Assembly: GCA_017473435.1 (NCBI GenBank)
Contig: JAFULG010000023.1
Span: 1 to 43,869, forward strand
Direction of reading: 5' to 3'
DNA: 43,869 bases
Source of the DNA: Clostridia bacterium
Lineage (GTDB): Bacteria; Bacillota; Clostridia; Oscillospirales; Acutalibacteraceae
The notes beneath the pieces were generated by a model. The model did not search any database. It saw only the letters and a list, made by a program, of their open reading frames with translations, and had not been told where the DNA came from. How positions within the stretch are numbered: the first letter of the stretch is position 1; every line of letters begins with the position of its first letter. Positions 1 to 43,869 of the stretch are shown piece by piece. The translations under genes and the position numbers were made by a program.

Positions 1-297
1 CCATTCAAGCTGGTCCTGCTCTTTAAGCTCTTCTGTAACGCCTTCAGCTTCTTTCATCTGTTCAATCAGAAGGTCATACATTTCATTTGCCTGACGGTCG
101 ATATCTGCAAGATAAGGCCAAAGTGTGCATTTAGTTACCATCAGCATAAACAGACCACTCTTGTTATGTTCAAGGTAGTCCTTGTGCATCATTCCCCACT
201 TGCCAATGGTGATATTGGCTTGTTCAGGTGGCAGAATAATGTTTGGAATTTTATAGTCGCCAACCTGTCGATAAGATATTTTTATTTTCTCGCTCAT
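1..297 (-). CDS. TnpV-family mobile-element protein (partial)
   Basis: This gene runs off the left edge, so only its N-terminal 99 residues are seen. It starts MSEKIKISYRQVGDYKIPN and continues through a GKWGMMHKDYLEHNKSGLF segment, an LADIDRQANEMYDLLIEQMKEA helix and an acidic tail. This matches the TnpV family, small proteins of Tn4451-like integrative mobilizable elements and related clostridial transposons. TnpV proteins are about 120 residues, so little is missing. Their function is not established. The start ATG lies one base past the stop of the DUF6809 gene, so the two are translationally coupled. Together they show that the left edge of the window lies inside a mobile element. The family call is from recognition of the sequence and is fairly sure. 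Confidence 0.85.
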   Translation of the reverse strand, partial: MSEKIKISYRQVGDYKIPNIILPPEQANITIGKWGMMHKDYLEHNKSGLFMLMVTKCTLWPYLADIDRQANEMYDLLIEQMKEAEGVTEELKEQDQLEW

Positions 298-298
298 T

Positions 299-583
299 TT
301 ACATACCTCCTTTTGAATTCACAACAAAAGTATCGTATGTAAATCTTGCACCAAATCTAAAGCCTGAAACAAAACCGTCAGCAATGCTGATGCTTGAAAA
401 TTCATTATATTTGCTCACATAATTTGCAAACTTCTCTTTTTCTTCGTCAGACAGTTTTGCTGCCAGTTCTTCCTCTTTCTTTACAAGCTCATTTAACTTC
501 CTTTTGAGTCTGGGTGTTATTTCTGTGGTGAGCTCTTGTGGCTCAAGATTTCCGTAGAATAATTCTTCAATTATATTTGACAT
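299..583 (-). CDS. DUF6809-like small protein of mobile element
   Basis: A 94-residue protein beginning MSNIIEELFYGNLEPQE. It has a charged central helix (KRKLNELVKKEEELAAKLSDEEKEKF) and a C-terminal GFVSGFRFGARF segment. This pattern is that of the small DUF6809 proteins found beside TnpV and recombinases in clostridial mobile elements. No biochemical function is known for the family. A strong site, GGAGG, precedes the ATG by 7 bases. It is the first gene inward from the apparent element boundary near 651-680 and is followed directly by the TnpV gene. No signal peptide or membrane segment is visible. The call is by resemblance only. Confidence 0.7.
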   Translation of the reverse strand: MSNIIEELFYGNLEPQELTTEITPRLKRKLNELVKKEEELAAKLSDEEKEKFANYVSKYNEFSSISIADGFVSGFRFGARFTYDTFVVNSKGGM

Positions 584-636
584 ATGTAATCCTCCATATA
601 GATTGATATTACCTACAATTCAATCATTTAGGCTGA

Positions 637-1389
637 TTACAAAAGCCGAAGGGAGACAACTTCCTTACGGAGTGTCTCCCTTGTGTTGCTTTCATTTTTT
701 GCAAGTACGTCTTCAAGGGTAAGAATGCCCTCACTTGAAGCTATCAGACCCAGAGAATCATCTCTTACGATAGCACCGTTTTTCTGAATACCAACAAATG
801 TATACTCAAGTTCACCGTCCATAGGCATAATTCTGTACTTATATCTTACTGCGCCCTCATAGTCCTCTTTATATCGGGAGTATCCGCCGTCGGTGTCATC
901 AATATAAACGCCGTCGGTAACAACATAAGCATAATAATCCATAAGTCCCGCTTCTTTGAGATTGTTTTTATCAAAGTCGTTATAATCCTGACTGACGGTA
1001 AGTCCGTTAAGCATACCCTCATATAGTCTGAATTCACCTACAGTACAATCTGCTGTAATTGTCTGAGTTGCACCATCAGACATCCATGTCCAGTCATACC
1101 CTACATCTGTTGACTTCATACCCGCCGCATTCCAACTCTGTCTTGTTGCCTTTATCGTAGGAAGCTTAAGTCCGTTAATCTTATCAACAAGAGGAAGCTC
1201 CGCTTCGATTTTACCGGGCACGATAACAATCTTACCCTCGTTTTCGGGGTGAATTTTTGCATCGGCAACATAAACTGCATTCTGAAGCTTTTCATTTGCT
1301 TCGGGTGCCTGATTCATTGCCTTGACACCTAAAAAAGCAGTAAACAAACCAATCACAATCAGTACTATACCAATAATTTTCTTTGACAT
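637..1389 (-). CDS. TMEM43-like membrane protein, C-terminus truncated
   Basis: A 250-residue protein with one N-terminal membrane segment (about residues 4-24, KKIIGIVLIVIGLFTAFLG) followed by an exported domain containing GKIEAELPLVD, an RQSWNAAG stretch and LTLEDVLAKNESNT. The overall plan resembles the TMEM43/LUMA family, whose members carry one N-terminal helix, a large non-cytoplasmic domain and three C-terminal helices. Here the C-terminal helices are absent. After the ESNT motif the last 14 residues (RETLRKEVVSLRLL) are encoded by the palindrome at 651-680 and beyond, next to the TnpV element. I infer that insertion removed roughly the last third. It is the final gene of the 6969-637 operon, 62 bp after the TPM gene, with a 12-bp-arm hairpin between them. 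It may still make a shortened protein or be a remnant. The family assignment is moderate. Confidence 0.6.
   Translation of the reverse strand: MSKKIIGIVLIVIGLFTAFLGVKAMNQAPEANEKLQNAVYVADAKIHPENEGKIVIVPGKIEAELPLVDKINGLKLPTIKATRQSWNAAGMKSTDVGYDWTWMSDGATQTITADCTVGEFRLYEGMLNGLTVSQDYNDFDKNNLKEAGLMDYYAYVVTDGVYIDDTDGGYSRYKEDYEGAVRYKYRIMPMDGELEYTFVGIQKNGAIVRDDSLGLIASSEGILTLEDVLAKNESNTRETLRKEVVSLRLL
651..680. repeat. Palindrome at mobile-element/chromosome junction
   Basis: GGGAGACA and TGTCTCCC form 8-bp perfect inverted arms around a 14-base centre. The right edge (680/681) coincides with the point where the TMEM43-like reading frame stops resembling its family. It may be a terminal inverted repeat of the element, or a separate small palindrome at its end. 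It would also fold as an RNA hairpin at the 3' end of the long minus-strand operon. Confidence 0.55.
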
Positions 1390-1410
1390 ATTATTTTCCT
1401 TTCTAAGCGA

Positions 1411-1443
1411 TTAAACGGTGTACAACAAATATACACCGTTTAA
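1411..1443 (-). terminator. Hairpin between TPM gene and TMEM43-like gene
   Basis: TTAAACGGTGTA and TACACCGTTTAA form perfect 12-bp arms around a 9-base loop. No T-tract follows on the minus strand, so it is a weak terminator at best. It may be an attenuator or an RNA-processing or stability element that sets expression of the last operon gene. Confidence 0.5.
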
Positions 1444-1451
1444 TTTATTCA

Positions 1452-2645
1452 TCAGAAGCTCTTATTTCCGCCGCCGTGTGTACGACCCGAAGAGCTTGTG
1501 TGTGTTGAGCTTGAATCATTCTTTGGCTTGGCAACACTCTTAACATCCTTGTAAAGGAAGCTGTCATATTCACCGGTGAGCATAACATTGTCCACATAAT
1601 CGGCTGCATCAACCTGCTGACGAACAGTCTTGAGCTTTGAAGCCTGCAGCTTTACGATGAGGAAAGCAAGTCCGAAGCCGATTGCGATTGCAAGAGGTAT
1701 AGAAAAAGGAGATGCACTTGTGTCAACGGCACTCTCGCACTCTGCTACAAAGCTGTCAAAGGCACCTGCAAAGTTTCCGTTTTTGATATCGGGAATCATC
1801 ATTTCAATAATGAGATCTATATTATAATCAGAAACAAGATCGATAGCCTTACCGTGAGTTGAAATCGCAATATTTCTGTTGCCGTCACCTTCACCGGTGT
1901 TAAAAACAACTATAAGCCCGTCATCGTTTTCACCGTAACCATAGCCGTTGTAATCGTAAAAATCATCTGCAAAAGTCTGGGGATCCTTACCCTCGTAGCT
2001 GTCAACAGTTATAGCACCGATTTCCAGATCATTTGCCTCACCGAGAGCCTCAAGCTTATTGAGCAAAGCTGTTTCTTCATCATCGGTAAGAACATCGGCA
2101 TAATCTTCAACAAGGCTCAATGTTCTATCGACAGGAACAAATTCAGTTGTAGCCTCTGTGCTTTCAATTTCAGCAGGCTCTGCGGGAGCTGTTGTTGCAG
2201 GAGCATCTTCAAGTATTGTTTCAACAGCTGCAAGAAAAGCGTAAGCTCCCTGATAATAGGTTTCAGTGTAAGCAAAGGCATACCAAAGAACATCTGATTG
2301 AACAGTTTCAGGGAAAAGTTCTTCAGCTTCGCCTGCACAGTAAATGGCATACTTGTTGTCGCCGTAGTTATATGTAAGTGCAAGACCGTTTTCCTTTTCT
2401 GCACGGGCATTGTAAAGGTCCTCACAGTAACCGAATGTGCCCTCTTCGCCTACTCCGTCAATAACAGCAAGCAGTACGCTGTAATTATATGTATCTTCAA
2501 TTTTCTGTGCGTAGCTTTCAAGGTCTGTTGCATCACCAATAACATTTGTGCTATCAAAAATGTGAGTGCCGGCCGCTGATACCGGAACAATCATCGCAAG
2601 GCAAAGAACAATAACTGTAATAACAGCAAAAACTTTATTTTTCAT
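1452..2645 (-). CDS. TPM-domain (YgcG/DUF2207-neighbourhood type) membrane protein
   Basis: The start at 2645 is chosen because AAGGAGGT lies 7-8 bases upstream. It gives 397 residues with a signal peptide (MKNKVFAVITVIVLCLAMIVPVSAAG). The clear TPM domain lies at about 175-310 (LVEDYADVLTDDEETALLNKL, then a GYGYGENDDGLIVVF core and an NIAISTHGKA strand). A single membrane helix (about 318-335, IPLAIAIGFGLAFLIVKL) and a cytoplasmic tail ending in Ser/Gly-rich SSGRTHGGGNKSF follow, which is typical of the family. Residues 30-150 look like a second, diverged TPM fold (DATDLESYAQKIEDTYNYSVLLAVID). TPM domains are extracytoplasmic alpha/beta domains of uncertain function, linked to membrane-protein turnover in chloroplasts. 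The gene sits 13 bp downstream of the zinc-ribbon gene in one operon. The TPM call is sure; the tandem arrangement is inference. Confidence 0.85.
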   Translation of the reverse strand: MKNKVFAVITVIVLCLAMIVPVSAAGTHIFDSTNVIGDATDLESYAQKIEDTYNYSVLLAVIDGVGEEGTFGYCEDLYNARAEKENGLALTYNYGDNKYAIYCAGEAEELFPETVQSDVLWYAFAYTETYYQGAYAFLAAVETILEDAPATTAPAEPAEIESTEATTEFVPVDRTLSLVEDYADVLTDDEETALLNKLEALGEANDLEIGAITVDSYEGKDPQTFADDFYDYNGYGYGENDDGLIVVFNTGEGDGNRNIAISTHGKAIDLVSDYNIDLIIEMMIPDIKNGNFAGAFDSFVAECESAVDTSASPFSIPLAIAIGFGLAFLIVKLQASKLKTVRQQVDAADYVDNVMLTGEYDSFLYKDVKSVAKPKNDSSSTHTSSSGRTHGGGNKSF

Positions 2646-2658
2646 CGTCCTTACCTCC

Positions 2659-3747
2659 TTACATATTTCCCAGTGCCCAGAGCACAAAATAAGCAACTGC
2701 ACTCATGGGAGCTGTAAGAATTGCAACCTTTTTCCAGAAAGCACCCTTATCAAGAGGAAGGTCACCGACAAATTTACCCGTATGTCCATTCATGGCAAAG
2801 GTGTACTTTTTGCCGTTCCAGGTAGTATTGAGAAGCCATACGGGATAAAGGGCATACTTGTATGAGCCGTTAGCAATGTCAACCTGTGAGCCTTTGGGTA
2901 TAACTGCAGTATACATACGGTCCGTTACTGTCTTTTCAAGAGCAGAAACAACGCTGTTTTTCACTCTTTCGTTTGCCCTCGGAATACTTGCCTCAAGACC
3001 GACATCGTACTTGTCGGCAAGGAAGCCTGCCATGTAAGCAGTGCTGAAGGGAACAGCCTCATTTGCATTGAAGGGCTCAATTGATTCCATAAGAGTATCA
3101 TCCATTTTGGTTGAGCCGTCAACGGGAATGTTGGCAAAATTCATATTACCGCTGCGGTAGCAGCTGAAATAGGATGTTTCCGTATGATTGTAATTGCTGT
3201 CCGACCAGGTGCGTACTCTTTCGGCGGTGAAATCTGCAGCTGCAACCGCAGTACCCGTAAAGAGCCAATGAGGCACATAAACTCCCTTGATTTCATCTAT
3301 ATGATTCTGATCCTTAAAAATCTTTGGCACTATCTTCTTTGAAGCAACATATTTGTTGAGTGCTTCCTTTGCCGCCTTTTTATCATATTTGAAGGGAATA
3401 ATAAGATCAGGCTTAAGTCCGCCTGAAAACTGACTCGTAAGAACAACGGGATTACCGCAGTAGGGGCAGGATGTAGCTCCTGTGGTTTCATCTGCAACAA
3501 TTTCACCTGCACAGGATTTACAGGTGTAAACGCCCATTCCGTTTATCTCATCAGGCTTCCACTCGGCACCCTGTGAGCTCCAATTAAAATTATCCTGACC
3601 AATGGATGCGGATTTTTCGGCTGCCTGCTCCATTGCAGCTATGTCAAATTCTGTATCGCAATAAGGGCATTTAAGTGTCTGTGTCCCTGCATTAAATTCC
3701 ACGGCTCCGCCACAGCAAGGACATTTCTGTTCCAATATAGCTGACAA
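2659..3747 (-). CDS. Zinc-ribbon (TFIIB-type) protein with C-terminal membrane helix
   Basis: A 362-residue protein with two N-terminal zinc ribbons: CPCC at 9-12 with CPYC at 27-30, and CKSC at 76-79 with CPYC at 94-97. A long middle region follows (LIIPFKYDKKAAKEALNKYVASKK, then VYVPHWLFTG) and a C-terminal helix (about 338-358, KVAILTAPMSAVAYFVLWAL). Such proteins are annotated as TFIIB-type zinc-finger proteins in clostridia, but the middle and the membrane anchor argue against a transcription role. The layout suggests a cytoplasmic face built around the ribbons and attached to the membrane. It lies 2 bp after the anchored unknown and 13 bp before the TPM gene. The function is unknown, and conservation of the neighbourhood suggests a shared membrane complex. 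Confidence 0.75.
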   Translation of the reverse strand: MSAILEQKCPCCGGAVEFNAGTQTLKCPYCDTEFDIAAMEQAAEKSASIGQDNFNWSSQGAEWKPDEINGMGVYTCKSCAGEIVADETTGATSCPYCGNPVVLTSQFSGGLKPDLIIPFKYDKKAAKEALNKYVASKKIVPKIFKDQNHIDEIKGVYVPHWLFTGTAVAAADFTAERVRTWSDSNYNHTETSYFSCYRSGNMNFANIPVDGSTKMDDTLMESIEPFNANEAVPFSTAYMAGFLADKYDVGLEASIPRANERVKNSVVSALEKTVTDRMYTAVIPKGSQVDIANGSYKYALYPVWLLNTTWNGKKYTFAMNGHTGKFVGDLPLDKGAFWKKVAILTAPMSAVAYFVLWALGNM

Positions 3748-3749
3748 GG

Positions 3750-4280
3750 TTAATTACCTCCTTTTGTGAACATATTTAAAATTGAATAAATTTCCGTAAA
3801 AAGCATATCTCCGTCCTCCGGCAGCTCGTCCGAGCTTGAAACCGAATAGAATTCACCTTCTCCGTAAGTAACTGAGATAACTGTCTGAGGAGCATCAAGA
3901 ACGATTAAATCACTTTTCTCAAGCTTGCCCCACGAGAGAAAGCTACGTCTATAAAAGGCCCTTCGAAGTTCATTAATAGCATCGGTGCCTACCTCGATTG
4001 TATAGCTCTTCTCCTCTGCTCCGATATAGGGGCAGTCATAATACGACAGATATGTTTTATTATCTTCACCTGTGTAAACCTCTATATAGGACGAGCCGCC
4101 ATCCATACCTCCGCCCGTACTGTATCTGCAGGAGGTGATGGTAAAGCAGGGAGGCTTCACCATACCCGTGCCGTCAAGCATATGCTTTCCCGCAAAATGC
4201 TTCCACATAAAAACACCTGCCGTTATGAGTATTGCAACCGCTGTAAAAACAGCGATTGCAATTATAATTTTTTTAGTCAT
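3750..4280 (-). CDS. Membrane-anchored protein of unknown function
   Basis: A 176-residue protein with one N-terminal helix (about residues 4-27, KIIIAIAVFTAVAILITAGVF) that reads as an uncleaved anchor, followed by a soluble domain. The domain has a SCRYSTGGGMDGGSSYIEVYTGED segment rich in Gly, a short basic stretch (NELRRAFYRR) and beta-strand-like runs (LIVLDAPQTVISVTYG). I do not recognise the family. It lies 4 bp after the DUF4428 gene and 2 bp before the zinc-ribbon membrane protein, so it is certainly cotranscribed and perhaps part of the same assembly. The position after the anchor suggests that the domain is outside the cytoplasm. Confidence 0.7.
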   Translation of the reverse strand: MTKKIIIAIAVFTAVAILITAGVFMWKHFAGKHMLDGTGMVKPPCFTITSCRYSTGGGMDGGSSYIEVYTGEDNKTYLSYYDCPYIGAEEKSYTIEVGTDAINELRRAFYRRSFLSWGKLEKSDLIVLDAPQTVISVTYGEGEFYSVSSSDELPEDGDMLFTEIYSILNMFTKGGN

Positions 4281-4284
4281 TCAC

Positions 4285-5220
4285 TCAGCCTCGGGGAGCA
4301 CCGCAGGCGGCACAGAATTTTCCGCCGTCATTCTGCGCACCGCAGGAGGGACACGACCATACGGGAGATGCCGCCTGAGCAGCATAAGCGTTGTTCTGAA
4401 CGGGAGCATAGCCCTGCTGAGGCATCTGCTGCGCATACATATTCTGCTGAGGCTGAGCATACTGAGGCTGACCGTAGGAATTCTGCTGAGCGTAGGGCTG
4501 ACCTGCAGACTGACCGTACATACCCTGCTGCACAGGCTGACCGTAGGGATTGGGCTGTGCATACATATTCTGCTGAGGTGCGTAACCGCCCATGTTGCTC
4601 ATAGGCATACCGCCCATAGCGCCGCCGTTAACACCGAGGGCGTTCATAATATCCATACCCATTTTATGATAACGGTTATATTCCATTGAGCCCATACCCT
4701 CAACACGGAAGTTGTTGAGCTTAACCTCAAAATCGTCAAAATAGGGATTATTTACAAGGAACTTAAGCTTAAAATTATAGTAATATTTATATCTGGGCGG
4801 ATTGTAGTTTACACGCTGACCCTGACCATTCTGTGTATACTCTTCATCTCTGTCCTCGTCAATGTCAAGTCCGCAGGAGGTAATGGATGCGATAGGCATT
4901 ACATCGGGGTTTTCCTCATCCCACTTACCGGGCGCGTAACGTGAAACAACAAAGCTTCTGTTTGTCATATCAATATAAATCTTCTTGTCCTCACCGAGTG
5001 TAACTGAAGGACGGAAGGCGCGAAGAACATTTTTATTCTCCTCACGGTACTGAAGATGAGCCTTCATCTGCTCAAGGGTTGAATGTCTTCTGTCATCGCA
5101 GAAGGGTGAAAGCTTTTTTGCACAGTCCTTACACATATTGCCGTCTTCAAGCTTTCTGTTGCCGAGCATACCTATTTTCTCTCCGCAGATATCGCAGAAT
5201 TTCTTATCAAAAAGTCCCAT
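4285..5220 (-). CDS. DUF4428 zinc-ribbon protein with Q/Y/P-rich linker
   Basis: A 311-residue protein. The N-terminal DUF4428 zinc ribbon is clear: FCDICGEKIGMLGNRKLEDG then CKDCAKKLSPF (about 8-45). A domain of about 150 residues follows (RSFVVSRYAPGKWDEENPDV, then the YYYNFKLKFLVNNPYFDDFEVKL strands). After it comes a low-complexity linker of repeated QQNMYAQPNPYGQP-like units (about 215-285) and a C-terminal ribbon WSCPSCGAQNDGGKFCAACGA. No signal peptide or membrane helix is visible, so it is cytoplasmic. The C-terminal ribbon closely resembles those of the SPFH protein encoded 30 bp upstream, hinting that they bind a common partner or each other. The Q/Y-rich linker is unusual in a housekeeping protein and may favour self-association (inference). 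Confidence 0.8.
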   Translation of the reverse strand: MGLFDKKFCDICGEKIGMLGNRKLEDGNMCKDCAKKLSPFCDDRRHSTLEQMKAHLQYREENKNVLRAFRPSVTLGEDKKIYIDMTNRSFVVSRYAPGKWDEENPDVMPIASITSCGLDIDEDRDEEYTQNGQGQRVNYNPPRYKYYYNFKLKFLVNNPYFDDFEVKLNNFRVEGMGSMEYNRYHKMGMDIMNALGVNGGAMGGMPMSNMGGYAPQQNMYAQPNPYGQPVQQGMYGQSAGQPYAQQNSYGQPQYAQPQQNMYAQQMPQQGYAPVQNNAYAAQAASPVWSCPSCGAQNDGGKFCAACGAPRG

Positions 5221-5250
5221 AATAATTTCTCCTTTATATTTTATCTGAAT

Positions 5251-6669
5251 TTATTTTGCATCACTTTCATCGAAGATGTCACCGCATTCGGGACAGAACT
5301 TCGGAGGATTTTTCGGGTCAGCAGGCTGCCAACCACATTTATCGCACTGATATAAGGGTGCTCCTTCAGGCTTCTTTCCGCCACATTCGGGACAGAACTT
5401 ACCCTTGTTTACCGCGCCACAACTACAAGTCCACCCTTCTGCTTCTGCAGGCTTAGGTGCACCGCACTCCATACAGAACTTACCGCTGACCGTTGCTCCG
5501 CAAGCACATTTCCATCCGCCTTCCTGAGGCTTTGGTTCAGGCTTTTTAGCTCCACACTGAGGGCAGAAGTTACCTGTTGCTGTTGCTCCGCAGGCACACT
5601 GCCAACCGTTCTGCTGAGGCGCCGCTGCATTTGCCGCAGCCTGAGCCTGCTGCTGTGCCACACCTGCGTTATACATTGCCATAGGATCAAAGCCTGAGTT
5701 TGTACCCATAACAGCATTCATACCCATAAAGCCCATCATTGCGCCGTTGGGGTTGGCTGCTGCAGCTTCCATTGCTGCGGCTCTTGCATCTGCTTCTCTG
5801 CCTGCCATCATAAAGGGATTTGAGCCCATTGTGACGGCATCCTCCATCTGCTGTAACTTCGCTCTGTCTGCATCAGTAAGGTTGATGGGATTAAGAGCGA
5901 TGGAAGAAACGGAAATACCTCTCTTTTCTGTCCATGCATATTTAAGAGCATTGTTTACGGCATTTTTCAGCTCCGGAGTATGTGCCGGAATCTGAGCCGG
6001 TCTGAGTTCAAGTGCCGAAAGCTCTGCAAAGGCAGGCTGAAGTGCATCGATAAACTCAACCTTAAGCTGACCGTCAAGCTCTGCTCTGGTATATTCATAG
6101 GTTGCATTGCCGCACAGCTCAGTGTAGAAAAGAAGCGGGTCAGTAATCTTATAGGAATAAATACCGTTGCATCTTATCTGTACACTGCGGTAAAGGTTAA
6201 GCCTCTTGTTTACAATCTCAAACTCAAAGGGATTAGGTGTGCCGAATTTATTGTCGAGAATTTCCTTTGTGTTGAAATAATAAACTCTCTGATCCTTGGG
6301 TGCTTCACCGCCGTAGGTGAAACGCTTACCGATATTTTTAAAGGTTGTCTTCACGCTTTCACCGAATGAGCCGGCAAAAATGCTGGGCTCTGTTGAAGCG
6401 TCATAGGTGAATTCACCGGGCTCGGCACAGATTTCGACAACCTTGCCCTGCTCAACGATAATCATACACTGACCGTCAGCAACAACAATTCCCGAGCCTG
6501 ATGTGATGATGTTTTCGTCACCCTTGTAGTTTGATGAACGTCCTGTTGTTTTCTTCTGTCCCTTTCTCATAAGGACATCATTCGGTAATGATTCGCAAAC
6601 GAAAAATTCCTTCCACTGGTCAGCCATTACGCCGCCTGCAGCTCCGAGTGCAGCTTTAATAAGTCCCAT
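5251..6669 (-). CDS. SPFH/band-7 protein with four C-terminal zinc ribbons
   Basis: A 472-residue protein. Residues 1-70 (MGLIKAALGAAGGVMADQWKEFF, then VLMRKGQKKTTGRSSN) lead into an SPFH domain at about 70-285 with VEQGKVVEICAEPGEFTYD and an IRCNGIYSYKITDPLLFY core. This is the bacterial virion-core-like SPFH group. A glycine/alanine/methionine-rich stretch follows, then three CxCGA...FCxxCG ribbons and a fourth, YQCDKCGWQ with FCPECGD (about 350-472). SPFH proteins assemble into membrane-associated rings or microdomains. Here there is no clear transmembrane helix, only a hydrophobic N-terminus. It is the second gene of the operon, 27 bp after the small membrane protein and 30 bp before the DUF4428 gene, and is probably the scaffold. 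The domain call is sure and the role is inferred. Confidence 0.88.
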   Translation of the reverse strand: MGLIKAALGAAGGVMADQWKEFFVCESLPNDVLMRKGQKKTTGRSSNYKGDENIITSGSGIVVADGQCMIIVEQGKVVEICAEPGEFTYDASTEPSIFAGSFGESVKTTFKNIGKRFTYGGEAPKDQRVYYFNTKEILDNKFGTPNPFEFEIVNKRLNLYRSVQIRCNGIYSYKITDPLLFYTELCGNATYEYTRAELDGQLKVEFIDALQPAFAELSALELRPAQIPAHTPELKNAVNNALKYAWTEKRGISVSSIALNPINLTDADRAKLQQMEDAVTMGSNPFMMAGREADARAAAMEAAAANPNGAMMGFMGMNAVMGTNSGFDPMAMYNAGVAQQQAQAAANAAAPQQNGWQCACGATATGNFCPQCGAKKPEPKPQEGGWKCACGATVSGKFCMECGAPKPAEAEGWTCSCGAVNKGKFCPECGGKKPEGAPLYQCDKCGWQPADPKNPPKFCPECGDIFDESDAK

Positions 6670-6696
6670 ATAATCTTTCTCCTTTCGGGATTTAAT

Positions 6697-6969
6697 TTAC
6701 TTTTTTATATCTGATTTTGAATAAGGATTTTTATTCTCCTTTGGTGGGTCCTTGTAGTTCCCCGCCCGCGCAAGAGAGCCGAAAACGACAACACGCAAAG
6801 AAATAAACACCACCCATAATATGATGCTTATCACAAACCACCAAAGGGAAATCCCCTTCCAGAAATGCAGTCCGAGAAATATCCACGCGGGAACTGTCCA
6901 TTCAAGATTGAATAGTATGGACAGCAGAAGTGACAAAGCAAAACCACTTTTTTTCTTTGTCTTTCTCAT
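6697..6969 (-). CDS. Small two-helix membrane protein, first gene of operon
   Basis: A 90-residue protein with a basic N-terminus (MRKTKKKS), a hydrophobic run at about 8-33 (GFALSLLLSILFNLEWTVPA, then WIFLGLHF), a second helix at about 43-68 (WWFVISIILWVVFISLRVVVF) and a charged lysine-rich tail ending SKSDIKK. I do not recognise a named family. It is the first gene after promoter A (7008-7051), so it should be the most strongly transcribed of the seven genes. It could serve as the membrane attachment for the SPFH protein encoded 27 bp downstream, which lacks a clear transmembrane helix of its own. That role is inference. Confidence 0.7.
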   Translation of the reverse strand: MRKTKKKSGFALSLLLSILFNLEWTVPAWIFLGLHFWKGISLWWFVISIILWVVFISLRVVVFGSLARAGNYKDPPKENKNPYSKSDIKK

Positions 6970-7007
6970 TTAACTCACCGCCTGTACACATAATATCCCT
7001 ACATATA

Positions 7008-7051
7008 ATTATAAATATCGGTTCTTTCAAACACACCCTACAAATGTAGGG
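7008..7051 (-). promoter_or_regulatory. Promoter A with 16-bp palindromic operator
   Basis: On the minus strand, CCCTACATTTGTAGGG (7036-7051) overlaps by one base a poor -35 (GTGTGT, 7031-7036). A 17-base spacer and a consensus -10 TATAAT (7008-7013) follow. The operator centre is near -42.5. It drives the seven-gene operon 6969-637. The same arrangement, in the same 28-bp register, occurs at 9732, 11425 and 12980. Confidence 0.85.
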
Positions 7052-7096
7052 GTGTGACATAAAAAATACAGGCTTCAGATAATGCAGTTTTCACAA

Positions 7097-7123
7097 AAGG
7101 GACACTCACGGTGAGTGCCCCTT
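7097..7123 (-). terminator. Terminator of the FN3-protein gene
   Basis: The stem is AAGGG/CACTCAC with GTGAGTG/CCCTT, with a CG loop. On the minus strand it is followed by TTTTGTG. It lies 15 bp after the stop codon at 7139 and separates this unit from promoter A. Confidence 0.75.
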
Positions 7124-7138
7124 AAATACATACACTGT

Positions 7139-9694
7139 TTATTTTACTGTAACTGTCGCAGCTTTATAGCCACCGTTAACATTGCCGGATGGTGTCTTAA
7201 TGCCGGCGCGTACTGCGAAAGTATATTTCGAACCGGACTTAAGGCTGAAATTAAGATTCTGTACGGAAGAATAAGTCTTAAGGAACTTATAGCCTCCGTT
7301 GTCCACGCTGTAATAAACATGATACATTTCAGCGCCGCTTACAGCATCCCAGGTAACATTTACTTTTCCTTTTGAAGGTGAGCTGGCCTTTGCCGTTACA
7401 GTTGCAGGAAGTGTAGCTGTTGTAAATTCAACAAAATCACTCCAGATTACATTACCTGAGTTTATAATATACGGACGGATTGCAAAGGTATACTTCGTTC
7501 CTGCCTTCTGATTGGTAAAGGTATGGGTAAGAGCTGTAGTTGAATTTAATACAGTCTTCCAGGAAGAACCCGATTTCACGAAAATCCTGTAACCTGTTGC
7601 ACCTGCACATTTTGTCCAGTTAAGTGTAACTGAACTTGTAGTCTGTTTTGCTGTAACCTTTGCAGGTTTTACAGTTTTTGTTGCTGTTGCAATCTGGGTA
7701 AAATCACTCCATACAACCGTGTTGCCATTCTTTATGAAAGGACGTACTGCATAAATATACTTTGTTCCGGCATTGAGATTTTTAACCGTATATGTTGTTG
7801 CAGAAGTTGTATTTACTACACTCCATCCTGAACCCGACTTAACAAAAATTCTGTAGCCTGTTGCGCCTGCACATTTAGTCCAGTTGAGGGTAACAGAATT
7901 TGTAGTCTGAGTTGCAGTAACCTTTGCGGGTTTAACAGTCATTGTTGCTGTGGGAGTCTCCTTATAGTCACTCCATACAACAGTATTGCCGTTTCTTACA
8001 TAAGGACGTACAGCGAAGGTATACATTGTACCTGAGGAAAGACCCTTGACATCAACTGTTGTTGCTGTAGTTGAATTCATCGCCGTATTCCAGGAAGTTG
8101 AAGTGCCTACCTTGTAGAAAATTCTGTAGCCTGTTGCACCTGCACATTTTGCCCAAGTGAGTCTGATTGCATTTGCTCCGGGAGTCGCCTGTACATTTGC
8201 AACAACGGTTTTTGTTGCAGTATCACAGGTTGAATATTTTGAAGCCAATGTAAGATTGCCGTTATTTGTCCATGCGGCACGCACTGCAAAGGTATACATT
8301 GTGCCTGCTTTGAGGTTTTTAACTGTATATTCAACAGCTTTAACATTAGCTAGAAGCTTCCAGCCGCTACCTGATTTCTGATATACATTATAGCTTTCTG
8401 CACTCTGAACTGCTGACCACGTAAGCTTAATCTGATTTGTGGTCTGTGTTGCTGAAACTGTAACAGGTCTGTTGGAAAGCACATCCTTCTTTGTCTCTGT
8501 ACAGTTGGTGCACTTGTATTCCTTATAGCCGTCAGCAGCATAGGTGGGTACCTGATGCTTCACCATTGCAAAGTTGTGTCCCTTTGCGGCTACATTTTCA
8601 GTAGGCTGATCACCGCAAACGCTGCACTTGCTTACCTTTACACCGGGAGCGGTGCAGGTTGATGAATCGGTAACAACATAATATGTGTGAGCTGCAGGCT
8701 TTCCTTCTGTTTTGCCGCAGTATTCACAATGCTTTGCCTTTTTACAGGTTGCGTTTATCCAACTGTGGCTGTCACAGGGATTAATCAGTATATCTTCACC
8801 CTTGGGAAAATTCTTGATAAGGGAATCATAATCAACCAGAACATCCATACGGACATATTCAGCTATGTAGCCTTCAGCAAGAGCGTCACCAAGCTTATAG
8901 TTGTCACCTACAGCTTTAAATGCCATAAAATCCTTCTTGGGTGCGGATGAGCCGTCGTCAAAGCTCGGCTTTGATGTTTCATAGGAAATGGAGCAGTCGC
9001 TTACATATGACTTACCGGGAAGAGTATTGGTAAATGAAAAATCAATACCGGCTACCTTTGCGGTGATTTCGGAATCACCTGAAACTGAGAAGGTGAAATT
9101 GTCGAACGCATTGGCTGCATAATTGCAGAAGCTTATACCGTTGCCCCAGTACATCCAGTTGTAAATATTTGCTCCGTTGATTGAAAGAGCCGAACCGTCG
9201 ACTACCTTGATGCAATGAGCATAGTTATTACCGATTCCGTAATATCCGTTGGTTCCCATAACAACGTTTATATTATTAAGGATTCTTAGGGAAGCATTCT
9301 TGCCGTTGACGCAAATTGCAGAAGTGCCGGGAGCGGCAGAGTTAACTATAATATCACTTCTGGTTTTTCCGCTATTGAGAATAACAAGAGATGTATCGTT
9401 ACCTACAGTTATAAAATCTTTGATTTTTTCTCCTTCGCCTGTTATGGAATAACCGTTGAGATCGATGGCAAAAGCCTCTTTATTCTTTATAACAGCGAAG
9501 GTCTGATCTGCAGTTATGTTTGCGATAAGACGAATTGCCGAATTTCTTCCCGCAATAGCAATTGCATTGTTGAATTCGGTTGCATTCTTTACCTCATAAA
9601 CCGTTAAATCTGATTCAGCAGACGCCATCAGGGACGCTGCGCTTAACAGCATAAGCATACACAGCACAAGACTCAATATTTTTTTGGCTTTCAT
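7139..9694 (-). CDS. Secreted multidomain protein with five fibronectin-III-like repeats
   Basis: An 851-residue protein. It has a signal peptide (MKAKKILSLVLCMLMLLSAASLMASA, cleavage before ESDL). A region at about 28-300 has alternating short strands (AIRLIANITADQTF, LVILNSGKTRSDIIV, ALSINGANIYNW) that reads as a right-handed beta-helix. A Cys/His-rich segment at about 308-410 has CEYCGK, CSVCGD and CTNCTE pairs. Five FN3 modules run from about 425 to 851, recognisable by repeated VTATQTTNSVTLNWTKCAGA and GTKYTFAIRPYI motifs. There is no LPXTG or other wall anchor, so it may be released or held non-covalently. It forms its own unit between promoter B and the terminator at 7097. The FN3 modules are close copies, with two nearly identical, showing recent internal duplication. 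The ligand is unknown. Confidence 0.85.
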   Translation of the reverse strand: MKAKKILSLVLCMLMLLSAASLMASAESDLTVYEVKNATEFNNAIAIAGRNSAIRLIANITADQTFAVIKNKEAFAIDLNGYSITGEGEKIKDFITVGNDTSLVILNSGKTRSDIIVNSAAPGTSAICVNGKNASLRILNNINVVMGTNGYYGIGNNYAHCIKVVDGSALSINGANIYNWMYWGNGISFCNYAANAFDNFTFSVSGDSEITAKVAGIDFSFTNTLPGKSYVSDCSISYETSKPSFDDGSSAPKKDFMAFKAVGDNYKLGDALAEGYIAEYVRMDVLVDYDSLIKNFPKGEDILINPCDSHSWINATCKKAKHCEYCGKTEGKPAAHTYYVVTDSSTCTAPGVKVSKCSVCGDQPTENVAAKGHNFAMVKHQVPTYAADGYKEYKCTNCTETKKDVLSNRPVTVSATQTTNQIKLTWSAVQSAESYNVYQKSGSGWKLLANVKAVEYTVKNLKAGTMYTFAVRAAWTNNGNLTLASKYSTCDTATKTVVANVQATPGANAIRLTWAKCAGATGYRIFYKVGTSTSWNTAMNSTTATTVDVKGLSSGTMYTFAVRPYVRNGNTVVWSDYKETPTATMTVKPAKVTATQTTNSVTLNWTKCAGATGYRIFVKSGSGWSVVNTTSATTYTVKNLNAGTKYIYAVRPFIKNGNTVVWSDFTQIATATKTVKPAKVTAKQTTSSVTLNWTKCAGATGYRIFVKSGSSWKTVLNSTTALTHTFTNQKAGTKYTFAIRPYIINSGNVIWSDFVEFTTATLPATVTAKASSPSKGKVNVTWDAVSGAEMYHVYYSVDNGGYKFLKTYSSVQNLNFSLKSGSKYTFAVRAGIKTPSGNVNGGYKAATVTVK

Positions 9695-9731
9695 AAAAAC
9701 AACTCCTTTGAATAAATATTCTGCCGTAATT

Positions 9732-9775
9732 ATTGTACATTACCGCAAATTGAAATACACCCTACAAATGTAGGG
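9732..9775 (-). promoter_or_regulatory. Promoter B with 16-bp palindromic operator
   Basis: CCCTACATTTGTAGGG (9760-9775) overlaps a poor -35 (GTGTAT, 9755-9760). A 17-base spacer and -10 TACAAT (9732-9737) follow. The ATG of the FN3 gene is 38 bp downstream of the -10 box. The register is the same as in promoters A, C and D. Confidence 0.85.
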
Positions 9776-9821
9776 GTGTCAAAGCAAAAAAAACAATTGA
9801 ATATTAAGGCAATTTGCACAA

Positions 9822-9854
9822 AAACGCCCCCGAAAATATCGGGGACGCTTTTTT
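9822..9854 (-). terminator. Terminator of the HEAT lipoprotein gene
   Basis: GCGTCCCCGA pairs with TCGGGGGCG and is followed on the minus strand by a run of T. It lies about 30 bp past the stop at 9882. The AAAAAA on the other side could help it work in both directions. Confidence 0.85.
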
Positions 9855-9881
9855 CAATATTTCAGCAAGCTTATCTGTTAA

Positions 9882-11099
9882 TTATTTTGCTGCAAGTGCT
9901 GCATCAAGCTTGTCCTGTAATGAATTTTTATCAAATTCTTTTTCAGTTGCATCAATACCTGCCTGAAGAGCTTCAAGGTCAGCTTTGTCACCGAATGTTG
10001 CTACCACCTTAATGCATTGCTCTCTGAGAAGTCTGTCCTTGCTTGCATTGTTAAAGATATTTTTCATTATCTCAACAACCTCTTCAGCATCAAAGTATGA
10101 AGCCTCGGCAAACCACTTGTCATAGTTTGTTTTACCCTTAAGTGAAATTTTGTTAACTACCTGCCAGTTGGGAAGACCTGTATCCTCAAAAGTAGCCTTG
10201 AAGTATTCCATAGTTGCCTTATAAGCGGCTTCGGAATAAGCATCGTGTGCCGGATAGTTATACCACATTCTGCAAAGAGCATCGCCTGCATTTGAATGAA
10301 GATCAGCCTGATTTTCGTCCAAAAGGATTTCCTTGAGAACAGGAACAAATCTGTCATCCTTAAGCTTGTAGCAATAAAGAACAGCTTCCTTTCTTACATC
10401 CTTGTCTTCATCCTCAATCAGCTTGAACATCATCTGAGCAAGAGGCTCTGTGTCATCTGTGCGGATATACTGAACAGCATAGCAGACAACTCTTCTGATA
10501 TTTGCATCAGCCGAATCGCTGAGTGAAATTACAAAATCAATAAATTCCTTATTCTCGCAGTAATTATACGATGTATAGCGTAATGCCTGATAAATCGCAA
10601 TGCTCTCCTTTTCAGAAAGAATCTTTGTGAGAACAGGAGTATAAGCTGCTACAGTTTCATCGAAAAGCTGATTGTTAAGCTGCTGATAATAGTAGGCTCT
10701 TACCTTGGCTGAGCCGTTTGCAAGAACAGCATCGGCACATTCAAGCACATTGGGGAATGTGGCCTTTTCACCCTTGAGGAACTTAAGAGCCTCGTCAGTT
10801 GCGTTTTCTTCAAAATCACATCTGTCATCAACCTCTGCAAAATCAATAGTCTCAATAATAGCGACATATTCATCTGCTGTGGGAGCCGTCTTGTCCTTAA
10901 CGAGCTTTGAAACGAGGTCTTCACCTGTCATTTCAGCGTACTGCTCAAGCTTGATTCCGTGAATCTCGCCCTTGATGGGAGCTTCTGAAGCAGTGGTGCT
11001 TTCGGGCACATCCGGGGTTTCGGGTGTCTCTCCGCCGCCGCATGCCGCAAATGTAAAGAGCATAAGAACGGCAAGAATAAGTGCTGTAAATTTCTTCAT
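9882..11099 (-). CDS. HEAT-repeat-like lipoprotein
   Basis: The start at 11099 is chosen because AAAGGAG lies 7 bases upstream. It yields 405 residues with a lipoprotein signal, MKKFTALILAVLMLFTFAAC, with Cys20 as the lipid-modified residue and GGGETPETP as linker. The mature part is almost all helical and repetitive: VLECADAVLANGSAKVRAYYYQQL, SDSADANIRRVVCYAVQYI, EDEDKDVRKEAVLYCYKL and SKDRLLREQCIKVVATFGDKADLEAL resemble HEAT repeats with the conserved D-x-x-V/I-R pattern. HEAT proteins act as protein-binding scaffolds. It is attached to the outer face of the membrane. It is transcribed alone from promoter C, but a 279-bp palindromic element lies in its long leader. The partner is unknown. 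Confidence 0.78.
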   Translation of the reverse strand: MKKFTALILAVLMLFTFAACGGGETPETPDVPESTTASEAPIKGEIHGIKLEQYAEMTGEDLVSKLVKDKTAPTADEYVAIIETIDFAEVDDRCDFEENATDEALKFLKGEKATFPNVLECADAVLANGSAKVRAYYYQQLNNQLFDETVAAYTPVLTKILSEKESIAIYQALRYTSYNYCENKEFIDFVISLSDSADANIRRVVCYAVQYIRTDDTEPLAQMMFKLIEDEDKDVRKEAVLYCYKLKDDRFVPVLKEILLDENQADLHSNAGDALCRMWYNYPAHDAYSEAAYKATMEYFKATFEDTGLPNWQVVNKISLKGKTNYDKWFAEASYFDAEEVVEIMKNIFNNASKDRLLREQCIKVVATFGDKADLEALQAGIDATEKEFDKNSLQDKLDAALAAK

Positions 11100-11129
11100 A
11101 ATGATTCTCCTTTTTTGTTTTTGTAAGAT

Positions 11130-11408
11130 AAGTTGGCGGTAATCGAACACAATAAGTCTGTAATGCCCGATTTATGCCGCCTTTGATGATTTTTTCTCCT
11201 CGCAATACGCGAGTATGGCTTTGTCGAAGAAAATCCCAAATGCAACACAACTCGGACATTTCAGATTCTTCGAAGTTTAACGGGTGGAGATTTTTATTGC
11301 AGCAAGGCAAAAACCGCAAGGAATACTTGTGTATTTCGAGGATTTTTAACGAAGCTGCGGTAAAAATATACCCCGTTAAACCTTATTGAGTTCGACTACC
11401 GCCAACTT
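11130..11408. mobile_element. MITE-like element in the leader of the HEAT lipoprotein gene
   Basis: A 279-bp non-coding block is bounded by 27-bp terminal inverted repeats (11130-11156 and 11382-11408) that match at 25 of 27 positions. They begin AAGTTGGCGGTA and end CAATAAG. Inside there is further nested self-complementarity, for example GTTTAACGGG near 11275 against CCCCGTTAAAC near 11371. No transposase or credible gene is inside. It sits between promoter C and the lipoprotein ATG, so the transcript must carry a very large hairpin. Confidence 0.75.
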
Positions 11409-11424
11409 ACTCTTACTTGATTTT

Positions 11425-11468
11425 ATTCTACAATATCCGAATTTACATGTCACCCTACAAATGTAGGG
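11425..11468 (-). promoter_or_regulatory. Promoter C with 16-bp palindromic operator
   Basis: CCCTACATTTGTAGGG (11453-11468) overlaps the -35 (GTGACA, 11448-11453). A 17-base spacer and -10 TAGAAT (11425-11430) follow. The MITE-like element begins just downstream. The target is the HEAT lipoprotein gene, with a leader of about 320 bases. Confidence 0.83.
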
Positions 11469-11482
11469 TGAGAGCATAAAAA

Positions 11483-12949
11483 TCATCTGATAATAAGTCT
11501 GCCCGTAATGTCACGGTCAAGGTTCTGATGATTTGAAAGGTACTCATCAAAAATACCGAGGCATGAGGTCGCAACAACAACAGGCTTACCGTTTTCAAAG
11601 ATTTCATCAAGTGAAATGTTGAAGAAGTCCTCAAGGTTATTGAAATGGAATTGCTGTAGACCTACTCTGTAAATCTTATCATCCTTCAATGGCTTACCCT
11701 TGAAATCAAATCGCAGGAACTCATGAGATTCCCTGTCATAAACCACTCTCACACCCGATGAGAATTGATAAAACTCACAGTGTGCACCTTCCCACACCTC
11801 GTCACGCACCATATGTTTAATCATCCGCTTGAGCTGCTCACCCGTAACCTTAATCATATAAGCTGCATCATCATACGGGAAGCACTCGCAAAGATCGGAG
11901 TAAAGTACAATGGGACCAAGCTCCGTACTGCGGACACTGCCTGAGCCTAAAAGCATAATATCAAGGCCGAGGCACTCACACATAATATCAGAAAGCAAGC
12001 CTCCCAAAGCTGTTTCCTGAGTACGTGAGGGATGGGTAAGACACCTTTTGAGTCTTGTTACTACTCTGCCGTATTTTGCATCTGTCTGTTCCTTGTACCG
12101 CGACAGAATGCTTTCAAGTTTTTCGTCTCTCGGACAATGCTTATCGTTGATAGGAATAGTTTTCCATGTGTAGCTGTCAATACAGTTGTTGTCGGTATCA
12201 ATCATAATATCAAAGCGGCCTATCTGATCTGTGCCCGTGCCTGCCTGCACAATAACAACATCATTAACTACAGCAGGCTCGTCAATAAAGGTGTGCGAAT
12301 GACCGCCCACAATTACATCAACACCCCAGTCAGGGTCAAGCTGTGCGGCAAGCTTTTTATCCTCCTCGAAGCCTATATGTGTAAGAAGCACAGTGAAGTC
12401 GATATCAATTGCATTATAGGTATTACAGATTTTACCCACCTCCTGAGCAGCCTCATCAATGTCAACAAAAGTGCCGATGATACCGTCATTCCTGGTCTGT
12501 GAAAGCACCTCCTGAGTGAGGATGCCGATAAACAAAACCTTCATTCCGTCAATTTCGATAATATGGTGCGGTCTGAAAAGTCTTGCTCCGTTTGTTGTGA
12601 TATGCAAATTCGCATTTATAATAGGAAACTTTGCGCACTTTTCAATAAAGAGCAGATGTGCAATACCGTAATCTGTTTCGTGGTTGCCGGGTGTAACAAC
12701 ATCAGGTGAAAGCATATTCATAATCTCAATAGTTGAAAGCCCCTGAAATTCAGAGTCAATAACCGAACCGCGGAACATATCGCCTGCTATGCAGTAAATA
12801 GTGTTCTTTTCTTCTTCTCTGACCTTACTTACATAGCCCGACAGCATAGAAACGCCGCCCACAAGCTCGTTGTCTATATCTTCGGCAAGGAAATCACCGT
12901 GCATATCGTTTGAGTGAAGTATGGTAAGCTTTTTAAGATTCTTTTCCAT
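11483..12949 (-). CDS. Cytoplasmic 5'-nucleotidase-family metallophosphatase
   Basis: A 488-residue protein with the two-domain plan of UshA/5'-nucleotidases. The N-terminal metallophosphatase domain carries the metal-binding motifs LHSNDMHGD (about 10-18), GDMFRGS, GNHETDYG and GGHSHTF. The C-terminal 5'-nucleotidase domain carries FPYDDAAYMIKVTGEQLKRMI. Family members hydrolyse nucleotides, cyclic nucleotides or nucleotide sugars. Unlike most of the family it has no signal peptide (MEKNLKKLTILHSND), so it should act in the cytoplasm, as YunD-like proteins do. It is the sole gene of the unit driven by promoter D, and no terminator is visible before promoter C, so readthrough is possible. The substrate cannot be read from the sequence. 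Confidence 0.88.
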   Translation of the reverse strand: MEKNLKKLTILHSNDMHGDFLAEDIDNELVGGVSMLSGYVSKVREEEKNTIYCIAGDMFRGSVIDSEFQGLSTIEIMNMLSPDVVTPGNHETDYGIAHLLFIEKCAKFPIINANLHITTNGARLFRPHHIIEIDGMKVLFIGILTQEVLSQTRNDGIIGTFVDIDEAAQEVGKICNTYNAIDIDFTVLLTHIGFEEDKKLAAQLDPDWGVDVIVGGHSHTFIDEPAVVNDVVIVQAGTGTDQIGRFDIMIDTDNNCIDSYTWKTIPINDKHCPRDEKLESILSRYKEQTDAKYGRVVTRLKRCLTHPSRTQETALGGLLSDIMCECLGLDIMLLGSGSVRSTELGPIVLYSDLCECFPYDDAAYMIKVTGEQLKRMIKHMVRDEVWEGAHCEFYQFSSGVRVVYDRESHEFLRFDFKGKPLKDDKIYRVGLQQFHFNNLEDFFNISLDEIFENGKPVVVATSCLGIFDEYLSNHQNLDRDITGRLIIR

Positions 12950-12979
12950 TTTTTGTTCTCCTCGTTTCTCTTTTATTAA

Positions 12980-13023
12980 ATTATAAAGCCCACCCTATCT
13001 TAAGTCACCCTACAAATGTAGGG
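12980..13023 (-). promoter_or_regulatory. Promoter D with 16-bp palindromic operator
   Basis: CCCTACATTTGTAGGG (13008-13023) overlaps a poor -35 (GTGACT, 13003-13008). A 17-base spacer and consensus -10 TATAAT (12980-12985) follow. It drives the metallophosphatase gene and lies immediately after the response-regulator gene's terminator. Confidence 0.85.
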
Positions 13024-13032
13024 TGAAGGTAT

Positions 13033-13064
13033 AAAAAAACCACCGATAAAATCGGTGATTTTTT
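13033..13064 (-). terminator. Terminator of the two-component operon
   Basis: CACCGAT (13041-13047) pairs with ATCGGTG (13051-13057) around a 3-base loop. T-tracts on both sides make it a likely bidirectional terminator just after the response-regulator stop at 13076. Confidence 0.85.
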
Positions 13065-13075
13065 ACAAGGATAAT

Positions 13076-13705
13076 TTAATTTTTACTTTCAGGAATGATT
13101 ATACCACTTTCCCTTGCCTTTACGGCAAGCTCTGTTCTTGTGCGGTAACCCGTTTTTTCCATAAGCACTTGAATATAATCCCTTACAGTATACTGGGAAA
13201 TATTCAGTCTTTCTGCAATTTCTGCATTCGTGTAGCCCAGAATCACCTCTCTTAGAACTGCAATTTCACGCTCGGAAAGGTCTGTGCTTTTAATGTTGCC
13301 GAAGCTGACCGACGGTGTTTTATCGGGATAAATATTCTCCCCCGCCATTGTTCTGTCCATAAGCTCTAAAATAGGCTCTTCGCTTACCTCCTTGTACCAG
13401 AAGGAGTCAACACCTATGGTTTTTGCCCTTTCAAGATATGACACCTCAGGCATTGAAGTAACAATAATTATTTTTATGTTCGGATGCTTTTGCTTGATTC
13501 TTTCTGCAGCATCAAGTCCGTTTGAGTTAAGCTCGGTGCAGACATCCATAAGTATCAGGTCAATCTGTGACTGATCGCAGTATATGTCTGTCATATCGGC
13601 ATTTTTAATTGAATGAACAAGTCTGTATTTGTCGCTCATTGAAATGAAAGCTTCAAAAAGCTGTCGTGGCATAGCCTGATCTTCAACGACCATTACATTA
13701 TACAT
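13076..13705 (-). CDS. NarL/LuxR-family response regulator
   Basis: A 209-residue protein. The receiver domain (1-120) has the acidic pair Glu8-Asp9, the phospho-acceptor Asp54 in LILMDVCTE, Thr83 in IIVTS and Lys105 in FWYKEVS. The C-terminal LuxR-type helix-turn-helix (about 142-205) has LSEREIAVLREVILGYTNAE, then IAERLNISQYTVRDYIQ. Such regulators bind DNA as dimers when phosphorylated. The gene overlaps the kinase gene by 8 bp and is the last of a three-gene operon. It is the obvious candidate to recognise the CCCTACATTTGTAGGG palindromes, whose 7-2-7 spacing is that known for NarL-class sites. That link is inference from proximity and geometry. No palindrome precedes its own operon, so it is not obviously autoregulated. 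Confidence 0.92.
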   Translation of the reverse strand: MYNVMVVEDQAMPRQLFEAFISMSDKYRLVHSIKNADMTDIYCDQSQIDLILMDVCTELNSNGLDAAERIKQKHPNIKIIIVTSMPEVSYLERAKTIGVDSFWYKEVSEEPILELMDRTMAGENIYPDKTPSVSFGNIKSTDLSEREIAVLREVILGYTNAEIAERLNISQYTVRDYIQVLMEKTGYRTRTELAVKARESGIIIPESKN

Positions 13706-15002
13706 ATAACTCCTCCTTTGCGGGAATTTTAAGTCTTAATATAAACCTCGGGTAAATATCGGTTTCCATTATACCGCCTGCAGCTTCAACGCTCTGACGA
13801 AGAGACGACAGACCGCCGCCCTCTGAAATTTCACCTTCGGGCTGCACACCATCATTGGTATACTCAATAATAAAGTGGGTATAGGTGCTGTAAAGCTTAA
13901 CCTTCAGCTCCCTTGCCTTTGCATGATGTACGGCATTGGTGAGACTCTCTCTTGCACCGCTCATTACAAATCTCAGAAGACTCTTATATTTCGGTACCGT
14001 GCCGTCGATTATAAGTCTGATACCCATAATTTTAGCCGCATCGTAAAGCTCATCTAAGTTCACATCGTCTTTATTCTCTGCAAAGCCACCATCAAAAAGA
14101 TAAAGAGTTCCGTTCCAGATGTCGATAAGCTCTTGTTTTGTTATATGGGAGTCGGAGTTTTCAATATATCTCTTTGTTGCAAGCTGAGCCTTGCCGAGCA
14201 TATCGTGAATGTTGACCTTTGCGGTGAGTATCTCTCTTTCACGGGTTATATCATAGACATTTTCACCGTATTCCTGAAGTCGTCTGTTGAGTTCACGAAG
14301 CTCGTTATTGGATCTGCGAAGCCTGTTGCTGAGTGCAAACTTTTTTGTTATATCGGTAGCACGGATTTCAAAGAGCTTTTCACCGCCGATTTCTCTTTCG
14401 ATTTTTGTGAAGCTGAGAGTAGTGTTACCCAGCACCGTAACAATAGGATTATCACCTGTCTGTTGAGCGATGTTATCAGGTAGAACTTCTCCCTTTTTCA
14501 GCTTTCTCCAGAATTCATTTGCATCAAAGAGCGGCTCGCCTGTAATAAAGCGGCAAAGATTATCCATTCTGTGGTTGATAAGCTTCGGCACACCGTCTTT
14601 GTTGTGATAGCAAAGACCTGCAGGCAATCTGTCAAGCCCCTCTTTAATTGAAGCAGGAGTAATATGCTCACGCTTCCATTTTAAGACTGCATAAAGAGCA
14701 AAAGCAGAGATAACCGCAAGAATAATCAGGAGTACTACCATCAGAATAAATTGCTCACCCATAAGCATAATATCAAAACCGTCTGTTCTGTGATTTTTGC
14801 GATAATTGAAATTGGCTGAAACAGCTGTTAAGTATAGCACACAAGTAAACGCTGTAAGAACAGTGTTGGCAACGATGTGGTGCTTTTTGAATTCAAAAAT
14901 AACACAGGACACCACGCAGTAGATATTTATTACAAGCAGAATGAGGTTGAAGAAAATCAGTGTGTACTGCAGATATTCGGGCAAATCAAAAAAATTTATC
15001 AT
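13698..15002 (-). CDS. Sensor histidine kinase (NarX/DegS-like ATPase)
   Basis: A 434-residue protein with three membrane helices (about 12-38, 42-62 and 82-107) and a PAS-like segment (about 118-220, RLPAGLCYHNKDGVPKLINHRM). A coiled region (NELRELNRRLQEYGENVYDI) leads to the likely phospho-acceptor His266 in KVNIHDMLGKAQLA. The HATPase domain has the N box RESLTNAVHHAKA (351-363), G1 NDG (383-385) and G2 GGGLSSLRQSVEAAGG. The N-box form with HHA is typical of kinases paired with LuxR-type regulators. It overlaps the sensor gene upstream by 4 bp and the regulator downstream by 8 bp, so all three proteins are made together. The signal is unknown. Confidence 0.88.
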   Translation of the reverse strand: MINFFDLPEYLQYTLIFFNLILLVINIYCVVSCVIFEFKKHHIVANTVLTAFTCVLYLTAVSANFNYRKNHRTDGFDIMLMGEQFILMVVLLIILAVISAFALYAVLKWKREHITPASIKEGLDRLPAGLCYHNKDGVPKLINHRMDNLCRFITGEPLFDANEFWRKLKKGEVLPDNIAQQTGDNPIVTVLGNTTLSFTKIEREIGGEKLFEIRATDITKKFALSNRLRRSNNELRELNRRLQEYGENVYDITREREILTAKVNIHDMLGKAQLATKRYIENSDSHITKQELIDIWNGTLYLFDGGFAENKDDVNLDELYDAAKIMGIRLIIDGTVPKYKSLLRFVMSGARESLTNAVHHAKARELKVKLYSTYTHFIIEYTNDGVQPEGEISEGGGLSSLRQSVEAAGGIMETDIYPRFILRLKIPAKEELYV

Positions 15003-16651
15003 ACAGCATCACCGCCTTTCACTCTCAGAGTTACATAAACGGTGTCATCTTCCGATGTCTGTATAAGTTCACCGCAGAGCTTATGAGCAGTGTCATAAAA
15101 CCTATGTAATATATGAGGCTCCTTATTTGTATCAGCAGTTATTCTGAAGCTAAAGCCGTCATCAAAGCTGATTTTTGCTGTTACCGCGTAAAGCTCAGGC
15201 AGAAGCTCCTCAAGTACAGCCTGCCACAAGTCAAAGCAGAGAAGGATAAGGTCAGCATCAAGCTTCTTGTGTTTGGCAGTGTACACATCAGAAACACCAC
15301 CGTAGAGTCTTATATATTCCGAGGATTCCTTAAGGCTGAGATAAAGTTCCTCAGAGTTATTAAGCTGCCTTCTGTCTTTAAGCAAGGAGAGGTTTGCTCT
15401 TCTTTTCACATAACAGTTAAGAATACAGATATGAGCCATATTCTTTCTGAAATCGCCGTCGGTGTCAATAAGCCCTGATATCATTTCAAGCTCCGGTCTT
15501 ACAAGCTCGGAAATCGAGTCGTAAAGTCTTGTCTGCTCGGCAATTTTTGCTCTCTGCTCACGAATTTCATTCTCAGCACGAAGCAGGTCGCCTTCTTCAG
15601 AAAGGCTCTGACTGATCTGTTCGAGCCGTTCATTCATTTCATTGACGGCAGTCATATCCTCAGTCCAGTAAACATATCCGCCTGAAATACGGTTTGAAAG
15701 CAGAAGTGTATTTTTGTCTGTAAAAACATTTTTATCCTTTGCCTCGTTCATCTGCGCTTTAGTAAGCTTCAGAGCATTGTCGGAACGGTAAACAACAATA
15801 TCATCGAAGCCGGCAATCTGAAAAGCGGCACTTGACTTTGAAACAATTTCACCGTAAGCACTGTTTGATGGCATAATGCCGATACGGATACTGCTTTCAA
15901 GCATAGCAATAAAAATAAAGCAATGGGTTTCGGGCAGGTTGAATGGTGCAACAGGCCACAAATCTAAAATATAGTCACTGAGAATATAAACTGAACCAAG
16001 GGCTAGCCAGAACACCGGCATCCATGCCCTTTTTTTATTAACCGCTCTGCACTTTACAGAAAGTATAACAACCGCAGCAATAAGGAAGAAATAAATCCAC
16101 GCTGTTGAAATATAGAAGAGGACACCCCAATCGTACTGCTGATCCCACGCGACAAAATCAAGATTGAAGCTGAAAGCAAGCTGGTGTACATCATTAGTCA
16201 GATACAGTGCAACAAGCACGCCTGCTAAAGCAAAAAGGATATAAAATATTTTCGGCAGTCTGTAGTCTTCCTGTTTGCCGACTCTGAATGAAATTATATA
16301 TGCAAGATAAGTTGCAAAAATCTGCGGAACATAGTAGAGGTACCACAAAAAACGCCCTGCAAAATTACCGTCAAGATAAATCCTGTGCTTTGCCGCACCG
16401 AAAAGGACATACATAACCATAAAGAATACAACAGCAAGTATAAGGCGTCGGATTTTAACCGAAAGGATACTTCTTTCGATATAGATACCCCAGGAGAAAA
16501 TAATACCTAAATAAATAATATTGGTGTAAACGAATGCAATAGTTCCTAAAGAAGCTTCAGACGGAACAATTGCTCTTAAGATACTTGCCGACAGAAAAAG
16601 AACGCCTGATAAGATAGCAGGAAATTGTTTGATTTTGTTCTTCTGCGGCAT
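14999..16651 (-). CDS. 7TM kinase-like sensor with degenerate ATPase domain
   Basis: The start at 16651 is preferred because GAAGGGA lies upstream and because the -10 box of its promoter overlaps the earlier ATG at 16687. The protein is then 550 residues. The N-terminal half has seven or eight hydrophobic helices (FPAILSGVLFLSASILRAIV, then LILAVVFFMVMYVLFGA and others). A PAS-like segment follows (FQIAGFDDIVVYRSDNAL), then a helical segment (EQRAKIAEQTRLYDSISELV) and a kinase-like C-terminus with MAHICILNCYVKRRANLSLL. The ATPase part lacks a recognisable N box and glycine boxes. I infer a signal-sensing partner or pseudokinase that works with the kinase encoded next (4-bp overlap). It heads the operon. 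Confidence 0.75.
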   Translation of the reverse strand: MPQKNKIKQFPAILSGVLFLSASILRAIVPSEASLGTIAFVYTNIIYLGIIFSWGIYIERSILSVKIRRLILAVVFFMVMYVLFGAAKHRIYLDGNFAGRFLWYLYYVPQIFATYLAYIISFRVGKQEDYRLPKIFYILFALAGVLVALYLTNDVHQLAFSFNLDFVAWDQQYDWGVLFYISTAWIYFFLIAAVVILSVKCRAVNKKRAWMPVFWLALGSVYILSDYILDLWPVAPFNLPETHCFIFIAMLESSIRIGIMPSNSAYGEIVSKSSAAFQIAGFDDIVVYRSDNALKLTKAQMNEAKDKNVFTDKNTLLLSNRISGGYVYWTEDMTAVNEMNERLEQISQSLSEEGDLLRAENEIREQRAKIAEQTRLYDSISELVRPELEMISGLIDTDGDFRKNMAHICILNCYVKRRANLSLLKDRRQLNNSEELYLSLKESSEYIRLYGGVSDVYTAKHKKLDADLILLCFDLWQAVLEELLPELYAVTAKISFDDGFSFRITADTNKEPHILHRFYDTAHKLCGELIQTSEDDTVYVTLRVKGGDAV

Positions 16652-16685
16652 AAGCTTCCCTTCTTTCATATCCGGAGTCAGGTTC

Positions 16686-16714
16686 ATTATATATTAAAGT
16701 AAAAGAATTATCAA
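16686..16714 (-). promoter_or_regulatory. Promoter of the two-component operon
   Basis: On the minus strand, TTGATA (16709-16714), a 17-base spacer and TATAAT (16686-16691). There is no palindromic operator. The -10 box overlaps the ATG at 16687, which rules out that start. Confidence 0.8.
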
Positions 16715-16743
16715 GTGCGAGGTAAAAAGAGGAGATTAAAAAC

Positions 16744-16786
16744 AACAATACCACCGTCGATACGATTGTATCAACAGTGGTATTAG
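16744..16786 (-). terminator. Hairpin terminator ending the tRNA region
   Basis: AATACCAC pairs with GTGGTATT around an inner stem (GATAC/GTATC). On the minus strand it is followed by GTTGTTTTTAATC. It would stop transcription arriving from the tRNA operon before the sensor-kinase promoter. Confidence 0.65.
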
Positions 16787-16788
16787 AT

Positions 16789-16950
16789 TTGGCGTCAGAG
16801 CAAGGTATGTGTCTGCTTCGCATCCACCACCCTCGGCGACCGTTGCTTTCGCAACAGTACCCGCCTCACGCTTCGTCGCTGAAAACAGTCCACCGGACTG
16901 TTTTCTTAACACTCCTCACCCTCTCAGGGTTCGAATCCCTTAGAATTGAG
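16789..16950. repeat. tRNA-Ser-related palindromic repeat, copy 1
   Basis: It starts with a degenerate tRNA-Ser 3' end (GGCGTCAGAGCAAGG) and ends with a T-arm-like CAGGGTTCGAATCCCT on the plus strand. Between them are several short hairpins with TTCG loops and an 11-bp-arm hairpin, GAAAACAGTCC/GGACTGTTTTC (16881-16905), which is repeated exactly in copy 2. No gene is seen. Confidence 0.6.
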
Positions 16951-16961
16951 ACATTTAAAAT

Positions 16962-16991
16962 AAAAAAGCACCTGAAATTAATCAAGTGCTT
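16962..16991 (-). terminator. Hairpin between the two tRNA-Ser-related repeats
   Basis: AGCACCTGA pairs with TCAAGTGCT (one G-U pair). On the minus strand it is followed by a run of T. Each tRNA-Ser-like unit in this region is preceded by such a hairpin. Confidence 0.65.
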
Positions 16992-16996
16992 ATAAG

Positions 16997-17136
16997 TGGC
17001 GGAGAGCAAGGGATTTCAGTCCGACGCTACCGTGTCTATCGCCTCGCTTCGCTCGTTGCCCCGTCGGCGAAAACAGTCCACCGGACTGTTTTCTTCCGCA
17101 TACTTCGTATGCTCCCTCCTTGTTCGAATCCCTTGC
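16997..17136. repeat. tRNA-Ser-related palindromic repeat, copy 2
   Basis: The left end reproduces the 3' end of the intact tRNA-Ser (TGGCGGAGAGCAAGGGATT). The right end is the same sequence inverted (AATCCCTTGC, 17127-17136). It contains the same hairpin GAAAACAGTCC/GGACTGTTTTC (17069-17093) and a CATAC-TTCG-TATG hairpin. It may be a decayed tRNA-Ser duplicate or a tRNA-derived mobile repeat. Confidence 0.6.
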
Positions 17137-17154
17137 TTTTTTTAATATCAAACG

Positions 17155-17195
17155 AAAAATAATACCGACACCACAAGGGCATCGGTATTATTTTT
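17155..17195 (-). terminator. Terminator of the tRNA operon
   Basis: AAAAATAATACCGA pairs with TCGGTATTATTTTT around a 13-base loop, directly after the CCA end of tRNA-Ser. A- and T-rich flanks give a usable terminator on the minus strand. Confidence 0.8.
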
Positions 17196-17287
17196 GGCGG
17201 AGAGCAAGGGATTCGAACCCTCGAAGCCGTTTTAGCGACTTACACGATTTCCAATCGTGCTCCTTCGACCAGCTCGGACAACTCTCC
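17195..17287 (-). tRNA. tRNA-Ser (anticodon GGA)
   Basis: A full class II tRNA with acceptor GGAGAGT/GCTCTCC. The anticodon loop is CACGATT-GGA-AATCGTG. It has a long variable arm, a T arm AGGGTTCGAATCCCT and an encoded CCA. It is the last gene of the five-tRNA cluster. Two degenerate relatives of its 3' end lie downstream at 16789 and 16997. Confidence 0.95.
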
Positions 17288-17372
17288 ATATTTTATTTTT
17301 GCGTGATTTATTATACAACAGGGTAGGGGAAAAATCAATAGATTTTTTCATTTTCCTGTAGCATTTCAAAGA

Positions 17373-17398
17373 AAAACCACCGCTTTTGCGATGGTCTT
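17373..17398 (-). terminator. Hairpin between tRNA-Gly and tRNA-Ser
   Basis: ACCACCGC pairs with GCGATGGT. On the minus strand it is followed by TTTTTC. The 115-bp gap between these tRNAs holds nothing else, so tRNA-Ser may also be a separate unit. Confidence 0.65.
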
Positions 17399-17402
17399 TA
17401 AC

Positions 17403-17478
17403 TGGAGCGGATGACGAGGCTCGAACTCGCTACCTCCACCTTGGCAAGGTGGCGCTCTACCAGATGAGCTACATCCGC
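17403..17478 (-). tRNA. tRNA-Gly (anticodon GCC)
   Basis: Cloverleaf with acceptor GCGGATG/CATCCGC, anticodon stem-loop CCACCTT-GCC-AAGGTGG, T arm GAGTTCGAGCCTC and encoded CCA. Confidence 0.95.
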
Positions 17479-17483
17479 ATTTT

Positions 17484-17559
<76 letters not shown>

Positions 17560-17583
17560 ATATGAGGATTTTCATCCTCTACA

Positions 17584-17660
17584 TGGCGACCCGGAACGGG
17601 CTCGAACCGTCGACCTCTAGCGTGACAGGCTAGCGTTCTAACCAACTGAACTACCGGGCC
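17584..17660 (-). tRNA. tRNA-Asp (anticodon GTC)
   Basis: Cloverleaf with anticodon stem-loop CTAGCCT-GTC-ACGCTAG, T-loop GGTTCGAGCCC and encoded CCA. It lies 24 bp after tRNA-Phe's 5' end on the same strand. Confidence 0.95.
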
Positions 17661-17663
17661 ATG

Positions 17664-17739
17664 TGGTGGGAACAACAGGGCTCGAACCTGTGACCCTCTG
17701 CTTGTAAGGCAGATGCTCTCCCAGCTGAGCTATGCTCCC
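17664..17739 (-). tRNA. tRNA-Val (anticodon TAC)
   Basis: Cloverleaf with acceptor GGGAGCA/TGTTCCC, anticodon stem-loop TCTGCCT-TAC-AAGCAGA and encoded CCA. It is the first tRNA of the operon. Confidence 0.95.
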
Positions 17740-17773
17740 ACATTCTTGCCACCGCTCTCGCGACGACTTGTAT

Positions 17774-17802
17774 ACTATACACTATCGAGTTGATTTTGTC
17801 AA
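17774..17802 (-). promoter_or_regulatory. Strong promoter of the tRNA operon
   Basis: On the minus strand, consensus TTGACA (17797-17802), a 17-base spacer and TATAGT (17774-17779). It lies about 35 bp upstream of tRNA-Val. Confidence 0.88.
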
Positions 17803-17851
17803 CACTTTTTTTGAATTTTTTTCAGTTTTTTTCAAAAATATTTTCGGCGTG

Positions 17852-17879
17852 AAAAAACCGCCTGTCGGGCGGTTTTTGT
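17852..17879 (-). terminator. Terminator of hslO
   Basis: AAAAAACCGCC pairs with GGCGGTTTTT around TGTCG. It lies immediately after the hslO stop and has T-runs on both strands. Confidence 0.9.
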
Positions 17880-17885
17880 CTGATG

Positions 17886-18764
17886 TTATTTTGTTGCTCT
17901 CTTGATGAGCTTTTCAATATCCTTACCCGTAAAGGTGTATCTGATGTCACAGAACTGACAGGATACCTCGGTTTTCTCTTGCTTGCTCATTTCTGTAAGC
18001 TCTTCAACACCGGTGCTGATAAGGGCTGCCTCTACTCTTTCCTTTGAACAGTAGCATTTGTATGCAGGCTCGGCGCTGTCAAGAATGTCAAGATCAAACA
18101 GATGGAGGGCGTGACGGCAGATTTCCTCGGGAGTCATGCCATTTGCGATGAGTGATGAGATAGGCTTGAGATCCTTGATGCATTCCTCAACCTTGTCTAT
18201 GGTATCGTCAAGAGCGGTGGGAAGAAGCTGAATGATAAGTCCGCCTGCCGCCTTTACGGTAAGATCGGGATTTACAAGCACTCCGAGAGCACAGACGGTG
18301 GGGGTCTGCTCACTGGTTGAATAGTAGGCGGTGATATCCTCAGCTATTTCGCCGCTGATGATGGGCACCTGACCTACATAAGGCTCCTTCATGCCGAGAT
18401 CCTTGATAACGGTAAGAAATCCGTTCTTGCCGATTGCACCCGAAACGTCAAGCTTACCCTTTTCGTTGAGGGGGATTTCTACAATATTCTGCTGAACGTA
18501 TCCGCGTACGTTTCCTTCGCTGTCGGAGACAGCCATAACAGTACCGGCAGGGCCGTCACCTCTCATGCGTACGGTAACACTGTCATCCTTACCCTTGAGA
18601 GAGCTGCCCATAAGGGAAGCGGCGGTAAGGAGTCTGCCAAGGGCAGCTGTGCATACGGCAGAGGTTTTGTGAATTTCCTCGGCACGGTTTACAATATCTG
18701 TTGAATCAACAGCCATTGCAATAATTGTGCCGTCCTGTGAAATACATCTTACTAGTTTACCCAT
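17886..18764 (-). CDS. hslO: Hsp33 redox-regulated chaperone
   Basis: A 292-residue protein of the usual Hsp33 length. The substrate-binding domain opens GKLVRCISQDGTIIAMAVDSTDIVNRA, with GNVRGYVQQ and GKNGFLTVIKDLG further on. The C-terminal redox switch has the zinc-binding cysteines CYC (in YKCYCSKERV) and CQFC (in VSCQFCDIRY). Under oxidation these release zinc and activate ATP-independent holdase activity in the cytoplasm. GAGGT lies before the ATG. It is the last gene of a three-gene unit with the methyltransferase (43 bp upstream) and the yerC-like gene, and is followed by a strong terminator. A stress chaperone of this type suits an anaerobe that meets oxygen. Confidence 0.95.
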   Translation of the reverse strand: MGKLVRCISQDGTIIAMAVDSTDIVNRAEEIHKTSAVCTAALGRLLTAASLMGSSLKGKDDSVTVRMRGDGPAGTVMAVSDSEGNVRGYVQQNIVEIPLNEKGKLDVSGAIGKNGFLTVIKDLGMKEPYVGQVPIISGEIAEDITAYYSTSEQTPTVCALGVLVNPDLTVKAAGGLIIQLLPTALDDTIDKVEECIKDLKPISSLIANGMTPEEICRHALHLFDLDILDSAEPAYKCYCSKERVEAALISTGVEELTEMSKQEKTEVSCQFCDIRYTFTGKDIEKLIKRATK

Positions 18765-18807
18765 AATTATACCTCATTTTGCTTATATATTTATAATAGT
18801 ATGTTAA

Positions 18808-19563
18808 TCACTGTGTTCCGTGCTTTTTCAGCACAAAGACCGCTCTCTGGGAAGTTTCCTTCAAGGACTCCTTTGTAAGCTCATCGTATATGCCGATTAC
18901 CTCAAATTTATTTTCTTCGGCGAATTTTTTCAGCAGATCAAGCTCATAGCCTCTTTCGGAAAATTCTTCGCCGTAACGGATATAGCTGTCAGTTTCCTCG
19001 TCATATTCGAAAATGTCAAGGCTGACGGTAGTGATAAGATTTTCATCGGTGCTGTTCTGCCATACGCAGTAAACCTCGTCCATATCGTAAACAAAGGTGT
19101 TGTCTGCGAGGATGCTTTTATGCTTGTAGGGAGTATTGACATCAAAAATGAAGATACCGCCATCCTCCATAAAAAGACTGACTCTGCGGAAAATTTTCTT
19201 TACCTTGCTTTCGTCGGTGACGTGATTGATGCTGTCAAGGGTACAGACTGCCGCGTTGATCGTACCGAAAAGGTCAAGCTCTTCCATTTTCTGACAAAGG
19301 AAAATCGCGTCGGGAGCAGAATCATATTTCTTTTCCTGAGCTTTTGTGAGCATATCTTCCGAAGCATCGGTACCGATAACATCAAAGCCACGCTGACTTA
19401 AGAGTACACTCAGGCTTCCCGTGCCACAGGCAAGGTCAAGCAAAATCCCCTTGCCGATTCCGTTTTCAGCAAGGAGATTACAGATGTAGTCGCATCTCTT
19501 TTCGTAGTCAACATTTTCGGTCAGCATATCATAATAGTATGAAAAATCGCCGTAACCTGCCAT
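18808..19563 (-). CDS. Class I SAM-dependent methyltransferase
   Basis: A 251-residue protein with a Rossmann-type methyltransferase fold. Motif I is LLDLACGTGSLSVLL (about 42-56). The acidic residue ending strand 2 is in VIGTDASEDML, and the post-motif segment INAAVCTLDSINHVTD is typical of this clostridial methyltransferase group. It has no membrane segment and is cytoplasmic. The substrate is not evident. GAGGC lies upstream of the ATG. It lies 9 bp after the yerC-like gene and 43 bp before hslO, so it is probably cotranscribed with them. Similar yerC-methyltransferase-hslO runs are common in this bacterial group, but I cannot deduce a shared pathway. Confidence 0.85.
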   Translation of the reverse strand: MAGYGDFSYYYDMLTENVDYEKRCDYICNLLAENGIGKGILLDLACGTGSLSVLLSQRGFDVIGTDASEDMLTKAQEKKYDSAPDAIFLCQKMEELDLFGTINAAVCTLDSINHVTDESKVKKIFRRVSLFMEDGGIFIFDVNTPYKHKSILADNTFVYDMDEVYCVWQNSTDENLITTVSLDIFEYDEETDSYIRYGEEFSERGYELDLLKKFAEENKFEVIGIYDELTKESLKETSQRAVFVLKKHGTQ

Positions 19564-19572
19564 ATTAACGCC

Positions 19573-19869
19573 TCATTTACTTTCTTTTGCAAAGATTTTT
19601 GCGTAACCGCCGGCACCGAAGGCGAGTGAACGGTTAACGCGGCTGATAGTGGCTGTGCTTGCACCTGTCTGTGCAACGATGTCGCTGTAAACCTTTTTTT
19701 CACTGAGCATCTTTGCAACAACAACTCGCTGTGAAATAGAGGCAAGCTCTGTTTTTGTACACATATCGTCAAATAGAGCCTCACATTCCTCGAGAGTTTC
19801 TATCTTCATAACTGTTTCATAGAAATATCGGAGGTTTGCGTTTATCTTTTCTAATTTAGTGTCATCCAT
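19573..19869 (-). CDS. YerC/YecD-family TrpR-related DNA-binding protein
   Basis: The start at 19869 is chosen because AAAGGAG lies 8 bases upstream. It gives 98 residues (MDDTKLEKINANLRYFYETV). The helix-turn-helix is TELASISQRVVVAKMLSEKK, then VYSDIVAQTGASTATISRVNRSL, ending in FGAGGYAKIF. This matches the YerC/YecD group of the Trp-repressor superfamily. These are small cytoplasmic all-helical proteins whose regulon is poorly known. It heads the yerC-methyltransferase-hslO unit, with its own promoter at 19908-19936. The family call is sure; the target genes are not visible here. Confidence 0.9.
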   Translation of the reverse strand: MDDTKLEKINANLRYFYETVMKIETLEECEALFDDMCTKTELASISQRVVVAKMLSEKKVYSDIVAQTGASTATISRVNRSLAFGAGGYAKIFAKESK

Positions 19870-19907
19870 TGCCGTTTCTCCTTTGGTTTGATGTTTTCTC
19901 CTTTCAC

Positions 19908-19936
19908 ATTTTAACACACTAAATCAAAAAAGTAAA
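19908..19936 (-). promoter_or_regulatory. Promoter of the yerC-methyltransferase-hslO unit
   Basis: On the minus strand, TTTACT (19931-19936), a 17-base spacer and TAAAAT (19908-19913). Confidence 0.7.
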
Positions 19937-19991
19937 GAGTTTTTTTAAAATTACAATTTGTTCTTATTTTTCACTTTTTTTCAAAAATCAG

Positions 19992-20021
19992 TTTACATTT
20001 TACCTGTTTCAGGTGTATAAT
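19992..20021 (+). promoter_or_regulatory. Promoter of the anchored hydrolase gene
   Basis: TTTACA (19992-19997), an 18-base spacer and consensus TATAAT (20016-20021). It is divergent from the yerC promoter. Confidence 0.75.
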
Positions 20022-20064
20022 ATCTGCGTAATTTTTGAGTATGTAATTTGAAAGGTTGGTTATA

Positions 20065-21033
20065 ATGTCATATGAAACTCAGGTGGCGCTTGTAATTGCC
20101 GCCGTTGTAATCGGCATTCTTCTTGTTCTTTATTTTGGTCTCGGCGCTCTTTTCTTTTTTATAGCTTTGGGCAACAAAAAAAGAAAAGATCCTAAAATTC
20201 CCTGTAAGGATAGCCTTTTTGAAAGAAATGCAGACAATGAAAATCTTATTGCAGGCTATAAATGGTTTGATAATACATATCACCAGGAGGTTATAATTGA
20301 AAACAGAAAGGGTAAGAATATTCATGCTGTTGAATTTCTTAATCCTGTAAACAATAATACATGGGTTGTGTGCCTGCATGGATGGACAAACGTAAACCGT
20401 GAAATGTCAAGCTATGCTATGGAATTTTACAGAAGAGGCTTCAATGTGCTTATTCCCGACCTTCGCGGTCATAACAACAGTGAGCATAAGTTTGTAACTA
20501 TGGGATGGTTGGACAGATTTGATGTTGTTGACTGGATCAATAATATAGTAAAGCAGAACCCTAAGTCAAAAATCATTATCCACGGTGTTTCTATGGGCGG
20601 TGCAACAACGATGATGACAACGGGTGAAAAGTTACCGGAAAATGTTGTGCTTGCAATTGAGGACTGCGGATTTGCAGGCGTGAAGGAAATTTTCACCGAC
20701 CGCTGTAAGAGAAAGTATCATCTGCCTCCTAAGCTTGTTATGCCCCAGGCGAGTCTGGTGAATAAGCTTGTCAACGGTTTCTTTTTCGGTCAGGCTTCTT
20801 GCATAAAGCAGCTTAAAAAGTCAAAGACCCCTACACTTTTTATTCATGGCGACAAGGATGATTTTGTGCGTATTGACAACCTTGAACCTGTTTATAACGC
20901 GTGTGCGGCAGAAAAAGAAAAATACATAGTAAAGGGTGCTGAACACGCTCTTTCATCTCATTGGTTCCATGAGGAATACTGGCAGGTGGTTGACAACTTC
21001 CTTAAAGAGTATTTTGATGTTGTTACAAAATAA
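20065..21033 (+). CDS. Membrane-anchored alpha/beta hydrolase
   Basis: The ATG at 20065 (GAAAGG 9 bases upstream) is chosen over the upstream TTG. It gives 322 residues. One membrane helix lies at about 5-35 (VALVIAAVVIGILLVLYFGLGALFFFIAL). The hydrolase domain follows with the oxyanion-side HGWTNVNREM, the nucleophile elbow GVSMGGATTM (Ser in GxSxG), an acidic residue in HGDKDDFVRIDN and the catalytic His in GAEHALSSHW. The fold resembles YqkD-like hydrolases and acyl-peptidase-type esterases. It is probably anchored with the catalytic domain on one face of the membrane. The substrate is unknown. It is monocistronic, between its own promoter and a strong terminator. Confidence 0.85.
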   Translation: MSYETQVALVIAAVVIGILLVLYFGLGALFFFIALGNKKRKDPKIPCKDSLFERNADNENLIAGYKWFDNTYHQEVIIENRKGKNIHAVEFLNPVNNNTWVVCLHGWTNVNREMSSYAMEFYRRGFNVLIPDLRGHNNSEHKFVTMGWLDRFDVVDWINNIVKQNPKSKIIIHGVSMGGATTMMTTGEKLPENVVLAIEDCGFAGVKEIFTDRCKRKYHLPPKLVMPQASLVNKLVNGFFFGQASCIKQLKKSKTPTLFIHGDKDDFVRIDNLEPVYNACAAEKEKYIVKGAEHALSSHWFHEEYWQVVDNFLKEYFDVVTK

Positions 21034-21046
21034 TAATGTTAATCCG

Positions 21047-21077
21047 GGCTGTTGCATTTTGAATGCAACAGCCTTTT
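21047..21077 (+). terminator. Rho-independent terminator after hydrolase gene
   Basis: GGCTGTTGCAT pairs with ATGCAACAGCC around a TTTGA loop, followed by TTTT. Confidence 0.9.
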
Positions 21078-21152
21078 AAAATAAATGTATGCACAAAATT
21101 GTATATATTTTCATAAATATTCAAAAAACACGTGACTTTTTGCAAAAAAGTG

Positions 21153-21181
21153 TTGACAATACAGAATTATGGTGATAGAAT
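21153..21181 (+). promoter_or_regulatory. Promoter of the amino-acid importer operon
   Basis: Consensus TTGACA (21153-21158), a 17-base spacer and TAGAAT (21176-21181). It lies about 34 bp before the solute-binding protein ATG. Confidence 0.88.
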
Positions 21182-21214
21182 ATCCGCACATTAATTTTTT
21201 AGGAGGAAAAAACA

Positions 21215-21997
21215 ATGAAAAAGTTTTTAGCAATCGCACTTGCAGCAATTATGCTTTTCGCTCTTGCAGCTTGTGGCGGTAACAACACAACAGACGGTAA
21301 TGCAACAGACGGCAACGCAACAGATGGTGATGCAAAGGCAGTTCTCACCATGGCAACAAATGCTGAATTCCCTCCCTATGAGTACTATCAGGGTGACAAG
21401 GTTGTAGGTATTGATGCTGAGGTTGCAGCTCTCATCGCTGACAAGCTCGGTATGGAGCTTCAGATTGTTGATATCGCATTTGACTCAATCATCCCCGGCG
21501 TTCAGTCAGGTAAGTATGATATGGGTATGGCAGGTCTTACTGTTACTCCCGACAGACTTGAAAAGGTTGACTTCTCAACATCTTATGCAACAGGTGTTCA
21601 GTCTGTTATCGTTAAGGCAGACGGTGCTATTCAGTCACTTGATGACATCACAGGCAAGAAGATCGGTGTTCAGACAACAACAACAGGCGATATCTACGCT
21701 ACAGATGACTACGGCGAAGAGTTCGTTACAAGATATGACAACGGTGCAGCAGCAGTTCAGGCTCTCATCGCAGGTAAGGTTGATTGCGTTATTATCGATA
21801 ACGAGCCCGCAAAGAGCTACGTTGCAGCTAACGAAGGTCTTAAGATCCTTGACACTTCATACACAGTTGAAGACTATGCAATCTGTTTTGCAAAGAACAA
21901 CACAGAGCTTAAGGACAAGGTTGATGCAGCTCTTAAGGATCTCATCGCTGACGGCTCAGTTCAGGCAGTTGTAAACAAGTACATCCCTGCTGAATAA
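21215..21997 (+). CDS. Polar amino-acid ABC transporter, solute-binding lipoprotein
   Basis: A 260-residue protein with the lipoprotein signal MKKFLAIALAAIMLFALAAC (Cys20). A repetitive linker built from DGNAT units follows, then a family 3 solute-binding domain with TNAEFPPYEYYQGDKVVGID (about 45-64), the GMAGLTVTPDRLEKVDFS hinge motif and GKKIGVQTTTTGD. It captures polar amino acids outside the cell and delivers them to the permease and ATPase encoded next. AGGAGG precedes the start. A strong terminator at 22019 separates it from the permease gene, the usual way to make binding protein in excess. The exact ligand cannot be read from the sequence. Confidence 0.92.
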   Translation: MKKFLAIALAAIMLFALAACGGNNTTDGNATDGNATDGDAKAVLTMATNAEFPPYEYYQGDKVVGIDAEVAALIADKLGMELQIVDIAFDSIIPGVQSGKYDMGMAGLTVTPDRLEKVDFSTSYATGVQSVIVKADGAIQSLDDITGKKIGVQTTTTGDIYATDDYGEEFVTRYDNGAAAVQALIAGKVDCVIIDNEPAKSYVAANEGLKILDTSYTVEDYAICFAKNNTELKDKVDAALKDLIADGSVQAVVNKYIPAE

Positions 21998-22018
21998 TTA
22001 AACCTGAAATAAAAAGAG

Positions 22019-22044
22019 AGGGCGGTTTCCTTACCGCCCTTTTT
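22019..22044 (+). terminator. Intra-operon terminator after the binding-protein gene
   Basis: AGGGCGGT pairs with ACCGCCCT around TTCCTT, then TTTTT. Partial readthrough would set the excess of binding protein over permease. Confidence 0.88.
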
Positions 22045-22079
22045 ATGTGAATAATATAAATTGAAAGGAGCAAAGGCTT

Positions 22080-22838
22080 ATGATAAAACAGTTTGGTATC
22101 TGGCTTGGTTCAATGTGGGCTGCTTTTGCAAAAGAATTCAACTTTGTTTTCATTGAAGATAACCGTTACCAGCATATTGTCAAGGGCTTTGGAAATACGC
22201 TCAAGATTACGGCGGGTGCTCTTGTTGTAGGTATTATAATCGGTATAATTGTTGCGGCAATCCGTTCCTCATACGACAAGAACAAGGAAGCCATGGCAAT
22301 GCACAAGGGCTTAAGCTATTATGTTTTTACCGTTGCAAATGCAATCTGTAAGGTTTACCTTACAATTTTCAGAGGTACTCCCATTGTAGTACAGCTTCTT
22401 ATTTTCTATTTTATCATTTTTGCAAATGCTAAAAACGGTGTCCCTGTTGCAATTTTTGCCTTCGGTATAAATTCCGGTGCTTACGTTGCAGAAATTTTCC
22501 GTGGCGGTATTATGTCTATTGACGGCGGACAGTTCGAGGCAGGCAGAAGCCTTGGCTTCAATTATCTTCAGACAATGAGATATATCATCATTCCCCAGAT
22601 GTTCAAGGCTGTGCTTCCCACTCTTTGCAATGAATTTATTGCTCTTCTTAAGGAAACCTCAGTTGCAGGTTACGTAGGTATTATTGATCTTACAAAGGCA
22701 GGTAATGTTATTGCAGGCCGTACCTTCTCATACTATATGCCCCTTATTGCGGTGGCAATTATTTACCTTGTGATGGTGCTTATTCTCACCTCACTTGTAG
22801 GTAAGCTTGAAAGGAGGCTGCGTAAGAGTGAGCGATAA
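22080..22838 (+). CDS. Polar amino-acid ABC transporter, permease
   Basis: A 252-residue HisM/GlnP-type permease. The core carries [20 protein letters not shown], the [17 protein letters not shown] segment and the cytoplasmic EAA loop [21 protein letters not shown] (about 161-181), which docks on the ATPase. There are about five membrane helices. It forms a homodimer in the membrane. GAAAGGAG lies upstream of the ATG. Its 3' end overlaps the ATPase gene by 11 bp, so those two are translationally coupled. Expression depends on readthrough of the terminator at 22019. Confidence 0.93.
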
Positions 22839-23574
22839 TAATGTTCTTATTAAAGTAAGCGGACTTAAAAAGCACTACAACAAGTCAAGCGTAAAGGCTC
22901 TTGACGGTATTGACTGTGAAATCAAAGAGGGCGAGGTTGTGGTTATAATCGGACCTTCCGGAAGCGGTAAGTCAACCTTCCTGCGTTCGCTTAATCTTCT
23001 TGAAATTCCTACCGAAGGCTCTATTGTCTTTGACGGTATTGATATTACTGCTCCCAAGGCAAATATCAATAAGCACCGTCAGAAGATGGGAATGGTGTTC
23101 CAGCACTTCAACCTTTTCCCGAATATGACAATACTTAAGAATCTCACCCTTGCACCGATGAAGCTTTTAGGTAAGAGCAAGGAGGAGGCAGAAAAGAAGG
23201 CACGTGAGCTTCTTGAAAGAGTAGGTCTCGGAGACAGAGCAGACGCTTATCCGGGTCAGCTTTCAGGCGGACAGAAGCAGAGAGTTGCTATTGTAAGAGC
23301 TCTTTGTATGGAACCCGAGGTAATGCTTTTTGACGAGCCTACAAGTGCCCTTGACCCTGAAATGGTTGGCGAGGTGCTTGATGTTATGAAGCAGCTTGCT
23401 TCCGAGGGGATGACAATGGTTGTTGTTACACATGAAATGGGCTTTGCAAGAGAAGTCGGCACACGTATTGTGTTTATGGACGGCGGTGTGTTTGTTGAAG
23501 AGAACACACCTGACGAATTTTTCTCAAATCCGCAGAGTCCGAGAGCCGTTGACTTTTTATCAAAGGTTCTGTAA
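22828..23574 (+). CDS. Polar amino-acid ABC transporter, ATP-binding protein
   Basis: The GTG at 22828 is chosen because AAAGGAGG lies about 11 bases upstream inside the permease gene. It gives 248 residues (first residue Met, then [16 protein letters not shown]). Walker A is GPSGSGKST, the Q-loop is in [11 protein letters not shown], the signature is LSGGQKQR, Walker B is [12 protein letters not shown] and the switch His is in [10 protein letters not shown]. This is the GlnQ/HisP class that powers the permease. The gene ends 6 bp before a two-hairpin repeat with a T-run that serves as terminator. Confidence 0.95.
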
Positions 23575-23579
23575 AAAAG

Positions 23580-23645
23580 AAAAGTTTTGGTCAAGCTTTT
23601 ACAAAAGCTTGCGGGGTGAGGGGCAGAGCCCCTCATCTTTTTTTT
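23580..23645 (+). repeat. Two-hairpin interspersed repeat, copy 1 (also terminator)
   Basis: The motif AAAGTTTTGGTCAAGC with hairpin AAGCTTTT/AAAAGCTT is followed by a second hairpin, GAGGGGC/GCCCCTC, and a run of T. A second copy of the first half is at 29341. Both copies lie right after a stop codon. Confidence 0.75.
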
Positions 23646-23764
23646 GTTACATTTAAAACATTGCTCCTAAACAGTTTATTCACAAAGCCACAACCATACC
23701 TTAACAAACAGCGTCACGGTGCATAATTCAGTACATCGTGTTACAACTTTTGTGCGAAATAACC

Positions 23765-23802
23765 TTGACTTTAAATTCCTTATTTGCTATTATAAATAAG
23801 GT
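23765..23802 (+). promoter_or_regulatory. Promoter of the condensation/ligase/carrier operon with palindrome over -10
   Basis: TTGACT (23765-23770), a 17-base spacer and TATTAT (23788-23793). An inverted repeat CCTTATTT...AAATAAGG (23779-23802) brackets the -10 box and may be a repressor site. Confidence 0.7.
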
Positions 23803-23881
23803 TATAATATGGGAAATTGTATTAACTACAGATCGAAACTTTCTGTTTTAAAACCTACAAAATTGAAAGAAGTGACTATTT

Positions 23882-25285
23882 ATGAAGAAAGCATTCCCCT
23901 ACAAGCTATATGATCTTATACCTTCGCAGGAAACTATGTATCTGATGTTCAAGTATACCTTCAGCAAGCAGATTTCACAGATTCCTACATCATTTTCAGT
24001 TGATAAAGATCTTGATTTTGAGCTTATGACAAAGGCTCTCAATATTGAGTTTGAGCGTAACGACAGCCTTCGTCTGCGCTTTGTGAAAGCAGATAAAAAA
24101 ATCAAGCAGTATTTTCTTCCCTCTTTCAAAATGAGCAAGGTGCCCTGCAAGTATTTCCGTTCCGTTGAGGAACAGCAGGCTTTCTTTGAAAAGGACGCTC
24201 AAACTCCCGTTCGTTTTGATAAGGGCGTTAATTTCAGAATTTATTTTTACAAAACCGCAAATGCAGGCAACGGTATTTACTTTAATGTAAGCCACCTTAA
24301 TATGGACGCTCTCGGCTCGGTTATTTTCTATATGGACCTTATAAGTGTTTATAAAGCTCTTGTTTCAGGAGAGGAGCTTCCTGCACCTCTTTACTCCTAT
24401 GAGGAATATATCCAGAAGGAGCTTAAGAACGTTGAGGAAAAGAAGAAGTGGGACAAGCACGAAAAGTGGTACAGAGAGTACTTCGCAAAGGGCGGTGAGC
24501 CCTTCTACGCAGGTGTTCACGGTCCCGAATTTCTTGAAAAAATGCGCGTAAAGAAAAAGAACCCCAACCTTCGTGTTCCTGCAGCCTATAATCCTCTTCT
24601 TGATAAGTGTAACCTTATTACAGGACACGTCGGAACAGAGGATGCAGCAAAGATTTTCGCATTCTGTAAGGAGAGAGGAATTGCTCCGGAAAGTCTGTTT
24701 ATGCTCGGACTTCGCACCCATTGTTCTGCTCTTAATTACAGAACAAATGATGTATTTATGATGGCTACCTGTTCAAAGAGAGCCACTGTAAAGGAAAAGA
24801 GAATGAGCGGATGTGTTGTTCAGCCAATTCAGGTCCGTACTATTATTGAAGAGGATGCAACCTTTGAGCAGGCTCTTAATGAGTACACATCTGTAAGAAC
24901 ACAGCTTTACCGCCATATGGATTATCCTTATATTACAGCACGTGACCTTTCAAGAGAAATGTATAATTACAGTCTTATACAGGGTCCTGCCTGTATGATG
25001 TTCTCCTGGATTCCCGTGCCTGTTGATATGGATACCTACGGAGTCAAGGTAGAATTCAAGACCTATGATCTTGGCAGATATTTCACACCTCTTTACACAA
25101 TCTGTTCTCCTGATCCCAGGGATAAGGGTATTAACCTTAACTATATGTACAGGATAAAGCTTTCAAAGAAGGAGCAGATTGAGCGTCTTCACGAGAATGC
25201 TATGAAAGTTGTGATGGCGGGTATTGAAAATCCTGAAATTACTGTCAGAGAGCTTCTTGATATGTGTGAAGCTAATTTAAAATAA
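23882..25285 (+). CDS. Free-standing condensation-domain-like acyltransferase
   Basis: A 467-residue protein with the plan of an NRPS condensation (CoA-dependent acyltransferase fold) domain. The catalytic motif is in FNVSHLNMDALGS, with His138 and Asp142 as HxxxD; the usual HHxxxDG has lost its first His. The second half carries a loop segment (MSGCVVQPIQVRTIIEEDATFEQALNEY) and the conserved AMATCSKRATVK-like strand (MMATCSKRATVK). Such domains join an acyl or aminoacyl group on a carrier protein to a nucleophile. No adenylation or carrier part is fused. They are the next two genes, 28 bp and 1.8 kb on. It could instead be an alcohol or amine acyltransferase. The product is unknown. Confidence 0.75.
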   Translation: MKKAFPYKLYDLIPSQETMYLMFKYTFSKQISQIPTSFSVDKDLDFELMTKALNIEFERNDSLRLRFVKADKKIKQYFLPSFKMSKVPCKYFRSVEEQQAFFEKDAQTPVRFDKGVNFRIYFYKTANAGNGIYFNVSHLNMDALGSVIFYMDLISVYKALVSGEELPAPLYSYEEYIQKELKNVEEKKKWDKHEKWYREYFAKGGEPFYAGVHGPEFLEKMRVKKKNPNLRVPAAYNPLLDKCNLITGHVGTEDAAKIFAFCKERGIAPESLFMLGLRTHCSALNYRTNDVFMMATCSKRATVKEKRMSGCVVQPIQVRTIIEEDATFEQALNEYTSVRTQLYRHMDYPYITARDLSREMYNYSLIQGPACMMFSWIPVPVDMDTYGVKVEFKTYDLGRYFTPLYTICSPDPRDKGINLNYMYRIKLSKKEQIERLHENAMKVVMAGIENPEITVRELLDMCEANLK

Positions 25286-25313
25286 AACAGATATTACAGA
25301 TAGGAGAATCGGA

Positions 25314-27080
25314 ATGCACATTGAACTAACCAAAAAAGAGTTTAAGGAGCTTGCAAAGCTCAGAGCAAAAATTCACAAATCGGGTGAGGTAACCAGTATC
25401 AAGGAAATGTTCACAAGAAGTGAAGCTTTCGGCGACAGAGTAGCTGTTGTTGAAAAGATCAAAAAGCAGGATGCTGTTTATACCGTTAAAGATTTTCACG
25501 ATAAGGTAAGACAGCTTGGTACGGCTCTTTATGAGCTCGGACTCGGCGGTAAGCATATTTCAATCGTCAGCGAAAACAGCTACAACTGGATTGTTACATT
25601 CTTCGCAATCGTTTGCGGCGGCGGTGTTGCAGTTCCCATTGATAAAGAGCTTCCCGATAAGGATATCAGCATGCTTATTTCAAAGGGCGATGCAGAGGCT
25701 GTTTTCCACTCAAGAACCTATAAGGAAGCAGCAGAGCTTCACCTTGCAAATGATGAAAGATGTAAGTACGCAATCAATATGACTCACAACGGCAAGGCGG
25801 CAGGCGGTAAGTTCCTCACTATTGACGAGCTTTGCGAAATGGGTAAAAAGCTTCTTGCTGAGGGTGACAGACGCTTCCTCGATGCAGAGGTTAAGCCTGA
25901 GGATCTTGCAGCTATCGTGTTTACTTCAGGTACAACAGGTACAAACAAGGGTGTTATGCTCACTCACAAAAACTTTGCAGTAAATGTTGAAGGTATCCTT
26001 GAGTTCCTCGGACCCGAGCAGTCAACAATGTCAATCCTTCCTATGAACCACGTTTATGAGCTTTCCTGCAGTGTTCTTATTGCTATTTATATGAACGGTA
26101 TTATTTACGTTAACGACAGCCTTAAGAACATTCTTCCAAATATCAACGATTTCAGACCTACTGCAATGGCAGTTGTTCCTCTTGTTCTTGAGGGTATCTA
26201 CAACGGTATCCGTGCAAAGGCAGAAGCAAGCGGAAAGCTTGATATAATGCTTAAGATGATTAAAATAAGCAACAAGCTCCTCAAGGTAGGTATTGACATC
26301 AGACCCGTTGTTTTCAAGCAGATCAAAGAGAACTTCGGCGGTCAGTTCCCCACTATGAGCTGTGGCGGTGCACCTGCGAGAGGTGACCATATCAAGTTCC
26401 TTTCCGAGCTCGGCTTCAACATTATTTCAGGTTACGGCATGACAGAGTGCTCACCCACAATTACTCTTCATAAAAATGGTAAGGAAAAGCCTCTTTCAGC
26501 AGGTAAGGCTTTCCCCAGAGCAACCTTCAAAATTGCTGACCCCGACGAGGACGGTATCGGTGAAATCTGGGTCAAGGGTGAAAATGTAACTAAGGGCTAT
26601 TACAAGGACGAGGAAGCAACAAAGGCATCCTTCTCCGAGGATGGCTGGTTCAAGACCGGTGACTACGGCAGACTTGACGAGGACGGCGAGCTTTACATAA
26701 CAGGCCGTAAGAAGTTTCTCATCATTCTTCCCAACGGAGAAAACATCTTCCCCGAAACCGTTGAAAGCAACATTATGGAAAATCTTCCTTATGCAGTTGA
26801 AACTGTTGCCTTTGAAGAGAAGATTATTTCTGCAACAGGCAAGGAAGCAGTAATTATGTCAGCTGCAATTTATGTAAACAGAGAGTTCCTTAAGGGCTTG
26901 AGTGATGAAGAAATCATTGCAAAGACCAAGGTTGACGTTGCCGAAAGCAATAAGGGACAGCCTGCATACAGAAAGGTACAGAATGTTTACGTTTCCTTCA
27001 ACGAGTTTGAAAAGAACTCAACCAGAAAGGTTATCAGACAGAAGGTTATTGATACGTATACAAAGCCTGCAACAGTATAA
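25314..27080 (+). CDS. Acyl-AMP ligase (long-chain fatty acyl-CoA/ACP synthetase type)
   Basis: A 588-residue ANL-superfamily enzyme. The phosphate-binding loop is FTSGTTGTNKG (203-213), A5 is YGMTECSPTI, A7 is WFKTGDYG and A8 is GELYITGRKKFLIILPNGENIFP. The C-terminal domain lysine is probably in EKNSTRKVIRQK. The long form and the LPMNHVYELSC segment resemble fatty-acid-CoA ligases more than amino-acid adenylation domains. It activates a carboxylic acid as acyl-AMP and then transfers it to a thiol, here most likely the phosphopantetheine of the carrier protein encoded 42 bp downstream. AGGAG precedes the ATG. The acid is not identifiable by eye. Confidence 0.88.
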   Translation: MHIELTKKEFKELAKLRAKIHKSGEVTSIKEMFTRSEAFGDRVAVVEKIKKQDAVYTVKDFHDKVRQLGTALYELGLGGKHISIVSENSYNWIVTFFAIVCGGGVAVPIDKELPDKDISMLISKGDAEAVFHSRTYKEAAELHLANDERCKYAINMTHNGKAAGGKFLTIDELCEMGKKLLAEGDRRFLDAEVKPEDLAAIVFTSGTTGTNKGVMLTHKNFAVNVEGILEFLGPEQSTMSILPMNHVYELSCSVLIAIYMNGIIYVNDSLKNILPNINDFRPTAMAVVPLVLEGIYNGIRAKAEASGKLDIMLKMIKISNKLLKVGIDIRPVVFKQIKENFGGQFPTMSCGGAPARGDHIKFLSELGFNIISGYGMTECSPTITLHKNGKEKPLSAGKAFPRATFKIADPDEDGIGEIWVKGENVTKGYYKDEEATKASFSEDGWFKTGDYGRLDEDGELYITGRKKFLIILPNGENIFPETVESNIMENLPYAVETVAFEEKIISATGKEAVIMSAAIYVNREFLKGLSDEEIIAKTKVDVAESNKGQPAYRKVQNVYVSFNEFEKNSTRKVIRQKVIDTYTKPATV

Positions 27081-27122
27081 TTGCAGAGGTTTATAATAAA
27101 AAATAAAAGGAGGCTTAACAAT

Positions 27123-27353
27123 ATGCTTGAAACACTCAGAGAAGTCATTTGTCGCTTTGTTGACATTGACCCCAACACACTCACAGAGGAGACCAATATC
27201 AGAAGTGAGCTCGGTCTTAACTCACTTGAGCTTATCAACATTGCAGTTGCAATCGAGGATGAGTTTGATGTTGAAATTCCCGACCGTGAGGTTGGCAACA
27301 TTGAAACACTCGGCGATGCTATCAAGGTAATCGAAAAGTACATCGAAGACTAA
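27123..27353 (+). CDS. Acyl/peptidyl carrier protein
   Basis: The start at 27123 (AAAAGGAGG 8 bases upstream) gives 76 residues, the normal size. The phosphopantetheine attachment site is Ser34 in ELGLNSLELIN, with NSL in place of the common DSL. The acidic helices and EDEFDVEIPDREV helix III are typical. The carrier is a dedicated one, the third gene of the condensation-ligase-carrier set, and is followed by a strong terminator. It should be cytoplasmic and need a phosphopantetheinyl transferase encoded elsewhere. Confidence 0.93.
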   Translation: MLETLREVICRFVDIDPNTLTEETNIRSELGLNSLELINIAVAIEDEFDVEIPDREVGNIETLGDAIKVIEKYIED

Positions 27354-27382
27354 AATCGGTCAGCCGTATTAAGCGCAGAACA

Positions 27383-27412
27383 AAGGGAGCTGTAGTTTTA
27401 CAGCTCCCTTTT
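27383..27412 (+). terminator. Terminator after carrier-protein gene
   Basis: AAGGGAGCTGTA pairs with TACAGCTCCCTT around GTTT, then T-rich sequence. Confidence 0.9.
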
Positions 27413-27446
27413 AGACGTTTTTTCGCCCGCTCGCAGCATGAAAAAG

Positions 27447-27498
27447 TAAAGTTCTTTTGATTACTTTTCTTTCAAGAAAAGTAATGCCACCGCGGCGA
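27447..27498. repeat. Interspersed palindromic repeat beta, copy 1
   Basis: AAAGTTCTTTTGATTACTTT is followed by TCTTTCAAGA, AAGTAA and CACCGCGGCG. The same unit is found inverted at 29476-29532. The two copies flank the fhs gene. Confidence 0.7.
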
Positions 27499-27583
27499 TC
27501 GGAAGTGAAAATTATACCGTCAGAGTGAATTGCTTTGACGGTGTTTTTATTTTACACTTACAGCCTCATTTGTACTTTATCTA

Positions 27584-27613
27584 TTGACTTGCAGTCTTGT
27601 TTTAATGTATACT
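27584..27613 (+). promoter_or_regulatory. Promoter of fhs
   Basis: TTGACT (27584-27589), an 18-base spacer and TATACT (27608-27613). The leader to the ATG is about 28 bases. Confidence 0.72.
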
Positions 27614-27647
27614 TATATACAGTATAATGTCAGGAGGAAAAGAAAGC

Positions 27648-29330
27648 ATGGCATATTTATCAGACATTGAAATTGCACAGCAGTGTGAAATGAAGCACAT
27701 TACGGAAATTGCAAAAAAGGCAGAGGTTGACCTTAAGTACATTGAGCAGTACGGTAACTATAAGGCAAAAATTGACCTTTCACTTTTAAACGACAGCAAG
27801 GACAAGAAGGACGCAAAACTTATCCTTGTTACCGCTATTACACCCACACCTGCAGGTGAGGGTAAAACTACAACAACAATCGGTCTTGCAGACGGTATGA
27901 GCCGTATAGGCAAAAAGGTTGCAGTAGCCCTTCGTGAACCCTCACTCGGACCCGTTTTCGGTGTTAAGGGCGGCGCGGCAGGTGGCGGATATGCCCAGGT
28001 TGTACCCATGGAGGATATTAACCTTCACTTTACAGGTGACTTCCATGCGATTACAAGCGCAAACAATCTCCTTGCCGCAATGCTTGATAACCACATTCAG
28101 CAGGGTAACAGCCTCGGAATTGACGTAAGAAGAATCACATGGAAGCGTTGCCTTGATATGAACGACAGACAGCTTCGCTTCATCACCGACGGTCTCGGAG
28201 GCAGAATCAACGGCACTCCCCGTGAGGATGGTTTTGACATTACCGTTGCAAGTGAGGTTATGGCTATTCTTTGCCTTGCTTCTTCAATTACTGACCTTAA
28301 GGAAAGACTTTCAAAAATTATCGTAGGCTATAACTATAAGGATGAGCCCGTTACCTGCGGTCAGCTCAATGCTCACGGCGCAATGACAGCTCTTCTTAAG
28401 GATGCACTCAAGCCGAACCTTGTACAGACTCTTGAAGGTACACCTGCCTTTGTTCACGGTGGCCCCTTTGCTAATATTGCCCACGGCTGTAACTCTGTGA
28501 TTGCAACAAAGACTGCAATGAAGATGGCTGATTACGCTATTACAGAAGCAGGCTTCGGTGCAGACCTCGGTGCAGAGAAGTTCCTTGATATCAAGTGCCG
28601 TATGGCGGAACTCAATCCTGATGCAGTTGTAATGGTTGCTACAATCCGTGCTCTTAAGATGCACGGCGGTCTTGCAAAAACAGAGCTCGGTGAGGAAAAT
28701 CTTGAGGCTCTTGAAAAGGGTATTCCTAATCTTCTCCGCCACGTTTCAAACATCAAGAATGTATATAAGCTTCCCTGCGTGGTTGCCGTTAACCGCTTCC
28801 CCACAGATACAGATAAGGAAGTTGAGTTTATCATTGAAAAGTGCAAGGAGCTTGGCGTAAATGTTTGTCTTTCAACTGTATGGGCAGAAGGCGGCAAGGG
28901 CGGCGAGGAGCTTGCAAAAGAGGTTGTACGTCTTTGTGAGGAGGAGGACAGCTCAGGCTTTACCTTCTCATATGACACCGAAGATACAATTGAGCAGAAG
29001 CTTCGCAATATCGTTCAGAAGGTATACGGAGGTAAGGATGTTGCAATTCTTCCTGCTGCTCAGAAGCAGATTAAAAAGCTTCAGGAAATCGGCTGTGACA
29101 AGCTTCCCGTTTGTGTTGCCAAGACACAGTACAGCTTCTCTGACGATCCGACAAAGCTGGGCGCTCCCGAAGATTTTGTTGTAACTGTAAGAAACATTAA
29201 GGTTTCCGCAGGTGCAGGCTTTATTGTTGCACTTACGGGTGATATTATGACAATGCCCGGACTTCCCAGAGTGCCTGCTGCAGAGAAGATTGATGTTGAT
29301 GCAGAGGGTAAAATCACAGGACTGTTTTAA
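27648..29330 (+). CDS. fhs: Formate-tetrahydrofolate ligase
   Basis: The ATG at 27648 is chosen because AGGAGG lies 10 bases upstream, between the two in-frame ATGs. It gives 560 residues, the usual family length. Motifs are [20 protein letters not shown] (nucleotide-binding P-loop), [20 protein letters not shown] and [15 protein letters not shown], and the C-terminus ends with [20 protein letters not shown]. The enzyme makes 10-formyl-THF from formate, THF and ATP in the cytoplasm, feeding purine and one-carbon metabolism. It is transcribed alone, and no folD or other folate gene is adjacent. It is flanked by repeats (27447, 29341, 29476). The identification is certain. Confidence 0.97.
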
Positions 29331-29340
29331 TTAAAACAAG

Positions 29341-29402
29341 TAAAGTTTTGCTCAAGCTTTTTCAAAAGCTTGTCAGGGATCGTAAGGGGTGAAACCCCTT
29401 AC
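29341..29402 (+). repeat. Two-hairpin interspersed repeat, copy 2
   Basis: TAAAGTTTTGCTCAAGC with AAGCTTTT/AAAAGCTT, then AAGGGG/CCCCTT. It is the counterpart of 23580-23645 and again sits just after a stop codon. It has no T-run, so the next hairpin (29422) is the real terminator. Confidence 0.72.
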
Positions 29403-29421
29403 ACAGTTAAACAAATACAGT

Positions 29422-29454
29422 AAAGCAGGTGTTTGAAAATAACACCTGCTTTTT
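29422..29454 (+). terminator. Terminator of fhs
   Basis: AAAGCAGGTGTT pairs with AACACCTGCTTT around TGAAAAT, followed by TTTAT. Confidence 0.88.
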
Positions 29455-29475
29455 ATAGCTTATAATTTTATTTTT

Positions 29476-29532
29476 GCCCTCGGCGGGCAGCCGTTACCTT
29501 TCTTGAAAGAAAGGTAACCCAAAGAACTTTTC
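29476..29532. repeat. Interspersed palindromic repeat beta, copy 2 (inverted)
   Basis: Inverted copy of 27447-27498: GTTACCTTTCTTGAAAGAAAG leads to AACCCAAAGAACTTTTCG. It sits between the convergent fhs and ABC exporter genes. Confidence 0.7.
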
Positions 29533-29538
29533 GTTTTT

Positions 29539-31269
29539 TTATTCCTCAAACTGACTGTTGTAAAGCCTTGCGTAAAAGCCGTTCTTTTCCATCAGCTCCT
29601 CATGATTTCCCTGCTCAATAACCTTTCCGTCGTTCATCACAAGAATTATATCCGACTCACGTATTGTTGAAAGTCTGTGAGCAACAATAAAGCTCGTGCG
29701 ACCCTTCATCATTTTAGCAAAAGCGTCCTGAATCTTCATTTCCGTTCTTGTGTCAATAGAAGACGTAGCCTCGTCAAGTATCAGCATCGGAGGAAGACAA
29801 AGCATAGCTCTTGCTATACATATAAGCTGTCGCTGTCCTACTGAAAGGTTGTCGTCTGTTATTTTCGTGTCATAGCCTTGGGGCAGCCTTTTGATAAAGG
29901 AGTGTGCATGAGCGGCTTTTGCCGCTGAGATAATCTCTTCTTCGCTTGCTTCAGGCTTGCCGTAAATGATATTTTCTTTTACCGTGCCGCCTGAAAGCCA
30001 GGTATCCTGAAGCACCATGGCATAACGAGAGCGCAGGTTGTGTCTTGTCATATTCTGAATGTTTTCGCCGTCAACTATAATCTCACCTGAATTTACATCG
30101 TAGAAATTCATAAGCAGATTGATAAGCGTAGTTTTGCCGCAACCGGTAGGGCCTGCAATGGCTATACGCTTGCCGGGTTCAACCTTGAGCGAAAGGTCGG
30201 TTATGAGCTTCTTTTCGGGAGAGTATGAAAATGCGACATCTTTAAGCTCTACACTGCCTTTGATTTCAGGGTTTACGGGGTTTTCAGGGTCAGGTCTGCG
30301 GTCTGCCTCTTCAAGCAGATCGAAAACTCTCTTTGCACAGGTCAGCGCGTTCTGAAGCTCGGTGATAACGCCGCTTATTTCATTGAAGGGCTTTGCATAC
30401 TGCCCTGCATAGCTTAAAAATATGCTTACCTGTCCTATTGTAATTCCTGTGCCGAGGAGGGCAAAAAGAGAGCTTATCAGAGCTACGGCTGCATAAACAA
30501 TGTTGTTTACAAGACGTGTACTGGGGTTGGTAAGGCTGGAAAAGAAGGTTGCAAATAATGATGTGTGTTCAAGCCTTTGGTTTATTTCATCAAAGCTTCC
30601 GAGAGCTTCATCCTCGAAACCAAAGGCACTTACGATGTTCTGACCTTCAATCAGCTCGTTTATAAGTGCTGTCTGTTCTCCCTTTATCTTTGCCTGCTCG
30701 GTAAAGAAGCGATGGGTTTTTGAGGTGATGAATTTTGCCACGAAAATTGAAAGGGGAGTAAGCAGAATTACCGTAAGAGCCACAAATCCGTTGAGCGAAA
30801 GCATAAGAATAAGCGTGGCGACAATAGTGAGAACTCCGCTGAAAAGCTGTGTGAATCCCATAAGAAGTCCGTCGGCGAAGGTGTCAACATCGCTTATCAT
30901 ACGGCTTATAAGGTCACCGCTCGGATGTGAGTCAAGATAGGAAACGGGGAGGGTGTGGAATTTTTCACTTATACGGTTTCTCAGATCCCTGCAGACACAG
31001 TAGGTTACCTTGTTGTTACACACGGCTGAAAGGTGCTGAGAAACAGCCGCAAGGCCTGTTACCAGGGCGATAATTCCGATTATACGAAGGATATCTTCAA
31101 AGCTGACCTTTCCTGCCTCAAGCATAAAGTCAATGGCATTACCGCTGAAATAGGGAATAATAAGCTGTGCGCAAACGCTTATAAGAGAGCAGAGTATACT
31201 CGCAACGACAGGAAGCTTGTAGGGCTTGATAAGGTGCAGAACCTTTTTTGCTGTAGCCTTGTCTTTCAT
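29539..31269 (-). CDS. ABC exporter half, catalytic subunit
   Basis: A 576-residue half-transporter with six membrane helices (about 15-300) and a C-terminal ATPase. Walker A is GPTGCGKTT, Walker B is MLILDEATSSID with the catalytic Glu, and the switch His is in IVAHRLSTI. Its own signature is the unusual LSVGQRQ. Together with the partner encoded upstream (4-bp overlap) it forms a heterodimer in which only one ATP site has all residues: this subunit's Walker motifs and the partner's LSGGQ. This is the arrangement of the TM287/288 and BmrCD type of multidrug exporter. The substrate is unknown. Confidence 0.9.
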   Translation of the reverse strand: MKDKATAKKVLHLIKPYKLPVVASILCSLISVCAQLIIPYFSGNAIDFMLEAGKVSFEDILRIIGIIALVTGLAAVSQHLSAVCNNKVTYCVCRDLRNRISEKFHTLPVSYLDSHPSGDLISRMISDVDTFADGLLMGFTQLFSGVLTIVATLILMLSLNGFVALTVILLTPLSIFVAKFITSKTHRFFTEQAKIKGEQTALINELIEGQNIVSAFGFEDEALGSFDEINQRLEHTSLFATFFSSLTNPSTRLVNNIVYAAVALISSLFALLGTGITIGQVSIFLSYAGQYAKPFNEISGVITELQNALTCAKRVFDLLEEADRRPDPENPVNPEIKGSVELKDVAFSYSPEKKLITDLSLKVEPGKRIAIAGPTGCGKTTLINLLMNFYDVNSGEIIVDGENIQNMTRHNLRSRYAMVLQDTWLSGGTVKENIIYGKPEASEEEIISAAKAAHAHSFIKRLPQGYDTKITDDNLSVGQRQLICIARAMLCLPPMLILDEATSSIDTRTEMKIQDAFAKMMKGRTSFIVAHRLSTIRESDIILVMNDGKVIEQGNHEELMEKNGFYARLYNSQFEE

Positions 31270-32987
31270 CTCTGCACCTCCTTTTTGAACTGGCTTTCGT
31301 GGATTTCACGGTATACATCACAGCCTTCAAGGAGACTGTCATGAGTACCAATACCTGCAAGTGTGCCGTCATCAAGGACGAGAATTTTATCAGCGTGGGC
31401 GACAGAGCTTGTGCGCTGGCTGACTATGAAAACAGTTTTTTGGTTGCAGAGGGATTTGAGTGCTTTTCTCAAAGCGGCATCCGTTGCGAAGTCAAGGGCA
31501 CTGGAGCTGTCGTCAAGAATGATAATATCCGCGTCGGAAACAAGTGCTCTTGCAATGGTAAGCCTTTGCTTTTGTCCGCCGGAAAGGTTGCGTCCGCCTT
31601 GTTCAACGGTTGCTTCAAGTCCGCCTTTTTCCTTTACAAAGTCATAAGCCTGAGCGAGGGTGAGTGCCTCTCTGAGTTTTTCGTCACTTGCTTTTTTGTT
31701 ACCGTAAAGAAGGTTGCTTTTCACTGTGCCTGAAAAAAGCATGGCTTTTTGCGGAACAATGGAAACTGTACGGTTAAGTGTGGATTTGCTCCATTTTTTT
31801 ATACTTTCGCCCTTTAAGAGTATTTCGCCCTCGGTTGCATCGTAAAAACGGCTTATAAGATGGACGAGAGTTGATTTACCGCTGCCTGTACCACCGATAA
31901 TACCGACAGTTTCACCTTTTTTTACATTGAAGCTTATATCCGAAAGAGAGGGGGCGCCTGCGCCTTCATAGGTGAGACTTACGTTTTTAAAAGAGAGGAT
32001 TTCATCATAGTTTTTCTCCTCGGTCAATTCTCCGTAGCTCATAGTGCTTTCTGTATCGAGGATCTGACCCACTCTGCCCATGCTTGCGATTGAACGGGCG
32101 ATAAGGGTAATAAGGCTTGCGAGCTTTACAAGCTCAATTAAAATCTGACCCGTGTAGTTGATGAGGGCGACAATGTCGCCGGAGAAAAGGCGGCCGTTAT
32201 TGATTTTATCCGCACCGAACCAGAGAATAAGTATTACTGCTGCATTTACAATTATATATGTAAGGGGATTCAGAAGAGCGGAAATACTTCCTACCTTAAG
32301 CTGAGAGGAAAGAAGCGTTCCGTTGATATTTTCAAAGGCTTCCTTTTGCTTTTCTTCTCTGCCGAAAGCCCGTATAACACGAACACCGTTAAGGTTCTCT
32401 CTTGTCTGAGCCGTTACACGGTCAAGGTTCTGCTGAACGGTTTTGTGCATCGGCTTTGTTACAAACATTATGCCGAAGACCGCAACAAATAAAAGAAGGA
32501 TTATGCCCACGAAAATGAGCGCAAGGTCACGGTCAACGTAAAAGGCAAGTATTGCCGCACCGAAAACAATAAAGGGACTGCGCATAAAAAGGCGGAGAAA
32601 CATATTAACGCCGTTCTGCACAAGATTTATGTCACCGGTCATCCTTGTAATCAGCGTACTTTTTCCTATTCTGTCAATTTCCGAAAAGGAAAAGCTCTGC
32701 ACCTTGCGGAGAAGCTCGTGCCTTAAGCCGGTAGCTGTGCCTATTGCCGCCTTTGCTGCAAAAAACTGTGCAGTGAAGCTGCTTAAAAGTCCGAGCAGAG
32801 ACATAAGCACAAGCAGAAAAAAGCGGCTTATGACAAAGTCTTTGTCGCCTTTTGCAATACCTGTATCAATTATGCTTGCCACGATAAGAGGAACAGCAAG
32901 ATCAAAGCAAGCCTCAAGCATTTTAAAAAGGGGAGCTAGTATGCTTTGTATTTTATATTTTTTAAAATAGGGTATAAGATGCTTCAT
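31266..32987 (-). CDS. ABC exporter half, degenerate-site subunit
   Basis: A 573-residue half-transporter with six membrane helices and an ATPase. Walker A is GGTGSGKST and the signature LSGGQKQR is canonical. Walker B is IIILDDSSSALD with Asp instead of the catalytic Glu, and the switch His is replaced by Gln in IVSQRTSSV. These losses define the non-hydrolytic nucleotide site of heterodimeric exporters. It is the first gene of the pair, with GAGGTG upstream of its ATG and a promoter at 33020-33048. The downstream partner overlaps by 4 bp, which ensures equal synthesis of the two halves. Confidence 0.92.
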   Translation of the reverse strand: MKHLIPYFKKYKIQSILAPLFKMLEACFDLAVPLIVASIIDTGIAKGDKDFVISRFFLLVLMSLLGLLSSFTAQFFAAKAAIGTATGLRHELLRKVQSFSFSEIDRIGKSTLITRMTGDINLVQNGVNMFLRLFMRSPFIVFGAAILAFYVDRDLALIFVGIILLLFVAVFGIMFVTKPMHKTVQQNLDRVTAQTRENLNGVRVIRAFGREEKQKEAFENINGTLLSSQLKVGSISALLNPLTYIIVNAAVILILWFGADKINNGRLFSGDIVALINYTGQILIELVKLASLITLIARSIASMGRVGQILDTESTMSYGELTEEKNYDEILSFKNVSLTYEGAGAPSLSDISFNVKKGETVGIIGGTGSGKSTLVHLISRFYDATEGEILLKGESIKKWSKSTLNRTVSIVPQKAMLFSGTVKSNLLYGNKKASDEKLREALTLAQAYDFVKEKGGLEATVEQGGRNLSGGQKQRLTIARALVSDADIIILDDSSSALDFATDAALRKALKSLCNQKTVFIVSQRTSSVAHADKILVLDDGTLAGIGTHDSLLEGCDVYREIHESQFKKEVQR

Positions 32988-33019
32988 ATTACACCTCGAT
33001 GCATTTTATTTACCGCATT

Positions 33020-33048
33020 ATTATACAGAATTGTGACGTGAAAGTAAA
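33020..33048 (-). promoter_or_regulatory. Promoter of the ABC exporter pair
   Basis: On the minus strand, TTTACT (33043-33048), a 17-base spacer and TATAAT (33020-33025). Confidence 0.75.
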
Positions 33049-33130
33049 GCACGTAAGCGGTGTTTATAGTCTTTTTATCCAATAGTTTTTATTGTATTTC
33101 GTCTAAAGTTACGAAGTTTTTTTCCATAAG

Positions 33131-33159
33131 TTGAAATTATCGCAAAGGCAGTATATAAT
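33131..33159 (+). promoter_or_regulatory. Promoter of the GtrA-family gene
   Basis: TTGAAA (33131-33136), a 17-base spacer and TATAAT (33154-33159). Confidence 0.75.
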
Positions 33160-33191
33160 CATATTTATAAAATAAAAAAGGATGATGAAAT

Positions 33192-33656
33192 ATGGCTAAC
33201 GAAAACATTTCCAAAAAAGACAATGCCCTTATGGTGTTAAAGTTTGTTCTGTGCTCAACAGGTGCAGGCATTATTCAGACGGTGTCCTTTACTCTTTTGA
33301 ATGAGCTTTCAAAAAGAACTGACATTTTCTCTTTTATGCCTGAGAAGCTTCTTGAAAATGAGTACGGTCCATTTTATTTTGTAGCGCTTTTTCTTTCCGT
33401 GCTTTTCAACTTCACAGTAAACAGAAAGTTCACCTTCAAATCTGCTAATAATGTTCCGATTGCGATGCTCAAGGTGTTCGGATATTACTGTGTATTTACA
33501 CCGCTTTCAATATGGTGGGGTGTTGCGCTTACAAACATTGGCTGGAATGAGTACCTTGTGCTTGCTTTCACTATGGCTATTAACCTTTCAACGGAATTCC
33601 TCTTTAACCGCTTTGTGGTTTTCGGAAAGTCCATCAATACAGCAGAGAAGAAATAA
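33192..33656 (+). CDS. GtrA-family membrane protein
   Basis: A 154-residue protein with four membrane helices: about 14-35 (LMVLKFVLCSTGAGIIQTVSF), about 55-75 (FYFVALFLSVLFNFTVNRKFTF), about 92-112 and about 118-140. It contains the family motif FNFTVNRKFTF and a repeat of it, TEFLFNRFVVF. GtrA-like proteins are linked to moving lipid-linked sugars or teichoic-acid precursors across the membrane. No glycosyltransferase is next to it, so the pathway cannot be told. It is transcribed alone from the promoter at 33131. Confidence 0.9.
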   Translation: MANENISKKDNALMVLKFVLCSTGAGIIQTVSFTLLNELSKRTDIFSFMPEKLLENEYGPFYFVALFLSVLFNFTVNRKFTFKSANNVPIAMLKVFGYYCVFTPLSIWWGVALTNIGWNEYLVLAFTMAINLSTEFLFNRFVVFGKSINTAEKK

Positions 33657-33747
33657 AAAGGCTGTATCACAATGAGCGGTTGATTATACTGAAAAATGCG
33701 GAATTCAAAATCAACTTTAATTTGATAAGGAGCCATAAAACAAAACG

Positions 33748-33785
33748 AAATCCACCGTTGGTGACCAACGGTGGATTTAATATGT
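33748..33785 (-). terminator. Terminator of the ddl operon
   Basis: AAATCCACCGTTGGT pairs with ACCAACGGTGGATTT in a perfect stem with a one- to two-base loop, between the convergent GtrA-family and ddl genes. It probably works for both. Confidence 0.88.
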
Positions 33786-33792
33786 GTTTTAA

Positions 33793-35031
33793 TTACATTT
33801 TTGTACCCTTTGCACCCTTTGTACCGCCGCCAAGGTTAACACCCTGAAGTACATTTGAGTCAAAGCTGTAGGTGATGTTGCCCTCTTCTCTTTCTCTTTT
33901 GAGAGCGTAAGAGATCATTCTGTCGAGAAGCTCTGTATATTTAACGCCGAGAGGCTCCCAAAGATAGAAGGAAAGTGAGCCGGGGATGGTGTTGATTTCG
34001 TTGAGCCAGATGTTACCTGACTTGGTATCCATCATAAAGTCAATTCTTGAAACGCCGTTACAGCCGAGGCACTTGAAGGCTTTAACAGCCATTTCACGGA
34101 TTTCTGTTCTCTGTGCTTCGGTGATGTCAGCAGGAATCTTTCTCTTAAGAGTAGCCATACCCTTACTACCTGAGGGTGAGCTCTTAACGCCGCCCTTTGC
34201 ACCCTTGGCGCCCTTGGCAGAGCCGTCACCGATGTACTTTTCAGCGAAGGTGAGAATCTTATCTGAAGAAACAGGCTCTTCACATTCGGAGGCTTCAGCT
34301 GTTTCGTAGTCACCGAGAACGGAGCAGTTGATTTCCTTAAGATTCTGTACAGCGGTTTCAACGAGAACCTTTGTTGCATAGTGGAAGGCTGTGTCAAGTG
34401 AATCGAAAAGCTCGCTTCTGTTTTCAGCCTTTGAAATACCGATTGACGAGCCGAGGTTAACGGGCTTTACAATAACGGGATATCCGATTGCACTTTCGAT
34501 TTCGCCAACAACCTTTTCGCTGTCTTCATCGTAGAGGTTAGCGGTGTAGCACTTGCAGTCAAGTACGGGAATACCGTTATCCTTAAGCACGGTTTTCATA
34601 ACGTACTTATCCATACCCACAGCGGAAGAAAGCACGTCGCAGCCGACATAAGGGATGTTGAACATTTTAAGGTAGCCCTGGAGTGTACCGTCCTCAACAT
34701 TTGTACCGTGAACAACGGGGAAGGCGATGTCAATATAGTCGTAAAGAGGCTTTGAGAAAAGCTTCTGGGGATATTTGATGAGCTGAGTTTTACCGCCCTC
34801 GTTTACCATAATGATTCTCTGGCTTGTTTTGAGGAGGTTGTTGATATCGGTATAAGCTTCGATTTTACCGATGTTTTCACCGACATAGAATTCGTTGTTT
34901 TTTGTTATGTAAATGGGGATTACATCATACTTGTCACGGTTGAGATAACCCATTGCCTGAATTGCGGAGATTACTGAAATTTCATGCTCAACGGTTTTAC
35001 CGCCGAAAAGCACACCGACTTTGATTTTCAT
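33793..35031 (-). CDS. ddl: D-alanine-D-alanine ligase with low-complexity insert
   Basis: The start at 35031 (AAAGGTG upstream) gives 412 residues against the usual 340-370. The ATP-grasp core is intact: GVLFGGKTVEHEISVISA at the N-terminus, FPVVHGTNVEDGTLQGY, PVIVKPVNLGSSIGISKA, RIDFMMDTKSGNIWLNEINTIPG and LSFYLWEP. It joins two D-Ala for the peptidoglycan stem in the cytoplasm. Extra length comes from a Lys-Gly-Ala repeat at 271-290 (SAKGAKGAKGGVKSSPSGSK) inside the lid region and a Lys-Gly-rich C-terminal tail (GGGTKGAKGTKM). The DNA there consists of 9-base repeats. The product is consumed by the MurF-like ligase encoded 78 bp upstream. Confidence 0.93.
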   Translation of the reverse strand: MKIKVGVLFGGKTVEHEISVISAIQAMGYLNRDKYDVIPIYITKNNEFYVGENIGKIEAYTDINNLLKTSQRIIMVNEGGKTQLIKYPQKLFSKPLYDYIDIAFPVVHGTNVEDGTLQGYLKMFNIPYVGCDVLSSAVGMDKYVMKTVLKDNGIPVLDCKCYTANLYDEDSEKVVGEIESAIGYPVIVKPVNLGSSIGISKAENRSELFDSLDTAFHYATKVLVETAVQNLKEINCSVLGDYETAEASECEEPVSSDKILTFAEKYIGDGSAKGAKGAKGGVKSSPSGSKGMATLKRKIPADITEAQRTEIREMAVKAFKCLGCNGVSRIDFMMDTKSGNIWLNEINTIPGSLSFYLWEPLGVKYTELLDRMISYALKREREEGNITYSFDSNVLQGVNLGGGTKGAKGTKM

Positions 35032-35063
35032 GTTTAAAACACCTTTCTTTTGAGTATAAGAGA

Positions 35064-35089
35064 GGGCCAAGGGCCAAGGGCCAAGGGCC
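35064..35089. repeat. Heptanucleotide tandem repeat in the murF-ddl gap
   Basis: GGGCCAA repeated 3.7 times between the murF stop and the ddl ribosome site. Such runs are prone to slippage. A change in copy number would alter the 78-bp intergenic leader rather than a protein. Confidence 0.8.
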
Positions 35090-35109
35090 GGTAGGTGCCT
35101 GACGGCACT

Positions 35110-36687
35110 TTAATAATTATCGGGTAAATCGTTTTCAAGAAGAATAATCTTCTTTCTGCCCTGGGCGTTAAGAGCGTAAACGTGAGTGAGTGCCTCGTTG
35201 ATTGTATCTGCAACGAAGATTTTATCCTCGTCATATTTTTTGTCAAGAAGTCCTGCCTTGATGGGAATTGCCTGCTTTCTTCCGACGAGTACAACATAGT
35301 CGCAGACTGCGGCGGCATTTCTGCCGAATTCACGGTTAAGCTCATCCTGCTTTTCGCCAAGCTCTACCATGCCGGGAGTTACAAGAATCTTGTAGCCGTC
35401 GAAAAGGCTGAGAGCTTCAAGAGCTGCCTTTGTACCGCTGGGGTTTGAGTTGTAAGCGTCGTCAATGATTGTTACGCCACCCTTATCGGAGAGCTGAAGT
35501 CTGTGGGGAACACCCTCAAGTCTTCTTACTGCAGGGCGAAGCTCTTTAAGGCTGATGCCCATTTTGTGGCTGATTGCAATAGCGCCGACAATGTTGAGAA
35601 CATTGTGTCTGCCGATAAGTCTTGTTGAGAATTCTTCCTCTTCACCGTTTCTTGTCTTAACCTTGAAGGAAGTACCTCTTTCGCTTACATGAAGGTCAAA
35701 GGCAACATAGTCTGCATCGCCCTCAATGCTGTAGGAAATATAAGGCCTGTTACAGCCGTGGTCACGGATGTTTTCGTCGTCACCGTTGAGGAAAAGCATA
35801 CCGCCTTCGGGGAGGGAGTCGGCAAGCTCAAACTTTGTGCCCTTTACCGCATCAAGAGTCTTGAAGGATTCAAGGTGCTGAGGTCCGATTGAGGTAATTA
35901 CACCGTGGTGAGGATGAACAATGTCGCAAAGCTCTTTTATATCGCCAACCCACTTTGCGCCCATTTCGCAGACGAAGATTTCGTCGGTAGCCTTGAGAGA
36001 GCCACGGATTGTTTTAACAACGCCCATGGGGGTATTGTAGCTTTCGGGAGTCATAAGTACGTTATACTTTGATTTAAGTAAGGTTGTAAGATAATATTTG
36101 ACGCTGGTTTTTCCGTAGGAGCCCGTAATACCGATGATTTTAAGGTCAGGACATTTCTTGAGGATCTTCTTTGCGTCGTTGGTGTAGTACTGATTTACAC
36201 TTAATTCAACAGGCTTGTTGATAAGGTTTGCCACAAGGCAGAGAGCCGGAGCAAAGGTGTAAATAAGTGCGAGAGCCATAAGGAAATAGGTTTCGTGAGG
36301 TCTTGCACCCTTAAAGGCAGGGATTGAAACGAGACCGAGCACAAGTGCGGTGAAAAGAAGCTCGGTGAAGAACATTCTTTTTACTCTCGGTGTATACACA
36401 AGAGGCTTTTTAGCCTTTTTCGGCTTTTCGTTGGGGATTGCAATGATGAGAAGTGCAATAAGAGCAACTGCCTTGAATTTGACACCCATATCAAAAAACA
36501 GGGCAATGAGCATAAGAAGTGAGAGAATGATGTGAGTAAGATACTTTCTTGTGTTTTCCTTCATCCATTTTGTATGGGTATCGAAGCGGTAGGAGTTAAG
36601 CTGAAAAAAGTGCATTGAATCAATGAGTGCCATAGCTGTAGGGAAAAGAAAAACAACTGTTGCAATAAGAACCATGTACAAATTCAT
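35110..36687 (-). CDS. murF: Membrane-anchored MurF-like ligase
   Basis: A 525-residue protein. The N-terminal 160 residues have about five hydrophobic helices (VLIATVVFLFPTAMALI, HIILSLLMLIALFF, AVALIALLIIAI, LLFTALVLGLV, ALIYTFAPALCLVANL). The Mur-ligase central domain has the P-loop GITGSYGKTS (186-195), a DEIFVCEMGAKWVGDI segment and LNGDDENI. The C-terminal domain has DDAYNSNPSGTKAALEAL, the MurF-type ATP and substrate motif. Ordinary MurF has a small soluble N-terminal domain instead of membrane helices. It adds D-Ala-D-Ala to the UDP-muramyl tripeptide. Its position next to ddl, and MurF-like DDAYNSNP, support the call, although an amide ligase of another precursor is possible. Confidence 0.82.
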   Translation of the reverse strand: MNLYMVLIATVVFLFPTAMALIDSMHFFQLNSYRFDTHTKWMKENTRKYLTHIILSLLMLIALFFDMGVKFKAVALIALLIIAIPNEKPKKAKKPLVYTPRVKRMFFTELLFTALVLGLVSIPAFKGARPHETYFLMALALIYTFAPALCLVANLINKPVELSVNQYYTNDAKKILKKCPDLKIIGITGSYGKTSVKYYLTTLLKSKYNVLMTPESYNTPMGVVKTIRGSLKATDEIFVCEMGAKWVGDIKELCDIVHPHHGVITSIGPQHLESFKTLDAVKGTKFELADSLPEGGMLFLNGDDENIRDHGCNRPYISYSIEGDADYVAFDLHVSERGTSFKVKTRNGEEEEFSTRLIGRHNVLNIVGAIAISHKMGISLKELRPAVRRLEGVPHRLQLSDKGGVTIIDDAYNSNPSGTKAALEALSLFDGYKILVTPGMVELGEKQDELNREFGRNAAAVCDYVVLVGRKQAIPIKAGLLDKKYDEDKIFVADTINEALTHVYALNAQGRKKIILLENDLPDNY

Positions 36688-36706
36688 ATCAGTATTATCC
36701 TTTCAG

Positions 36707-37471
36707 TTATATCTTCATAAATGATGCAAGAACACGGAGGAACTGATCTCTTCTTTCAAGGAAGGAATAATGTCCTGCACCTTCAAAGGTAACAAGTCCT
36801 GCCTCAGGCATAAGCTTTTCCATAATTTTTGCATCGCTTAAGGGTGTTGCGTCATCGGCTGTGCCCCACACGAGAAGAGTAGGTGCCGTTACATTGGGCA
36901 TAAGGTGCTGTAAATCCTCGTTTACAACCTTTACAAGAGTCTGACGCATAATAGGTGAAGCAGCATTGTAGTCTGCCGAGCCGTTTTTCTTTCGAAGATT
37001 TTCAAGAGCATCGGGGAAGAATTTCTTGACAAATCTTGTAGCAAAAAGCCACCTTGTCATTTTGTAAATTCTCTGCTTCATTTTTTGTTTAAGCGTTTTT
37101 TTCGGTTTTACGCCTGCGGCATCAACGAGGATAACCTTATCGATTTCAAAGGGAAGCTCTCTTGAGCAAAGCTTGATGATTACCCTTCCGCCGAAGGAGT
37201 GACCTAAAAGGCTGATTTTTTTGCAGGGGAACTCCTTCATAAAGTCGAGGATAAAGTCGGTGTAATCGTCAACGCACCAGGGTTCCTTCGGCTCTTCACT
37301 TTCACCGAAGCCGGGCATATCCATTGCAATTACGCGGTACTTTGTTTTTAAAAGGTCAATAGCGGATTGAAAAAGAGTGATGTTGCTTCCCCAACCGTGG
37401 AGCAGGAGCACCGTGTCGCCCTGACCCTCGCAAATATAATTTATGTTAAGACCTTTGATATTAACAGTCAC
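36707..37471 (-). CDS. Alpha/beta hydrolase
   Basis: The GTG at 37471 is preferred because AAGGA lies 9-10 bases upstream. The ATG at 37480 has the AAGGA directly against it, so the start is a little uncertain. The protein is about 254 residues. Motifs are LLLHGWGSNITLFQ (oxyanion side), MPGFGESEEP, the nucleophile elbow LLGHSFGGR (GxSxG), an acidic residue in WGTADDATPLSDA and the catalytic His in GAGHYSFLER. It has no signal peptide and is cytoplasmic. It is transcribed first in a unit with murF (19 bp) and ddl, suggesting but not proving a role linked to the cell wall. The promoter is not clear; a TGCTATAAT extended -10 lies near 37535. Confidence 0.85.
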   Translation of the reverse strand: MTVNIKGLNINYICEGQGDTVLLLHGWGSNITLFQSAIDLLKTKYRVIAMDMPGFGESEEPKEPWCVDDYTDFILDFMKEFPCKKISLLGHSFGGRVIIKLCSRELPFEIDKVILVDAAGVKPKKTLKQKMKQRIYKMTRWLFATRFVKKFFPDALENLRKKNGSADYNAASPIMRQTLVKVVNEDLQHLMPNVTAPTLLVWGTADDATPLSDAKIMEKLMPEAGLVTFEGAGHYSFLERRDQFLRVLASFMKI

Positions 37472-37620
37472 AGGAATCATTCCTTTCACTGATTATTTGA
37501 AAAACTGCATACTAACACAGTCTACAGTATTATAGCACATTATTATAATAATTTCTACCAATTATATTACTATTTATTATATTTTTCTTCCGTAAATTTT
37601 AGTTAATTTTTACTTGATTA

Positions 37621-37649
37621 TTGAATAAGCGCTTGTGATATGATAAAAT
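37621..37649 (+). promoter_or_regulatory. Promoter of the first thioredoxin reductase-like gene
   Basis: TTGAAT (37621-37626), a 17-base spacer and TAAAAT (37644-37649). Confidence 0.7.
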
Positions 37650-37677
37650 TAGATATAACATAAAAGAGGTGAAGACT

Positions 37678-38559
37678 ATGACAGATATTATAGTAATCGG
37701 CGGCGGCCCTGCGGGACTTACTGCGGCAATGTATGCCGTAAGAAGAGGTAAAAGTGTTCTGCTGTTTGAAAAGGAAGCCTACGGCGGACAGATTAGCAAA
37801 AGTGCTCTTGTTGAAAACTATCCTTCCGTAAAAGCAGTAAGCGGCTTTGAAATGTCAATGAATCTTTATAATCAGGCAAAGAGTTTTGGTTGCGAATTTA
37901 AAAAGGAAAATGTTATTTCCGTTAAAGACGGTGAAATAAAAAAGGTTATTACCGCAAAGGGTGAGTATGAGTGTAAGGCTGTGGTTTTTGCTGTCGGTGC
38001 TTCGCCGAGAAAGTCAGGTCTTCCCAACGAGGGCGCGCTCATCGGCAGGGGACTTTCCTACTGTGCCCATTGTGACGGCAATTTTTTCAGAAAAAGAGAT
38101 GTTGCGGTAATCGGTGGCGGAAGCACAGCGTTGCAGGATGCACTTTATTTAAGCGAAATCTGTAATAAGGTTTACCTTGTTCACCGAAGAAATGAATTCA
38201 GAGGTGAAGAGGCTCTTGTGAAAAGAGTGGTTGAAAAGGAAAATATTGAGATTGTATATGACAGCACCCTTGAAAGCGCAGAGGGCACTCCGATGCTGAA
38301 AAGCATTTTCGTAAAAAATAAAAACACCGCCGAGGAAAGGGAAATCCCTGTCAGCGGACTGTTTCTTGCAATAGGTCAGGTGCCCGGTACGGCGGAATTC
38401 AGCAATATTCTTCCTCTTGACAGTCACGGCTATGTAATATGCGATGAGAGCTGTAAGGTAAAGGACGGAATTTACGTCTGCGGAGATTGCAGACAGAAAA
38501 CGCTTCGCCAGCTCACAACGGCAGTTGCTGACGGCTCTGTTGCAGGAAGCGAGGCGTAA
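37678..38559 (+). CDS. Thioredoxin reductase-like flavoprotein with NADPH motif
   Basis: The ATG at 37678 is chosen because AGAGGTG lies 6 bases upstream; an in-frame GTG 9 bases earlier is less likely. The protein has 293 residues. The FAD-binding motif is IIVIGGGPAGLTAAMYA, the redox pair is Cys129/Cys132 in SYCAHCDGN, the nucleotide domain has VIGGGSTALQDAL, and HRRNEFR matches the motif that binds the 2'-phosphate of NADPH. The C-terminus has GIYVCGDCRQKTLRQLTTAVADG. It should reduce thioredoxin or a related redoxin with NADPH. It converges on a paralog at 38643, which lacks the HRRNEFR motif, so the two may use different electron donors. Confidence 0.87.
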   Translation: MTDIIVIGGGPAGLTAAMYAVRRGKSVLLFEKEAYGGQISKSALVENYPSVKAVSGFEMSMNLYNQAKSFGCEFKKENVISVKDGEIKKVITAKGEYECKAVVFAVGASPRKSGLPNEGALIGRGLSYCAHCDGNFFRKRDVAVIGGGSTALQDALYLSEICNKVYLVHRRNEFRGEEALVKRVVEKENIEIVYDSTLESAEGTPMLKSIFVKNKNTAEEREIPVSGLFLAIGQVPGTAEFSNILPLDSHGYVICDESCKVKDGIYVCGDCRQKTLRQLTTAVADGSVAGSEA

Positions 38560-38572
38560 AATTTATAATAAG

Positions 38573-38629
38573 AAAACAGATGTGTTAAGGTTCAGCTTAG
38601 AACTAAAAACACATCTGTTATATTTTTTT
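38573..38629 (+). terminator. Bidirectional terminator between convergent reductase genes
   Basis: AACAGATGTGTT pairs with AACACATCTGTT and is followed by ATATTTTTTT. It is flanked by T-runs on both strands. Confidence 0.8.
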
Positions 38630-38642
38630 ATTCTGATATTAT

Positions 38643-39551
38643 TTATCCGAGGTATTTACAAACTGCAACAGAAGCTGCCGCTCCGTCAGAGATCGCTGTT
38701 GCAATCTGCCTTACGGACTTGCTTCTGCAGTCGCCTGCAACAAAGATACCTTCGTACCCGTCGGGTATACAGCCTTCATCTGCGGTGATGTAGCCTCTTT
38801 CGTCTAACTTTACCGCATCGCTGAAGCTTTCATTTTCAGGCTTCTGACCGATAGCGACAAAAATTCCGTCAAAGGAAAGGTCGCTTTCAGCTCCGGTTTC
38901 CTCGTTCTTTATTGTGATGCCTTCAAACTTATCTGTGCCGAGAATCTTGGCAACAACAGATGATAAAATCACCTTGATGTTATCCGTTGCTTCAATCTGC
39001 TCGATGAGCTTGCTTTCACCTGTAAGGAAGGGGAGATTCTGTATAACCGTAACGCTTTTTGAGGTTTTGGAAAGGAGTATTGCTTCCTGCAGGGCGGAAT
39101 TGCCGCCACCGATAACAGCAATGTCCATATCCTTATAGAAGGCACCGTCGCAGACGGCACAGTAGGAAATTCCTTCGCCGGTGAATTTTTCTTCACCTTC
39201 AAGTCCGAGGGTGCGGTGCTTTGAGCCTGTCGCAAGGATAACTGACCTTGCCTGATAGTCGGCTCTGTCGCCCTTGACAGTGAAAATGTCACCGTCCTTT
39301 ACGATACCCTTTGCCTCGTCCATATCAATGTCGGCACCCTGAACCATTGCCTGCTCAACAAGCTTATCGGCAAACTCCACACCGCTCATGCTTAAAAAGC
39401 CGGGATAGTTTTCAACCTTGGGGGAGTGAGTAATCTGTCCCCCGAAGGTTTCCTTTTCAAGAACGAGAACGCTCTTGTTTGCACGTTTGAGATAAATTGC
39501 CGCTGTCAGACCTGCGGGGCCTGCACCGATGATTATTGTATCGTAAATCAT
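38643..39551 (-). CDS. trxB: Thioredoxin reductase, atypical nucleotide motif
   Basis: A 302-residue protein. It has the FAD motif IIIGAGPAGLTAAIYL, the redox pair Cys131/Cys134 in SYCAVCDGAF, the nucleotide-domain motif VIGGGNSALQEAI and the C-terminal GIFVAGDCRSKSVRQIATAISDGA. The stretch where NADPH-dependent enzymes carry HRRxxxR reads VIQNLPFLTGE instead, so NADH or another donor, perhaps ferredoxin, is possible. It lies 2 bp after nrdD, whose product ends in a glutaredoxin-like domain, so it is well placed to reduce that domain. GAAAGGG precedes the ATG. The trxB name is by family. Confidence 0.85.
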   Translation of the reverse strand: MIYDTIIIGAGPAGLTAAIYLKRANKSVLVLEKETFGGQITHSPKVENYPGFLSMSGVEFADKLVEQAMVQGADIDMDEAKGIVKDGDIFTVKGDRADYQARSVILATGSKHRTLGLEGEEKFTGEGISYCAVCDGAFYKDMDIAVIGGGNSALQEAILLSKTSKSVTVIQNLPFLTGESKLIEQIEATDNIKVILSSVVAKILGTDKFEGITIKNEETGAESDLSFDGIFVAIGQKPENESFSDAVKLDERGYITADEGCIPDGYEGIFVAGDCRSKSVRQIATAISDGAAASVAVCKYLG

Positions 39552-39553
39552 TT

Positions 39554-41926
39554 TTATGCCCTTTCGGTGAATGCTCTGATGTTTGAAAGGTTGACAATCT
39601 TTTCAGCCTTGCCGTCCTTTACAACGATAAGGGTAGGAGCCTGCTGAATGCCGTACTCCTCTGCAAGGGCCTTGTTTTCGTCGGCGTAAACCTTTTCATA
39701 CTTGATATTTGCTGCCTCAAGGAAGCGGGCTGCCATCTTACAGTTGGGACAGGTTGTAGTTGCAAAAAGAATTGTCTTATCCTCGCAGGCTACACAGCCT
39801 TTTTCAGCGGCCTTGATTTCCTGCTTAGCTTCGAAAATTCTGTCACCGATTTTGGTGGGGTTATATTCAACTCTGTGCTTGTATTCCTGGCTCTTACCGT
39901 CGTTCCAGTTCTGAACCGGTCTGTAGTAGCCGGTGATACGGCTGTAAACCTCAGTGGTTTCACCGCAGTCGGGGCAGGTGTAAACCTCACCTGCAATGTA
40001 GCCGTGGTTCTTACAAACGGAGTAGGTGGGTGAAATTGAATAGTAGGGAAGGCGGTAGTTTTCTGCAATCTTCTTTACAAGGTTGGCTGCACTCTTCCAG
40101 TCGGGAAGCTTTTCGCCGAGGTAAGCGTGGAAAACAGTACCGGATGTGTAAAGGGTATGAAGCTCATCCTGCTTGTCAAGAGCCTCAAAGATGTCATCGG
40201 TGTAGCCGACGGGAAGGTGTGAGGAGTTGGTATAGTAGGGAGTTTCGTTCTTTGACTTGTCGCTTGCTGTGATGATGTCCGGATAGTGCTTGATGTCATG
40301 CTTTGCAAGACGGTAGCTTGTTGATTCAGCGGGAGTAGCTTCAAGGTTATAAAGGTCGCCGTATTTTTCCTGATAGTCTGAAAGTCTTTCTCTCATATGG
40401 TTGAGAACATCCTTTGCAAACTGCTGTGCTCTGTCATCAACAAGGTTGCAGCGAAGCCAGTTGGCGTTGAGAGCAGCTTCATTCATACCAACAAGACCGA
40501 TGGTTGAGAAGTGGTTTGCGAATGTTCCGAGGTATCTCTTTGTATATGGATAAAGACCTGCATCAAGGAGCTTTGTGATAACGGTTCTCTTTACAGCGAG
40601 TGAACGTGCAGAAATGTCCATGAGTCTGTCAAGACGTGCATAGAAGTCAGCCTCGTCCTTTGCGAGATAAGCGATTCTGGGCATATTGATGGTGACAACA
40701 CCGATTGAACCGGTGCTTTCACCGCTTCCGAAGAAGCCGCCTGACTTTTTACGTAATTCACGAAGGTCAAGACGGAGACGGCAGCACATTGAACGTACAT
40801 CGCTGGGCTCCATATCGGAGTTGATGTAGTTTGAGAAATAGGGTGTGCCGTACTTTGAGGTCATTTCAAAGAGAAGCTTATTGTTCTGGGTTTCTGACCA
40901 GTCGAAGTTGCTTGTGATTGAGTAGGTGGGAATGGGATACTGGAAGCCTCTGCCGTTTGCGTCGCCCTCGATCATTGTTTCGATGAAGGCGCGGTTGATC
41001 ATATCCATTTCCTTCTTACAGTCTTTATACTTGAAGTCCATTTCCTTGCCGCCGACAATAGCGTTAAGCTCTGCGAGGTCAGCGGGAACGGTCCAGTCAA
41101 GGGTGATGTTTGAGAAGGGAGCCTGTGTACCCCAACGAGAAGGAGTGTTTACACCGTAAATAAAGCTTTCGATGCACTTTTTAACCTGCTCATATGAGAG
41201 ATTATCAACCTTGACGAAGGGTGCAAGATATGTATCGAAGGAGGAGAATGCCTGTGCGCCTGCCCATTCATTCTGCATAATGCCGAGGAAGTTAACCATC
41301 TGGTTGCAAAGAGTTGCAAGGTGCTTTGCAGGAGCAGATGTTATTTTGCCGGTTACACCGCCAAGACCTTCCTGTATAAGCTGCTTGAGTGACCAGCCTG
41401 CACAGTATCCGGTGAGCATTGAAAGGTCATGAATATGTATATCTGCGTTTCTGTGAGCGTTTGCGATTTCGTCGTCATAAACCTCGCTGAGCCAGTAGTT
41501 GGCTGTAATAGCACCGGAGTTATTGAGAATGAGACCGCCTACTGAATAGGTAACGGTGGAGTTTTCCTTAACACGCCAGTCGGAAACATTAACATAGTTG
41601 TCAACGATTTCCTTGTAGTCGAGGATAGTAGTGTTAATATCACGGAGCTTTTCGTGCTGACGGCGGTAGAGAATGTATGCCTTCGCAACATCGGAATAGC
41701 CTGCCTGAACAAGTACGTTTTCAACGCTGTCCTGAATATCCTCAACGGCAATGCAGTGGTCCTTGATTTTAGGCTCAAAGTCTGCGGTTACCTTAAGGGC
41801 AAGAAAGTCGATGATGTTGGGGTTGTATTCTCTCTGTTCTGCTTCGAAAGCAAGGGTGATTGCCTGGGTGATTTTTCCGAGATCAAACTCGATGAGCTTG
41901 CCGGTACGTTTCATAACTGAATACAT
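39554..41926 (-). CDS. nrdD: Anaerobic ribonucleoside-triphosphate reductase fused to a glutaredoxin-like domain
   Basis: A 790-residue class III ribonucleotide reductase. The ATP-cone is at about 3-95 (VMKRTGKLIEFDLGKITQAI). The catalytic core contains SWGTQAPFSNIT-like residues (SRWGTQAPFSNITLDWT). A zinc site has CKNHGYIAGEVYTCPDCGET. The glycyl-radical loop RITGYYRPVQNWNDGK has Gly666 as the probable radical site. A C-terminal domain at about 708-790 has a CPNC redox pair (726-729) and the redoxin motif APTLIVV. Ordinary NrdD ends near residue 700. The reductase makes dNTPs without oxygen. The fused redoxin suggests thioredoxin/glutaredoxin as electron source instead of, or in addition to, formate. 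The activase is encoded upstream (42216-42905) and trxB 2 bp downstream. Confidence 0.93.
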   Translation of the reverse strand: MYSVMKRTGKLIEFDLGKITQAITLAFEAEQREYNPNIIDFLALKVTADFEPKIKDHCIAVEDIQDSVENVLVQAGYSDVAKAYILYRRQHEKLRDINTTILDYKEIVDNYVNVSDWRVKENSTVTYSVGGLILNNSGAITANYWLSEVYDDEIANAHRNADIHIHDLSMLTGYCAGWSLKQLIQEGLGGVTGKITSAPAKHLATLCNQMVNFLGIMQNEWAGAQAFSSFDTYLAPFVKVDNLSYEQVKKCIESFIYGVNTPSRWGTQAPFSNITLDWTVPADLAELNAIVGGKEMDFKYKDCKKEMDMINRAFIETMIEGDANGRGFQYPIPTYSITSNFDWSETQNNKLLFEMTSKYGTPYFSNYINSDMEPSDVRSMCCRLRLDLRELRKKSGGFFGSGESTGSIGVVTINMPRIAYLAKDEADFYARLDRLMDISARSLAVKRTVITKLLDAGLYPYTKRYLGTFANHFSTIGLVGMNEAALNANWLRCNLVDDRAQQFAKDVLNHMRERLSDYQEKYGDLYNLEATPAESTSYRLAKHDIKHYPDIITASDKSKNETPYYTNSSHLPVGYTDDIFEALDKQDELHTLYTSGTVFHAYLGEKLPDWKSAANLVKKIAENYRLPYYSISPTYSVCKNHGYIAGEVYTCPDCGETTEVYSRITGYYRPVQNWNDGKSQEYKHRVEYNPTKIGDRIFEAKQEIKAAEKGCVACEDKTILFATTTCPNCKMAARFLEAANIKYEKVYADENKALAEEYGIQQAPTLIVVKDGKAEKIVNLSNIRAFTERA

Positions 41927-41966
41927 AGTTCTTTTCCTCCTTCTGAATTCTCTCTTTCCAAATAAA

Positions 41967-42052
41967 ATAATCAGTTTCTTCCGCTTAGGGTGACACTCGA
42001 CGCTTATCTGGTTCGAGAGCTGTCACCTTGATGACGGTGCGAAACTGATTAT
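41967..42052. repeat. 86-bp inverted repeat around the nrdD transcription start
   Basis: ATAATCAGTTTC at 41967-41978 is repeated inverted at 42041-42052, overlapping the -10 box. Inside, GGTGACA (41989-41995) pairs with TGTCACC (42021-42027) around CTCGA/TCGAG. The nrdD leader would fold into a stable hairpin. I do not recognise a known riboswitch. Confidence 0.65.
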
Positions 42053-42076
42053 ATCACTATCGGTTGTAAATATCAA
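42048..42076 (-). promoter_or_regulatory. Promoter of nrdD-trxB
   Basis: On the minus strand, TTGATA (42071-42076), a 17-base spacer and consensus TATAAT (42048-42053). The leader to the nrdD ATG is about 115 bases. Confidence 0.82.
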
Positions 42077-42115
42077 GGGGTATTATACAATTTCTTGTAT
42101 TATTTCCGAGAAAAA

Positions 42116-42152
42116 ACACAAAATATTGCGTTTTGACTACTAAATATAGTTT
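42116..42152. promoter_or_regulatory. Candidate pair of NrdR boxes
   Basis: ACACAAAATATTGCGT (42116-42131) matches the NrdR consensus ACACWATATATWGTGT at 14 of 16 positions. CTACTAAATATAGTTT (42137-42152) matches at about 12. Their starts are 21 bp apart, two helical turns. They lie between the nrdG stop and the nrdD promoter, some 40-75 bp upstream of its -35, rather far for direct occlusion. Confidence 0.5.
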
Positions 42153-42215
42153 CACCAAATCAACGGTTGTCGATTTGATTTTACAACTTAAAACGGTAAA
42201 GTCCGCTTATTTGTA

Positions 42216-42905
42216 TCAACCCTCGCGAAGATGCACATCAGGATGATTTTTTTCAAGCTCTGCGTGAAGCTTTTTCATTCTTTCAGCGGTCCAACCTGTA
42301 CAGCCTCCGTCAATAAGATTACCCGAATCTCTGAATTGCTGAAGGAAATAAGGTGTGTCGTTGCTGAAGAGGCGGAGAATCTCAAAAAAGTCCTGCTCCG
42401 AATGGAAATCCTCGGTTACCGTTGTGCGGAATTCGTGAGGAAGACTGCTTTTTTCGAGAAGCTCTATACTATTTAAAATCAGAGAAAAATCAAAATCTTT
42501 CATATCCGTTGTAGCAGGATATTTTTCAGGTGATGCTTTTATATCCATCGCAATATAGTCGACAAGTCCGTTATCAAGGATCTGTTTTAAAATATCGGGT
42601 TTATATCCGTTGGTGTCAAGCTTAATCAAAAAGCCCATGTCTCTGATTTTTTTTATAAAAGGGATAAGATCTTTTTGCAGCGTCGGTTCGCCACCGGTTA
42701 TGCATACGCCGTCAAGTATGCCTTTGCGTTTTGAAAGGAAGCTGAAAAACTCCTGCTCACTTACAAGATCCTTTACCGTTTGCGTTACAAGTAAGGCGTT
42801 GTGACAGAAAGGGCAACGGAAATTACAGCCGGGTGTAAAAACAGTACAGGCTGTTTTGCCCGGATAATCAAGTAATGTAAGCTTCTGTAAACCGGCTATC
42901 AGCAT
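42216..42905 (-). CDS. nrdG: Anaerobic ribonucleotide reductase-activating radical SAM protein
   Basis: A 229-residue radical SAM enzyme. The [4Fe-4S] motif CxxxCxxC is in TPGCNFRCPFCHN (about 29-37), after the N-terminal GLQKLTLLDYPGKTACTVF. A SAM-binding GGEPTLQ and IKLDTNGYKPDIL follow, and the C-terminal end has GNLIDGGCTGWTAERMKKLHAEL. The enzyme makes the glycyl radical on NrdD from SAM. Its own promoter lies at 42937-42965, with AAGGAGG before the ATG. The gene precedes nrdD on the same strand by 289 bp, which holds a separate nrdD promoter and possible NrdR boxes. The motif is also that of pyruvate-formate-lyase activases, but the neighbour points to NrdG. Confidence 0.9.
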   Translation of the reverse strand: MLIAGLQKLTLLDYPGKTACTVFTPGCNFRCPFCHNALLVTQTVKDLVSEQEFFSFLSKRKGILDGVCITGGEPTLQKDLIPFIKKIRDMGFLIKLDTNGYKPDILKQILDNGLVDYIAMDIKASPEKYPATTDMKDFDFSLILNSIELLEKSSLPHEFRTTVTEDFHSEQDFFEILRLFSNDTPYFLQQFRDSGNLIDGGCTGWTAERMKKLHAELEKNHPDVHLREG

Positions 42906-42936
42906 AGATTTTCCTCCTTATTAAGCTTGTGCTTTT

Positions 42937-42965
42937 AGCATACCACTTAAGAAAAAATAATGCAA
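42937..42965 (-). promoter_or_regulatory. Promoter of nrdG
   Basis: On the minus strand, TTGCAT (42960-42965), a 17-base spacer and TATGCT (42937-42942). Confidence 0.6.
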
Positions 42966-43080
42966 TCTTTTTGAACAAAAAATAAATGATAAGAAAACGA
43001 CTTGCCAAATTGCTTTCTTTTATGTTATATTATATATGTATAATTATCATCATATTGCTTTTAGATAAGGAGGATATGAC

Positions 43081-43869
43081 ATGACTAAAAATTTGACAAG
43101 AGGTAACGTGAAAAAAGGGTTAAGCATTCTTATGAGTTTGCTTATGGCTTTTTCGCTTGTGTTGCCTGCCTTTGCAGAGGATACTGAGCCTGTTGCGGCT
43201 TACGGTACGGTAGAGGCATTCACAAACGGCATTGAGGTTGAGGGCAAGGAAGAAATCCTTGCAACCAATAAGGAGGAACTCACCCTCAGCTATTCGGAGG
43301 CTGACCCTTCGATTTTCAGATTTGAAGACGGCTGGTGGGCAGGCATTAAGGTGGTTGCTCCTGCTGAACTTACGGAGGAAGAGCTCAAGGCTGTACAATA
43401 CCGCCGTAAGGATAACGGCACCTGGGGTGAGGAGCGTTCCTTCTGGAATGCAAAGGATTCACTTGAAGGTGACGAAGCTCATTGGATGGGCATCTGGGTG
43501 CTTGCTACACCTGAGCTTATTGCTGCTGATGAGGATAAAAAGCTCACTTACGAATACGAGTTTGACTGGAGCGGTAACGGCTTTGACGGTGAAGTGCAGA
43601 AGGTTAGCTTTGTGCTTGACGCAGATAAGCTTAATCTTGATATGACACCTTTCCTCGGTACAGTTGAGACATTCACAAACGGCATTGAGGTTGAGGGCAA
43701 GGAAGAAATCACCGCAACAAACAACGGCGACCTTACTCTTTACTATTCAAAGGCTGACCCGGCTGCAGGCAGAACAGCTGACGGCTGGTGGGCAGGAATC
43801 AAGGTTGTTGCTCCTGCAGGCCTTACAGAGGATGAACTCAAGGAAGTAAAATACCGTCGCCTTGATAAG
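43081..43869 (+). CDS. Secreted repeat protein (partial, open at window end)
   Basis: The frame stays open to the last base: 263 residues with no stop. A strong signal peptide (LSILMSLLMAFSLVLPAFA, cleavage after Ala32) follows an AAGGAGG site 7-8 bases before the ATG. The mature part is built of repeats about 151 residues long. The segment from residue 42 (GTVEAFTNGIEVEGKEEI) recurs from residue 193 (GTVETFTNGIEVEGKEEI), and each is followed by a GWWAGIKVVAPA strand. The repeats look like beta-sandwich surface modules. I do not recognise a named family. No partner is visible, because the next gene is outside the window. The divergent nrdG gene is not obviously related. Confidence 0.85.
   Translation, partial: MTKNLTRGNVKKGLSILMSLLMAFSLVLPAFAEDTEPVAAYGTVEAFTNGIEVEGKEEILATNKEELTLSYSEADPSIFRFEDGWWAGIKVVAPAELTEEELKAVQYRRKDNGTWGEERSFWNAKDSLEGDEAHWMGIWVLATPELIAADEDKKLTYEYEFDWSGNGFDGEVQKVSFVLDADKLNLDMTPFLGTVETFTNGIEVEGKEEITATNNGDLTLYYSKADPAAGRTADGWWAGIKVVAPAGLTEDELKEVKYRRLDK

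Follow-up and report, generated by a model that had tools for sequence, protein, structure and literature searches.

LuxR belongs to the same helix-turn-helix (HTH) family as the NarL-type response regulators. In Escherichia coli, NarL binds as a dimer to 7-2-7 sites, which are inverted heptamers 2 bp apart, and at activated promoters these sites are described at -40 to -49 (napF) and -38 to -47 (yeaR) (PMC4549865). For the lux box, an inverted repeat with its centre at -42.5 is described (PMC3376562). SPFH, zinc-ribbon and TPM membrane proteins are reported from one operon, pspA-ydjGHI, in Bacillus subtilis (PMC8581546, PMC11237479), where, under sigma-W control, the SPFH protein YdjI acts together with YdjG and YdjH in recruiting PspA to the membrane (PMC8581546). 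Two-component operons linked to pspA or PspC have already been reported in Firmicutes (PMC11237479). A kinase-like partner without catalytic residues, the pseudokinase ChrS, has been described in Corynebacterium (PMC9491836).

The window analysed here, a stretch of 43,869 nucleotides from a Clostridia bacterium, contains a NarL/FixJ-type response regulator gene, genes for two membrane sensor partners, and four copies of a 7-2-7 palindrome (Table 1). The source genome is 2.56 Mb in 91 contigs and 96.88% complete. As described for NarL, the system combines a receiver and GerE HTH with 7-2-7 inverted-repeat sites near promoters. It differs from NarL in its operator letters, in having a single site per unit at a register that does not vary, in its compact local regulon, and in its two membrane partners of another kind. 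Unlike LuxR, which uses a 20-bp box and responds to an autoinducer, it has a response regulator. Whereas sigma-W and PspA are the elements described for pspA-ydjGHI, a NarL-type operator is found here and the genome has no PF04012 match. The degenerate partner kinase resembles RetS, and RetS structures are among the fold matches of HK562; in contrast to RetS and to ChrS as reported, the 7TM sensor is encoded beside a probable catalytic kinase. NarL-type 7-2-7 activators are already known, and the mechanism is of a known kind. What appears to be new is a regulon that is local and dedicated, a sensor in two parts, and a frozen geometry with co-drifting operator and helix. No paper on the module family, the fixed register or operator recoding was found by titles and abstract beginnings, in searches that covered few subscription papers. 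Searches on the NarL helix code, 7TM-pseudokinase modules and surface-protein-linked LuxR-type systems likewise found none on the module family by title or abstract start, and a search of paper text for the operator motif letters gave no relevant title among the matches listed.

Table 1. Features of the locus (positions in the window).
Feature	Position	Strand	Evidence and remarks
Operator 1, CCCTACATTTGTAGGG	13008..13023	-	motif scan of window and genome, register inspection
Operator 2 palindrome	11453..11468	-	motif scan of window and genome, register inspection
Operator 3 palindrome	9760..9775	-	motif scan of window and genome, register inspection
Operator 4 palindrome	7036..7051	-	motif scan of window and genome, register inspection
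-10 box TATAAT of operator 1	12980..12985	-	22 bp from palindrome; -35-like GTGACT at 13003-13008
-10 box TAGAAT of operator 2	11425..11430	-	22 bp from palindrome; -35-like GTGACA at 11448-11453
-10 box TACAAT of operator 3	9732..9737	-	22 bp from palindrome; -35 position is GTGTAT
-10 box TATAAT of operator 4	7008..7013	-	22 bp from palindrome; -35 position is GTGTGT
HK562, 7TM sensor with degenerate histidine-kinase-like C-terminal half	14999..16687	-	HisKA_7TM below cut-off; model and fold matches
HK434, probable catalytic sensor kinase	13698..15002	-	invariant kinase residues; no Pfam match
NarL/FixJ-type response regulator, receiver and GerE HTH	13076..13705	-	PF00072 and PF00196 over cut-off
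Metallophosphatase / 5'-nucleotidase-like protein	11483..12949	-	PF00149, PF02872; downstream of operator 1
HEAT-repeat protein, lipoprotein-like signal	9882..11150	-	PF13646; downstream of operator 2; likely ATG start 11099
Secreted FN3-repeat protein	7139..9694	-	PF00041; downstream of operator 3
Seven-gene SPFH operon	637..6969	-	downstream of operator 4
SPFH operon: small TM protein, SPFH	SPFH 5251-6669	-	PF13421 over cut-off in operon
SPFH operon: DUF4428	4285-5220	-	
SPFH operon: ORF	3750-4280	-	
SPFH operon: zinc-ribbon protein	2659-3747	-	zinc-ribbon models below cut-off
SPFH operon: TPM	1452-2702	-	PF04536 over cut-off in operon
SPFH operon: ORF	637-1389	-	

All four palindromes lie at exactly the coordinates given by the first-pass annotation. 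They are intergenic among minus-strand genes and read in the same direction as these genes. A scan of the window at up to 3 mismatches gave eight matches on the two strands, that is, the four sites and no fifth CCCTACATTTGTAGGG-like place (shuffled sequences: mean 0.21, largest 2). The annotation had named equal abundance of the palindrome elsewhere in the genome as evidence against a regulon. Scanning the 2.56-Mb genome at 0-2 mismatches instead recovered the four cluster sites and one 2-mismatch place on contig 6 (C6:60874), which we regard as background level because the reversed control pattern also gives two matches per strand at 2 mismatches genome-wide.

The palindromes cover -50 to -35 in all four promoters when the -10 box is counted as -12 to -7. 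Their centre is therefore at -42.5, as had been proposed. The spacing described earlier as exactly 28 bp is indeed identical in all four, except that 28 counts to the far (last transcribed) base of the box and the true gap is 22 bp. The -35 hexamers had been called poor throughout. Scored against TTGACA at a 17-bp spacer, this description fits GTGTGT and GTGTAT (2/6 matches each) but not GTGACA (5/6) or GTGACT (4/6). The promoters thus have the class II arrangement, a site near -41.5/-42.5 beside a poor -35, with the -35 poor in two and fair in two. The spacer bases do differ between copies, as had been noted, but the TG is not the sole shared flank, since a T-tract upstream of the palindrome is also shared. 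This tract (window 6700-13100 and genus loci L046-L060) lies 10-14 nt upstream, with T in 23, 23, 25, 28 and 24 of the 29 genus sites, column by column. In our reading, the tract at operator 1 is the tail of an upstream terminator. Across the genus the tract may be an UP element or may represent terminator tails, and no T-tract was found at the same place among 32 lined-up sites outside the clade.

The genes downstream of the four sites include an operon in which SPFH, zinc-ribbon and TPM proteins occur together, the combination that defines a ydjGHI-type operon. No PspA homologue (PF04012, PspA_IM30) was matched in the 96.88%-complete genome, with the same profile matching 9 of 14 genomes as a control; the SPFH/zinc-ribbon/TPM operon thus occurs without a detectable PspA homologue. 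A 281-bp element (11129-11409) with 28-nt terminal inverted repeats, 93% complementary, lies between promoter 2 and the HEAT gene and has two partial relatives (77% and 84%) elsewhere in the genome. Its appearance is that of a MITE within the 5' leader of the HEAT gene. In the related genome G001, the HEAT frame begins 78 bp after its site.

Within the genus, CCCTACANNTGTAGGG is present in 12 of 34 genomes with 1 to 4 copies each, and its reversed control in none of the 34. The site set comprises 29 sites in these 12 genomes, 28 of them exact and one, in G001, with one mismatch. To assign a -10 box to each site, both strands were searched at gaps 15-31 and the best match was taken; equal matches were resolved in favour of the gap closest to 22.4. 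The comparison of promoters in related genomes that the first-pass annotation had suggested bears out the register: a -10 box (at most 1 mismatch) lies downstream of 29/29 sites, with a gap of 22 bp in 17 and of 23 bp in 12, and TG directly follows the palindrome in every one. Ten of the twelve 23-bp sites make up all sites of six genomes (G003, G009, G010, G013, G014 and G015); G001 and G019 contribute one each, in both cases the site proximal to the regulator. SPFH operons, FN3 or leucine-rich-repeat surface genes, HEAT genes and metallophosphatase genes stand behind the genus sites in varying order. Two operators 49-50 bp apart serve back-to-back divergent promoters in G020 and G031 (L056 976-1040, L058 7917-7982); the G031 pair heads an SPFH operon and an FN3 gene, and the G020 neighbours are of the same gene kinds. 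In a survey of 398 genomes, evenly sampled from the larger group, the exact palindrome was found in three (the source genome, its congener G031, and G199) and the reversed control in two. The match in G199, which belongs to another genus, was not counted; A and T runs flank it like a terminator, and no -10 box is present at the register in the stretch examined.

The GerE (LuxR-type HTH) domain of the 209-aa response regulator scores 52.1 bits against a PF00196 cut-off of 23.5, and its recognition helix region reads SQYTVRDYIQ. Residues D9, D54, T83 and K105, which include the phospho-acceptor Asp and the Thr/Lys expected of a receiver, are invariant in 21 aligned regulators. The regulator has a match at E <= 1e-25 in 18 of the 34 genus genomes, 10 at 68-100% identity and 8 only at 40-56%. 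All 10 genomes with a close orthologue carry the palindrome, and none of the 8 with only distant homologues does. Over the 34 genomes, site and close orthologue are both present in 10, the regulator alone in 0, the site alone in 2 and neither in 22 (Fisher p = 5e-7, the Fisher tests treating related genomes as independent). The two genomes with a site and no regulator or kinase match are G005 (72% complete), where 0.4 kb of contig remains beyond the last site, and G009, which is 98% complete and has its site on a 10-kb contig. The physical linkage of regulator and regulon claimed earlier is present in the source genome and fails in G031, where both sites and the regulator all persist on different long contigs at least 30 kb apart; it also fails for one site each in G003, G010 and G019, which is on another contig.

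The register was further examined in relatives outside the palindrome clade. An alignment of 21 regulators served as the query, and the best 80 of 341 confirmed relatives, mostly Clostridia, were sampled. The records of many sampled relatives name rumen samples. The outside-clade set contains 87 loci, taken from L061-L071 and L076-L153. L111 and L119 were omitted because, judged by length, their contigs are those of L066 and L067, and L074 and L075 because they belong to the clade. The 83 loci with a complete recognition helix form a second set. The 87 loci were searched for 7-2-7 palindromes of at least 6/7 with a perfect TATAAT downstream, and the number at each gap between 8 and 60 was recorded. 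For palindromes no farther than 2.5 kb from the regulator, this sample, built on the best 80 of 341 relatives, gave nine at gap 22 and none at gap 23, whereas the other 51 gaps averaged 0.51 and none exceeded 3. Farther than 2.5 kb from the regulator, gap 22 had one against a mean of 1.47. The peak was weaker with one -10 mismatch allowed (16 at gap 22, the other gaps averaging 5.82 and reaching 13 at most). When regulator flanks and direction were considered, a gap-22 site was found in 25 of the 83 loci (again a sample built on the best 80 of 341 relatives), compared with 1-10 for gaps 12-39; at this threshold it was absent from the other 58, and the 25 include picks (L110, L142) that differ from the class site. 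Restricting the flank search to palindromes of at least 6/7 left 13 at gap 22 versus 0-2 at gaps 14-35. TG follows the palindrome in 14 of the 25 gap-22 sites compared with 22 of 136 at decoy gaps (p = 6e-5).

The operator letters at this register vary with the recognition helix. Similarity of gap-22 operators tracks helix similarity (Mantel r = 0.41, p = 0.001, over 284 pairs from 25 loci with regulator identity below 80%), and the 13 better palindromes give r = 0.47, p = 0.004; pairs at 80% or above were dropped, phylogeny being otherwise uncorrected. The test was not significant at seven other testable gaps, where it had little power because only 6-10 loci were available at each. Ten regulators of the TVRDY class go with operator CCCTACA/TGTAGGG. 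The site TCAGCC..GGCTGA, searched at up to 2 mismatches with a -10 box at 22-23 bp, occurs in 10 of 17 TVK[ST]HI loci and is absent from 7, versus 0 of 66 others (best 80 of 341 relatives); the p value of 8e-9 is optimistic, since the class was defined on the same loci. L109 (TVKSHIR) falls outside the TVK[ST]HI rule, with a TCAC-type TCACTTGTGA instead of TCAGCC, and TCACTTGTGA is also the operator of the TVKA[HY]VR class (L066, L067). All four NIRWH loci (L132, L140, L141, L142) carry CTATTAC-TT-GTG(A/C)TAG. Sites of the CTATTACTTGTG(A/C)TAG type occur in 5 of the 83 loci, namely these four and L131. The apparent exception L131 has two such sites, although its best regulator has another helix; about 0.3 kb from one of them, the locus encodes a second regulator with the NIRWH helix CTKANIRWHLGKIL. 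The DNVKYHIRN class has CTACCC/GGGTAG in L128, L138 retaining the right half, and the ERTVKYH class (L118, L139) has an operator with CTGTAC. A search for repeated palindromes within loci proved too noisy to rely on, beyond pointing to the TCAC sites of G030. Autoregulation is suggested for L066, where a second site stands before the HK562 gene at a distance of 22 bp from TATAAT; a CTACANNTGTAG site was searched for upstream of HK562 in the window and not found. Downstream of the regulator in L064 and L068, a long inverted repeat with TTAATCACTTGTGGG arms lies, by eye, about 23-24 bp upstream of TATAAT, possibly a paired operator.

The first-pass annotation had named the adjacent NarL/LuxR-type regulator as the binder of the 7-2-7 site. 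Co-occurrence, the outside-clade register and the covariation of helix and operator all agree with this assignment, and the palindrome is very probably the landing site of the neighbouring signal-responsive regulator. Retention of the geometry among relatives while operator letters and recognition helix change together would give each lineage a private switch.

Two membrane proteins encoded beside the regulator are candidates for its input. In HK434, residues H266, N356 and G396-G397-L398 are invariant in 18 aligned sequences, and H266 is followed by D in 14 of the 18, suggesting that it is a probable catalytic sensor kinase. HK562 was modelled from 17 sequences (mean pLDDT 79.9, pTM 0.50). 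Its C-terminal half resembles histidine-kinase cores (best Foldseek E 1.1e-5, with low TM-scores), with matches to DesK from 2.5e-4 and RetS from 1.8e-3. No His is conserved at 70% or more after residue 345 among the 17 sequences. From these features we infer that HK562 is a 7TM pseudokinase sensor. A promoter-like TTGATA-17-TATAAT at 16686-16714 overlaps the start of the HK562 frame, and HK562 may therefore begin at a downstream ATG.

We consider it quite likely that these genes constitute a dedicated two-component module, in which a regulator dimer would bind the palindrome and activate a local surface/SPFH regulon. HK562, whose kinase core is apparently dead, would sense an envelope or extracellular cue and work with the catalytic HK434. 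HK434, as its intact motifs suggest, would phosphorylate Asp54 of the regulator. The regulator dimer would then bind CCCTACA-TT-TGTAGGG with one HTH per arm, a step strongly supported by the comparison among relatives. The site abuts a weak -35 keeping the core TG, and we therefore propose that the dimer bound at -50 to -35 activates transcription through a class II-type contact with RNA polymerase. This would agree with the geometry, in which the distance to the -10 box is fixed at 22 bp, or 23 bp in some relatives. The metallophosphatase, the HEAT protein, the FN3 surface protein and the SPFH/zinc-ribbon/TPM operon would be switched on together.

The same regulator could instead bind the palindrome and repress, its dimer at -50 to -35 blocking access of sigma to the -35. 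The palindrome does touch the first -35 base, GTGACA or GTGACT at a 17-bp spacer with a good -10 box could be active alone, and NarL itself is described as a repressor of frdA (PMC4549865). A repressor needs no fixed register, yet a peak at 22 bp is seen across loci with different operators, and the gap is 22-23 bp at 29/29 clade sites. Two of the four -35 hexamers, moreover, match at only 2/6 positions. We therefore consider repression unlikely.

Binding by a different protein, a BlaI/CopY-type repressor encoded elsewhere, is suggested by the palindrome core TACANNTGTA, which we take to resemble BlaI/CopY operators, and by three PF03965 proteins encoded in the genome. Yet TACANNTGTA is absent from about 1.4 kb upstream of all three PF03965 genes, and the one match in their loci (L007) is downstream, inside a coding frame. 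Regulator-linked palindromes of the relatives, at the same register, lack TACA/TGTA and follow the regulator helix. The three genes are on other contigs, and with this lack of linkage and the covariation with the regulator the BlaI/CopY repressor was set aside as very improbable. The palindromes might also be no operators at all but part of a promoter duplication, of a repeat with dispersed copies, or of terminator hairpins. Two of the four score as terminator-like stems, the G199 match has its terminator-like flanks, and in G003, G009, G010, G013 and G014 the palindrome, read on the strand opposite the promoter, is followed by a T-run. In the gene direction, however, the two stems enclose a 4-nt loop, and the T runs in their tails are only 3 long; spacer bases vary between copies while the position is fixed, and elsewhere the letters change together with the regulator helix. 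We find this reading hardly credible.

Activation by the neighbouring regulator thus remains our preferred reading. With a slight lean in its favour, we further propose a large Clostridia family of 7TM-pseudokinase/kinase/NarL-type modules, each privately wired to neighbouring surface genes, in which the geometry (palindrome, TG, 17 bp, -10) would be frozen while the half-site letters and a few helix residues co-drift. A target set and a likely operator can be assigned to this uncharacterised Clostridia signalling family from sequence alone, and an SPFH membrane operon would thereby be tied to a NarL-type system. The regulator-operator pairs of constant geometry are offered for the study of DNA choice by LuxR-type HTH domains. 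If the family reading is true, the frozen geometry and the co-drift of 7-bp half-site and helix would therefore make it a natural data set for a helix-to-operator code, and mutually insulated switches could be taken from the family.
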